A stretch of DNA of 64,000 bases from Puccinia triticina (taxonomy: Eukaryota; Basidiomycota; Pucciniomycetes; Pucciniales; Pucciniaceae): the NCBI RefSeq assembly GCF_026914185.1, contig NC_070560.1, positions 2,409,501 to 2,473,500 of the forward strand. Direction: 5' to 3'. This document shows positions 1 through 64,000 of this stretch, one piece after another. How positions within the stretch are numbered: position 1 is the first letter of the stretch; each line of letters starts with the position of its first letter. The translations under genes were made by a program, and so were the position numbers. Under the pieces are notes generated by a model. That model did not search any database. It was not told where the DNA came from and worked only from the letters and a program-made list of their open reading frames with translations.

Positions 1-633
1 ACCAGCAATGATAATACTAGGAATCCTGAAAATCCAGGTGAGTCAGATTACATCCAAGACATTCCTATTTAATTGATCTCTGAGAAAAATTGGGATAATT
101 TTACAACAACAGCAGGTGGGGGTGAGAACAATGAAAATTATGCTGCAAATCCCTATCAATATACTACTACCGAAATTAGACACAATGGCAATGGAAGACC
201 CAATGCAAGTGGCAATCAACGTTCTGCCTCTGATAACAGAACACCCCCTGAATCTCGGGGTCATCAAAGTGAGTAAATTCAGATTCAGGAAATCTAACTT
301 GACTTATCTAACAATCTTGGCCTGTTTTTTAACAACAACAATCCTAAAGACCCCAGCAAGCCTCAAGACACCAAAAATCCTAAAGACCCCAACAATCCTA
401 AAGACCCCAACAATCCTCAAGACCCCAAAAATCCTAACACCAACAAGCCCCAAGACCGCAGCAATCCCAATAGCCCAAATACTACTCCCACTCAACAAGT
501 ACCCAAGACCAAGGCAAGTTTCATACAAAGGATCAAGTCTAAAATTAGTGGATGGTTGGACAATATGAAGAAATTCTTCAATAAAATATTCAAGAGGAAA
601 TCAACTGCCCAGGCACCACCAAAGGCTGCCTAG
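1..633 (+). CDS. Partial low-complexity Asn/Pro-repeat protein, 3' end
   Basis: The 5' end lies outside the window. The proposed model is join(<1..37,116..268,350..633). Both introns start with GTGAGT, are 78 and 81 nt long, and keep one frame open to the TAG at 631-633. The visible part is rich in Asn, Gly, Thr and Ser. It then runs through repeated N-P-K-D-P and N-P-Q-D-P units and ends in a basic, aromatic tail (residues like KISGWLDNMKKFFNKIF) that could form an amphipathic helix. I do not recognise the family. Such repeat proteins are common among secreted or cell-surface proteins of rust fungi, but the N-terminus needed to test for a signal peptide is missing. The exon joins are inferred from splice consensus and frame only. 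Confidence 0.5.
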
Positions 634-1481
634 ATATCATTAGCTCACATTTTCTTTGAAGAGTCCTAGAATTGATCATTGCATCAGACTTTGAATAAAC
701 CTGAAAATACATTCAGTTTTATTCTCCTCCCACATTCATTAGATAAATCAATACACCACACATAAAAATGGCACCCAAATTTGAACTCCTCTTCTGCGCA
801 TCAAATACACACACCAGTTAAAGATTTTTTTTCTTGCTTCCAGGCTGCTTTTGGATACTGTTTACTTTCATTTTATCACAATCTTGTCTCCTAACATTCT
901 TCAGGAAAATATTGAGATATGATTTGTCTCTTGGAGAACGTTGGAATCATTTGTCTTTTTCATTGCTTTTCTTCACTCATCACTTTCTACCACTCTTTCA
1001 TAAGTCAACTTCTGTTATACTTGGGTTTGTTCAGTCACTACTTTTTTACTTATGGAAATAACAAGTGATCTTGACCTGTGCTATGATGCCAACCATATTT
1101 TGAGCAAATTCAAATTCATTGTCACAATCATGATGCGCGTTTGGTTGATTCCCCTCGTGTATGCTATCTTGAGAGAGTTAGCCAATGTATCACAGAAAGA
1201 ATCATATCATTCTTTTTGGGGAGGATGATCTAAATTTTTCCCTTAATTTGGTTAACTTCATCTTTGCGTTGCCACCATGTCTTCTCTATGTCTTATTTTA
1301 TCCTTGAAAATGGTAGAAGGAATCTTTTTAGGGTATTGATAAATGTACCCGGACATTTCATGCATGCACATATCCTTCTGATTGCAACGACGTCCGGATC
1401 TCACCAATGGAACAGATGTGCGGAAACCTAGGGATGGCCCCACAAGTTCGTTAAGTTTTTTTGGCAAGCTGACTTAGTAGC
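634..1481. other. AT-rich intergenic stretch
   Basis: 3' flank of the repeat-protein gene. It contains only short open frames without family resemblance or splice logic, and I see nothing else in it. Confidence 0.4.
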
Positions 1482-2110
1482 TGTTGCCAACGCCAGGAGA
1501 AACCTCATTGGCGAGCGGGCACGAAACTGGCTCGCAGTGGAACTTTGGAGAGAAAACCCAGCCGCATGTTAAGGACCCCCAGCAAGGTTTAGAGCTCGCC
1601 AAAGAGTCATCCGCGAGCTGAGGCTTTGTATAGCCATTCCGGCAGTCCTCGGAGAGCTGAGAAGCTCGCCGGGAGTCCTTGGTGAGCAGCGCTTGACGAG
1701 CTATGTAGAGTTTTGTCATACGAAACTATAGCTCGGCCGGGTGTACATACCAGCTCGCCGAAGGAACTCAGAAATTTGGCATGGGTGCACCATCAGCTTC
1801 CGGAGACTGTAGTATTAGCCCGCTTAGCGAGGAGTATGTATCCCCCTTTCTGGCCATATATATAACACGAAAATTTGAGGACACAGATCAATTCTACTTC
1901 GAAAGAGAATCTGTCTCCCCTGGAGAGAATTTCAATTATCAGCCCTTATAATATCAGCCTAAATTTGCCAGATGACGCGCTCTGAGATTGATATCAATTA
2001 AGACTGTAAGACTCTGCAATACTACCTCTAAAGATTATTCATGCTGATGATCATGAGTACAAGCTCCATGTCGATTATTGGGACAAGCTTCGTGCTTCTT
2101 GAATACAACA
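1482..2110 (+). mobile_element. Possible solo LTR
   Basis: The stretch starts TGTTGCCAAC and could end at AATACAACA, giving the TGTTG...CAACA inverted ends typical of LTRs. It has a TATA-like CATATATATAAC at about 1855 followed by a non-coding AT-rich part. The flanking 5-mers do not match, so there is no target-site duplication to confirm it. The boundaries are a guess. Confidence 0.3.
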
Positions 2111-2293
2111 TAAGAGAAAAGTGTGTAGATGATTTAATTTTAATGTCTGAACCTTCCACCTAAAATTATCGTAGATGATACTCTGGTCCACACGAGCTTT
2201 CGGGAATTGAGAGATTTTCGAGAAGACCACACGTTACTTCCGAGGGCACAGGACTGCAATCGAGCGCGGAGCTTTTGGTTGACCCATGATGAA

Positions 2294-3236
2294 TTAAATT
2301 GATACGGGATTGCCTGAGTACTTAGGACACGATGGAAGACCGAATTTGTATTTCATCGATGGAAAACTGTGGATCCATTTCGTACCTGGAATCCGACGGG
2401 GTTGATCGAGAGAAGCAGGTAGAGTTGAGGGCGCTGTTGTGGGCAGCTCTCGCACCCAGACTTGGACCGTCAAACCGCCTGAAAATCCGAGTTGGTGAGG
2501 GGAGGCGATGGGTGACAACTTGATTAACTGTGAGTTTTGCTGGATCGTTAAATCGATGAGCTCGGGGAATATAGAGAGAGATTGCGCTAAACTTCCTATC
2601 AAGACTTGAAAATGAACTTTTGAGCCGATAGTTTTTCTCTTCGGCGCTCGATTAGCGATAGCTAGGTTGTCGGGATAAGTTAAATTGACGACTACTGTTG
2701 TGGAGAAAGAAGGCCGGTCTCGACTAGCTCGAGCATTGGATGGTGCAGCGCCATGGTTGCGGTATTTCCCGAGATTGATAGGCGATTCATCATGGCCGTG
2801 ACTCAGTGGAGGAATATCGCTTCGGGCGTTGAAAGTAAGTGCATCAAGTCCGTGGCATGTAGAGTCGGTGTCATTTACTTGTATAACGGGGTCTGGTAGC
2901 GAGTCCGAGGGATTCATGTATTGATTGAGTTAGCTAGATACTCGACTGGAGAAAGTCTGCAGAAGACTTACAATCATCGGAGGTCAGAGTAGGAAAACTG
3001 GACCGGTTGGATTTTGGAGAAGATGAAGTGATGCTGGAAATGCTGCAGTCACTGTCAGATCCAGGTACCGAAGCGTCCGCCAAGTGGTCTTCAGAGTGAT
3101 CCAGGAGCGAGCAAACAATCTTCGGTGCCTCAACGAAGCCAAGCCTTTTCAAGGCTGTTTCCGGATCCGCTACTCCTTCCCAGCTGATGAGAGGTGAGTG
3201 CATGTGATGCGAGACATGGACTGCCGTGGGGAACAT
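2294..3236 (-). CDS. Hypothetical protein, two exons
   Basis: The model is complement(join(2294..2892,2972..3236)), which gives 287 residues. The intron has a GTAAGT donor, a CTAAC branch-point-like motif and a CTACCAG acceptor. It removes an otherwise in-frame stop, and the phase-1 join leaves the frame open, which supports a real gene. The first exon carries a Ser/Asp-rich stretch (about residues 57-85). The second exon has no recognisable domain or membrane segment. The ATG at 3236 lies about 30 bases after a TTTTCAG, so an upstream exon is possible. I do not recognise the family. Confidence 0.4.
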
Positions 3237-5090
3237 GGTAATACGCCGGGATGATGAAGAAAGCGCTGAAAACCAAGAAATTAGATTCGTCGAAGAATGG
3301 AAACGCGAAAAAGATAAGCGGTACCGGACCGATAGTGATAGCTGTTAAAGTAGAACCCGATAGTGATAGCTGCTTAGATGATACCCCGGAGAGAGAGAGA
3401 GCCCAAAATTAAAATGTTCTTGAAAATGGCGATAAATCAAAAGTTAGCAGATGGTACATAAGTACCTAGCGACCACCAAGCTGGATAAAATATGAAGCGG
3501 CTGCAAATAACCGACTTGCCCGACACGAAGTTTCTTGCCATGGTGCTCTATGTAGGTGAATAAATGCCCAGGTGATGAATGGAAACTGGCATGAATGAAT
3601 GGTCGATTCCACATGGTGATCACCGAGTGGAAACCATGCCGACAAAGAAAATGAATGTATCAGATGCAGATGAAAGAATTGTACATAGTCAAGTCCCAAG
3701 CTCGGAGGAGCCGAGCGTCGTCGCGAAGCAACGCTCCGGTGGAGGAAGAAGTTACGGGTGGGCGCGCTCGGGCGCGTCCATGAATGTTACAGCTGCTACA
3801 GGCTGTCCTCACTCAAGTGTGATCGGTCACAATTTTGTAACCAGGTAACCATGACTTGCAAAAAAGGATAACCTGAGGATGAGACGAGTGCAGGAAACAT
3901 CCCTGGCAAGCGGGAGCTGCTGACGTGCTCGCCGAGGAGGAATCATGACCGGCAAGCGGAGTAAAGATTCCTGCCCGGCGAGTACATACACGTCTCCCCG
4001 GCAAGGCCCCGGAAGAAGGGGCTTGTGGCAAGCTGTGCTAGGTCTGGCGGATTACCCCTCTGTCTCTCAGCAGACTCGCCCGTGGCAGCCCCAAGGCAAG
4101 CTTTGGGCCTGGTATTTCCGCGCGCAGCTGGCTCAAAGCGCCTCTCCCATGAAAGCATCCAAAGGAGGGACTTGGAAGTCATCATCAGCACATTTCGGCT
4201 TGAGCATCTGGGAGGAACTTTACATTTCAAACCGCCTCCAAGGAGTAGGCTTGAAAAAAAATAATATTTTGGAACATCTTTTGCGGACCTGGATTCCTCA
4301 CCGGAACCAGTGCGAAAACAACACGCCCGTAGATGTGCGGTATTTTCTTTCCATAAGCGCAACGTGATAATGATGATTATAATATATTCTACGAGTGGGT
4401 GCATCGACATGAAGAGATATCTCTAAGTACAGGCAAATATAAACAGACAAGATGAGACCCACAAATCAGAAATCTCAAGAGCGAGGGTGATTGTAAGCTG
4501 GGGGCTAGAAAGCTGAGCGCAACGGAGCCAAACACGGTGGCATTGGGCGGCGACGATGATGAGGAAGACGACGAGCAAAAAATGGGGATAGATGTAGACG
4601 ATGTTGGCGGGGATAATGTGGTGATAAACAACAACGATGGCGGCGAAGATGGCGACAAAAGCGTGTAGAATGGGAAGAAAAGAAGCGGCGAACCATAGAT
4701 TGTACAACGAGAACGAAGCAGGTTGGGAGATACGAAACCGATGTCACCACGGCACCTTACAGCACACCGGCCGCCCCGGGCGCGGCCCCACCCGATCTCC
4801 AAAGACACCCACCCAACCACACACTACCATGCGAAAAGAAAAAGAAACGGAAACAGCGGGATGCGAGCGGACAAAGAAAAAGAACGAACGGGGCGGGCGT
4901 TGGTACATATTACGACTGCGGGATGGAGCCGGGCAGCTGGTGGAGAGAGATGGACAGAGACTCGACGAAGAGAAAGCAAAGCGAAGAATTACGAAACAAG
5001 CCTCAGTCAGGCGAAAGAGAGAGAGGAAACGCCGAGCACGGCGGAGAGGGGACGACACCGACGGGGGCCCTTTTGAGGAGAAGAGAGGAG
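3237..5090. other. Intergenic region between two minus-strand genes
   Basis: This holds the upstream region of the minus-strand hypothetical gene and the 3' flank of the bHLH gene. Several GC-rich open frames of 80-158 codons occur on both strands between 3943 and 5113. They overlap each other, lack splice structure and resemble nothing I know, so I treat them as non-coding or 3' UTR. Confidence 0.4.
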
Positions 5091-7049
5091 CTAGACCTGG
5101 ATGCGATGGCTGAGGAGGATGTTTTCGAGACGGGAGATTTCGGAGGACAGGGCGGCGTTACCGTCGGCCATCCAGACGACGAACTCGGCTGCGCGTTCGA
5201 GGACGACGGACTTACTGGCGCCGGTCTCGATCTCGCCTCTCCTTCCGCGGCCGCGGGTCTTGGGCTTCTTGGGGATGTTCTGGGCGGACATGGGTGTGGC
5301 TGAGGCGCCGGGCGGAGGCGGGTCGGGCGTGGCGATGGAGATGCCCGACTGGGACTCCCCCGCGCGAAGGATCTCCACCAGGCTTCCGAAGCCGCCCTGG
5401 ATCGCGTTCCGGCGCCGTTGCTCGGACACGATGTGCGTCGCTTTGACCGGCTTGGCGGCCTTCTTCGCCGGTCGACGCGTCGGGTCCGTCTCTCCCGAAG
5501 GGGGAGGATCATGGGGGCCGGTGGCGTCGGATGGGAAGACGGGCGAAGGGTGCTGCTCCAGTGGTGGTGGTGGGGGGGCGGGATGCGGGTAGGGCTGCTG
5601 GATGTGGCCGGGCCACTCGCCAACAGCCGGCTCAGGATTGATGCGGGTCCAGGAATGCATCTCGACGTCCGGCTCGGGCTCCGGGCCTCCGATGTGGAGA
5701 GGCACTTCGGGGAGATGGCCGGGCTGGACGAGCGGGTCGATGGAGGGCTTGAACTTCTTGCGGCGCTGGGCATCGGGCTCCGGGTAGGTCAGATGCGAGT
5801 CGGACGAGCTGGAGAGCGAGCCCGAGGTGGTCTGGAAGGATTGCAACGACGGCCGACGGAGGTGAGGATGGCCGTCGTACTCCTCCGGTGGCTCCGTCAG
5901 CTTCAGCCGACTCTCTACCGCCCGACCCATCTCCGCATCCTCCATCTCCCGCTTCCCGAAGCTCATCCCGCCCTCCCCCTCCTGCCCGCGTCCCTCCAAC
6001 CTGCGCTTCAGCTCGCCGATCACCGGCATGCCTTCCGGCATCCCTTGCGGGTCAAACTCGCATTCCCCATTCGATTCTCCCAGGATATTCAGGAACGACG
6101 AGAGTAGGTCTTGCTCGGACGCGTCGAACAGCGGCGGCGGCGTGGCCGGGTTGGGCGGGGGGTAGTGGCTCAGACTGTGTGATGACACGCAAGAAGAAGG
6201 GAAATAATGGCTGGAGTATAGTTGATTGGAGGCAGGAGGGTTAATGGACTCGATGAGGCCAGGAGGCGGCGGCGGGGCCTGGATGGAAGCGGATAGATTA
6301 GATTGCTGATTGGCAAGTGCATCGTGCAAGAAGTTGCTGAGGATCGGATCTTGAGTGAGGTGGGGTGACGGGAGCTGGTCTCGACTCCCTGGGGAGATGC
6401 CCCAGCTGCTGGGGAACGAGAGCTGGTAATCCTGCGCGTACGCGCCGCAACCACTGGTGTGGGGATATGATTGGTATACTGAGTCGGGATGGCTGGCCTG
6501 TAGATCACTGGATCCAAGGGGTAGATCGACGGGCTCGATGGCCGGAAGCGCGTATTGGAAGTCTGTAGACAGACGCGCGCGCCGGATGGAGAAAAGCAGT
6601 ACGATGGATCAGTGTGTGGATATCTTGTTGCTCATAAGCAGCTGCAATCCGGCCAGCTCAAGACGCACCAAACAGCGTCTGTTACGCAGGCCGGAAAGAA
6701 TCGGAGAGGATGGAGGACAGAGAGGCCGTTGAAGACACGCACCTTCGTAGGCGACAGGCATTGGCAACAAGGCCAGAGCCTGGGTACTCGGAAGCTGGAA
6801 GCCCTGGTCGAAGCTTTCCAGACGCAGGGAATGGGGGTCATGGTGCTGCTGCTGGTGGAGAGCGAGCGAGGTGGGCTGGTGCTGGTTGTAATCCTGCGCC
6901 TGGTGATAGTCAAGCGTCGACGGGCCACGCTGCGGATGCTGATGCTCTGTGGTATGGGGCGGGGAGGAGTGCAGGCTTGAAGATCTGTTCAACGGGCGCT
7001 CGCCCGGATGACCAGCATGGTTTGTGGACTGGATGGTACTGTTTGACAT
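5091..7049 (-). CDS. bHLH transcription factor
   Basis: The model is complement(join(5091..6562,6743..7049)), 592 residues. The ATG at 7049 opens a Gln/His/Ser-rich exon. The 180-nt intron (GTGCGT...CTACAG) joins in phase 1 to a long exon rich in Pro and Ser. The DNA-binding domain is C-terminal. The basic region at about residues 476-488 contains HIVSEQRRR, with the His-Glu-Arg spacing (H5-E9-R13) that in bHLH proteins goes with E-box recognition. Helix 1 follows at about 488-504 and helix 2 at about 553-586 (SKSVVLERAAEFVVWM), running into a short leucine-bearing coil (LSSEISRLENIL). The loop is unusually long, about 48 residues, Pro-rich and then Lys/Arg-rich. The protein is expected to be nuclear and dimeric; its targets are unknown. 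Confidence in the fold is high, in the exact exon borders good. Confidence 0.85.
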
Positions 7050-9492
7050 CTTCCGCCTAGACGGGAGGATTTTTCAGCGCCTTTTTTAACTAAATATTTA
7101 TATATATATAGAGTTTTTTTGTTTGGTTTCTGCTTCTAGATCAAGAGAAGACGCGCTGCTGAATCTCCACAGCGGCCAAGACGGGGGGGACCTACGGCAG
7201 GGAAGGATTGATGAGAAGGTGGGCTCGTTTGACAATCTGTCATGATTCAAGACAGGGAAGGCTTGAATATATACATTATATATGTTTTTCGTATAAATAT
7301 AAGAAAACCGGGGGCCCACTGGATTATGCCTCAACGCCCAGGGGAGAAGAAGAGCGCGATGCGGAGTGAAGACGAGCCAGAGAAGCGGAGTCGCGAGCAG
7401 GCCGGCAGGATTCCTTGCTCATCAAAGGGCCGGTGGGTAGTGGTGGAGATTCAGGGTTTTTTAATGAGTCATCGCGATCGACGAGGTGTGTGTGGATCGG
7501 GGGATCGAAGGAAGGATAGATAGGATGGGGTGGGCGCGGAAGCGAGAGATGGGAATCGATGAAGAGGCTTCTTTTCGGACATCAGCAACCTCCAAAGCGC
7601 GGATCAACCCAGGCTGGACGACGACTTACGAGGATGGGTTGAGGGCCAGATTGGGCCTACAGTGCGACGACGGCGCGTGTCCCAGAGCTGCTGACGGTGT
7701 ATCTGCGAAGGGAGAGAGAGAGAGAGATAGAAAGCGAGTCATGAATATATTTATTGTTGTTATTGTTATGTATAGCTTGGAAAGAGACTCACCCAGCGGG
7801 GTGTGTGGACCGAACCGACGGATGGGCTCGATCGGAAGGCCTTGGGAGCAATCTGTGGATGAGGATGGCGGCTCTTCCTGCAGACAGAATGAGTATTCCC
7901 TAGCAGTTTGCCAGGGCAGCTGGACGGGTGTTGGGATGGTTTGAAGTATGAAAGTGAGATTGATGTTTGCAAGGATGTGGCGAAGTAGTTTGGATGTTTT
8001 TGGGCTGGCAGGGGGGGACAAGCTTCGAGAGCCAGTCGATGAGAAGACTCGCCACTTCACGAGAAGCAGAGGCCAGCAGCAACCAGTTCATTAAGGGTTC
8101 CGATCAACAGGGAACTGCTAGCCTCGGTCATCGAACAACCCCAAGTTGCTCAGCTCGAAGCTGGGGCTGAGTCTCCATCCCAGCCTCAACCCTGCAATCG
8201 AGCACCATCTTTCTGAGGACAGCATCACCAGAAAGCACTCGTTCAGTAAAATCCCAACCCAAAGAAACTATCTCCACTGCGAATACACATTCGTTGGGGG
8301 AAAAGGGCGGATGGGAATTTCGATTGTGGGTGAGGATTCTCGTCGAGCAGGAAGCGGCAACGCATCATCAATCCTGCACATCATCGTCTGCTGGAAGCTG
8401 CTTGATCATGGGCCGCGTGTTAAGCTTCGATAACAATCGCCATCCTTATCGCCAGCGCCGCCATCTGCGCGACCCGGATCGGGAATACCGGCCCCAAAAC
8501 GCCGCCCGGACCTCTCATGACCATCAACATTCGCCCTGCAATCTTGTTGGAGCAGCGCATTCTGATCTACACCTTTGTAATGTCGGCAGCAGCCCCGGCG
8601 GGATGCGCGGGAGGTCTTTGAGAGTGGTGGAGCTAGGCCTGAGGAGCTTGTGAAGATCACAACCTGGGGAGGTCGAAGAAGGGATGAGTCGTCATCAGCC
8701 GGCGGTCGTCCAAAAACCAACAATTATGGCTCCCAGAAGTGATCTAAAATAGAGCTATCTAGAGCCCAAATCCCCGCACAAATATTACAGACTTTTTTGG
8801 GTCTAAAACCGACATCTGCGGTGCGGGTCGACACATCTCCTTCTCTATGTATTTATGTCCCTTGTGAGCACCCAAGTGGGGCTCACCTGGAAAGTATGTT
8901 TGATGATAGTGTTCACAACATTGGGGGAACTCACACAAAATTAATCACAAAATGTTTTGTCATTTACATATATGTCAGTTGGCTCTTTCTTCCTAATTTC
9001 TTTTTCGTTGAATTTGTGACATTGTTCTTCTTCAGTTTCCAAGATATGCTTTCTTAAGACCCCTCCAACCATGTGTCTTTGTTCATTTTGTAAGAAGTAA
9101 AGAGACGTATACATACCCCAGAAGAGAGTCTGAGGGACTGTTGTGTCATCTCCGGGTTGACTGTCCAACTCAACCTGCACACCAGAGCTCACCCCATGGT
9201 TTCTTGGCGCAACCTGCACGGCTACCAGCCAGGGAAAATATAAAACTTGTTTTAGAAAGTCACCTTGGTGGGGTGGGGTGGGTTTCATGTTAACATTGAT
9301 GAGGGATCAAGAACGGAAAAGAATGCACGGAAGATGGTTTCAGATCAAGTTGGGGTCTGGTACTGTAGACATCCAGAGTGCTCCGCATTTGACGAACGAT
9401 ACTGACCAGCTTCCACCGCCCGCCGTTAGCATCCCACTCCAAATTCAAGCCAACTTCTCATCCCTTTTTCGCCTTTATACTCTCCGATACTT
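7050..9492. other. bHLH upstream region and spacer
   Basis: This is the shared upstream region of the minus-strand bHLH gene and the plus-strand gene at 9493. It includes a TATATATATATA tract near 7100 and GA-rich runs near 7710. On the minus strand, 7555-8095 has splice-site-like borders (CTGCAG acceptor, GTGAGT donor) and a 145-codon open frame (7626-8060), which may be 5' leader exons or upstream ORFs of the bHLH transcript. No protein family is recognisable. Confidence 0.4.
7555..8095 (-). repeat. Diverged duplicate, copy 1 (bHLH leader region)
   Basis: This block matches 11028-11640 along its whole length with many substitutions and indels. Shared landmarks are GAGGCTTCTTTTCGGACAT, the (GA)n tract, the CCTGCAGA block followed by TATTTCCTAGCAGTT-like sequence, and the GATAAGCTT/GACAAGCTT block with its flanks. 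Order and spacing are conserved, so this is an old segmental duplication and not convergence. Confidence 0.7.
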
Positions 9493-10945
9493 ATGACTCT
9501 GGAATGGCCATGGTTGATCAGCCTTCGCACCGTACTTGTCTACCGTCTCTGTCTTGCATTGGCAACGCCGCCCGTGGCCGCCGCAGTTGGATTTGAAGAG
9601 CCGTTAAACATCGACGATTATTTGGTTGAAGACTGGTTACCTTCGACAACTCAGCCTTATACTGAACGGGGAACGCTCGCTGCTCAGGAGTTGACCCATG
9701 ATACTTTTCTAACTCAGCCTTCGCGTTTTTTCGATGATCATTTTCATACGCACGGAGAGTTCTCACTTTTAGATGGTGGGCTCTTAGCACGCGCCATTTG
9801 TTTTTACAGTGCTGACGCAAAAACTCCCTTGTAGACCCTGATTTCGCAAGCTGGATGGACCAAACGTTCTCCAACCGTTTAGGAACAGTAGCCCAAAGTG
9901 ATGCATCGCCACCAAGAGAGCGTGAGAATTCTATGATTGTCAATGATGCGAATACCCTCCAAGGTCAGATCCAGCGCAGTCTCAATTCAACACTTCTTTG
10001 GCTGATTAGCCTTGCTGATTATATATTCGACGTTTATTCCTGGATGTAACTAGAACCAGTTGCACGAGTCGTTAATCAGGACGAAAACTCCCATTCTGTA
10101 CGGGGGGAAGGCTCAAGATTCATACTAGGGAAACACTCAAGAGACGAACCAACACATGAAGTAGATACTCCACTCCAAAGGCCCAAGAGATTCAAGTGGA
10201 ATACGTTCGCGGAATTATATAACGATAGGAAACATGTGACGGACGTTTATCAACTCGCAGAGAATAAATTTCCGATCGAAGAACGTCATGAAGATCCTCG
10301 GTTCAAACAACTCTTTAGAAAACAACTGGTGGATATGAACATCTTGAAACCAAATCACTATCAGCCGATAGCAACAGACTCAAATATCTTACCAATCAGA
10401 ATCTACAAGCTGCAAAACTCACTTACGCAGACCGAATTCCAATACCAGATTAGACTCTACAACGTCAAAAAAGAAATCAGGGCACTACGGAAAGAAACCC
10501 TCTTCAAAAGAGCTGACTTGATCGCCGAAAGTATTTTCTTTTATCACAATTGGTTCAGGTTGAGTGGACTAGATCAAGTGATGTTTGGGGAGACGGAGAG
10601 GCCACAAATGGATGTGATTGAATGGCTTTCCGCAGTTTTATTCATAGGAACCCCGAAAAGATGGCCACTACTTGGCCAAATCCGCTATGGGCGCCTCCCG
10701 AACAACTTTGACGGATTCTTCCAAAGCAATGTGCAGCAGTGTCTCCTGCATTTTCTGAATCCTGCATACATCAAAACCCTTACCCAGATATTCACCTTAG
10801 GACCGTAATTGAGTTGATTGGGTATTGGTATGAAGAATCCGTCGCTGGCATCATCGCCAAAAATCCTACAGGACCTCATCTTCCCAGACCCTTTGACCAG
10901 AAAATTTATGAAGAACACGTTGCAGCTCTATTGCAGGACAACTAG
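9493..10945 (+). CDS. Candidate secreted protein, four exons
   Basis: The proposed model is join(9493..9775,9835..9963,10060..10740,10788..10945), 416 residues. Introns 1 (59 nt, CTGAC branch, TTGTAG) and 2 (96 nt) both join in phase 1 and remove stops. The last intron (47 nt) is weak; without it the frame ends at 10808. The N-terminus has a hydrophobic stretch (residues about 7-31, ISLRTVLVYRLCLALA then PPVAAA) that reads as a signal peptide or signal anchor. The rest is hydrophilic with a charged helical part (about residues 190-330) containing aromatic clusters such as IFFYHNWF. I do not recognise the family. Lineage-specific secreted proteins of this kind in rusts are effector candidates, but that is inference only. 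Confidence 0.55.
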
Positions 10946-11027
10946 TCATAAAACCTCAAAGAGGATGATCGACTATAGCAACCTCGGGGGACACGCGGGG
11001 GCGAGAGGGAAGAAAGCGCCGCGGGAA

Positions 11028-11640
11028 TCAAGGAAGAGGCTTCTTTTCGGACATTAGCAACCTTCGAAGAGCAGATTCACCTACGCGAGGCGACTTGCAA
11101 ATACATACGTTGGGCTTACAACAATAAGCATTTCCCCAGGGTTGATGTTGGTGTATCTGTGAAGGAAATGGCTAGATAGGGGAAGGGAGACAAACATAAG
11201 GAGAAATTTATTAATACTTGCTATCATTGTTAGATTCCAAAGAGAGAGAGAGAGAGACTTAACCAGCAGGTTGTGTGCAGCAAAGAGTGGGGGTGAAACA
11301 ACAGATAATCTCAATTGGAATCCCTTGGGACCAATATCTGGATGTCAACACTGTCCCTCCTGCAGAGAAAACAATAAAAATGGGTATTTCCTAGCAGTTG
11401 AATACAACAAATGAAAGTGTGAATTGCAGTTGGAAGAATGTAAGTGAGGCTCTTATTGGTTGTGTTGATGTGAAAAAAAATGGTTTGTTTGTTGATATTT
11501 TGGCAAGGATGGTTAATGTACTGCAGGGAAGGGGATAAGCTTTGAGAGTCAGTGGATTAGAGATGAGTCTTGTTCTTGCAGAGTGATCCACGCACAAGAG
11601 AGGGCTGCAAGAGTTTTTGCAGCTGGTTTCAAGCACACTA
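11028..11640 (-). repeat. Diverged duplicate, copy 2
   Basis: This second copy of the 7555-8095 block begins directly behind the candidate secreted-protein gene. It keeps the CTGCAG acceptor-like site, a donor-like GTTAAGT at the place of GTGAGT, and the GAGAGA tract. No bHLH coding sequence accompanies it, so the duplication took only the leader region or the coding part was lost. Confidence 0.65.
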
Positions 11641-12324
11641 CAACCATAATGTACAGTGGGTGCACTATAATTTTTGACACACCATTTTTTAATTTTTGAG
11701 GGACAAGGAGGACTGTGTAGGCTCCATTTTTTTTTTCTTGTGCGAGCTCAGAGGGTCAAGGACTCAAGGAGAAAGATGAAAAAGACATTATAATTACAAA
11801 GCAAGTAGAATAAAAGATAAAAAATGATGAAATTATCTGCAAATCTTCAAATTTCTGGCTATTTGTTTGACAGTCTTTGTGCACCACTGAAAATTACCAT
11901 GGACACTGATATAGGGCCCATGCAGATTCCCTTTCTCCAACGCAATTCACTACACCACCGGTGCGATCGGACGGATATTTAACATCACCCTGACATTGGT
12001 GTTGCCAAGATGTCAGTCCAACACCCTGTGACATTAGGGCAATGTTAGGAGATGGTCGGCATCAGCTTGATGCCCCGGTGGATGTCGGTCAAACGCAAAC
12101 ATCGCGGTGATGCCTTTAACACCAACATCACCAGGATGTTGCTGTATTGTGACATCCTGGTAGTATCTGAGCGGCAATCCCCGCGACGCTCGCACTGTAC
12201 GGGCGTTGAGTGCTGGTGCGCTCGTGCACAGACAGGCATTCCCTCGGGGGTGTCCGGGTGCTTTTTGGAGGATGGGCATCTGCCTGCATCTTCACGTCCT
12301 AGTCAGGTCGCCACGACATGATGT
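11641..12324. other. Non-coding repeat-like spacer
   Basis: AT-rich up to about 11930, then about 300 bases of GC-rich sequence with many short internal hairpins (GATGCC, CATCACC, GACATCC and their complements). It may belong to the adjacent fold-back element. No gene is seen. Confidence 0.35.
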
Positions 12325-12711
12325 CGGGCGGGTGGCAGGCACCGACACCGCCTCAATGTGTTGGAGGCGTCGGGGTGATGCCATGGGCTATAGTTGTTGC
12401 CGCATTGCCTACACCCGGGGAGTCCATCCACGGGGAAATCACGCGGATTCCACGAGGAATCCACATTCCCCGCCAAAAACCCACGTGGATTCCTCGCCGT
12501 GCCCAGTTGGTGGAGACCCCGTGAACGTGTGGGCCAACAGCCGCTGGTCCAACCTCGCGCACGGCCACCACGTGGAGTCCTCGTGAAATCCGCGTGATTT
12601 CCCCGTGGATGGACTCCCCGGGTGTAGGCAATGCGGCAACAACTATAGCCCATGGCATCACCCCGACACCTCCAACACATTGAGGCGGTGTCGGTGCCTG
12701 CCACCCACCCG
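12325..12711. mobile_element. Fold-back (long inverted repeat) element
   Basis: Arms 12325-12449 and 12587-12711 are 125-bp inverted copies differing at only a few positions. They enclose a 137-bp centre that itself holds partly complementary TCCACGTGG-like segments. The structure could form one long hairpin of almost the full length. No open frame of interest and no convincing target-site duplication are present. The structure fits a non-autonomous fold-back element; the family is unknown. Confidence 0.75.
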
Positions 12712-12795
12712 ATTTTAGCTTCCTTCTGGATAGTCAAGGTTCTTTAAAGGGAAACCTATGTGGTCTGTTTCTTGCAAAAACCACAGAAAAAGAAT

Positions 12796-12887
12796 GCAGA
12801 TATGAAGGGACAGCCCTGTGATCAAGTAGAGGCAAAGGCCAGCAGATATGGAGGGACAGCCCTGTGATCAAGAAGAGGCAAAGGCCA
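12796..12887. repeat. 46-bp direct tandem duplication
   Basis: Two adjacent 46-bp copies (12796-12841 and 12842-12887) beginning GCAGATATG differ at two positions. The second copy abuts the target-site duplication of the next element. Confidence 0.85.
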
Positions 12888-12894
12888 GCAGTAA

Positions 12895-13544
12895 CAGCGG
12901 TGGGCAGATATGTTACTTTACGTTACGGCAGTGAAATTGGATAACGTAACATCTTTTTAGTTATCCAAATTGGCCAGTTTGGTAACGTACAAAATTTGGG
13001 CAGTAAAGTATAGTAAAGTAACTTTTTTTTCAACCTGATTTTTTATGTTTTTGGTAACGTAACTTTTTTGATATGGGGCTTTTTGTAAAGGGGGTTGAGA
13101 TTATTGAGTAAAAGAGAGAGTTGGTATTGTGTCTTTAGCTTATAATTGGTTAAGGCTTGCCTCTCTGAGGTTAGTGATGTTCAAAGTTGTGGGTTCAACC
13201 CTCACTCTGAACAACTTTTAATCTGGCTTCCTGGCAGCATACTGAGTTTATGTGGTTGTTTAGTGTCAACTTGAGCAAACAGCTCGCTCATATTGATAAA
13301 AACAACCACAAATCAGGGCCTTTACCAGAAAGTTACACCAAAGTTACCCAAATCTGGGAAAAAATGTAACGTAACTGGTTTTGTTCAAAATAACCAGGGA
13401 ACGTAACTAGATAAAATGGAGCCCATTTTCTGCAGGAGATATCGCAACTCCAAATTAGATATCTGTAACTAGCAGATAATGTAACTGTAAAGGTTACGTT
13501 ACCCTCAGAGTTATCCATTTGGAGAACGTATCTGCCCACCGCTG
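12895..13544. mobile_element. 650-bp TIR element with 7-bp TSD
   Basis: The ends are CAGCGGTGGGCAGATA and its exact reverse complement. The flanks are GCAGTAA at 12888-12894 and again at 13545-13551, a perfect 7-bp target-site duplication. No transposase is encoded. The interior is rich in GTTACGTTAC-like motifs and contains a tRNA-like segment. The ends resemble hAT termini (CAGNGGTGGGC), but hAT elements usually make 8-bp duplications. Confidence 0.8.
13131..13210 (+). other. tRNA-like (SINE-like) segment
   Basis: A box-like TAGCTTATAATTGG is at 13136-13149 and a B-box-like GGTTCAACCCT at 13192-13202. A D arm (GCTT/AGGC around an 11-nt loop) and a T arm (GTGGG/CTCAC around TTCAACC) can be drawn. 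The anticodon arm does not form a normal 5-bp stem with a 7-nt loop and no acceptor stem is clear. I read it as a decayed tRNA-derived sequence, perhaps a SINE head, inside the TIR element, and not as a functional tRNA gene. Confidence 0.4.
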
Positions 13545-13551
13545 GCAGTAA

Positions 13552-14204
13552 AGAGCAGATCAAGCAAGACACAGAGTTGTACCTCTGAGATAAAAAAGGT
13601 TCAGTGAAAGAGGTTACTTACTGTCAATATCCTAGGCGCCTGTGACGGTAGGTATACTGGGAGTGTTGTAAACTCTTTGGTGGTGATCCTGGGGTTATCT
13701 GGGGTGTGGTTCTGGTGTGCTGAAGTCTGTGGATCCTCCAGCTGCATGGGGGATCCTGACTTTGAAAATTTTCAAAGCTGGATGACATAATCACACATGT
13801 ACATGTGGTTGGGAGCACTCAGGCGCGACTACATGGCGCTGCTGCGCATGTGTGTCACAAACCACAAACTCTATGAAGGAGTAGAGATATTGTAAAGTGA
13901 TCAGTGAACACTAGGGTCAAAATTGCATGAGAAATCAGAATCTGAAGTCAAAACAACCTTATGTATTAAGTTTAAAAAGATATGAGCACATTTAGGTATA
14001 AAATGGAGATAAAAGGCAGTTTTAGGTCAACTGTGTTGACTCTAAGGCTGACAGAAGTGGTACCGCCGACCGGCGGAGATGATGGGTGTAGATGAGCGGC
14101 CGTGGGTGACCAAGGGGTATGTATAATGTATGAATATTGATACATACATACAAGGAAGGCCGCCTGTAGCCCTTGGGAGCAACCTGTAGTGCAGTGGGGC
14201 TACA
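13552..14204. other. Spacer without recognisable gene
   Basis: Only short unrelated open frames are present and there is no clear repeat boundary. Nothing else is seen. Confidence 0.35.
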
Positions 14205-14449
14205 CTTTTGTAGTGTAAAAGCGCATGTAGCATTCAGATAGCGCAAATAAAGCGCTTTTGTGCTGCACTGCACTATATTGGGGGGGTTCAAAGTTGACTC
14301 CTGCACTGTTTCAGGAGCTAAATTCAGGAAAAAAAAGTCCCAGCCAAAAATCTCCAGAACTTTCTGCAACTTTGAATCCCCCATTTTGTGGGATTCAATT
14401 CAGGACCCACACAAGCAGGAAAAAAGGTAAGTCCAAAACTTGCCCATCT

Positions 14450-15410
14450 CACCAATGGCTGGCCCAGAGTCCAGACCGGCCATCAATTGCATTGGATGGC
14501 CAGTCAACACTGTCCATTTGTACATAAACCCCACTTGATGACCCGGTTGGGTCGTCAATTCACAAGTGGCTAACCAATAATCCACCACTCAATGACCTGA
14601 CCCGGTCATCGAGTGCTCAATGGCCCGGTCACCCAGTCTTTGGTTTAATACAGACTCCACTCGATGACCGGGTTGATCATTGAGTGGAGTGTGTACCATC
14701 CACTCAATTGCCCGGTCACCCGTTCATTGAGTGGAGCGTGTACCAACCACTCGATGGCCCAGTTACCCGGTCATCAAGTGGATACACACCCAACTCGATG
14801 GCCCGGTCACCTGGTCATCAAGTGGATGGTACACACTCCACTCGATGGCCCGGTCACCCGGTCGTTGAGCGGATACACACCCAACTCAATGGCCCGGTCA
14901 CCCGGTCATCAAGTGGATGGTACACACTCCACTCGATGGCCCGGGCACCCGGTCGTTGAGCGGATACACACCCAACTCAATGGCCCGGGCACCCAGTCAT
15001 CGAGTGGAGTTGGTGACCGGATGACCGGGCCATCGAGTTGGGTGTGTATCCGCTCGACGACTGGGTGACCGGGCCATCAAGTGGAGTGTGTACCATCCGC
15101 TCGATGGCCCGGTCATCCGGTCATCAAGTGGAGTCTGTATCCACTCGATGACCGGACTGGGTCATCAAGTGGATACACACCCACTTGATGATTGACTTGG
15201 TCATCGAGTGGATACCCACTTCACTTGATGGCCGAGCCTATTTTTGAGTGGAGCGGGTGTCCACTCGCTGACCGGGTCTGGCCATCAAGTGGAGAGTAAC
15301 CACTCGATGACCCGGTCGGGTCATCGGGTCATTGAGTGGTGGGGATTGGTTGAAGTGAGCTGTGGTCATTGAGTGGGGTGTACGTGGGAGTATTCTGTGG
15401 ACTGCATCTG
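14450..15410. repeat. Minisatellite with internal palindromes
   Basis: Tandem variants of CTCGATGGCCCGGTCACCC and GGTCATCAAGTGGA, partly in alternating orientation, fill about 960 bases. A higher-order period of 93 bp is clear between about 14836 and 15000. Because units such as CACTCGATGACC and GGTCATCGAGTG are mutual complements, the array can form many hairpins. The reading frames through it encode only repeats and are not taken as genes. Confidence 0.8.
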
Positions 15411-15583
15411 TTATTGACTTGATGACCGGTGTGGTAGACGGAAAAGTGGAAAAATAAAAAGTTTTTTCTATGCCACATAATTACTCATACTAGGCCTCAA
15501 GATACCATCAAATGGACCCCAGAAATGGATTCTACGGCCAATTTCACCCCTAGCCATCACTGGAAGCACCCCTGGACCCCCTC

Positions 15584-16366
15584 TAGTGTGGAAGTTACAC
15601 CTCATGGACACATATCACACGGCCAGCCCCAGTAACCCAGCTGTCATCTGCCCCAACCCGAGTTTCACAGTAGTACACTTATACATATCACAGGATACAA
15701 ACATACATCTCCCTGTCAGGCTACACTCATTACATATTAACTACATACACTCCTTTATATACATAGTATGACATCATTTACACTGTTTCTGCAGCCTCAG
15801 ACTTTGTGTATACACTAATTCCCCCTGTATGACAGCTCATGCAGTCTACTGTTACCTCATGCATGCATTAGAATGTTCTGTTGTATATTCTGACACCATT
15901 CATGTGCCCCTGAGGGGTTATGACATCATTTGTATCTACTCCCACCAGCTAAAATCCCTCACCCTGTTGTCTAGATTAGCTGAAACCCTAACCCACAAGC
16001 CCCTCAGGGGCTCCCCTTTTGTCTATAAAAGGAGCTCTCTCCACCCCCAGTGGCCTGCTCCCCAGTTCCTCACCCAGAACTCACAAGTCACCCAACACTC
16101 ATCCACACTCAAATCCTAAAACCCTTATAACAATAAATCAACCCTTATAACAACAATTCAACCCTTATAACAAAGTAATTGAAACGCTTACACGTTGCCA
16201 GTCAAACAGATTTCATCTGGAACAGACCAGACCTATCACTTAATAAAACTTGCCAAGCTGAGCTTGGTGGGTCTTGTTGACTGATAACAGAAGGGCAGAG
16301 CTTGCAACTCCATCATACCCTTCACCATTCAGCAAAAGGGTTTCATTACCACTTTTGAGTCTTACA
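15584..16366 (+). mobile_element. LTR-like region with TATA box
   Basis: The region starts TGTGGAAGTTACAC and contains a TATAAAAGG at about 16025 preceded by CCCCTCAGGGG. It is followed by a C/A-rich leader with three ACCCTTATAACAA units. This layout resembles a rust LTR promoter with its transcribed part. The end is uncertain and no matching TSD is seen. Confidence 0.3.
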
Positions 16367-16790
16367 CCGGTCAGTTGAGGCCATGGATCTGATGAGGTGT
16401 GTCCAAAAGAGATTTTTCTCTATTGGAGGCCATGGATTCAGGAATTTGGGGTGTTTCCTGATTCAGGAAGGCCCTTTCTGCATCCCCTCCTCGTGAAGGA
16501 AATTGGGTTTCCAGGAAGGAATTCAGGTCCATTTTTTTCCTGAATTTTGGTCCTGAAACAGTGCAGGAGTCAACTTTGAACCCCCCCATTGTAGGAAAAG
16601 CGTGGCTTTTTGCGCTGCGCTTGCGCTTTTTCCCCTGGAGAAAAAGCGCCTGTGAGCTAAATTTAGCTGTAGCGCAGCACTTTATGGCTGCGCTACAGCT
16701 TTTTGGGAGGGGCACGTAGCGGGTACCCGCTGTGCTGCGCTAAAAAGGGCGCTTTTTTTAGCGCAGTGCAGCCTTTCACCATTGCTTCTT

Positions 16791-17910
16791 GTCCCTGTGT
16801 CATGATTGACCACCTGTGTGTTCAAACTTATGGTATGTGCTGTTGATTCAAGGCAAAAGTTTTTCAGTCAGTTGTTCATGGACACAGAAAAAGGCAGACA
16901 ATTAAATCACATGCCAGAACCGGATTGAGGTGCCCCTTCAAGTTCTCTTTGAGAGAATTATTGGCCCCATACTCCATCAAGTAGAATGAACTCTGAGAAT
17001 AAAGGATGGTTAGTGGGTAGAAATGACCCCTTTTGGCCTTCTTCAAGAATATATGTGTCTGGTGTGGTGAGCCTAATAAAAACCTTATTACATCACTCAG
17101 ACACTCACCAGGAAGGAATCACCGCCCAACACCCTCTAGAAATCACTCTGGTACATGTAATCCACACCTACAGACACTTCATAATAGCCTAAAATCATCT
17201 CTACAAGGCGCCTCAACTCTTCAGTATTCATTTTCATGGATGGCCCTCCACAATGGGTAATAGAATATGTACAAATTCAGGTTCAAAGTGGGAGAAATTC
17301 CACCATCAAACAGAGTCAGAATATTAGGAAAGACCCTGAGTTCTCATTACATATTACTCCTCTATATTCCTACAAGGCGTAACTCTTTCTCAGACGCATG
17401 GTGGCTGATGCACCATGGTTATTGTTTCCTCTTATGTCATCCCAAGCCATGTAGTAGATGCCTTGTTGGTTTGTTGCCTTGTCCCCTTGTTCAAGGCTTT
17501 TTGTACCCTTTTTCCCATCTTTCTCTTTGTCTCAGAACCACCTGTTGTCCCCTCACCATAAAGGTAGAGCCTTTTGGCCTATTCTTTTTGTCCATCATCA
17601 GATTGTCACTTTGCATCCCTGGTTACAGAATAAGAATTACATAGCCTATTTTACCATATATTTTACATTATATTTTGCCCCTTGATTTTGTCTAGAAAGC
17701 ATTATTCTCAACATCTCATCAGTCACACTTTTCTTTAAGAGCCCGCGCTCTTATTCTTGTCCCATATTACTCTCCCAGCCTGAGAGGCAGCTTTTCACGC
17801 ACTCATCCCTCTCTAAGCTCTATTCCCCCAAAGAGTAGTTCCACACCGGGCTGGGTGATTGTTGATGTCTTGGCTCCGCACTGATACTTTAAACTAGCCT
17901 TCAGCGCCCC
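16791..17910. other. Spacer with decayed repeats
   Basis: No supported gene. A 75-codon open frame at 17033-17260 contains a CVWCGEPNKN-like stretch that may be a remnant of a mobile-element protein, but too little is left to name it. Confidence 0.3.
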
Positions 17911-17915
17911 GCGTT

Positions 17916-19029
17916 TGTCAGACGCGGTGATGCCAAGAGTGACACTCTTCTAGCTACACCGGTGACTGCGCAGCGGTGCGGTGTGGCGCGCGGCAAAAAG
18001 CACGGCAAAAAATATGAAATAACTAGGATATGTTATTTCTAATAGACCCAAAAGGGGGTTTAACGGAGGGGCCAGGAGCGCCTGGGGTATTTAAGTGCCC
18101 TCTGAAGAATCTTACAGGGCCTGCGCACGGGATGCACAGGGGTATTTTAAGTCCTGTGGCGTCTGGGGCCCAGTTAAGGGGGTTTTTGAACGTTTGGAAC
18201 GTTCCCAGGAGATGGTGGGGGATAGAATCCCGAAATAAAAAGAGAAACAGTGGACTTACTCGGCGAGGAAGTCCACAACAAAAAGACAGACAACTCAAAA
18301 GAACCGAGATCGAAGAACGGACAGGCTGGCGAACTGGTCGGGTAGACGAGGGCGAGGCTGGCGGTGCTGCAAAATGGTTGGTATGAATCTGGGGAGGCTT
18401 TTACTCGCTCAAAAGCCTCCCCTTAAATATTCTTGCGGCGACCGGTAGGGTCGTCATTCTATTTTCAAATTCCTCGCGGCTGCTTGGCCGCGGGAAAGAC
18501 TATTTTTTGACAGGAGTGATCGTGAGTCTTTGTGCTTTCGCCGCTCCTGTTCAATTTATCTCTTACTATTGGAACTCTTCCTCGGTCCGAGGAAGAGTTC
18601 TATTCTTCAGACTGTTCTTGGTTGTTCATCTTTGGCCGGGGGAGAAGCAGTAGTTAACTTCTCCTCCGTCCGTTTCAAATAGAACAATCCATCTTTGGCC
18701 AGGGGGGAAGCTGTAGTTTACTCCTCATCCGGCCGTATCTCATAGAACTATCTAGTGTAGTTCGGTTTTAGTTTTATAATGTCAAACCCGTTCTCTTGGC
18801 CTGAGAACGGGTTTCTTGAACTATGGCCACGTTTCTTCTCCGGCCGATTCTATTGGCAAGAGTTATGTTAACAGTCTTATCTTCTCATTTCCGCAGTCAA
18901 GCGGATGCATAATGAATTTTCTCCTGAGCGGCGCTCTGCGCCGCACTTGGTGTTCAATAAGTTATTTATTGTTACATGTAATACAATTGGTTAGCCGGGC
19001 TCTAACTTATTGTAGTAGCCCGGCTGACA
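17916..19029 (-). repeat. 3' LTR of the chromovirus
   Basis: This LTR is 1114 bp. It matches the other LTR except for scattered substitutions and a 12-bp insertion near 17996-18010, where a CGGCAAAAA motif is duplicated. Open frames inside it are shared with the other LTR and are not genes. Confidence 0.95.
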
Positions 19030-19069
19030 TTCCCTCCCACCAAGATAAGTTACTTGTAACTTAGCTGAG

Positions 19070-20575
19070 CTATTTACGCTTAGAAACTCTATAATTGTGT
19101 AAGTGAATTGCTCCGTCTGGGATATTATTTTCTGGCAGCCATTCATCTTTGTCGGCAGATTGGTTTCTGTATCTTACAAGGTACAGTCTGGTATCTTTAC
19201 CCAAGACTCTCTCCTTCTTATATTTGAGGAATATATGTACTTCAAGTTGCTCTTTAGGAGATGGTTCTTCTATGGGTGTAGGTACTGGTACGGAAGTTGG
19301 TTCATTTTCCCTCTGAACATATCTTTTTATCAGGCTTACTGGAAACACTGGGTGTTTCCTGCTAAATTCTTCTGTAAGAATTACTTCTACTGCATTTTTA
19401 CCATGTAGGTTTTTAATCACAAAGGGACCTACAAAGGTGGGTTTAAGTTTCCTACAACCTCCTAAGTTGATAAAATTTACAGTAGATAGAAGTAATTTTT
19501 CTCCTATATTGAACTCTGGTTCTTTATGACTCTTGTCCCAGCGCATCTTGCTGTACTCAGCTGCTTCTTGGACACATTTGGCCGCATGTTTATTTGTGGC
19601 TTCTAGCATTTGCTTAAAGTACAAGGCCGTAGGTTGCGACAGTGGTAATTTGTCATTAAGCTTGTCTTTTGGTAATCTGGGAATCCAACCCCTCTCTAGG
19701 ATATATGGCGCTTCCTTAGTAGTAGAGTGCTTACTACTATTATAAGCCATTTCCAGGACAGGGAGTGAATTAACCCAGTCATGTGTATACCCGTCACTGT
19801 TTTTAAATTCTAGCCCAAAGGCGCAAAAACTTCGCAGAAGATCTTCTAGTGTCTGGATCATTCTTTCTGCTAGGCCATCAGTCTGCGGGTGATATGCGGT
19901 CGAGAAGGCTAATTTGGTACCCAACATATCATGTAGATTTCTCCAAAATTCAGATGTAAACTTTGGGTCTCTGTCACTGATAATTATTTTTGGGATACCC
20001 ACTTCCGCCATGATTCTATTCCAGAATAGCATAGCTATTTCCATGGCAGTATCATCTTTGTGATGCGGAATAAACTTAGCTCTCCTGGAAAATCTATCTA
20101 CAACCACTAGGACTGAGTTATAAGAGAAGGCTCCTCCCGGAGGTAATCCTGTCACAAAGTCCATGTTGATGATTTCCCACCTAGTCTTAGGTTCAGCTAT
20201 GGTCTGCAATAATCCAAATCTTTTTCCAGTCTGTTTATTGGCTTTTTGGCATGTTTCACAGGATTTAACATATATTTTAGTTTGATTTTTCCAATCAACC
20301 CACCAGGCTGTCTGTTTAATCCGTTCCAAGGTTCTATCCTCGGAGAAGTGACCTGCGCCAGCATTGTCATGGCATTCATACAGCATATTCTTAATGTGAT
20401 TTTCTTTACTCAGGACTATCACACTGGAATGTCTATGTCTAAAGTATATTATGCCATCTAACAGAGTAAACTGTCCTGTCTTGTATGGGGTCAATAGGTA
20501 TTCTGGTAAGCTAGCAATCAATTCTGGAGCACTGTTTTCATTATCCAGGATATTGATCAACTTGAGAAGTTCCAA
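19070..20575 (-). pseudogene. Chromovirus integrase with chromodomain (3' part of pol)
   Basis: This is the 501-codon 3' part of pol. At the N-terminal side is an integrase zinc-binding domain with His residues around [10 protein letters not shown] and a CETC pair. The catalytic core follows with Asp in NMDFVTG, Asp in SDRDPKF and the Glu in LAERMIQ, in the D,D-35-E arrangement. The C-terminal 60 residues look like a chromodomain ([19 protein letters not shown]), which in related elements targets integration to heterochromatin. The frame is open through the core, but it is cut off from the RT part by an internal deletion near 20,630, so no complete pol can be made from this copy. Confidence 0.9.
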
Positions 20576-21012
20576 ATCTTCACTATAGCTGATCCTAACT
20601 TCTTCAAAGAATGCGTCATCGAGATGTTTGCAAATTTAGGGATATGTTGTCTGTAATAACTACAAAATCCCAAAAATGACTGCATTTCTGTCATTGTCTG
20701 CGGCATAGGTTTAAGCAGAACTGATGCTACTCTATTTTGATCTATGGCTAGAGATAATCCGGAGACTATATGACCTAAAGCCTTGAGCTCTTGAAAGCCA
20801 AAGTTGCATTTCTTGATTGACATTTTCAAACCTGCTGTAATAGCTGTACGGAGGACCAATCTTATTTTTTCTAAATGATCCTCCCAGTTTGTAGAATATA
20901 TGATAATGTCATCTATGCAAATCATCATCCAACTTTGTCTAATAAAGGATCCAAATATTGTGTCCATCATACGCTGAAAGTGTGACGGAGCATTTTTTAT
21001 ACCAAATGGCAT
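20557..21012 (-). pseudogene. Chromovirus reverse-transcriptase fragment
   Basis: RT motifs MPFGIKNAPSHFQ and [14 protein letters not shown] are clear. The catalytic box normally read as Tyr-x-Asp-Asp is Cys-Ile-Asp-Asp here (MICIDDIIIY), a change expected to damage activity. Directly after HIPKFANIS the frame shifts into sequence that belongs just before integrase. The RNase H and connection region (normally well over 100 residues) is therefore deleted at about 20,630. The upstream part is separated by a stop codon at 21049-21051. Confidence 0.9.
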
Positions 21013-21048
21013 CCTTAAATATTCATAGACTCCTAGATGACAGATTAT

Positions 21049-22722
21049 TCACATAAATTTTCTGCTCTCTTCTTTAATAGGTATTTGATGGAACCCTTTA
21101 AGAACATCCATTGTCGTGATGTATTTAGCTTTCGCCAAATTATGCAGTGAATGATCTATCCTTGGAATAGGATAATTGTCTGCCTTGGTGTAATTATTAA
21201 GGGCTTGAAAGTCTCCTACCATACGGGATTTATCATTATGCCATGCTATAATTACGGGCGTAGTTATTTCCACTTGTTTGTTATGGCCTACTTTCCTCAA
21301 CACCTTAAGTTCTAAAATTTCTTTGATGTGGATCTCTAAGGCTTCCCTAGACTTAGGGCTGGAAGGATAAGCGGCTCTCCGTAACGCAGGAGGGTATGGG
21401 GGCTGACACGTAAGTTCTATCTCAATGTCGTGTCCTGAGATATTCCCTATAGGTTCCTCCTTTGTGCAAAAAGCTTCTTCATGCTCAAAGCAGACTTGCA
21501 ATACATCTGATTGTTGCTCCGTAGTCAAATCACTACTAATGGCAGCCTGAGACATATAATCATGACTGAACTTGATCAGTTCTTTATTCTCATGATTTTT
21601 TCCGGGAGGATTCTGAAAGCTAATGTTACATATCTCAAACTTTCTTTTCCAATCACCACCTATAGTGTAGTATCTGTTTTTGCTTTGAATTACATCTATT
21701 CCATACAAGCAGAATGCATCATTACCTATAATAAGATAATCACACACAGCATCTTCTAGGACTACAAATTCTACGTGTAATCTCAAAGAACCTTTTGTGT
21801 GCGGAAAAATAAGAGGTAACTTAACTATCCCTATTGGTTTAAGGGCTGAGTTACAACTGCTAAATTTAGCCTTGGGCGTGGGGAGAAGATTATTCTTCCA
21901 GTCAGGGTAACAAGAGTCTAGTAAATTGGTACTAGTGCAAGAACAAAATGCCCCAATGTCTAGAAGAGCTCTGACTTCTCTCTCATCGAAGATAACTGTC
22001 GTGTAGCTAGTTTTTCCCAAAGTATAACTCATGCCTTCTTCTGGTTTATTTGTCATTAGTTTGGCATCTGATACGTGCCCAACTTCGAGTGAAGAATTCC
22101 ATTTCTGTGGCAGGTTGGAATCTCCTTGGATTACCGTGATACGCAATGGATCGCCTAGATTGGCTTGTATTACGTTGCATTTGGCATTAATTTCTGGTTC
22201 ATCCAGGCAATCTCCAACTTCAGGCTCCATACTGACAATGTCAAATTGGGAGCCCGTATCAGATAGGTCATCTTCATCTGATTCTACTTCTATATTGTTA
22301 ATCCGTTTACGTGGTTTAGGGCAATCAGGTCTCTTATGGCCTTTCTCTCCACAATTATAACACTCAATACTAGTTGGTTTTCTAGTAGGCACTTCTGCAT
22401 TCTTTCTTTCTCCAGCTGTGTTTTCTCTAGGAGCTAGATTATGCCTTTCTTTGTACGTCTTGGGTTTCCTGTCTAATTTCTTAGCCACAATAATTATTTC
22501 TATAGTGGCTACTAATTCAGACAAGTCTACGTCTGCATCTTTCAACCTGCACATCACATCATGTTCTAAGTAATTAGGGCACTTTTTCAAGATTTTCTTA
22601 GTGACAAATTTCTGAGCGGGTTGGTTATACATACAATCAATTCTTTTCTTCTGACTTAGGCACCATTTGTATGGGTCATCTTTTGTAGGATCAAAGAAAT
22701 CATTTTCATATGCGGCCAGCAT
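21049..22722 (-). pseudogene. Chromovirus Gag end, protease and RT start
   Basis: This is a 557-codon open frame. It starts in the late Gag region, has one CCHC zinc knuckle (residues 121-134, CYNCGEKGHKRPDC) and an aspartic-protease-like segment. It then enters the RT fingers (VIIAWHNDKSRMVGDFQALN, TTMDVLKGFHQ). The protease active site expected as Asp-Thr/Ser-Gly reads Asp-Ile-Gly (LLDIGAFCS, about residue 254). The frame ends with an in-frame TGA at 21049-21051 inside RT; coding continues in the same frame after it, so this is a nonsense mutation. The 5' border is a frameshift against the Gag frame at an A-homopolymer near 22,806. Confidence 0.9.
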
Positions 22723-22723
22723 T

Positions 22724-24349
22724 TTATCCTCCCAGACATCTGTACCAAACTGTTTGTGGATCAGTTTTTTCCACTCTTCCCAGCTTACTTTTCCGACAGA
22801 TTTCTTTTTTTCTGACGAACCAGTCTAAAGCTACGCCTTCAAATAACCTTGGCAATCTGGAGGTTACTACTTCATCCAAAGCTTCGTAGCACTCAAGGAG
22901 ATGATCTACGTAGTCTATGAAGTAGATATGATCATATTCTCCTTCTCCGGAGAACTTAGGCCATTCTTTCATTGGCGGCATCAGTTTGCATTTGGTTATT
23001 GGATCTAAACTATTCAAGAAAGAAGTAGTCTGTCTTGGTTGTTCCTGGTAAGGTTGGGAATCACTGGGAGCGTTTGGGTGTGGTGACCTGGTTGGTTCCT
23101 CTTCTTTAGGAGGTAGAAACCTTTCTTGGTGTTGAAACACTCTGTTCCTGTTATTTAGTAAAGGATTATTAAACCTGACATATTCCATCTGAGCAGATTC
23201 GGGGTTATGAATCATATGCGGGGGAGTGTGTATTCCAGCTACATTTTGTTTAAGAGTTTTTATCTCTTGTTTCAGAGAGCTAATTTGTTCCGTTGTGGAG
23301 ATGTTGATTTTATTTACCATCTCCTTCATGTTATCTTCCTGATGACTTACTAAGTCTATCAAGATTTGTAGTTGGGCGGATTGATGGTCTTCACGCTCTC
23401 TGTTCTCTTTGATAACCTCAGTTCTCAGAGTAGACAACATTTGACTTTTAAAGTCTGCCATATCAATGTCAATATCCGTAAGTTTGTCTAGTAGACTTTG
23501 ATTATTACTCGTCATATTCTCAAGGCTTTTTGTTATCTCACTTGTTTTACTCTTGATTTCTCCAATGTCTTGGCAAAACTCAGCAATTTTAACAAAATGT
23601 TCTTGAGACATTACTATTGCACGACTAACAGCAGATTCAAGAGTGTTAATAATAAAAGTATGACATTCCACAATTTTCTTGTTTGTAAACTTATATTGGT
23701 TACTAGAGTTACTATGCAATGTAGACAAATTTCCATACAAGTTATCAAACATATGGAAAATGAAATCTCTATCAACTACATCTGGTCGTAGGCTTGTTCC
23801 AAGGTGTTCGCTGCCTTCATGACTTGAGCCCATCTGGCGCGGTCTCTGCGGAGCTGGTTGGTTTGATCTGTTGGAGGAGCTTTTCGTTTTTTTGAAGTCC
23901 TCGCTGGAGGGGTGATCTGCTTCTTCACTGTCCAGGGGTTCCAACCCTCCACGAAGGACTCTAGTTCCTTTCGAGTGAGAAACTTCTGAGCCGCTTTTTG
24001 GCTCTCTTGAGCTCCGCGTAGAGCGGTTTTCAACTCCTCTGGAGATCCTTGAGCCTGGAAAGAGATGCATTTCCTCCAGTTGGCTCGGTGGACGTACACC
24101 AAGTTCTGGATCATCTTGACCTGCTCCTCCTCCAGCTCTTTGGTAGTTTTCACCGGAGCTTGGGTTTTCGAGGTGCTTGGAGCCGGGTCCGTGTTCTTCT
24201 TGAACCGAAGCGGGGCCTCGAAGTCCGCCGGATCCTCCTCCAACTGATCCTCCGACGACAGATCCTCCAATGGCGGACCCTTTGCGGCTGACTCTTTTCG
24301 GAGTGGCAAGGGGTCCTTCGAGGTCAGGTCTGGAAGATCGGGTAGACAT
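22724..24349 (-). CDS. Chromovirus Gag-like ORF
   Basis: 541 codons from ATG at 24349. The N-terminal 190 residues are Gly/Ser/Pro-rich and disordered. The middle (about 190-400) is helical with heptad-like patterns and ends before a Pro-rich stretch. The capsid-type region starts near PMKEWPKFSGEGEYDHIYFI (about residue 470). A homopolymer frameshift near 22,806 sends the frame to a stop; the true Gag continues in the frame of the 21049-22722 ORF. The first 530 bases are also open in another frame of the same strand (see the ORF1 entry). The ATG lies inside the last candidate intron of that overlapping gene. Confidence 0.8.
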   Translation of the reverse strand: MSTRSSRPDLEGPLATPKRVSRKGSAIGGSVVGGSVGGGSGGLRGPASVQEEHGPGSKHLENPSSGENYQRAGGGAGQDDPELGVRPPSQLEEMHLFPGSRISRGVENRSTRSSREPKSGSEVSHSKGTRVLRGGLEPLDSEEADHPSSEDFKKTKSSSNRSNQPAPQRPRQMGSSHEGSEHLGTSLRPDVVDRDFIFHMFDNLYGNLSTLHSNSSNQYKFTNKKIVECHTFIINTLESAVSRAIVMSQEHFVKIAEFCQDIGEIKSKTSEITKSLENMTSNNQSLLDKLTDIDIDMADFKSQMLSTLRTEVIKENREREDHQSAQLQILIDLVSHQEDNMKEMVNKINISTTEQISSLKQEIKTLKQNVAGIHTPPHMIHNPESAQMEYVRFNNPLLNNRNRVFQHQERFLPPKEEEPTRSPHPNAPSDSQPYQEQPRQTTSFLNSLDPITKCKLMPPMKEWPKFSGEGEYDHIYFIDYVDHLLECYEALDEVVTSRLPRLFEGVALDWFVRKKEICRKSKLGRVEKTDPQTVWYRCLGG

Positions 24350-25084
24350 GTTGTCAGTGTGGATGTTTATAAGGGGTAAGTTCTTGTAAAAAGAAATAGA
24401 CTAACCTTTGACTTCCGGTTCGGAGTCGCTAACGTCAATATCCGCTAAGTTCTTGGCGGGAGCTGGGTCTATTTCAGCTGCGGAGAACGGAGAAATTGGT
24501 CAGTAATGTACTTTTTATTTGCGGGTGAATTTGCAGGAGAGAGTTGCTTACGGGTGTCTCTTGGGTGGCGTATAGTACCGGCGATGTAGTTTGGTTTTGG
24601 CGCAGGCACTAACGTTACCAGAGTAAAACAATTATCAGCGCTACCGGCGGTGCGGAATAGAAGTAGGATAAAACGTACTAGTAGGTTTCTTCAACGGTAC
24701 GTCCACCTCTAGTTTTGGCGCAGCAGAGGCCGCGAGATTCTTTTTGGATTGGGTTTTCCGAACCACTGTAGAAACAGGAATCAGGGTTAGCGTGTATTTA
24801 ACACGGGTAGTTGAAAAGGTAGAAATTTCAAGCTCACTTTTGCGTTCTAGGCAAGCTTTAGCTTTGCGAGTGCAATGTTCACATAAGAAGAGTTGAAATC
24901 GAAGTTTTCCTTTGATACTTTCTTTTTGTTTGCGTTCAATTTGGTCGGTGGCAATCTTGAGCTGCTCGGCGTACGAAAGCTTCTCCCAGGCGGTAGGGAC
25001 GTAATTCCGGGCACGTTCTTCTCTCTGTTCTTTAAGATAACGGAGATAATACTGAATCAGTTCAGCATTTCTCTGTAATTCCAC
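23776..25084 (-). CDS. Spliced ORF1 overlapping Gag in another frame
   Basis: This is a candidate multi-exon protein. The last exon (23776 to about 24328) is open for about 180 codons in a frame different from Gag on the same strand and has a charged, helix-like composition (ANWRKCISFQAQGSPEEL, KAAQKFLTRKELESFVEG). Upstream, short coding blocks with good GT...AG borders can be linked. A block ending CEHCTRKAKACLERK precedes a GTGAGC donor. A VVRKTQSKKNL block, a short Pro/Asn block and an Asp/Glu-rich block (KNLADIDVSDSEPEVK) follow, the last before a GTTAGT...CTTCCAG intron. The Gag ATG falls within that last intron. The first exon is not found; an acceptor TTTTTCAG lies at 25085. The Cys cluster suggests nucleic-acid binding. 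The function is unknown to me. Confidence 0.5.
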
Positions 25085-25634
25085 TGAAAAAGAATGAGAA
25101 AAAAATCTTTGTCAGAAAAAGATTATTTCACGGTTTTTCTGCGGTAAAAAGGATGGTACAGAAGGATTTAAAGGCTTCTGAAGATACGCGCGAAGAAATC
25201 GCGGTTTAGGTTGCTCTATGGAGAGCGGTTAATTAGCGCTGAAGAGCGCGGGGTTAGTTCTGCGCGAGGTAGCGCAGGTGGCGAGCTGCGGAGAGCAGGT
25301 AGAGAGCACTAGAGTGCTCTGAGTTGGTTGCGCTGAAGTTCGCGCCTAAAGTCGCGCGAAGTAGAGCGGCTAAGGTTAGCGCTAGGTAGCGCGGGTGGTG
25401 CGCTATTGAGAGCGGGTAGGGAGCTATAATAAACTTAATAAATTAAGTTTTAAGGGGCAATATTGCCTACTGCGCTCAAAGCGCAAGGGTTTAGACTTAA
25501 CGCAAAAGTTAAGTAAGCTTAAGTAAGCTTAAGAGTAGGTTTGGTCAGGTTTTAATCGTTGGATAAACGAAAAGAACTGAGTTTTTTATGGTTTTATGGG
25601 TTTATAAGGGTAAGTTCCCGGCCAGACCCCCAAT

Positions 25635-26736
25635 TGTCAGGCGCGGTGATGCCAAGAGTGACACTCTTCTAGCTACACCGGTGACTGCGCAGCGGTGCGG
25701 TGTGGCGCGCGGTAAAAAATATGAAATAACTAGGATATGTTATTTCTAATAGACCCAAAAGGGGGTTTAACAGAGGGGCCAGGAGTGCCTGGGGTATTTA
25801 AGTGCCCTCTGAAGAATCTTACAGGGCCTGCGCATGGGATGCGCAGGGGTATTTTAAGTCCTGTGGCGTCTGGGGCCCAGTTAAGGGGGTTTTTGAACGT
25901 TTGGAACGTTCCCAGGAGATGGTGGGGGATAGAATCCCGAAATAAAAAGAGAAACAGTGGACTTACTCGGCGAGGAAGTCCACAACAAAAAGACAGACAA
26001 CTCAAAAGAACCGAGATCGAAGAACGGACAGGCTGGCGAACTGGTCGGGTAGACAAGGGCAAGGCTGGCGGTGCTGCGAAATGGTTGGTATGAATCTGGG
26101 GAGGCTTTTACTCGCTCAAAAGCCTCCCCTTAAATATTTTTGCGGCAACCGGTAGGGTTGTCATTCTATTTTCAAATCCCTCGCGGCTGCTTGGCCGCGG
26201 GAAAGACTATTTTTTGACAGGAGTGATTGTGAGTCTTTGTGCTTTCGTTGCTCCTGTTCAATTTATCTCTTACTATTGGAACTCTTCCTCGGTCCAAGGA
26301 AGAGTTCTATTCTTCAGACCGTTCTTGGTTGTTCATCTTCGGCCGGGGAAGAAGCAGTAGTTAACTTCTCCTCCGGCCGTTTCAAATAGAACAATCCATC
26401 TTTGGCCGGGGGGGAAGCTGTAGTTTACTCCTCATCCGGCCGTATCTCATAGAACTATCTAGTGTAGTTTGGTTTTAGTTTTATAATGTCAAACCCGTTC
26501 TCTTGGCCTGAGAACGGGTTTCTTGAACTATGGCCACGTTTCTTCTCCGGCCAATTCTATCAGCAAGAGTTATGTTAACAGTCTTATCTTCTCATTTCCG
26601 CAGTCAAGCGGATGCATAATGAATTTTCTCCTGAGCGGCGCTCTGCGCCGCACTTGGTGTTCAATAAGTTATTTATTGTTACATGTAATACAATTGGTTA
26701 GCCGGGCTCTAACTTATTGTAGTAGCCCGGCTGACA
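25635..26736 (-). repeat. 5' LTR of the chromovirus
   Basis: This LTR is 1102 bp, TGTCAG...CTGACA, nearly identical to 17916-19029 and lacking its 12-bp insertion. As the 5' LTR in element orientation it should carry the promoter. Confidence 0.95.
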
Positions 26737-26741
26737 GCGTT

Positions 26742-27760
26742 GAGCCTGATCTATAGCGTAATAATCCACAAGTGGTAAAAGCTCCGCACTTTAAAAGCAC
26801 AAGTCTGCAATAGTAGTTTTGTACGCAAAAGTAAAGGTCCCATAAAACTGGGCATGCGGCCAAATATTGGCGGGTGTGCGGTCCCACACGCCCTTTTTGA
26901 AGGACATGGGCGTGGGCGTGCCCCCGGGGGATGGGTGTGCGTTTATCAACACCCCCGCCCCAGCTCCACCCGCTGGTGGAACCCGCTTTTGCTGCTCTGG
27001 CTCACGTGCTGAAGCCCCACTGCTATCAGTCCACGAGTTCTGGTCTGCCGCAGTCCAGCCCTGCCTATCCGCTCAAGGTTGCAGGCTGGCCAGAATAACA
27101 AGGGGGGGAATCAGTCACCACACTGGGGTTTTTTTGGGTGGGCGGGGGGGGGGGGGGGTCAAAAGCAGGGTGGGGTTTGCCATGGGACCAGCCAATCCCC
27201 TCAGGGGAACAGTCAGCAAGAACGGCCCAGGGCGCGGGGAACCGGGACTGGAGCACGCTGACAACAGGGGAATGGAGCATACCAACAACAGGGGACTGGA
27301 GTATGGGGAGCTGGGTTTGGTGTTGGATGTCATTCATGGGTGAGTTGTTCACAGGTGCAGTGGCCCAAGGCCGGTGTGTTGCACAGCTGCAGCTCATGGC
27401 CCTAGGAATGCCTTATGGCTTACAGGGTCACTGGTGGGTTCTCACTGGGTATTGGGGGCCAAACAGGTCCCCATTTTCTTATGCACTCCTATTACAGAGT
27501 GTGCTTTGGCACACTCTTCTGTCAAATTGTTTTGGATATGTATACTTTAAATCATGTATTACATCCTTCTATTTATCACATACAGAAACAACAAAAGTTT
27601 AGAAGGATGTAATACATGATTTAAAGTATACATATTCAAAACAATTTGACAGAATCTTTTGGGAGGAGGAGGGGGAACAGTGACACAAGCTCTGTTGTGG
27701 AAGAGAGAATGTGAAAATAAGGATGGGGACTACGGCTAGCCGGATGTTGAGCTTGAGACG
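26742..27760. other. Non-coding spacer with homopolymer and hairpin
   Basis: No supported gene. It contains a run of 15 G at 27144-27158 and a long inverted repeat (listed separately). GC-rich open frames around 26,900-27,400 overlap on both strands and show no family features. Confidence 0.4.
27518..27653. repeat. 53-bp near-perfect inverted repeat
   Basis: Arms 27518-27570 and 27601-27653 are reverse complements with one or two differences and a 30-nt loop, AT-rich (TATGTATACTTTAAATCATG). It could be a tiny MITE or a cruciform-forming element. No TSD is evident. Confidence 0.8.
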
Positions 27761-30205
27761 TCAGTCAGCAATGACAGCAAGAGAAGAGCCATCATCCTGA
27801 TCAGGCTGTGTAGCTATGGAACCGGAGTTCTGATCAACGGAAGGGGGAGCGGGATCGGTGGTTTTTTGGTCAGCTTGAACGGAAGGAGGAACGGAATTGT
27901 TGGCCTGAACGGAAGGGGGAGCGGGGTTGGTGGGTTGGTTTGGTAGTTGAGAGGCCTTGGTATTGACAGGAGCCACGGCCAGCCCCTCGGGGGGAACAGC
28001 ACCCGCTGCGGCCGTTGGCTTCTTCGCCCACCCTCCCACCACCTCCTTCTTGTCCTCAGGTTTGATGATTGCCCGGCAGATCAGTTGGGTCAACGACAAC
28101 GTCCCCAGACGGCTGATCTTCTCCACTTTCCAATTAGCCGCATGCAGTATCAACACTAACTCCTTCCCATCCTGAGCCATACAACATCAACTACAGTCAT
28201 TCTGATCAGCCCCTTTCCTCTCACGTCCGAGTTTCTCGTTAGGTAAAAAGCGCGACGTACTTGCGAGTCTAGAAGATCGATCAATGGTCTTCCAGTTTCT
28301 TCTTACACTTGAGGATGGGCCGCATCATTGGAGAACAAGCTCTGAACATGTTGAGATATCTTGACATCTTTGAGGATCTCCCAGGTTTGGAGCGGACAAT
28401 CTTGAACTTGACTCCAATTAGTCATGGTCCTCTCAACCAGGATCATCTTGGTCGACGATGACGAGACCTCCGAAAGCTGTGTGATGATCGCAAGAAAACA
28501 GTCTCAATGATTCCTGTGTCGAATCGGTTGGATAGGAAATAATTTACGTTTTTGAGAATCTTGACCGCGGTTTCGTCGTTCCATTCACGAAGAACAAAGC
28601 GGGCGAAGAAGACTCGGACGCCTCGACGGTTCTGGACATCGAATAAATTGTGTGCTTCCAGGATGACTCGTTTTGAGGAAACGGCCTGAGGGAATCGTTT
28701 TGCCAAAAAACTGGCTTTCCCAGATGGTTATCAAGGAAAAGAAAAAGTAAAATTAACCACAATGAATCGGTCATGATATTGAGAGTTATTGAGAAGAAGA
28801 CAGACTGCTTGGGCTTGGACGATTACTTCTGCCCTGTCTTGTAGCACAATTCGTAAACGCGGATACGTGCGTGCCAAGCTTAATGCTACATGGCCGACCC
28901 CTCCACCTAAGTCGACCATCAAACCTACACGTAGGAATCAAATTAGTTCCGGAGGCTGAATTTCAATCAATCAATAGTTTTCTTTTCCTGCCGTTTCCTA
29001 TAGTTCCCCAGTTATATCCGCTCAGTCCCTGGTCACTGGACCCAATACGAGACAAACATTCTGTCGCTGTGATGCCAAATAAGGCGAGTGTTGTTTTTGG
29101 GAGGGTTGATAGACGCCATAATGAATGTCAGTTGAGAGGAATAACATAGGGGCCGATAGATTTTGAGGAAGTCGAGAAATGAGAAACATTTCACTTACCT
29201 TATTCCACCCAAAACAAAATCAGTTGTTGAAGATGACCCATAAGAGAGCCCATTGCGTTCGAAACAGTAGAAAAATGTAAGAAGCAGCGGGATGGTAAGA
29301 GAGAGAGAGGGGGGGGGGGAGGATGTACATAAATCTTTTTAAGCGGACTTCTTGATCATAACTGAGTTGAAGAAACGTTCGGAAGTCCATGCCGGTTTCA
29401 AAGGCATGAGAGAACGGAGATTGGTCGCCAAAGAACGATCTCGAACTCGAGGGCTCCAAGATACACTCGGTCAAATGGGACGAGGATTTGAACATTTCGT
29501 CCGTCGAATGAGTGATCAAAGCTGGAAGCGTGTTCGGGCCCATGTGCTTCTCCGAATTGCTGCTCAAGAGGTGCGTGTCAGAGTGGTGTATCAGTTTTTC
29601 GGGGAGAGGAGAAAAATGGACAGACAGTTCCCGGGGCAGCTCTTCGGCCGATTTACCGGTGTCAAGGGCCAGACTATGACGATTGTTAGCGAACCAACGT
29701 TTCTTGGGAGAGGTGAAGATATGGTGAGAGACGAGGAGACGCATGAGCCGTTCAAGACGGAGCGGGCTAGCGTCACACTTCTCCGCAATCTATTGGATGT
29801 CCATTCCTGCTGACCTGTGCCTGCTGGCCTGAGAATCTCGGGAATGTGGCCTTCGACGGTCACTCGTACATATAGCCGACGAGACGTTGAACTAAATGTA
29901 CACATGATATTCCATCCATTGCCATCAGCGACTTACGCACCTAGAGATATCTGCTTTCCGCCCGAGGAGACGACTTACAGCGAGCGCATGTGTGCAGATA
30001 AACCCGGTACTGTCCTGGACTTTGGAGGTCCATTCGGCGCAGGCAGCGACGATGAGGTCGACAGCTTCGAGCACCTCGTACGGTGTCACCGGATGGGCCC
30101 GAGAGTAGCGGATTGGTTCTGTTGGGCCGTGGCAGATTCGGCCACCACCTTCTCGATCGTCTGGACCGAGTTCGATATCAGATCGGCGAGCGAAGACAAC
30201 GACAT
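27761..30205 (-). pseudogene. SAM-dependent O-methyltransferase, probably decayed
   Basis: Coding blocks in order match a fungal class-I-like O-methyltransferase. The N-terminal helix region starts at ATG 30205 (SLSSLADLISNSVQTIEK) and continues as PYEVLEAVDLIVAACA. The winged-helix part is CDASPLRLERLMRLLVSHHI. The SAM-binding glycine motif at about 28,810-28,915 is MVDLGGGVGHVALSLA followed by the acidic LQD. A catalytic-side block has FARFVLREWNDETAVKILKN, then MILVERTM, and the C-terminal blocks follow. Introns separate most blocks. Lesions: an in-frame TGA with a frame change near 30,097 between two clearly coding stretches, a TAG at about 29,810 just before the CDASP block, and frame conflict near 29,200-29,270. 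The enzyme would methylate a small hydroxylated substrate in secondary metabolism. Some lesions could be misread introns, so a working gene is not fully excluded. Confidence 0.65.
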
Positions 30206-30264
30206 TCTTGGGCGCTTGCCGAGTCGATTGAGGCTGGTCAGCAGGAAGAGAGGATGGAGTTGTG

Positions 30265-30435
30265 GCGGTGGTCGGAGCTTTGCATTACATGCCCCCAGAA
30301 ATGATCAAAGGGAAATCTTTCGGACCCAGTATCGACTGGTGGGCACTTGGGGTAGTCATGTATGTACCAGACCATTTTTGCCTGCTATCCATTTGACACC
30401 ATAGGAGATGAAGCAGAAAGATCCTACAAAGGTAC
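30265..30435 (+). pseudogene. Protein-kinase domain scrap
   Basis: On the plus strand 30274-30363 reads GALHYMPPEMIKGKSFGPS then IDWWALGVVMY. This is the kinase activation segment with the APE-like PPE and the subdomain IX Asp-x-Trp-x-x-Gly. A second stretch, FDTIGDEAERSYKG, follows at about 30,392 in a different frame, where a C-lobe pocket residue run would be expected. Neither ATP-binding nor catalytic-loop sequence is found upstream, where the O-methyltransferase start lies on the other strand. It is a truncated fragment. Confidence 0.6.
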
Positions 30436-30573
30436 GACCATAAAACCTTCATAATCTATGAACTCTCATTGACACATGAGGTATTCGCCACTGACTCGCC
30501 GTTTTGAGGGCTAGTACAGATGATCGGAAAAGGCCCAAGCTGCTCATAAACGCAGGGCATTATGAGATACCCT

Positions 30574-31161
30574 TCAGTCGACAGAAATTCCTTTACTCCT
30601 CAGATCCTCTTTTGCCATTCGAATATCCTGCAACAAAAATAATAGCGACGAAGTACAGCACCATTAACGGACAAGGCGAGATGGATCTGCTGATGGGAGA
30701 GCAGGAGACGGACCGAGAGCAATTCATGATAAGACTCTTCATGGATCTTGGACTGATTGGAGCCGGAGATATCGAGCAAGATCTTAGCCAAACAGGCCGA
30801 TCCGAAGCCAAGCAGCCCCAGCCCGATCGGCGCCTACACAGACGGACGGCCAAGCCATGCACAAACGGTCAGGAGGTGATGGTTCTCGGCCAGCTCTTGC
30901 GCCGAAGCGCTCGGGAGACTTAACTGCGAGGAGCGTGACGGAGGTGTATCCGATTGCTGCGTGCTGGAGGTGGGCGAAGACGAGGAGGGGATAATAGAGA
31001 GCCAAGAAGCTGAGAACGTAGCCGAGGAGCTTCTGGACCGGCTTCCGCTTCGTGGTCGATGAGAGCAGCACGGATCCTTTTGCTTGTCCACGCCCTGATG
31101 TCGATCCTTCCCTGGCCATCTCTTTTCTGATGTCGTTTTGTTGGCTGGCGTGAGCTGGCAT
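30574..31161 (-). CDS. DPM3: Dolichol-phosphate mannosyltransferase subunit 3
   Basis: The model is complement(join(30574..30627,30714..30833,30925..31161)), 136 residues, both joins in phase 0. Introns of 86 nt (GTCCGT...TTGCAG) and 91 nt (GTTAAGT...GTGTAG, with CTGAC branch). Two hydrophobic segments (about residues 46-68, LLGYVLSFLALYYPLLVFAHL, and about 79-98, APIGLGLLGFGSACLAKILL) are followed by a charged tail. The tail, HEESYHELLSDIRMAKEDL then RSKGISVD, is the family signature: DPM3 proteins end in an ELxxEIxxAKxDLRxKG-like helix that contacts the catalytic subunit. DPM3 anchors Dpm1 in the ER membrane to make dolichol-phosphate mannose for glycosylation and GPI anchors. The usual length is about 90-100 residues; this one has about 45 extra polar N-terminal residues, so translation may start at the inner Met at residue 15. 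Confidence 0.8.
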
Positions 31162-33525
31162 TGTATCGCGGTTCTCAAGGTGCGCGCCTTTGGCTGGCGC
31201 AAGGGCGGCGCCCCCAGGCGAGTCGAGAGGGCAGGATTTTATTTCTAAAAGGCCCCCCTGACGGAGGCTCGCCTCAGCCTACCCCCCGAGGGCCCAAAGT
31301 CTCGAGGCCCCGAGGGACTTGGTTAAGTTCGATAAAATTTGCACTTTTTCAAGCGATCAAATACCGCAGCTCGTCGTTCCCAAGCTCGACGATGCTCCAG
31401 AGGAGCCGCTCCCGGCCGTCCCGAGCAGTTCCGAGGATTCCCGAGGACCGGGTGCCGACAGCCGAGCCCAGCCGATCATGCCAGTTATCTCGGCTGTCCA
31501 TCACCTGTGCAATCACTGAACCTGTACACTGCCCATGACGTCCTATCTGTCCAATGATGATCAGACAAGTCATCATCATCTCCACAGCTTTTACAAATAT
31601 GCAGCACTGCAGGCTGCCATGTCTTGCAGAGGGAAGAAACTGCGATATCCTCAGCGACAGTCTGCATATATGTACACACTCGCCGAGACGGCAGCTGCAG
31701 CTCTCTCTCTCTCTCTCGCTCTCTCGCTCTCTCGAGACCCTCTCACTCGGCTTGATCGCTTACACGCAGCCGAGAGAGCGCCCTAAATATCCCCTTTCGA
31801 GGTGCTGGTCGCCGAGCGCTTGAAGGGGATCGGATTGCCAGATTATGTGTACGTCGTCTCCATATCGCTGCACCCCCGGATCCCCAAAGAGCCTTGCTGC
31901 AGGCGGCCAAACTGCTGCACAGGGGGTGATCACATCGGCCGCCAACTCAGACGAGCGTCGCATCCCTTTCAGAGCTCAGATTGACGACACACATGCTTGT
32001 TTGCATCTATTTATTTATCCCGTTCTCTAAGGCTCCTCGACGGCCACTCGATCGGCCGTCCGGCCGTGGCCCTTCCTTGCTCCCACATAATCACTGAGAG
32101 GAACACATCCTATACCACCCCAAAAATCCAGTTCGCGTGCATCCCCATGCTTGTGTGCATATCGCCATGGGTCCAAACCTCCCTGGCTTGAGGAGCTTGA
32201 GGCAGATCAATGCCTGTTATAGGAGTAGCATCCCTGCTTTTTTTTGGCCCAGTGCATGTCATCATTCACTCGGGCTGGTTTATTGCACATAATCGCCCAT
32301 CCACCCCAATCCCATCCGGGGATAAGCTGCTTTCTGGTTAATGAAGCCAACACGCCTCCGCTCCAAGACAAGACGCCCCCCGGATCCCGGCCACTCGTTA
32401 ATTTTCGTGGGTGCTCTGCACAGACGGCGCGCCGAAGGGCGACTCTGGACAGAGGGGCAGTAGAGCTTGCGTGCCTCTTCACAGCCGCCAAGCCCTGGGG
32501 GATAGTCATAGGCCATCATCCCCAGATAATCTGGAGATGGACGATGTCTTGGCTTCGTCGTCCTCGGCGCGAATCTCCAGCCTCTGCCATTCGTCGGTGC
32601 AGGTGGGCCCTTGCGTTGGCGGTCTTCGAGCCTTCCTCGTCTCCCTTCGTCTCCCCTGCTCGGGCGCCATGGCTTCCGTGTATGTCCATCCCACACATTC
32701 TCCAAGCTCCCTCACCCGAGCCACCCATCCATCCCCTCCAGCTGCTGCTGCTGCTGCTGCGAGGGCACTGCATGCCTTCGATCGCCATGGGTGTCGTCCT
32801 CAAACACCAATGACGCACGTTTCCGTCTCCTGCAGCTTCTTCCCTGTATACATAAATACAATCGATATCATCCATACATCATACAGGCCCATCCAAAGTC
32901 TCATCGAGCTCGGTGAAACCCCCACAGCATCCCCCCTCTCCCTGACCAGCCGACACTGTTTCCAGCCCACGCATCCCTTATTTTGTCGCATCCCGTCGCA
33001 ACAAGGACGATTGGACTCTAATACATCATCGTTTTATGTCCTCGGGAATCGCTTCAAGCACGCTGAGGCATAGTTCCGGCCCCCTATGAACTCGATTAGC
33101 TTTCATTCTTCATTTCCGAATCATGATTGAAAGCTCTGTGGGCTCGGTGTAGGCTCTTCTGAGGTGCTGATCGTCCTCTGCAACCCAGTCTAACATCTCC
33201 CCTTTCCGAGTATTCGTGCAGGCACACACACACACACACCACCTCAACATATATTTTAAATATCTGCTTCCCTTTTTTGTCCATATGCCCCTGTCTTACC
33301 TCTCGCCAAATATGCCAGTCCACCCATAGATCAGCTTATGTAGCCCTACGTTTTTTAAGGAATAAGCTGAGGCAGAATCCATAGAGAATCTACTTGTTGC
33401 CTGGCACCCCTCTCTCCCCCACCCCAACCCATCCGTCCCCAGTGGTCTTCTACCTTGGCGCTCATTTCTTTCTGCCCTTTGTAAACAGCCCATCACCTCA
33501 CCGTACCTGCAATTCGAAAGACAAG
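31162..33525. other. Divergent promoter region, CT-rich
   Basis: This lies between DPM3 (minus) and the gene at 33526 (plus). It has CT microsatellite (31700-31735), CTG/GCT repeat (32740-32762) and AC repeat (33224-33238) tracts. Pyrimidine-rich sequence precedes the 33526 ATG, as is common in fungal promoters. Open frames up to 220 codons overlap on both strands and are not supported as genes. Confidence 0.45.
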
Positions 33526-34928
33526 ATGCCTGCTCTCACCGCCTACGCCCACGCCCCAGCCCACGGAGCTGGATGGCCATCGATGAACAGCAGCAACAAG
33601 CCATCGCTGGTCCCCCGGACCGGCTCCTCATGCTCGCAATCGGCACTTGCCCCGGGTGCGTCTCCGCCGATCACCGCCCGGCCTAGATCCACCAAGTCTC
33701 GCTTCGAGCGCCTCACCAAGCCGCTCTCCTCCCCAGCATCGCGTCTCAGGAAAAGCAAATCTACCAACAGCCAGCTCCACCAGCAACAGCAACAGCCTGT
33801 CCTCCTCGTCACTCCCTCCCCACCCAATGCTGTCAGGGGCATCCTAACCAAACACTCATCCCTGCTCAACTTATCCTCTCGCATCTCCACCGCAGTCCTC
33901 GAAAGAAACCCTGCTCGTATGTCTTCTTCCTGGCGATTGACCAGCTCACCCATTCTTCCAAGAACTGACTCGTACCCCTTCCTCTCGCAGTAGCCCTGGT
34001 CATCGGACAGCCCTCAGCACCACCGCCGACGAGCGCCCAGCCAGTCACCAAGAAGGTGCGCTTCTCGGGCAATCTAGGAGACGGCGGCGCGCGAGCTCAG
34101 GAGCGGATGGGCTCGTCGTCGTCGGCGCCGTCTGGATGCGGGTGTGCAAGGCATTGTCGGGGCCAGACGCCGACGGAGGGAGCGGAGGCCTGCCGACAAC
34201 TAGAGCCGGTGATCGAGACGATATTCCTGACCTACTCGCGCTCGGCGTACGACCGCTCGCCGATCGCTGTGGACCGGGTGTTCAACAAGTCTCTCGCGCT
34301 GCCTCCGCGGACGGAGGAAGACAGCGACTGCGGTAGCGGCCGGTGGCTGGCCGACCTGCTTCCCGTCTCCGCCGCCTCCCCACACACCCTGCTCCTCCCC
34401 GCAGGACCCGTCGAGCGGGGCTTCCCATCCGAGCTCGGATCCGACCAGCATCTGGAGGCCAAGATCCTGCTGCCCCTTGCCACGCTCGAAGACCCGGCGT
34501 CTGCAGACCCGCTGGATGCGCACCACATCTACGTGGCCACCGAGTCGCCCGAGGCCGTCGACTGGCCCTCGCGCCCGGAGATCTTCGGCCATTCCTGGTT
34601 CTCATCCGAGGACGCCCGCAGCGAGTCCACCGCCTCCTCCTCGAGCTCCCAGGAGCCCAACACCCCCGCCATCGCCGCGCTCTTCCCCCACGCCCCGCTC
34701 AACGCCCTCCTTGCGCCCATACCTGTCTCCGTGGCTCCCTCCGACCAGGCTTGTAGCCTCTCCGTCGAAAACCTCGCCCACCATGCTTTCGAAAACCTCA
34801 GCCTTAACGGCTCCGACCTCCCCTTCCCCCCAGCTTGTGTGTCGCTCGATGCCGACCCCCTGTGTGGTTTCGGCAATTGGACTAGGGGTCAAGTCTTCGA
34901 CTCTTGCGACGCTTTGGATGGCTTTTGA
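33526..34928 (+). CDS. Hypothetical protein with PP1-docking motif
   Basis: The model is join(33526..33916,33991..34928), 442 residues. The 74-nt intron (GTATGT, CTGAC branch, CTCGCAG) joins in phase 1. Exon 1 is Ser/Pro/Gln-rich with a basic stretch. Residues 151-156 read KKVRFS, a match to the RVxF motif that docks on protein phosphatase 1. Near residues 203-225 is a hydrophobic-aromatic block, PVIETIFLTYSRSAYDRSPI, that looks like the conserved core. The rest is acidic and Ser-rich. It may be a PP1-regulating protein; this is inferred from the motif only. I do not recognise the full family. GC content is higher than in the surroundings, as for the other host genes here. Confidence 0.75.
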
Positions 34929-36273
34929 ATCCCATCCCCTCTCTTGTCTAAGCTTTTTTCCTTGTCTTATCGTTGTTCTCCTTCTTCCGTTCCTCTCCCC
35001 TTCTCTTCTCTCTGCGTGTGTGTGTGTGTTTGTGCTTTTTTGTTTCGTTTCAGTGTCCACTTATTCATGTTGTATATGCTAGAATCCTTCTTTTTTCTGT
35101 CTGACTTTTTCTTTGTAAACCCGCTCCCGGTCCCCCACAGTCAGCTCCACACATTCCTTCCCACCCCACCACCCAAAACTCCCCCCTTGTCTTCCATCAC
35201 CACAAGCTGAAGCTGATGATCGACCCCGAAAAACGAAGAAACCTAGCGCTTCTTTGCTCAACTCTTGGCGGAACCTTTTCTCCCTCTCCACCCCTCTTGT
35301 CTTTTTTTTCCCGCTCGACACATTGGCAATATATACAATACATAGAAAATCAAATAATTTCGAGCAAGTCTTGCGATGGCTGTTATTGTCTGCCTTGTTT
35401 TTGACTTCTGGTCTTTTCGGACGTGGCGGGGTTGGCGCTGAGGTCTCTCCCCTCTATCCATGTCTTGACTACTCACCCGCCCTGAATTATTTAGGTTGAT
35501 GCGTCCAGCTCCCCCCTCTTTCCCTTATGAAGAGTATATAGGTTTTTTACATGTTCCGGGCTGGTTAGTGCATTCAATAACCCATTATTTGTGGGACTTG
35601 AGGCACTGCCTAGATTTTGGGCAGGGCGTTGTTGTATGTACTTTCCAATCCCATGATGGTTGGTAGTTACGACTTGAGCTGTACTCATTCGGCGAGGATG
35701 ATGCTGCCTCGGCGAGTGGGTGCCCTGCAGCGGGGGTGAACACACCTCTAATGATGAGGTGCAAGAATACCCTGGGTCCTGTATGCTTGACTTCCTTCAG
35801 TCATCTTAACCTTGACTGCAAATGCCGGAGTCTTTCCATGTTCTTGTTTTCCTTCAGGAGGGAGCCCTGGGCACGAAGGCATAACGCAGTCGAGCTACAT
35901 ACATTTAGAGAGCGAATACCTCAGTCAGTACCTCAGGTAAGGGTGGGTGCTGATATCAATACTCAGCGGGACTCGACTTGGCTGGTGGTCCAACACGCTC
36001 AGTCACTCAGTCATTCCCTCATTTGCCCAACTGGAGAGCATAAAGGCGCCAGCTTCTGGCCAGGAAAAGTAAACTCATTCCTCCCAACCTGCCAGACTGC
36101 ACTCCACAGAGCTCCTCGGCACCTTTCAAGACTTTCAGCTTTCTTCATCACTTGGCCGGCTCCGACTCGTATATAACCCCTTTTCCTATATACTATTAGC
36201 TATTAAAAAAACCTTCAGCTTCTTTAATTGATTCTATAATATCCACTCATCATCGCAGGTCGAAAAAACGAAC
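34929..36273. other. Intergenic region
   Basis: 3' UTR-like pyrimidine-rich sequence (to about 35,250), then the upstream region of the next gene. No gene is seen. Confidence 0.45.
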
Positions 36274-36995
36274 ATGTCAACAACACGAGACTCAACGCCA
36301 TGTCCATCTCCCCGACCGAACGACTACCGTGATAGGAAGGGAAAGGGGCGAGCCATTCCATCCCCCTCGTTTCCTTCTCATGAAACTGAAAGAAGTGAGA
36401 TCATCAAGCTGTTAGAAAGCCGCTTGAACGAATCCCATCAGTTGCTCGCCAAGCTCAAACGTCTCAGTCGCCAGCAACAGCCTCAAGCTCCGCGCAACAC
36501 CAAAAAATTTAAAAATATTTTCTTTTCGCCGGCTCTCGGAAACCAACCCAAGATTTGGGCGTCCTCGTCAAGCTCTTCTCACAAGAGACATTGTAAATTG
36601 AATAATAGCAAGATGGTATGCTTCCAAACCCGCTCGTTTGTATTCCACACAAGAAAATCCTCCCTGATTTCTGTGACTCCCGCGTCCACCACCGACAACA
36701 ACAGCAACATTTTCAAGAGCGGAAGAGCCAAGGGGCAAGGCCGAGAGGCATGAGCATCTTTGGGAGCCCGAGCCAAGCGAACCCGGCGGCAGCGGACGGA
36801 CCAGAGCCCGAGACAGAGGGGACCAACAGTTGCATTGGCGACCCAACCGACGTTTTGTCCACCTCCGCCACCATCGACACCGTCCAGCAATCCGACGAAG
36901 AGCAGGCTCGCATCCTCAGGGAGTCTTTGCTTCTCCCTAGGATTCCTGAGCTTGATGAGGCCATCAACTCGTGGAGGAGCCGGGTCGAAAACTAG
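36274..36995 (+). CDS. Hypothetical protein with short coiled coil
   Basis: The model is join(36274..36615,36705..36995), 210 residues. The 89-nt intron (GTATGC...CAACAG, GTGAC branch) joins in phase 0 and switches to the frame that ends at 36995. Residues about 38-66 (SEIIKLLESRLNESHQLLAK) form a likely coiled coil. A Ser-rich part follows, and the C-terminus has a helical block EEQARILRESLLLPRIPELD. There is no signal peptide or membrane span. Family not recognised. Confidence 0.6.
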
Positions 36996-37968
36996 CGGCT
37001 TCCTCGCGTGGATCGTTTCCTGCTCAGATATCATTTCTTCACTTTTCATTTCTTCCTGTATGCGGGAATCACCTGTTGGAGGAATTGTATCTAGCGCCTG
37101 ACTCTCATCGATCCTTCTTTTCTTGTGAATAGACTATGATTCTATCTCACTTATCCATTTCCTCCTAGTTCATTTTAATACATCCCCCTACCCTAAAATC
37201 CCGTTATCCTGTATCAAAGCTGTTCATTTCTTGTGCTGGTCATACGGTTTACATCACTTATTATTTTCTCCTGATTGAGGCGACCAACTCTTGAAGGAGT
37301 CTAAATGAGCGTCTCACTTTCATTGACCGGTGTTTTTTTCATCAGATAATATAATAGTTCAATGTAATCCGAGTTTGTGGAAAGGCTCCGGCCACATTGC
37401 GGGCTGGACCGCTCTGGCTCGACCTCGAAAGCTGGTGCCAGCCTCCTTGAAAGTCCAATGCAATCCGAGCATGCGGAGAGGCTCCGGCCTCGTCGCCGGT
37501 TGGACCGCTCTGGCTCGACCTCGAAAGCTGATGCCAGCCTTCTCTGCCCTTGAGGGGTAAGATCGTGTTCAAGACCATCCAGCGCCGCTAATTCTACAAG
37601 CGCTTGAGGGAGAGAGCCAGAAAAAACCGGCCCTCGGATAACACTGAGCTTTCAATTGGTGAGGACGACAGCCCACTGCCTTCGGCCTGGCCGTTTGGCA
37701 GCCAAGGATGTCCCAGATGTGCTTTATCTAGCACCCTTTCTTTTCCTTTCCATCTCCTCCATCCCCAATTATCGGCATCTTTCCACAGGATTTCGCGTCT
37801 CACCCTGGGGGTATAAAGCGCCTGTCCTATAAAATATTTTCTCCAAGCACTCAGCCCTAGAGGCCTATCGGTTCGACATTCACTCCTTCTTGCTCACCTC
37901 CGAACTTGTTAATCGCAGAAGACGCACTGCACTATCTCTAAACATTCACCATCAGTCAATCCTCCCTC
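36996..37968. other. Intergenic region with a tandem duplication
   Basis: Apart from the 96-bp duplication listed next, this is AT-rich spacer and the upstream region of the 37969 gene. No gene is seen. Confidence 0.4.
37357..37548. repeat. 96-bp tandem duplication
   Basis: Copies 37357-37452 and 37453-37548 begin GTTCAATGTAATCCGAG and GTCCAATGCAATCCGAG and share GGACCGCTCTGGCTCGACC. They differ at roughly one base in eight, mostly at C/T positions. Both are open in one frame, but no gene can be built around them. Confidence 0.8.
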
Positions 37969-39461
37969 ATGGAAAAAAACTCTCAACCACAGGCGGCTGG
38001 CCATCGGCGTCATCATCCTTTAATCCGCTCGGCCCGTCATCACGCATCAAGGCAGATCATGTCTCGTCCGGATCTTCCAGCAAGTCTGATTGACACCAGT
38101 CACGCTGCTCCATTTCTCGCTCGGCCTGCAACGACTCTAGTCCCAGCCGGAGAAATCCACCTGGTCCCTGCGCCGGCGGCACCCGCCCCCTTACCCGTCA
38201 ACCCGCCAACGAGCACTATATCTGTATCACCCCATCTCGTAACGCCTACTCCGGTAGTCCGGATCGCCAGTGTGGCACCCACAGCGACTTCGGCCCTTCC
38301 TTCCAAGACAACCCTCCCCTCCCCTCCTTGTTCTGCAGGAGTATCATGTGCCTCGTTACCCGCGCAGTCCGCCGCTATAGCATCACCAACGGCTCAGCAG
38401 AGTCAAGGCCCACAACAATTCTTTGCCAGCTTGAGTTCTAGTCCTGGCGCCATCTTCTTCACCTGCTTAGCCGGAATCGCTATCATTGGAGTGATGCTCG
38501 CGATTCTCAGCTGCGCATTGAGAAGCTGGTGTAATCGAAGACGCCGGGGCAATGTTGATGAGGATACTTGGCGGTTCCTGGAGGTAAGACACCCATTCCA
38601 GCTTCTCACGTTTTCTCTCGCCAATAGCTGACCATGCTTGCTGCAACGTGTTCACAGGACCCTAAGGATTTCTCGGCTTCCACAAAGGACGAGGAAGATG
38701 ATCTTTCAGTCAAGAAATTACACTTCGGAACCGACTCTCAGTCCAGCCTGGCACATTTGCAACCCACACTATCAAAGAGCTATGCTGCTTCGCATCCGTT
38801 TACATCCCACATACAGCAACAAACTCGCCAGTCACCTACTCAATATCACTTTTCAGGCTTTCCGGCACAGTCAGCACCGACCGTGAATGGTTTAATCGAC
38901 GAACACACCATCAATGGTTATGTTGTCGAGCCTAGCGTCTGCGGGGTTGCTCCTCCTGCTCCGTTCTCACCGAAATACAATGGAATCATGATGGCTCCCT
39001 GTGGCCCTCCCCAGGAAACATTTGAAAGCCATCAGACTGGTTGTACCATACCTGAGTTAGTTTTTCGGAAAACATCGCTTGGGGGGAATTTTTATAATCG
39101 AGCCACGATGTACGCCTCGCCGACCCAAGCCCCGGTGACAATACTTACGCGCCCAGCCTCGGTCATCACACGCACTAGCACCACCAACTCTAATCAACAA
39201 AAGAAACTTCATTCATTGACACGGGAGGCCAGTCTTGCGTGTTCAGAGCAGTCCACCACCGTTGAAGAGCTCCGGGAACGAGTTACAGCACATCAAACTG
39301 ATCTTCGGGCCACCCTCAGAGGCGCTATTCAGAAGGACAAGAAGGCTGATGAGGATTTGCTGGAGTCGTTGATACTTCTGTGGCACGATAAGAATACGGA
39401 AGCCCAAAGGGACTCAATTCGTCTTCAAACTCCGGAGCTCCCCCCAAAAGATCACCTTTAG
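37969..39461 (+). CDS. Single-pass membrane protein, Pro/Ser/Thr-rich
   Basis: The model is join(37969..38583,38658..39461), 472 residues. The 74-nt intron (GTAAGA...TTCACAG) joins in phase 0. Residues about 50-150 are rich in Pro, Ser, Thr and Ala, as in O-mannosylated fungal wall sensors. One membrane segment lies at about residues 160-183 (GAIFFTCLAGIAIIGVMLAI), followed by RSWCNRRRR, which places the long C-terminal part in the cytoplasm. That part is polar and ends with a helical region (STTVEELRERVTAHQTDLRA). No classical signal peptide follows the ATG, so an upstream exon or a type III topology is possible. The layout resembles Mid2/Wsc-like stress sensors, but no family motif confirms this. 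Confidence 0.7.
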
Positions 39462-41593
39462 CGATGGACACAGAACAAATTGAAGACCAGGCACGCGACT
39501 TGGTCAGAACATGAACCTACTTCCATGGATATTTTCTGATACTGCGCGAGCGCGCTAGTGTCGAACATCAAGAGAGACCCCAGGACAGCTACTCACAATC
39601 TTCTCAAAAACTAGCTACTTCACTCGACAGATGCGCAACTTGCAAAGAGTCCTCAAACCGATTCTCTGGTGCAAAGCCATTGGGATATCCGTTTTCATTC
39701 GGTCTTTTCCCACCCCTGAAGACCAAGTCAAACCAACCATCAACTACTGCTTTATATCACAGAAGAATCCAATCAATCTTCAAAACAAAAAGCAATTCAT
39801 TATCTAAATCGTATTTTTGTTTTCGTCCTAATATATCATTTATGCTCAGGAAGCAGTTTAATCATGTACTTCAGTTCTTTTGTAGTGTCGGCCCTTAGAG
39901 TTGCCTAAAGATAGCCTAAGTGACTGCGCTCAAAAACCCATCAACAATCATTGTATTTCTGTGCACAGCACTTCCTCTTTGTAACCTTACCCCTACTAAA
40001 ACATAATAGGAAATTCCTTAACTATATTTCCACTTGCACACTAGAACAATCAAATAAGAAAGATGAACCACAGGCAAAGATTTCAGTTCTCATCAATGGT
40101 TGCAATAATCCCTCCGCGTTTCCGTCAGTCCGCCCCGGAGGATCTACACGGTGATAGTTGGATCATCAACTGTGTGCTCACCCGGCGTGCTTCTGTGCAT
40201 GGATTATATGTCGGCTGTTTGGATCCTCGAAGCAGAACATGCGGAGTTTTGGGGCATCTCGTGCTTATTCAGCTGTGTCAACTCTATCTCTGTGGATGTA
40301 AATATCCGGCGACACACCGTTCAGCACCGGTCCCTGCGGGCGGGGCATCGCGCATATGAACAAAGATGTCCATTCGAAGACGAAGCCCGTGACCGTTGCT
40401 GCATGGTGACGTTGGTGAACAGAAGAGAGCTCTTGGCATTCGACAATTGTTGTATCTTCCCTTGCGCATGAGATGCACCGTATGTATCCTGCATATTCTG
40501 TGGGGCTGAGCTGAATGGCCTGGTTATGTCATTGTTCGGGTATTTTGGCTGGGCTGCCAAGACCGGGGGGGAGTGGAGGAGGGGCAGCCCACGATCGAAA
40601 GTCCAGGCTGCTTCTCTTCCAGCTGCCCACATCTTCAGCCCATCCCTTTCCCCGTGAATACCCTGGCCAGTCTCACTGTATCCGCGGTCTGTTGCATGTG
40701 GACTGGCGCAACTTTCTGGAAGAGCTATGTGAGTGCCAGCTATCGTTATCTGCATACAACTGCTTATCGGACGCCTTTCTGACCATTCGCTCTCAGACCG
40801 CCCCAGAGTCAGACGTGGCAGTGAGTGCCTTCTTAATGGTCGTCGGACTCGGTATCCGTCGGTAGCCTGACGTAACTTGCAAGCGAGCCCCCCATCCGAT
40901 CGAGCTGGTATGTACCCCACTGACTTCACCCTGAAGGCCAGAGCGATGCGTCTGAGCTGACACCAACCATCTGGGCCCTTATCGACTGTCGCAGCGACCC
41001 CCCCGGATTGAACCTCCTTGGCGTCGGACCGGATGAGTTCGAAAGCGAATGTGTGAGTTTTGTATAAATTCATCATCAGCAGCATCATCACTGTCCCTCG
41101 CATGGGCAATTCTGCTTGGGTCTCTTTGCCAAGTCTTACGACAGACTGATGACTGGGCCTGCCATGGCTGTCACCACCGAGTGGTGCATATATATGTACT
41201 GATCCTTGCACTGGTCTGAGCGCAGATGGTTACCGTCGCCAACAGGAACACCGAGTACCTTCTGTGTATGTATGCACCCTTCCATCATTCCTATCTCAAT
41301 ACATACTTACATGCCCCAGCTCACTCTACACTGACCGATCTTTTCGGAATACATAGAAACCTCTCCGTTTGCGGAACAAACAAAGGGAAGAAGCAGAAGA
41401 AGAAAAAAAACCCTACACACACTGACAACGCCTACCATCAGACATCACCTTGAGGAAGTACCCCCTGTCTCCCACATACCGACAGCAAATGCCCTCCAGT
41501 CTTCAAACTGAAAGCGTCTACTACACATAAGCTTTTTTCGAAAAATCCTGAAATAATTCAAAGAAACAGAACTGCCTGCCCTCATCATCCAAT
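39462..41593. other. Intergenic region
   Basis: No supported gene. It contains an open frame of 296 codons on the minus strand without ATG (40321-41211; see the rejected list). The last 150 bases are A-rich leader of the 41594 gene. Confidence 0.4.
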
Positions 41594-44041
41594 ATGGCAA
41601 CCATCACAGACCCGCCAAGACAGAAGCCAGATCTTCTTTTCAACCCAGAAGACAGCAATACCTCAACCCACCTGCTCTCCAACACCCGACCACTTCCCAA
41701 GAAACTCCCCAGCGAACGAACTCTAACACCCGCAAGAACCCCGCAACTGGTCTCACTTCGACAAGCTTACAGCAGTCCCTGGGGGATGAACATCCCTCCG
41801 CACCGCCAAGCTGCGCTCCAATCCGATTCACCCTCTTCATCGCCCCCATCCTCCTCCTCGCCATCTTCATCATTCTCGTCCGCCTTCAAGCTCAGCCACT
41901 TCAAATCACTCTCCCGTCTGTCCATATTCAACCTAGCCAATCCGCCTAATCAAGAAGACCCAGAGGACTGCCACGGGAGAGCTGGGCCAGAGCTCATTCA
42001 AATTCCCAATCGCTCTCTCCCCCCCTCTGCGATTGGCGCCAATCATCATAAAGACTCTTCCAGTCTGCGCACCATCAAGCCCAAGACCGACAATCTCAAG
42101 ACCCTCCTCATGGTCAATATCCCCCCCAAGTCGTCCCGCGATTCCCCTGTCCCCCCGAACCATCACCCTCTCGACCTCAACTTCAAGTACCCGACCTCTC
42201 CCAGCCCAGCCAGATCGATTACCACGCCCTCCAGTGCTCACATGACCTCACTTGTCAATCCTCCACCCTCAACCCAATCAATCATACCACCAGAGCTGCT
42301 CCCCGCGCTTCACAGAGCCCACTCTTCACCCAGACCGATCTGCTCGCCCCTCTCGTTGGCCGGCTCGCCCCAATTCGGCTCAGAACCCTCCTCATCGCCC
42401 CTGTCGAGCGGAAGCCATCCTCCCCAAGCTCACGACAAGTCGCCCACCCCGCCCTCGTCCCCGCACACCCACAGCTCGTCGCCCTCGAACTGCCAGACCT
42501 GTCGCTTCCCCCTCTCCCGCGCCTCCTCGCAGTCCTCATTTCTCCTCGGCCTCTCCTACCGCTCTCCGCTCTTCGATGATTTCGATGAGGAAGGGGGAGG
42601 CGGCTTGACGCAAGAGGCCTCCCTGTTCGATGACGAGCGGCCCCAAGTGAGCCGCCAGCCGAGCATCTGCTCCTCCAGTCCGGACTCCTCCTCCCACCAC
42701 CCGCTCAGCACCTGGTGGTCCGACCTCCCTCCCCACCGACGCGCTCACATCATCGAGGCCGAGTCCTGGCCCATCTTCACCCCCAGCGCCCCCCTGCCCA
42801 TCCTCGGCAGTCCTCTCCTCAGCGGCCACTGCGCCTGCTCATCCCTCCCCTCATGCGAGCTTCCATCCTCCGACGACACCGCCCGGGAGCCACCCAAAGA
42901 CAGCTCGAGCACATCCCTCGGCTCCCGTCCGTCCTTCCCGACAAACCTCAACCTCCTGATACCTACACCGCTCGACCAGGACGAAACCGACCCCCTGCTG
43001 TCCGCCCATCCGGCCCCCGGCCCCATCTCCCCCACCACCACGGGCGAGCCCTCCGCTGGGAATGACTTAGACTGTGCCGCACAGCTGCCGACGCGCAAGA
43101 AGAAGCCCGTCCCGCGCTCCTCGGAGAGTCTGTTGACGAAGTCGCTCAGGAGACTGAGCCGGAAGCTGCCCAACATCCAGTGGGGAAACCTGAGTGTGCG
43201 CATGCACACTTCCGGCCAGATGGGCGGGCCCAAGCGCGCCGACGGAGAGGGGGCCGGCGAAGACGGTACGGCTGACGACGAGCAGGACAACGTGCTCCCG
43301 TCGGGCGTCGTCGATGAGGATCCCGCCGTCGAGCTCCTCGGCGACGACGAGAAAGCCCAGATCTCTAGACTCGTCAAGTCCTGGACTCTCGATAACATCC
43401 AGCCGCAAAACTCGCTCAACGGGAGCTTTATTGTGGACCCTGAGATGGAATGGTAAGCCTCCCCTTTTGCCCTCAGATGCCCCCGTTTTTCGCCTTGAGT
43501 TTTTTTAACGTTGTTTTGGGGTGATAGGTCGTCGATGATGGTCCAGCTAGAGACTTTCTCGCCCGACTCCAACAAGAAGCCGCACAAGTTGCGTACCCAG
43601 ACGGAGCGGCAGATCCCCCGCCGGACGCGGGCCGAGCAGCACTCACGGCGAAGCGGGAGCGGGGAGGGCGGCTCGACGGCTGCCGGCCGGGAGGGGGATG
43701 TTGATGAGCAGCGCAGTGGGGGAGGGCCGGCCGAGGGCAAGCCTGCGAAGCGCGCCCAGAGCCGCAAACGGCTCGCCCGCAACCAGCAGCACAAGCAGCG
43801 CGGATCCAGCAGCGCCACTAGCGAGCGCAAGCAGGCCCTCAAGTTCGCCCGCAGAGTCGTCTCCAACCCTCTCCATCTCCTCCAGCTCACCCTCGAGCTC
43901 GAGATGATGCGCAACGCTAAGATCAAGTCGCCCCTCAAACAACGCTCCATGAAGCTCGTCCTCACTAAGCTTAACCCCAACGCCGGCAACAACCACAACG
44001 AGTTCGAGTTCGTCGGCAGCCCGCTCCGCTTCGAGATCTGA
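41594..44041 (+). CDS. Large Ser/Pro-rich hypothetical protein
   Basis: The model is join(41594..43452,43528..44041), 790 residues. The 75-nt intron (GTAAGC...GTGATAG) splits a Trp codon in phase 2 and removes a TAA that would follow directly. The first 560 residues are low-complexity, Ser/Pro/His-rich. A basic segment, LTKSLRRLSRKLPNIQW, follows near 520. The C-terminal exon is very basic and ends in a compact, probably folded part (RKQALKFARRVVSNPLHLLQ to the end). This C-terminal block is where homology should be sought. The protein might bind nucleic acid or the cytoskeleton, but nothing in it proves that. Family not recognised. Confidence 0.7.
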
Positions 44042-45829
44042 GCCCCCCCTTCTCTCCGTATGTCGCATCCTTTTCCCTCTCTCGCCCATCTTTTTCCCGC
44101 GCTCTTGGTATATATATCGCATATTATATGTCTCTTTTATGTATGCATGATCGTGTGCCCGTGTATCATTACTGTCACCCCCCTTGCTTCGTTCGTCCGT
44201 CCTGCAGCCCTCGTTTCCTCCCCCGCCTCTCGTGAACCCCGCTCCCCTCTCCTCTCTTTCTACCTCGCATTTTCCATTCGTCAATTCTTTTGCAGCGTCT
44301 ACTTCCCATTTCTTACTCATATATTCAGTAATAGATACAAGAAAATTTGCTGCCCTCGTTACATCACCCCGTCCTGCCCCTTCTCTCCGCTCCTCTTCGC
44401 GTTCAATTCATCGTCTCTTTTTTGTTGTTGTTTGGGTACATGGTGGGTCGGTCCGGATCCAAAAGCCGTGTGGCCGCGCGCTCGCGCCGTCTTCCCGCGC
44501 ACCCCTCTCTTTCCAGCAGCTCTCCGCCTGGCCTCGAACACTCCAACAAACATCTTCTACCTCTTTGTGGGTCCTTTTTTCCACTTTTTTTGGGAGGGTC
44601 GCTGCGGACGCGGCCGGCCAGGAATGTGCTGCGCAGATCATGGGTTGGGGGGGAGGCTCCTGTGACGACGGGATCCTCGCCATCCGCATTCGGATAGAAA
44701 TGGACATGGGGGGGGGAGGGGCAGATGCAAGGCTGGGTCTCCTGCGACCGATCCAAAAGGGCGACTCCTCCCACTGGCCACAGCGCGTCAGCGATATCTG
44801 TGCGCTAGACCACACCTCAGATGGTCGGGGCTTGGTCGTACCACAATCCCCGAAGCCTGGGCGGTAAGAATCGCGAAAGTGGTGGCATCATCTCACCTCG
44901 TCAGCTTAATCCAAGCTTCGGACTAAGGCGGTGCCGTCTCCTCTGGCCGGCTGAGCCGCAGCCAAAAACCGTCATGGTTATGTGGCCCAACATAGCAGCC
45001 AGATACAACAGCCAGACTCATGTGGCCTAATAAATAGGTACTCTTATTCACCTTGTTCCACTTGAACTAAAGACTTTGGCAGCTATATCTGGTACCCGTC
45101 GTTGCCTTCCTCGGCTGTTTCATTCAGCTCTCATGTTGTCATTTGCCGTCTTGCAACAGCTTGCAACATTCTGCGGCGGATAAGATGTGCTTTGGGGATA
45201 GAGGGAAATGTATTGAATAGGAATGGATGTTGATTATGGGGTATGTGGTATGCTGAAGTAGGCTGAAGAAGGCGGCGGAAACAGTTTATCGGGAGCATAT
45301 TTTTAGTGTTCATGAAACATCCAGTCGAAGCGGAGCTTCTTCGGCCGGGGCTTACTTTGCATGTATTTCCCCTCAAGCTGCCGCAATGGCTTTTATTCCC
45401 GCTTGCTATCGATTGTGGTTAAATAGGTCATGTTGCACGGGCTGGGCCCAAGATGCCTTCCCCAGCTTCCCCACCACGCCGCTTTGAGTGCTGAAGCTTA
45501 CCAGGCAAGGCGACCCTCGTGATAAGGGGTTTCCCGTCCAATTCTGCAGGCTATACTCGCTGTTCAGCAGCTAGGACGTTCAAAGTGGCTCTATAGAGGA
45601 TTTCTCCACTCAAATCATGTGCAAAACTTGGTAGTTTCCATTTCATTTAGGAGGGTGCACAAATGCGCACCCCTGGTTGTTTACAATTAGATTATTCAAA
45701 GGGGATTTTAGGAAATGATGAACAATGAAAAGGGTTATCGCGAGCTGCGTTATTCACAACGTAGGCTGTGGACGCAACGAGCACCGCGAAAAACTGCATG
45801 GAAAAGTGTGACCAGGAATATTCACTTAT
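44042..45829. other. Intergenic region, convergent 3' flanks
   Basis: Between convergent genes. The first 600 bases are pyrimidine-rich with a TATATATATCGCATATTATATG tract near 44,110. The rest has no coding signal. Confidence 0.45.
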
Positions 45830-46907
45830 CTAAGGACCAGTGATGTTCTGCTCGTCCAAATCAACGACTTCAGCGACTGCGGATTGGAGGTTATGGATTG
45901 GAAAGGTGAAGTGGAGACAGGGGGGGTTAGTATCTTCGGATATCCTATCTTTACTCTTAATAGACTGGAGTCTTACCCTGCTTGGGCTTATCCGCAGAGC
46001 TGGGTTTCGCGGGGGAATTCGAAGATGAAGACGAGTTTGCGGCATTGGTGGTTGAATTTTGACCTGCGGGCATGTCATCACCGGAAGTGACAGAGTCGTC
46101 CTGCTTCTCTGAGTCTGATTCGGACTTGGAGGCAGAGGCGGCAGTTGAATTAGCAGCTGGGGAAGGTGAGTCTGCACTCATCGGGTCTTTGCTGGGGGCC
46201 GACGAGGCATTGTCTGCCATCGTGGCGTCAGGGCCATCTTCGTCTGGGTCCGAGTCCGATGAGTCGGCTTGGGTGCCGTTCACAACCTTACTAATTGGTG
46301 CAGGGCTGGCCGCAGTGGAGTTACTGGGAGGGGCAGACTTGGGGTCTGATCCGCCGTTTCCTGTGAGACCGCCAGTGGCGCCAGTGTTGCTGATCCGGGA
46401 GGTGGCATCATCTTCGGTGTCTGAAAATGGCAACACGTAAGGTTAATATCAATATGTACGGCAAAGAAGAAACAGAAAAAGCTTACCGCATCCCAAGGTT
46501 GTTCCTTTCTTCAACAGGAGAGCTGTAAGGGGGAGTGGGGTTGATCAGTAAGTGTCCCTGAGCGTTCCGTGAGGTAAAGACAGAGACGCGATGAACTCAC
46601 GCATGGCAAAACATTTCAAACCTCCGGCACAGGGGCCACCCACATACTTTCCGCTGACGCACTGTGAGAAACCGCCGGCGATACAAGCCATGTCGCCAGT
46701 CTTGCAGGGCGAGTTAGGGTTCATACTTGAAAATTGAGCATTCAGCTTTTGGGCTGCTTTGCCGTTTTCGAGTAAGGTGCTTTGGTCGATTGCTCGACGT
46801 TCGTGATGCAAGAGGGTTGTGGGCACCACACTGGGATCAACGGCATGAGAGTGTGCACAGGGGATGAGGACTAGTAGAACTATGGAGGCGAAAAACGATG
46901 AAGGCAT
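45830..46907 (-). CDS. Secreted Cys-motif protein (CBM19-like basidiomycete family)
   Basis: The model is complement(join(45830..45876,45977..46420,46487..46522,46601..46907)), 277 residues. All three joins are in phase 1 with GTGAGT, GTAAGC and GTAAGA donors. A signal peptide is clear (residues 1-22, hydrophobic, ending HSHA). Residues about 57-130 form the conserved module: CKTGDMACIAGGFSQCV, GGPCAGGLKCFA and GTTLGCDTEDDATSRI. It is the pattern of small basidiomycete secreted proteins distantly related to chitin-binding CBM19 modules. A 120-residue tail rich in Ser, Asp, Asn and Ala follows. The protein is probably extracellular or wall-associated; carbohydrate binding is inferred from the module. 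The 36-nt second exon encodes the conserved link and supports the model. Confidence 0.85.
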
Positions 46908-49900
46908 GGTGATTAAAAATAGTTTTTGGTGTTGTTGGCGAAGGAAGAAAAACCGTTTGAAGTTGGGTGAGGGGGATGGGATGTTACGATGGTCTAAAGC
47001 AAGGCTGTCTGGTGCAGAGTCAACCAGCGTCGAGAGCCGCTGTATTTATACGCCAGCCTCAGGTGCAGCAATGCTAGCTGAGAACGAGCAAAGCGCTGCG
47101 CGGCGATGCTTTCGAGGTCTTTTCACAGTGGGAAGCTTTCCGGGATATGTCATTTCAGCATGAGTTCAATAGCAAGCGTCCGTTTTCTAAAATGGAAATG
47201 TACTGAGCATTGTATTCACAAATGCTCACCTGGAGCTCATGGCCGTCCTGGCGTGCAACGACTCCCAGGTTTATGAAACGTCGGGACGACCCTCCCGCCG
47301 GCGCGACGACTATGTCCCGGGACCAAACTCTTGGACCTTGGTCCGTAATTTCTTCGGTGTCGTCCTCCCAAAACCACTGGCGTAGACGGGAGTCGCCACG
47401 TTTTTTTTTTTTTTAAATATTTTGGGAGGCCGTTCTCTCAAATCATCCTCCAGGTTTGGGAACAGGCTGTACCAATCGGACAAGGCAGATTCCCTCTCGC
47501 CGAGTCTTCCCCAAGATGATTACTCCTTGGTGAGTCAGTGAAAGTTGCAGCCTGTACCCACTTGTCCGGCAGGCATCCTTCTCAGCGAGTAGGAACAGCG
47601 CCGGAATAAGACAGCATAGGACATCTTCTTTCCCTCAACGTCTCCCCAATCCAAGTCTACTTGAAGTTGCTACAGCTTCTGACAGCCCGCTGCTGAAATT
47701 ATCTTATTCCTTCCACGGTCGACTGACTTGACGAGGTCCCTATGGCATTGTTCAATCCAAAGGAAGATGCATGCTGCTTCCGTTCGGCAAAATGGACCAG
47801 TGTTTTATCCCGCCGCACTCATCCCTTGTATCTTCATATGATCACACTTGTCTTCTTTCACGCCGAGCCAAAACTACCTTACTCCAGCCAGTTTGTTCTT
47901 CCATTCGACAACCTCGGTGGGAGGCTGGCTGCATGTAGCACTCTGGCAGGCTGCGAACCACGCAGCTCCGCGCTGGGTAGCCCGCCCCCCGGATCCTTCA
48001 TTCGACAACGAGGGGCTTTGGCTAGAAAAGTTTCGCTGTTTTTCCTTTTCCACAAGTTCTCTACCTGAGAGCTTTCTAGTTAGCCACTTCCGTATGCACA
48101 AACGATCATAAACCAAGCGCAGTATGTACCTCAATCAGAGGATTATTGATCTTTCCAGTCCATGATCAACCCAAAAGCACATTTCCACAGACAAGGATTA
48201 GGTAGTCACACTCTCGTTCTTTGCGGGACGAGCTCGATTGAACTTGCATCGGAGCCCACGATTGAAATCAGGTGACAGAAAAGGTAATTATGCCCTTCAA
48301 ATACAATGTAGAACTAATAAGATAAAAATAAAGATGAATAACGTGCGAGAAGTACCAGAAATTAGGAACGTCAGATTGCCTACATAAATGAAACTTTCGA
48401 TCGCCAAAAAGCTGTGGGCCCGCCGCCTGCTGATTCCGAAAGGCAAACCCGCTCACACGAATCCCTGCGGTCCAGGCGAAGTGGATATGTGATGATGGGA
48501 GGCTGGGGGTACAGATACAGCCAATGTCAAATCCATTCGCTCTCCTTGGTGCAAGTTTCGCATCGGGAGTTCGGATCGGAAGCTAACGCTTCCCCCTCAG
48601 GAGAACTCAACAGCATGGTGATGGTACGGTACATACCCCTGAATCGGAAGCACGCTGTGGCCTCCCCCAGGACACAAGTCCGACCCTTGTCAACCCAAAA
48701 AGTTTCACCTCTGAAAACTTAACGCCGGCAATATGTCCATATATATTTGCCAGTATTTGCCATCTGCCCATCCTTGCCCATCCCGAGTGGATCATCAGCG
48801 CTCAGCAGTCAGCACATGAACGCCGTTAGAGTGTCTCCTACTCTGTGCCGCCCTGGCCCACGATGCCGATCACGAGACGCAGCGTCGTAGTCTGTCGGTG
48901 CCCGATCTTGCCCGATCAACTCTTACTCTCAGGTTTTGCTTTAATTTTGTTGCGGATATATAAAAATCTGCAAGAGTATCGCTTAATCAATCCACACGAT
49001 GCGTTGCAGTGGATCGCTGCGTTCCGCGTGGAAAGGCTCCAAGCCCTACCTACCGGAAAAAAAGAATACATATTCTCAATTTGGTGATGCCGCTACCCGT
49101 GGATGCCAAAAGCTTGCATAGCTTTGATGTTGATGATCACATTGTTCACTACCGCGCCGCAAACGCAAAAAAAGATGATAGAAAGTGCCTATCGATGGGA
49201 AAAATGCGACTTGATGTGTGCATATTTATTTACTTAATATTTATGAACAGACAAACCTTTATTTTTGACTTTCTGAAAGCTGTACATGTGTATTGCGCAA
49301 CGAGGGTAAGATACTCGCCTTTCATGCAGACAAAGTAATAGATTGTTCAAGACAAGGTAAACAAGGTGTTTTGATCTTTTGAGTTTTTGCACGTACATCA
49401 ATCATAATCAGCAGTGAACCCCGAGTAGCTGTATGTAACCCTAACACATATTATGTACTTCTATTCCTGAAATGAAGTTTTGAAAATCATTTCGCATCAT
49501 GCTGATCCCCACAAGTGAACGCCGTGAACCAGCGTGAACCTGAGCATCATGCAGATCGCGGATAAATCATAAATCAAGGTTCTAAACCCGATGGCTAGGG
49601 TCGAGTCGTACAAATACAAGTAGAGTTCTCTCGATGGGTGATGGAGGGCAAGTCCTTCAGAAAGATGTTGTGCGATATCCAGCTTCGGTCAACGGTACAC
49701 GCTCGCGCAGACTCCGCTTGTTGAATTGTGTCATAAATATATATGTATCCGTGACTGTCATAACCCTTCAGACAAGCGCACTCTGCTATCCCCTTCTACA
49801 GCGCGGTGTTGCAGCAGTTCATCCGCGGAAGATTTGAAACACAGGTCTCACCGCTTCTCACTGTCACCCTTTTACAAAAGATATATTATGTATATTTAGA

Positions 49901-50080
49901 TGTGCATCGTGGAAGAATACTTAAGTTGTACCAGACAATCACTTCCCGGAGTGATTATGATCTTTTGCCCCCCTTCGCCTGACAACTTGACAATCACTCC
50001 AGCATCTTCCACTTTTCCCCTGAGGAACCCCGCCTTGTGTATCGACATTCTGTAGATCATCCTCTAAATATCCAAATTCG
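46908..50080. other. Long intergenic region
   Basis: Contains the promoter above and a 14-T run near 47,401. No exon-like series, family motif or repeat boundary is visible between 47,100 and 50,080. Confidence 0.4.
47043..47050 (-). promoter_or_regulatory. TATA box of the secreted-protein gene
   Basis: On the minus strand this reads TATAAATA, about 135 bases upstream of the ATG at 46907, within a normal distance for a fungal core promoter. Confidence 0.5.
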
Positions 50081-51668
50081 TCATGTGTGTTGACTACAAT
50101 GTGGACACGGACTCAAAGCGCAGACAGCTGGAGGACAACCATTCTGGCGAGTATTATGTATCTCTACAATTCTTAACCAATAGTGAGAATTGACAAAATA
50201 TTCTTCCAAACGTCTTCCAAAGGTCATTCCGGACGAAACCGAGAAAGCTCCTTTTCTGGTGGGGGAAGGCTGATGCCGAATTTCAACAGAGGTGAGTATC
50301 ATTCTGTTTTCTGATTTCAGTTCCGCTTATTGCATACCGGACGCAAGGGTTTGAATCTAACACCAATGTGACATTCTTTGCCTCCATCTCGAACGTCAAT
50401 TGTTTTCGTTGAACGCGGCCAAATATGTAGATCTGTCTGAATCCACCCAACCATTACGACTTCCATCAATCCAATTACCGCCTCATGTTGATTTTAATAA
50501 CAGGCACAACCAATCACGCTTCAGCACATGTCCTTCTCTTCATCAACACAAATCAGGGAAGGAATCCAGTCCAACCACGGTGCAAATGCTGCGTCAATTT
50601 TTCGCCAGGTCCGACGACTTATCCAATGACTTAGCATACATGGCGCCTTCTCATGCAGCAGGTCCTCTCGGAGGCAGGCTGCCGGATGATGTTCATGCTT
50701 CAAGAAATCAAGGCCAGTCTGACCCGTGTTAAGAAGAAATTATCTGTGATTAGTTTTTGACAATGGCACTGGTCTGTACCATCACGCTAGCCCCCCAAAC
50801 GGGTGGAAGTCATTTTCGCCGTTCCAGTATTTCCCACTCACAGCAGGTTTTACAACCTACTTCAGGTCACTCGGAAGCATATGGACAGTCATTCTTCACG
50901 CCCAACGTAGCTTCAAAGACTTATCCTCCCTATGCAGGCAGTTCCACTAGAATTGAGGAGCCTAGCCATGCGGAGGGAAGATTTTTGCCAAATCCTCCTG
51001 AAACTGGAAGTTGTAAGTCTGCGATCTTGATTTAACATTTATGAGTGCCGAACCGCGGTGATAACGAAAAACGGAAAATTACGACACAACCAGCTAGCGC
51101 TCCCAAACCTAGTCTCACCGGAAGCTCTTCTCATGTCAATTCTTTTGAAGAGGGTGACCCCGAGGAAGGAGAGCTTTACAGGTAAATACGGTCAAACATT
51201 GTTTCCCTGAAGGTTGCTCCTCGCATGAGACCACAAATACTGATTCCTTTTGTAAACCATGTTCCAGGTGTCGTGACTGTAATTCGGTTTAATCATCCCA
51301 GTTGTTGTTTTTAGATCAACTGCTTGTTGATGTATATTTTCTTCTTCTGCAAACTCCGATTTGTGACAGGTAATCGAAAGTGCAAAAGCAAAGCGAGCTA
51401 CTTGAAACATAGGTCGATGATGTGCACACATAGACTTGGTGAGATACTCTGTATGTTCGCAGACCGTAAGGATCCGAATGCTGATAACTCAAGGTTTCCC
51501 TTTTCATCGTTCCAGGGGCTCTCACCCTCGAATGTAGATATTGTAAAAGACATTATACTTACGCAGGTTATCTTCAACGTCACGAACTCGAGTGCGCCAA
51601 AACCAATCTTTCATAAACTCTATCCGAATCAATTGTCGTCAGACTCATACTGGAAAAGCTTTCTATAG
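50081..51668 (+). CDS. Putative multi-exon protein with Cys/His cluster
   Basis: This is a tentative gene. Coding-like blocks with splice sites follow each other: 50081-50149 (ATG, CVDYNVDTDSKRRQLEDN), about 50221-50291, 50388-50730, 50760-51020 and 51095-51181. The last ends SFEEGDPEEGELYR at a GTAAAT donor. It can be linked by a TTCCAG acceptor to RCRDCNS and by a GTGACAG acceptor to NRKCKSKASYLKHRSMMCTH. The joined block has Cys-x2-Cys followed by His-x5-His, with 16 residues between instead of 12, so an atypical C2H2 finger is possible. The Ser/Pro/Gln-rich upstream part would suit a transcription factor. Exon borders are not settled, and one candidate intron is only 29 nt. It may be a pseudogene. 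Confidence 0.35.
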
Positions 51669-53095
51669 AATTTTCAAAGTACATATAACTGGCACATAGC
51701 CCCTTGGAGTTACACCTCCTTTCAGAACACGTATATTTCTTTTCCCGCATAGCACAGCATCATGCAAGCTAACTTCCACTATATCTATTTAGGAAAGTAT
51801 AACATTTCATAACCTTTCTCAATCACATTCCGTCTGTGTAATAGTATTCCAGATACATCAACAAGTAAATAGCTATGTATGTGGTTCCACGTTGTATGCA
51901 TGCAGTCCAGTTTCATATATTCAGATCATACACATTTTCTCCTCAAACAAGCTTAGATCCCAATGCAAATCAACAAAGTTACTTTTATCAATTAGATAAT
52001 AAAAGAAGTTCCAAAGTGTAAAAGATTAGAATCAGTCCAGAAAACATGCAACTCAAAGGGCAAAGTATAAAATTTCCTTTTATTTTCCCCCGTGATTTTC
52101 ATTGATCTGATCCGCACAAATTGCAACAAGCAACCATTTTTCTGCACCTGGAAACTCTGACCACAGCAATTAACTGAGAAATAAACAATAAGGCTATTCA
52201 AAGGCAAGCTGCAGATAATCATGCAAAAATGTTTTTTTGCAATAATCAAGATGATCAAAGAACATGGTGCTGTTTAGTGTTTTGGTTTTTTCCTGGTTTG
52301 TCCTGTTTTTGTGTCTTGGATTTTTCTCAGTTGTATTGTGCACAGGGTATGATGACATGTCCCACAAGATGTCACAACACCAGAGCTGGAAGTTCTGCAC
52401 AAATTTTGAGCTTGCTGGTTTGATCCTGGCTCAGGGGACTAAATATGGGAATCTTCCTGTCCTAGGAAGAGTCAGTTGGGAGAGGGGAATAGGTGCTGTT
52501 TAGGCTGCCCTTGGTGTTGGTCCAGGGAATTGGAGAGTAGCAGATAAAAACGAGCAGAGTCTTGAGGGTTGTAAGCGGTGTTTGGAGGTTTAGTGAAGAA
52601 GATCTGCAAGGTTACAGAATGAGTGGATTTGAGGAATAGATCAATAATTTCAAAAGTGAACAGGAATCAGAATCAATAGGAATCAAATATCAGGATCCCA
52701 GAAATAGAATCAAAACAAGTGATGAAAGTTGGTTTTAAAGACAAGCCTTGAACACCAACTTGCAAAAGTACATGTGAGTTGTGCATGACCAACTTTGAAT
52801 CTCCCTAATAAATATGAGCAAAAGTTAAGAGACAAAAACATAAAAAAAACCAAAACACTACACAACATGCAAAAAAAACAGTCAGACAAAGAAAGGAACC
52901 GGCAGAGCAGACCAACAAACTGAATCTTAATTATCATTTTTCTGCCATTCTTGAGAATTGGCAATATTCAATACTGATATTTTCAGGCAGAGGTGAAGGT
53001 GAACTGCTGTAAACTGAATCCAGACACTGTGCGTGCAAAAAGATGCCTGCCACATGTCAGATTAAATTTAATCAAACAGTATAGAGATGCAAAGA
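51669..53095. other. AT-rich spacer
   Basis: No gene supported. Short open frames only. Confidence 0.4.
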
Positions 53096-54390
53096 GTAAA
53101 CCCAGGTACCTGCAGCAGGTCTGGGTACTGCCTGTTTTTTTCACCCAAAACAGAAACCGGGACCGGGACCGGGACATGCCTAGGTGGCCAGGGGCGGGTA
53201 CCCAGGTACTTGTTGCGGTCAACCTTGGTTTCCTACCACTAAAAAAAAAACTGTTGCTTTCAATTCCTTCCTTGTTGATGGAATCCTGTGGGACTTGAAG
53301 TTGCTCTTGATCATCTGGAGTGGGAGGAGAGGCAGAACTGGATGGGAGAGGGTATGTTGGTGAATCTGGATATTCAGGTCTCAGATTGGAGGATATGTCA
53401 TCCCCAAAAACCTGTAAACCTCCCCCACCAGGGGGGTTGCGGGGTTGTATGGCGGGTACCAGCAGATATGCCTGGGTATTGAAAAAAACACAGGAAAAAA
53501 TGGCACCCAGACCCGTACTTGGAACCCACCACTGGGTTGAGACTGGGTTGGGTTGACACGCCGGGTACCTGACCCTTTTGGGGTCTGGGGCCAGGTTTGG
53601 GTTGGCTTTTGTCTCAAAAACTGGTTTTTGACCCACTAGATTTTTGGGTTAGGTTTGGGCAGCCTATTTTCTAATTGGGTTGGCCTGTGACCCAACTGCA
53701 ACACCCCCAACAGTAAATTTGGTTTTTTTTTGGCGCCTAATAGGTTGGGTCAACCCAAGACCCATTGGGTCATCCCAAGACCCATTGGGTCATCCCAAGA
53801 CCTATTGGGTCATCCCAAGACCCATTAATGGGTCATTCCAAGACACATTAATGGGTCATTCCAAGACACATTAATGGGTCATTCCAAGACCCATTAATGG
53901 GTCATTCCAAGACCCATTAATGGGTCATTCCAAGACCCATTAATGGGTCATCCCAAGACCCATTAATGTGTCATCCCAAGACCCATTAATGGGTCATTCC
54001 AAGACCCATTAATGGGTCATTCCAAGACCCATTAATGGGTCATTCCAAGACCCATTAATGGGTCATTCCAAGACCCATTAATGGGTCATTCCAAGACCCA
54101 TTAATGGGTCATTCCAAGACCCATTAATGGGTCATTCCAAGACCCATTAATGGGTCATTCCAAGACCCATTAATGGGTCATTCCAAGACCCATTAATGGG
54201 TCATCCCAAGACCAATTGGGTCATCCCAAGACCAAAAACCAACCCAACCCAAAACAGTAAGATGCTGGGTTGGGTTTGGGCAGCATATTTTCAAATCTGA
54301 CCCAACCCAACCTGACCCGCACTAAATTCCTGGTTGGGTTTGGGCACTGTTTTCCAACCCAGACCCAACCCAGTTTCATCCCTAGCCTAG
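53096..54390. repeat. Repeat-rich block with hAT-like GGGTTGGG motifs
   Basis: Contains CAGGTACC/GGGTACC repeats (53,100-53,580), GACCGG triplet-like repeats, and CCAACCC/GGGTTGGG motifs in both orientations like those at the ends of the hAT element at 60147-63011. It surrounds the palindrome array and probably derives from nested non-autonomous DNA elements whose ends I cannot fix. Confidence 0.5.
53752..54236. repeat. Tandem array of 16-bp perfect palindromes
   Basis: Three to four 20-bp units (CCCAAGACCCATTGGGTCAT) are followed by about 17 units of 23 bp. Each of the latter holds the perfect palindrome GACCCATTAATGGGTC and a linker ATTCCAA or ATCCCAA. A few units carry GACACATT or TTAATGTGTC changes. 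Confidence 0.95.
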
Positions 54391-54676
54391 ACAATTCCTC
54401 TGTGGCTATCTTGACAATCAAGACACCCCAGCTATCAAGATGGCTGGGAATGATCTGTTTTGGCAATCAAGAATGTACATTCTTGATGGTCAAGTCTATA
54501 GGAGAGGAGGAGAGGATCTGAGGAGCGGAGTCTGGGGTTTCTAGATCCAAGATTGTAGATTGCAGGATGAAGAAGCAGTCTGTGATCTTCAGGCTCTCAA
54601 AAATTGAGAGTGCTGTCTGTGAATTATGTTAGGGACTCCGTTGTGTACACTGCTACAGAGATGTTGCTAGATGATG

Positions 54677-54995
54677 GCAGGGGTGTAAACATGTTGGGTT
54701 GGGGTCAAAAAATGGTGCCCAAACCCAACTCAATGTGAACAGCGGGTTGGGGCAAAAGTGCAACACTGCCCAAACCCAAACCCATTTACAGGTAGTTTGG
54801 TCCAGGTTGGTGGTGGGTGTGGATTTAGGGGCCAATCTGAATGGAGAACCCTGCCCAAACCCAACCTGGCTATCTACTTGGGTATAAACGGGTTGCGTTG
54901 GTTTTTCAAAGGGACACCTGAAGGCTTCCCAAACCTGACCCAGAACACATCAGGTCACCGGTCTTTGCAGGTTGACCCAACCCATTTATACACCT
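54677..54995. mobile_element. 319-bp hAT MITE with 8-bp TSD
   Basis: Ends are GCAGGGGTGTAAACATG and the imperfect complement CATTTATACACCT. Flanked by AGATGATG at 54669-54676 and 54996-55003, a perfect 8-bp target duplication. Subterminal GGGTTGGG/CCCAACCC motifs are shared with the larger hAT element at 60147-63011, which probably mobilised it. Confidence 0.85.
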
Positions 54996-55056
54996 AGATG
55001 ATGCTATATGAGCGCTGGAGGCCTACAAAGTCAGCATAAATAGCACCAAATCAAAA

Positions 55057-55206
55057 GATCTTGCCTCCACATTAGCCAAAAACACCCAAAGGTTTGGCTT
55101 CTCTAAATGCGGAAAGCATGGCCAACAATCTGTTGACTGCCCTAAGCCTAAGATCCACAGAAAAACCAAGGCTGGCAACGCCTCTGTTTTCAAACTTGGC
55201 AGGTAA
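55057..55206 (+). pseudogene. Retrotransposon Gag zinc-knuckle remnant
   Basis: An open frame DLASTLAKNTQRFGFSKCGK followed by HGQQSVDCPK. The Cys-x2-Cys...His-x4-Cys order is close to a Copia-type Gag zinc knuckle, but the first Cys is replaced (FSKC). It ends at TAA 55204-55206. No LTR or pol sequence surrounds it. Confidence 0.45.
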
Positions 55207-56582
55207 AATTCTGGATCCAACAACAAAGAAGACATTGATGTCATTGATGAGTAACTCAACTCATTACACTATTACTTTTTTTCTTTCCTAGTACACAGTT
55301 ACCTAACCTACTGAACATTTATTCCACCTCTACTAGTCTGATATATTTTTAGAGGTACAATTTCCATTTTTTTTATTATTATTCTTGGTATGCCACTGAA
55401 AACATAACTTAGTTGTCAGCAAGAGGGTATTTTAAGATTGATCAGCCCATATGTACTACCTGCATGCTTATACTTTGCTATGCTTCTACTAAGTAGCCCA
55501 GTGATGTGTGAGAGGAGTTGAAACAGAGATGAGTAACTGAATGACAAAAAGAGAAATAGGAAATGGTACACAATTACTATTTAGGCTAACATTTAATTAG
55601 ATTTCATATAGGTTTTTAACTTTGACTATCACTACATAACTGGTTGACAAGTATGCTAATACTGAGAACTCAATAGGATGTATAGTAAAGTGACCTTCAC
55701 AGCAATTTTTCAAGATGTGTGACAGAGTTCAAAACAGCAACAATGGGCCTTTATTATACAGACTAGAGGCCAAGGCGGCTTTGCCACTGCAAGGGTAATT
55801 TGCTGTAATTAACTAGTCCAAGCACATACTTCCAAGAAGTTCAGTGGAAATCTCCTATAGCACCAGATCAGCGCTATGGGGGAGGTCACCAGCACTTCTA
55901 AGACTGCAGGCCTGTACCATAGCACAAAATCTCAATTTCTGAATTCACCATCAATTCCAATTTCTTGCCAAAACACAAGATTACCACACTTGGCTATGTC
56001 AAAATCAGTGGCCAAGAATCATGAAGAAAAACATATGGTACACATTTCACATTTTTGATTGGAAAATTGGATTCACAGCCTGGTAATAGTATTCCTAAAA
56101 AATTGGTGTACAGCTCTGAAATCAACAAACTACCCTTCTGGAAACCCAAAGTGTAGACCAGAATATTTGTGTTGACACTTCTAAATGTGCTATTATGCTG
56201 CATAAATATATTTTCATGGTTTGTGTTGTTGAGGAAAGTAGGACATTTTCACCTGGGTTTTCAATCAAATTAGCAAAAAAAGGTAGGAAATAAAGAATAA
56301 AGGGAAACTCAGGGTGAAGAAGATCATTGCCTGATTAGGTCAATACGACTGTGGACTGTCTTTGAAGGAGATCCAAAGGTTGCCGCATGGAAAAAGGAAA
56401 AAAGACTGCTTACACGGTAAACCCTTATATTAGAAATCAATCATCTGCTTGCAGAATTTCATTGTCCAAATGATTGATCAGTTTGACTTTGATATCTGTT
56501 TTATCTTTGCAAAAAGCACATCTAAGACAAATTTAGCTTCTATGGCCATGCCAACCTGGGAGGAATTGAAGAACAACGGATA

Positions 56583-57011
56583 TCAATTAGCATCACAAGC
56601 AGGATTCAATTGACAAAGGGGATGACCAATGATGACCATTTCTAGTTCTCCTCTGATGAACCCACAGCAAATCTGGCTGTCCCACATGCCGCCAACTGAG
56701 ACCGCGGCAGGTCTGGGGTTGACTTGTGCACCAAGAGTGTCTTCAGGAAATTTGACAAACTCAGCGAGGACGTTCTTTTTGAAGGAGAGGGTAAATCCAA
56801 GCAAGCCGCTTGTCACTTGTGGGTTGCGGCTGGCATGAGGCGAGTAGCCCAGGAACATTTTGAAGGCTACCTTTGACACCACCTCGCCCACCTCGCGAAA
56901 GTTGCTGCATCGCGACAGCAAGGACCGCGCTAGGAGATCTATCCGTCTGGTTGATTTGTTGTATCCCCTGTGTAACGTGCCAATCACATGAAAAGAATGA
57001 ACTTTACACAT
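56583..57011 (-). pseudogene. BET3: BET3 (TRAPP subunit) gene fragment
   Basis: A 142-codon open frame in which RIDLLARSLLSRCSNFREV continues into GEVVSKVAFKMFLGYSP. Later come GFTLSFKKNVLAEFVKFPED and CCGFIRGELEMV. This is the core of Bet3/TRAPPC3, the TRAPP vesicle-tethering subunit, in the right order. The N-terminal strand region and the C-terminal end of the family are missing. An insert (TLGAQVNPRPAAVSVGG) sits where the family has a short loop, and the conserved glycine pair region is altered. It lies wholly within the 55738-59049 element, so it is best read as a captured, partly degraded copy and not as the cellular BET3 gene. Confidence 0.7.
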
Positions 57012-58198
57012 GAAATCTCTCTTATCTCTGCGCGCAAGAACGCTGAGTTTTCCCGATTTCCCGATTGCCCTATCTATTCCAGAGTTCGCTTGGTTGGTTT
57101 CTTAGGGCTCATCACTGCCAGTGGCTCTGCGTTTGTTTCTTTCAGACAATTTGTTTTTGAGTGCTTCTGTCGCCGCTGAGCATCAGGCAGGGCAGGCGCC
57201 AAGGAGAATGTCATTGTGGGTGGAGCAGGCTGGGTCCACCTGTTTGCCTGGCTCAGCTTGGCGAGCAGCGCAGGCAACAACAGCGCCAGCTAGGATTCTA
57301 CACGGCGCATCGCAATGTGAAGCCAATACTTCATCCAAACCCCAATTGGCACGAGTTAGTTGGGGAGAGGATGGTGTGGCGCACGGGTGGGCAGGGGCCT
57401 GGTTGGATGACGCTGTGGCTGACGAGTTTAGAAAATGCTCGGTTCACCCAGCCTGCTCTTTGATGGGATGTACGTGTAGGGGTTAAACTCGGCAATGGCT
57501 ACAGTTGCAGTAGAGGTTGCTTAGGACATGAGGGAGTACGGAAGAATGGCTTGTATGTTGGCAATGGTTGTTAGAAGCCGACGAAGTGATGTTTGGTTTA
57601 GCCACATACTCATGGAGTTTGTGAGACGAGGTGGGGAGTGTGTCATGGCAATAGTTGGGATGCACCAGCACTTGAGGCGATGAAGAGCGCGGGATATAAA
57701 TACGGGGGGTGAGTCAACAGTTTTTGCCTCAGGCAATTCCTCCAGCTGCAATTCCAGTCGCGAGTTGCCTCAACCCCCTCCGCTGTTGCACTTGCGCAGT
57801 CTGAGGGGGCTTCATTCGGTGGCCCCCCTTCTGCATAATGCCTTTGCGGCGCGCTGGGGGTCATCCTCCCACTGTTTTTTAACCCTGCTAGACAGGGATG
57901 GGCAGTGGGCCACGGTGCATCAGCTTGCTGATGTTGGGTGGCTTGGTGGGGGTTACTTTTTGGCAATTTTATCTTTTTTTTGTAGGTATTAGATCTTGTA
58001 TCATTTGTTTTGTAAAGGGGAAACCCTTGACTTTTTTTTGTGATTTTTGTCAATTTGTAGGGGAAACCCTTGAAGTTTTGGTTTCATGATTCACAGGCTT
58101 TAATATACTTGGATATTGGTATAGTATAGTTATCATAATTTTTCTGGTCCAATAACAGTACTGTTATTTCCATTTTCCGTAATGAATTTTCAATACTA

Positions 58199-58396
58199 AG
58201 GGTGTTCAAAGTTGAAATCATATTTTTTTCAAATCATAAAATCATAAAATCATAACACTTTTGAGTGATCATTTTTTATGTACCATTTTAGAATTGTTGC
58301 TCTTTTTTGAGTGATTGGGTGTTACACATTTTTTTCAGATTAAAATTTTATGAATTTATGGTGTTATAATTTTATGCAGTCAACTTTGAACACCCC
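58199..58396. mobile_element. 198-bp MITE
   Basis: Ends are AGGGTGTTCAAAGTTGA and TCAACTTTGAACACCCC, with candidate target duplication TACTA at 58194-58198 and 58397-58401. The interior is AT-rich with three AAATCAT units. Termini resemble those of the 14280-16587 element. Confidence 0.65.
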
Positions 58397-58537
58397 TACT
58401 ATATCCAATTACATGAGGTTTTTTTTTTTTTGAAAATACTATATCCAAATGAAGGAAGAAATAGAAAAAATCTCAATACTATACTGGCCAGATGTGGCCA
58501 GTAGTAGTACCACTACTCAGTAGGGATGAAAGTCTAT

Positions 58538-58875
58538 CTATTTCTTGGGCTTGGGGATCAGAGCATCCAAAGCCTTTACGGCCTCGGCAAAGTCCCTGAG
58601 AGGGGAAAATCCTGAAAAATTCACATAAGGCTTCTGAAGGATTTTGAAGTAGTTGAAGGGAACAGACAACCACGCCTGGAGCCACACACGTCTGCAGCCA
58701 CAGAGAACAATCTCTCAACAGAACAAGACCTACCTGGTGTTCCTAAATAAGCCCTTGCTATTACCGCAAGGACCAGGTAGGTGTCATGGTTTGCCTGCAC
58801 AATCATCAGGAGCCCAAATGTCATTGCCTTATGTTTACACCTGGTTAAGTGCGTTATTGCGGTAACCAGGGGCAA
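58538..58875 (-). pseudogene. hAT transposase dimerisation-domain remnant
   Basis: The minus strand reads YLVLAVIARAYLGTPGRSCS then VERLFSVAADVCGSRRGC, the conserved C-terminal hAT dimerisation block (x-S-x-x-x-E-R-x-F-S). A frame change follows, and the end DFAEAVKALDALIPKPKK lies in another frame with a TAG at 58538-58540. The rest of the transposase is absent. It is the only trace of mobility protein in the 55738-59049 element. Confidence 0.7.
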
Positions 58876-59622
58876 AAAAAATTACTATACCTGTATTTTT
58901 TGTTTCACAGAAAAACCACAGAATAATATACAGGCCACTTACAGCAAGGGCCAATACTAGTACAGTTATTAGTATAGGGTGGTACAACCAGACCTATACA
59001 ATAACAGAAAGGCCCGGTTATAGTAGAGTATAGTATAGGCCCATTGTTGAAAACAGTCTTATGGTAAACTACTCCACTTCTTGACTATCCTGGTGTGCCC
59101 AAAGACCATGTGAATAATTATGCGGGTGATGTAATTGGGGTTTATTGCAACTGACTCTTGAATTGCTTGGTATGTAACTTGGCATAGCAACCATCCAAAA
59201 GAGCACTAAACAAGCCAATTAAAGGAATTGATATTCAAAATCTGAAGAGGAAGAAGAGAATTTTTTTCTGATTCTGATGGCATGCTTATGATGGTGTTTA
59301 TAACATGGACCAGAAGTGACTGGCAAAACCTTCAAAGAAAAGGAATAATTATGATGGGAGACTCAAGAGGAGAAAAGGTGGAGATCATCAGATCTCTTGG
59401 GACACCAGAAAAGAGAAGAAAATGAGAGAATGAAGCACAAGAGATAGAAATGGCAGGAGGAAGAGAAGGGGGATGGGGAATAAAGAAGCAAAGAAGAAAC
59501 CAAGAGATAAATAAGATAAGTCTCCTTCCTCAGTTGACGGAAAGGGGTACCTCAACATGGCCATCAGGTGTCAAGGGTGGACAGTCTCTTGTAAGCAAGG
59601 AAGTGCTGGTCCTGGACCGTAG

Positions 59623-60030
59623 CAACAATGGGAGGTTACGCTACCAGTAATTTTAGTGTAAAAAAAACGTAACGGAATCCGTGCCATTATTGTTACAATA
59701 ATGGTGGCAATGCTTCCATTAATTTTTCTTTAAATTTTTTCCTTCTATTCTGAGCCTTATTACGTTATCCCTTGCATTTGTAGGAGGATAACCTGCGCAA
59801 AAAAGGGGAGTATCCCCCCTTTTATGGCATTTTTACCTCTGATAACGAGGTTAATGCATTATCTCCATTATTTTTCCCGGTATTGAGGGGGAAACCAACC
59901 TCTGTTACTTTACCCACCAGCCCAAAGAGCAATATTGCCAGATAACGGTGACACATTATCTGGTATCAGCGGGAAGTTACGTTACAGAAATCCCTCTGGA
60001 TATTGTAACATATGTAACTTCCCATTGTTG
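59623..60030. mobile_element. 408-bp TIR element with 7-bp TSD
   Basis: Ends are CAACAATGGGAGGTTAC and the complement GTAACTTCCCATTGTTG. Flanked by ACCGTAG at 59616-59622 and 60031-60037, a perfect 7-bp duplication. No coding capacity. Interior GTTAC/GTAAC and GATAACG motifs recall the 12895-13544 element. Confidence 0.85.
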
Positions 60031-60146
60031 ACCGTAGTCATGGAAAAGGACAAGGTTAAGGATTGGTGGGGCTGATGAGCCAGAGGGACATTATGCCGGC
60101 GGAACTCATTCTCATTCTTTATCTCAGCAACAATGGCAGCACCAAC

Positions 60147-63011
60147 TCAGGGTGTAAACAGGTCGTCTTTGGGCCAGACAACAGTGCCTAAACCCAACTC
60201 AACCTTTTCATTGGGTTGGGTTGGGTTGGGTTAAGGCGGATTTGAAAATATGCTGCCCAAAACCAAACCCAACTTGGGGGTTCTTGGGTCTGGGTTGGGT
60301 CACCTCAGGTCTGGTTTGACCCAAGCTTTTTGAGCCAATTATAGGAAATTTTATGGCTCATGTATTTTTCCTAGGTATTTAAACTTGTATTCTATCATAA
60401 CAAAGTATGATACTATATTGAAAAAGGGAAATAAAATAAATTATTCTATCACATGTACCTCTTCCTCATCATTCTCCTCAATGTCGTTGAAGGCGTAGAG
60501 TCCCTCCTTGCTTTTTATCCAGTCTTGTCTGCAAACAGGGGCTTTGAGGGTGTCTGGTTTCATTTTGGTTTGATAGTCGCTTAATATTTGGCCACTGGTA
60601 GAGAACACCGACTCAGATGAAATCGAGGTCATTGAAGTCATCAGTACTCTTTTTGCAAGGGTTGAAAGAAGCAGAAATCAAGCCGCATTGTCGCTCCACC
60701 ATGTGAGGATTTGAAATCTTGGAGAAGAAATTCCAACTGGTGGTTCCTGAAGGTAGAGGTCAAGCTCAGCCGTCAAAGAAGAAGTATCAATTGTCTTCCT
60801 TCCTGCAAGATACTTCTTGTAACACTCCCTTTCCTTGTCTTCCGCAGTGTTTTGTGTGTTTGATATTTGTAGATTGGGTTTGCAAGAAGGATCAGACTGT
60901 TGGCAAGATCACTTGGCTTCAAACACCTTGTTAAACCAAGCATATACTTCAAATTTTATTTCTTTTACAATTTCTTTAGCTTTGATTGATCCAAGTTTTT
61001 CCAAGAGAAGGAATTCAATAAGCTCCAACTTGCACCAAGGGTTGAAAACAAGGCTGACTGCCGCCAAATCCTTCAGTTTTGACCATTATTTATCATACTT
61101 TGCTTGCATTGGGCCAATAACCTTGTGGATGTGAGCAGGTCCCAACTTTGCAGCTTCCTTCAGATGTCAATCAATTTTTTTCATGATCTTGAAGACATTG
61201 TGTGCAGTTGGATGATGAGTCATCCCAAGCTTCAAAGTTGCTGATGATAGAAAAACAAACACAATCAGCAAATCTGAGACTTCAGTAGAATTTGGTCTTG
61301 AAGAAATACCCCGTACCTGTCTTGAACAACAAAAGAAATTCACACATTGTAGATATATTTCTGCCCAATTGTTTGTACTAGGGCAAGAGGTGAAGTTGAC
61401 ATCAGTGATTGATAAGTTATCAAGTGCTTTTTGATACAGAAGCGGATTTGAGCATGTTGTGGGTGGAATTCCAGCGAGTCAGAACATCAACAGACGGGAG
61501 CGCTTGCTTTTTCATATTGACGAGATCAATTGACTCCTGGAATGATTGCTTCCGCAATGGAGAGCTCTTTGCGTACCAATCAGTCTTGCAGATCTTTGAT
61601 ATTGCCTTTGAAACATTCTGGAGGCCGTCTTTAACAACTAGATTGATCACGTGAGCGCAACATCAGACATGGAAAAACTTTCCATCCAAGGCCAAGGGAC
61701 AACAGCTGCAATCTTGAAGAACCGACAAGAGTCAATCTACTGCACTGTTGTTTGAGGCGGAATTGTCAACGGCGATGAAGCTGACCTTGTCAAGGATCTT
61801 CCATTCAATAATGGTCAATAGGAGCTGTTCGGAAATTGCAAATCCAGTGTGAGCTGTAACTTCCTTAAACAATATCAAGCGCTTTTTCAGAGTCCAGTTG
61901 TCCAAGATGAAGTGGCAGGAGACTACTATGAACAATAACTGATTGGACAATGTCCAAAGATCAGTTTTTAAGGCAACATGATCAGCTTTTTTGAGCTCTA
62001 GCATGAACTTGACCTTCATGGATTTATACATCTGTATTACATCCATCTTAACAGTACCGCAAGTGCAGATTTTGAACCGTGGCTGAAGAGAGGCAACAAA
62101 TGCTCAAAACATTGGATGATAAACTAGGGTGAAAGGTTGCTTGTGTGCAATTATCATCTTGATCAATAATTTGCGGGAGGTGTCTTGACAAAAAACCCAA
62201 TTTGAGGTCAATGTTGAGCCTTGACCAAATTTGAGTAGTGCTTGCTTGCTCTTGGTCAGATGAGAGCTGCATTGATTGAGGTGGTGCCACAGGTGATTTG
62301 TGCCATTTTGAATTCTACCTTCCAATTGTCCTTTGCAGGCCTTGCACACTGCCTTGACTTTGTCACCTGAAAAAAATATTAGCAGAATGTTAGAATCATT
62401 GAGGATTCATGATCAAGCTGAAATTTCTGAATCCATATCCATGGACCATAATAATGGAAATACTGATGAGACTGACCGTGAGTTTCCTTAGTGAAATGAG
62501 ACCATACAGTGCTTGTGGTATTTTGTTTCTTCTTTTTGGAAGCTGCACCTTCTTCAGTGAGCTTGATATCAGCAGTAGTGGCCGTTTTGTTCCGGTCAGA
62601 GCAAGTCTTTTTTGAAGGAGCTGGGGTTTCAGTGGCCATAGAATCTTTGGTTTTGTGCCCAGATGCTGGTGGTTGAGACTTGGAAGCCAAAGAAGGCTGT
62701 TCGTCTGGACCAAGCAATCATATTCACTTAGAAGCTCTGGTGAATCTTGCCATTGGTTTGGACCTGGGTGATGGTGTGGAAGCTGGTGAACATCAGGCAG
62801 CAATTGAAGTCTACAACTTTGGGACATAGTCAGGCTTTTTGGGCCAACCCAACAAGAGAAAAGGGTGCCCAAACCCAACCCAAGGATTTTCAGAGATGGG
62901 TTGGGTTGGGTTTGGGTCAGCCTATTATCACTCAAAGTGTGTCCAAAACCGCCCCAAAACCCAACGGGTCTTGGGTTGGAGCCAGGTGGGCCCAAACCAT
63001 TTACACCCTGA
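60147..63011 (-). mobile_element. 2.9-kb hAT element
   Basis: Ends are TCAGGGTGTAAA and TTTACACCCTGA, with GGGTTGGG-rich subterminal zones on both sides. The flanks GCACCAAC (60139-60146) and GCGCCAAC (63012-63019) form an 8-bp duplication with one difference. A decayed hAT transposase lies between on the minus strand. Confidence 0.8.
60441..62717 (-). pseudogene. hAT-family transposase pseudogene
   Basis: Blocks in order on the minus strand match a hAT transposase. A BED zinc finger has STVWSHFTKE, then across an interval VCKACKGQLE and GTNHLWHHLNQC. A catalytic-side block has ALKTDLWTLSNQLLFIVVSC and KILDKVSFIAVDNSASNN. Then come INLVVKDGL, DVLTRWNSTHNML, and the C-terminal dimerisation block SSESVFSTSGQILSDYQTKM. 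They fall in different frames with stops between them (for example near 62,048, 61,732 and 61,420), so the gene is dead. The transposase would have cut and pasted this element in the nucleus. Confidence 0.8.
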
Positions 63012-63208
63012 GCGCCAACCACCAGCTCAACCTTTGTCCCAGACCTTCAAGTGCCTGTTCCCACTGCAGAGGAATTTTGTGAACTAGGAGTGAGAGCCAG
63101 ATCTGGACGCAATTGATATATCAACATATTTTTGAATGAGGGTAGCACTTGCAGAGGCTGCCCCTGCACAATCCCAAACATCTCACAAAAATTGGTTCTT
63201 TGTCCTAC

Positions 63209-63660
63209 CAACGGTGGGCCACTACGCTATTTCAGCGCGACGCGTTAGCGTAGCGGCAAAAAGCGCCCGCCAATTTTGAATAGCATTAGCGCGCTGTTAG
63301 CGCCGCTACGCTGCGCTAATTTTCAGCGGCGCTAACAGCGCGCCAAGTCTTTGTTAGTTTTAGCGCGCCGCTACAGTCGCTAAGCTACAGCGCTTTTAGC
63401 GGAAAAACAGGCCTTTTTTCCGCTAAAAGCGCTGTAGCGCATCGCAGCGCGCGCTCTTTGGCGCCCTCTGCATTTAGTGTTAGCGCAATTGCTTACATCT
63501 GCGCTAACGCTATGCTAACAGCTAAATTAGCTGCGCACCCTGTGCGCGTAGCGTTAGCGCGGAGACGGCACAATTCCACTAACGCTATGCTAAAATGTAT
63601 CGGAATTCCGCTACGCCACGCCACGCTAACGCTACGGTTAGCGTAGCTGGCCCACCGTTG
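63209..63660. mobile_element. 452-bp GCGC-rich TIR element with 7-bp TSD
   Basis: Ends are CAACGGTGGGCC and GGCCCACCGTTG, followed inward by CTACGCTA-type repeats. Flanked by GTCCTAC at 63202-63208 and 63661-63667, a perfect 7-bp duplication. The interior is made almost wholly of GCTAAC/GTTAGC, GCGCTA and AGCGC motifs in both orientations, giving many possible hairpins. No coding capacity. Confidence 0.85.
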
Positions 63661-63667
63661 GTCCTAC

Positions 63668-64000
63668 CAACACAATCAAAAATTGAATCAAGGCTATGTG
63701 AGCCAATTCCCTCTATCTAGAGCTAATGATATTTATAAGGCCCTGTTTGGCACCAATATAAATATCCAAGTTTATTGAATTCACACAATCCTGGTGCCTC
63801 AGATCCAAGTTTTGGTGTGTGTTCTTTAGCAAAAAACCCTCCAAAACACCTCCTCAGACCACATTGTAAGTCAATGATCTCACAAAACCCAAAAAACCGT
63901 TGAAAATATTCCCCAAACACTTCATGAGAAGCACCTTGGAATGACCCTCCAGCCTGTGCCGCAGCAACACGCAAAAAAGTGTTGGTCAAATTTCAAATCA
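63668..64000. other. Window end, no gene seen
   Basis: An 88-codon open frame on the minus strand (63723-63989) shows no family features. The region may be part of another repeat. Confidence 0.35.

What the first reader, a model, noticed from the sequence alone, without database searches (positions are those of the whole stretch)
55731..59056. TIR family with CARCRRTGGG ends and 7-bp target duplications
Four elements in one window (12895-13544, 55738-59049, 59623-60030, 63209-63660) have inverted ends CAGCGGTGGGC, CAACAATGGGCC, CAACAATGGGAG and CAACGGTGGGCC. All are flanked by exact 7-bp direct repeats: GCAGTAA, AAAACAG, ACCGTAG and GTCCTAC. hAT elements normally give 8 bp, and the true hAT copies here (54677, 60147) do give 8. 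Four independent 7-bp duplications with one terminal consensus argue for a distinct transposase specificity. A hAT-like dimerisation block in the longest copy suggests a divergent hAT group.
Basis: partly seen in the sequence, partly recalled or inferred. Interest (0 to 1): 0.85.

Follow-up and report, generated by a model that had tools for sequence, protein, structure and literature searches.

The report
Rust-fungus hAT7 transposons, 7-bp duplications

Summary
Observation confirmed. All four window elements have CARCRRTGGG inverted ends and exact 7-bp duplications. Related, uninterrupted sites elsewhere in the genome carry one 7-bp target copy for each of the four. Of 38 end-pairs selected without using the duplication, 28 have an exact 7-bp repeat, 5 have 7 bp with one mismatch, 5 have neither, and 0 have an exact 8-bp repeat. 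CARCRRTGGGCC occurs 1,377 times genome-wide against 34 for the reversed control. A 4,015-bp copy with such ends encodes a hAT dimerisation domain; it and two sister copies all have 7-bp duplications. Two copies of another hAT lineage in this genome have exact 8-bp duplications.

The genome is Puccinia triticina. Kojima 2025 (PMC12730594) already defines "hAT7", hAT elements with 7-bp duplications in Puccinia including P. triticina. So these are non-autonomous members of a known group.

Correction: the "longest copy" (55738-59049) is a short deletion derivative interrupted by a 2,351-bp Helitron-like insertion (55763-58113) and a 198-bp element. Modest extra: the target pattern is nYnnnRn, one base shorter than Hermes' nTnnnnAn.

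The parts
12895..13544 (.). E1: 650-bp non-autonomous element, ends CAGCGGTGGGCAGATA
   Evidence: Ends 19 of 20 identical, 7-bp repeat GCAGTAA; no match to the L091 transposase pieces better than E=0.26; 14 places match the 300-bp joined flanks over their whole length at 96-98% (40 of 1,329 candidates scored), 5 sites fetched and read
12888..12894 (.). E1 target duplication, left copy GCAGTAA
13545..13551 (.). E1 target duplication, right copy GCAGTAA
55738..59049 (-). E2: hAT7 deletion derivative of the ~750-bp CAACAATGGGCCTWTA family, interrupted by two nested insertions; element orientation is minus (3' end at 55738)
   Evidence: alignment to ~750-bp copies; empty site in L101
55731..55737 (.). 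E2 target duplication, left copy AAAACAG
59050..59056 (.). E2 target duplication, right copy AAAACAG
58538..58794 (-). Remnant of the last hAT exon (dimerisation domain, VERLFSVAADVCGSRRG); frame broken in this copy
   Evidence: PF05699 E=2.2e-5 on the open piece 58624-58881; match to the last exon of L091 at E=1.4e-22; alignment of 30 copies
55763..58113 (-). Helitron-like insertion (2,351 bp) nested in E2: 5' TC, 3' CTAG, between A and T, no target duplication
   Evidence: Related cargo without E2 ends on C1; the same 3' end is followed by T here and at five other distinct places
58199..58396 (.). 198-bp inverted-repeat element nested in E2, flanked by TACTA
59623..60030 (.). E3: 408-bp non-autonomous element, ends CAACAATGGGAGGTTAC
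   Evidence: 7-bp repeat ACCGTAG; no match to the L091 transposase pieces better than E=0.14; empty sites in L101 and L102
59616..59622 (.). E3 target duplication, left copy ACCGTAG
60031..60037 (.). E3 target duplication, right copy ACCGTAG
63209..63660 (.). E4: 452-bp non-autonomous element, ends CAACGGTGGGCC
   Evidence: 7-bp repeat GTCCTAC; no match to the L091 transposase pieces at E up to 1; empty sites in L101 and L102
63202..63208 (.). E4 target duplication, left copy GTCCTAC
63661..63667 (.). E4 target duplication, right copy GTCCTAC
60147..63011 (.).

Best explanation
The four window elements are non-autonomous members of the rust-fungus hAT7 group. A hAT transposase from full-length copies (about 4 kb) elsewhere in the genome recognises CARCRRTGGG ends, cuts the element out and inserts it into target DNA with strand cuts 7 nt apart, so that repair leaves 7-bp duplications. 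Shown here: the ends, the 7-bp length, empty sites, full-length copies with such ends and a hAT dimerisation domain, and a Y/R-symmetric target (nYnnnRn). Inferred: that this transposase, or a close relative, moved the short copies in trans, and that the 7-nt spacing reflects active sites set one base pair closer than in 8-bp hATs.
For: 28 of 38 pairs exact 7 bp, 0 of 38 exact 8 bp. Empty sites with one target copy for all four window elements. Full-length copy L091:1243-5257 with 7-bp repeat GCAAAGC; two sister copies whose end positions were predicted from it and then fetched: GCGCTAA and CATGAGG, both exactly 7 bp. PF05699 E=2.1e-11 in the full-length copy; a profile of this exon and nine relatives matches Hermes transposase, E=8e-7. 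Two hATs of another lineage in the same genome give exact 8 bp; the lineages separate 100/100 in the domain tree. hAT7 with 7-bp duplications is in print for Puccinia including P. triticina.
Against: E1, E3 and E4 show no match to the L091 transposase pieces better than E=0.14, so their link to the hAT7 transposase rests on ends and duplication length. 5 of 38 pairs have neither an exact nor a one-mismatch 7-bp repeat. Of six translated pieces of L091 only the last has a Pfam match above the curated cut-off; the RNase-H match (PF14372, E=0.0014) is below its cut-off and the rest were read as hAT by eye. No activity was tested. Only one full-length family was read; identity with any published hAT7 family could not be checked (supplement not readable here). 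Only 2 copies of the 8-bp lineage were measured cleanly; a third with both ends at hand, C4:6514344, has no clean repeat in register.
Confidence: 0.95

Rival explanations
1. They are ordinary 8-bp hAT elements whose border was misread by one base, so that one base of the duplication was taken for an element base.
For: hAT elements normally give 8 bp (Kojima 2025; Hermes).
Against: Flanks 8 bp long match exactly in 0 of 38 pairs, the 4 window elements included. The empty sites read show no one-base shift at the junction: E1 in 5 of 5 sites (by eye), E2 in 1, E3 in 2, E4 in 2 (by alignment).
Confidence: 0.02
2. Another superfamily with 7-bp duplications (for example some P or Dada elements, recalled) moves the short elements, and the hAT domain in E2 is an unrelated passenger.
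For: E1, E3 and E4 have no match to the hAT pieces. Papers on Galileo and on Dada transposons hold the phrase 7-bp target site duplication (search listing only).
Against: A full-length copy with CARCRRTGGG ends, and three of three 7-bp duplications in its family, carries a hAT dimerisation domain. The ~750-bp family of E2 carries the last hAT exon between such ends in many copies. The ends resemble hAT ends (recalled).
Confidence: 0.03
3. The ~750-bp copies keep the hAT dimerisation domain because they make a small repressor (like the P-element KP product, recalled), so part of the family is under selection as a self-regulator.
For: Many of the listed copies keep an open frame of about 100-114 residues; pairwise dN/dS over 30 copies is 0.72 in the coding frame against 1.03 and 0.94 in the other frames.
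Against: The bootstrap interval reaches 1.04. 19 of 30 copies hold at least one stop before the end when read through, and copies sharing a 16-bp deletion (5 of 30) or a 1-bp deletion (6 of 30) have multiplied. The fragment starts in an intron tail, as expected for an internal deletion.
Confidence: 0.05

Closest known systems
hAT7 (Kojima 2025, PMC12730594)
   Same: hAT transposase, 7-bp duplications, Puccinia including P. triticina (section 3.1.2 read)
   Different: Kojima's 20 Puccinia families carry a TET/JBP gene, with TET-free ones reported from P. striiformis and Melampsora; the translated pieces of the full-length copy read here gave no TET/JBP match and the window copies are non-autonomous.
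hAT5 and hAT6 (Kapitonov and Jurka 2007, cited in PMC12730594; not read)
   Same: hAT groups with a duplication length other than 8 bp
   Different: 5 and 6 bp, placed by Kojima in another part of the hAT tree
Hermes, a canonical 8-bp hAT (PMC10368747, PMC2803484; passages read)
   Same: Dimerisation region matched by profile search; target with T at position 2 and A at the mirrored position, here Y and R
   Different: 8-bp target nTnnnnAn against 7-bp nYnnnRn here
Other hATs of the same genome with TAGGG ends and ASESAFST motif
   Same: hAT superfamily, same host
   Different: Exact 8-bp duplications in the two copies with clean ends, separate clade

Membership tests
hAT superfamily | hAT C-terminal dimerisation domain | tested here: met
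   PF05699 E=2.1e-11 in L091:4092-4997 and 2.2e-5 in window 58624-58881, both over the cut-off; profile matches Hermes chains
hAT superfamily | RNase-H-fold catalytic domain | tested here: inconclusive
   PF14372 at E=0.0014, 19.2 bits, below its cut-off of 27; the pieces further upstream gave no Pfam match over a cut-off
hAT superfamily | Short inverted ends beginning CA or TA (feature recalled) | tested here: met
hAT superfamily | 8-bp duplication (usual, not obligatory: 5, 6 and 7 bp groups exist) | tested here: not met
   0 of 38 exact 8-bp; exceptions stated in PMC12730594
hAT7 | 7-bp duplications | tested here: met
   28 of 38 exact, 3 of 3 full-length copies examined, empty sites
hAT7 | hAT transposase in the full-length element | tested here: met
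   dimerisation domain and relatives; catalytic part only by eye
hAT7 | Host in Pucciniales | tested here: met
   window protein 100% identical over 97% to a Puccinia triticina record; longest contigs of two P. triticina protein clusters equal C3 and C8 in length
hAT7 | Phylogenetic placement inside Kojima's hAT7 lineage | not testable with these tools
hAT7 | TET/JBP gene (only in the TET+ subset) | tested here: inconclusive
   PF12851 found nothing in the genome but also nothing in the 14 controls; the six translated pieces of L091 gave no TET match
Helitron (nested insertion in E2) | 5' TC, 3' CTRR, insertion between A and T, no duplication (features recalled) | tested here: met
Helitron (nested insertion in E2) | Rep/helicase protein in autonomous copies | not tested
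   no search made

The most novel reading that the evidence does not exclude
hAT7 is not merely a different number: its target pattern nYnnnRn (consensus near CTANTAG) is the known hAT pattern nTnnnnAn with one central base pair removed, so the transposase keeps the same contacts at both target edges while its two active sites sit one base pair closer. The duplication lengths 5, 6, 7 and 8 of hAT groups would then reflect the geometry of the dimer, and closely compared 7- and 8-bp lineages living in one genome would let one find the residues that set it.
Probability: 0.5. Interest if true: 0.4.

Novelty: new member of a known kind. Interest (0 to 1): 0.22.

Why it matters
It independently confirms, with empty sites, that a hAT lineage in a rust fungus makes 7-bp duplications, shows that its ends are frequent in wheat leaf rust (1,377 exact matches of one end pattern; the 38 pairs examined span 145-3,312 bp), and gives diagnostic ends (CARCRRTGGG) for annotating them. 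The 7-bp and 8-bp hATs in one genome make the question of what sets the length of a target duplication testable by comparison.

Tried and rejected
Rejected: 8-bp duplication with a misplaced border. Rejected: E2 as a long intact copy; its 2.35-kb interior is a nested Helitron-like insertion, because a related C1 locus holds the same interior without E2's ends and 25 loci carry the same element end uninterrupted across the insertion point (up to 4 mismatches; two pairs of these loci overlap). I first read the interior as flanking DNA captured by use of an alternative end and dropped that. Rejected as unproven: selected mini-repressor.

Led nowhere: TET/JBP family search (no match, controls silent too); exact CAGGGGTGTAAAC search for 8-bp comparators (3 matches only); search with TAGGGATGGCTATYGGGCGGG (10 matches, no two close enough to be one element's ends); paper searches for 7-bp hATs before the right wording was found. 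In the free search for 8-bp comparators 10 candidate pairs were listed: 2 have exact 8 bp, none exact 7 bp, the rest are chance pairings or unclean. In the domain tree the suffix _8 was given to 14 rows of the second lineage, but only L048 of those rows had its duplication measured (L033, also measured, was not in the tree).
Full report
The window. It is G000:C3:2409501-2473500 of a 122.8-Mb genome in 18 contigs. A window protein is 100% identical over 97% of its length to one recorded for Puccinia triticina 1-1 BBBD, in a protein cluster whose longest contig has 8,806,656 bases; a weaker hit named PtA15_8A235 [Puccinia triticina] lies on a contig of 7,485,535 bases. These lengths equal those of C3 and C8. 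The genome is therefore the wheat leaf rust fungus, probably haplotype A of isolate Pt15 (the isolate is inferred from the record name).

The observation. All four elements exist as described: E1 12895-13544 (650 bp), E2 55738-59049 (3,312 bp), E3 59623-60030 (408 bp), E4 63209-63660 (452 bp). The first 20 bases of the two ends agree at 19, 18, 16 and 13 positions. Exact 7-bp flanks are GCAGTAA, AAAACAG, ACCGTAG and GTCCTAC, and no eighth base matches. CARCRRTGGG occurs 8 times in the window, only as these 8 ends.

Genome-wide test. CARCRRTGGGCC has 1,377 exact matches against 34 for the reversed pattern. I used 90 loci fetched by the end pattern (30), by PF05699 (30) and by similarity to E2's domain (30), plus the window, merged to 79 stretches and 318,939 bp, and paired ends by their own sequence. 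A loose end pattern gave 82 left-like and 94 right-like ends and 38 pairs; unpaired ends were not assessed. Of 38 pairs, 28 had an exact 7-bp repeat and no other exact length between 4 and 10; 5 had 7 bp with one mismatch; 1 had two mismatches (C1:694240, outer ends of two adjacent copies paired by the script); 4 had none; 0 had exact 8 bp. Four of the 28 are the window elements; two others are one target sequence seen twice in what looks like duplicated DNA, so 27 distinct targets remain. Wrongly paired flanks matched at 7 bp in 3 of 1,406 cases.

Empty sites. Joined flanks with one target copy were searched in the genome. E1 lies in a repeat: 14 places match all 300 bases at 96-98%, and one more at 69% (in which 40 of 1,329 candidates were scored); five sites were fetched and read by eye, all of the expected length with one target copy, differing from GCAGTAA at one or two bases. 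E2, E3 and E4 are all absent from a related segment on C6 (L101), and E3 and E4 from another (L102, which does not reach E2): each aligns without a gap at the junction, with one target copy, AAAACAG for E2, ACCTTAG or ACCATAG for E3, GTCCTAC for E4. For the L091 element several Copia-like places cross the joined junction without change of length, for example C8:417423-417642 (220 bases for 220, 82%); these were not read.

The full-length copy. A search with E2's 86-residue open piece found copies with longer open frames. The stretch C1:2767800-2773900 (L091) holds a 4,015-bp element at 1243-5257 with identical 20-bp ends CAACGGTGGGTCGCTACTTT and 7-bp repeat GCAAAGC, inserted in Copia-like sequence (Copia by eye). 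Its open pieces read by eye as a multi-exon hAT transposase; only the last carries a Pfam match over a cut-off, PF05699 at E=2.1e-11. From its length I predicted the ends of two further copies and fetched only those: C8 with GCGCTAA and C13 with CATGAGG, again exactly 7 bp. Homologues of the last exon number 20; 17 carry an organism name, and all 17 are Puccinia. A profile of ten sequences, this exon and nine of those homologues, finds Hermes transposase among solved structures at E=8e-7. The last exon matches E2 at E=1.4e-22; E1, E3 and E4 have no match to any of the six pieces better than E=0.14. Whether any copy is active was not tested.

Control within the genome. Another hAT lineage, with the motif ASESAFST and TAGGG ends, gives exact 8-bp repeats in two copies: TATCCAAC (C1:2319593) and AATCAGAC (C2:4728921); a third with both ends at hand, C4:6514344, shows no clean repeat in register. 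The two lineages separate at 100/100 in a tree of 21 dimerisation domains; of the second lineage's 14 rows only one (L048) had its duplication measured.

Target preference. Of 27 distinct 7-bp targets, 26 have a pyrimidine at position 2 and 23 a purine at position 6 (binomial P 4e-7 and 3e-4 against one half); the symmetrised consensus is close to CTANTAG. The three full-length copies, not in that set, have C, C, A at position 2 and G, A, G at position 6. [quoted passage not shown] The 7-bp pattern looks like the same contacts one base pair closer; this is inference.

Anatomy of E2. The ~750-bp copies run from one end, through the tail of the last intron and the last hAT exon, to the other end; the relatives lack the intron stretch. 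E2 is such a copy with two later insertions. A 2,351-bp segment (55763-58113) sits between A and T, begins TC and ends CTAG on the minus strand, and leaves no duplication; the same 3' end is followed by T in the window and in seven other loci, three of which overlap (five distinct places). The C1 place 2857567-2870724 matches this segment, with a gap of about 10.5 kb, and lacks the E2 ends. These are the marks of a Helitron (recalled). A 198-bp inverted-repeat element flanked by TACTA (58199-58396) lies in the remainder.

Is the small retained domain selected? Over 30 copies pairwise dN/dS is 0.72 in frame (bootstrap 0.55-1.04) against 1.03 and 0.94 in the other frames, but 19 of 30 copies hold a stop before the end and shared frame-breaking deletions have multiplied. 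I read this as a weak trace of ancestry, not a working repressor.

What is known. Kojima 2025 (PMC12730594; abstract, section 3.1.2 and passages read) describes 20 TET/JBP-bearing hAT families from six Puccinia species, P. triticina among them, with 7-bp duplications, names them hAT7, and mentions TET-free ones in P. striiformis and Melampsora. The Repbase paper of 2015 (PMC4455052, passages read) uses extraction of hAT families annotated with a 7-bp TSD as a worked example. The window elements and the full-length copy meet the hAT7 features that could be tested; placement in Kojima's tree and the TET/JBP question stayed open. Whether these particular families are catalogued could not be checked. 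A search of the held papers for hAT7 with transposon listed six papers; by title only Kojima's is on this group.

Verdict. A correct and well-judged observation whose central claim is already in print. Added here are the empty-site proof, the frequency of the ends in this genome, a full-length copy without a recognised TET/JBP domain, the target pattern, and the corrected anatomy of E2; I did not check each of these against the unread supplement or Repbase.

Noticed in passing
window 55763-58113: Helitron-like insertion (5' TC, 3' CTAG, A/T target) nested in a hAT7 copy; its 3' end recurs at other places and a related copy on C1 is itself split by about 10.5 kb.
   Followed up: partly
window 58199-58396: 198-bp inverted-repeat element with AGGGTGTTCAAAGTTGA ends flanked by TACTA (5 bp); superfamily not determined.
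   Followed up: no
window 55600-63800 and L101, L102 (C6): Two related segments on C6 lack E3, E4 and the 60147 element, and the longer one also lacks E2, so the window segment seems to have taken four insertions since it split from the C6 copy.
   Followed up: partly
L062-L090: A family of about 750-bp hAT7 deletion derivatives keeps the last transposase exon; copies with the frame broken by shared deletions have multiplied as well.
   Followed up: yes
window 19070-24400: Retrotransposon-like reading frames (integrase and reverse transcriptase motifs by eye) on the minus strand.
   Followed up: no
window 53800-54200: 23-bp tandem repeat CATTAATGGGTCATTCCAAGACC.
   Followed up: no
L008 (C1:694240-694915): Two short CARCRRTGGG elements lie side by side with a single 7-bp stretch between them (flanks GTCTTAT, GTCCTAT, GTTCTAT), as if one inserted at the other's duplication.
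   Followed up: no
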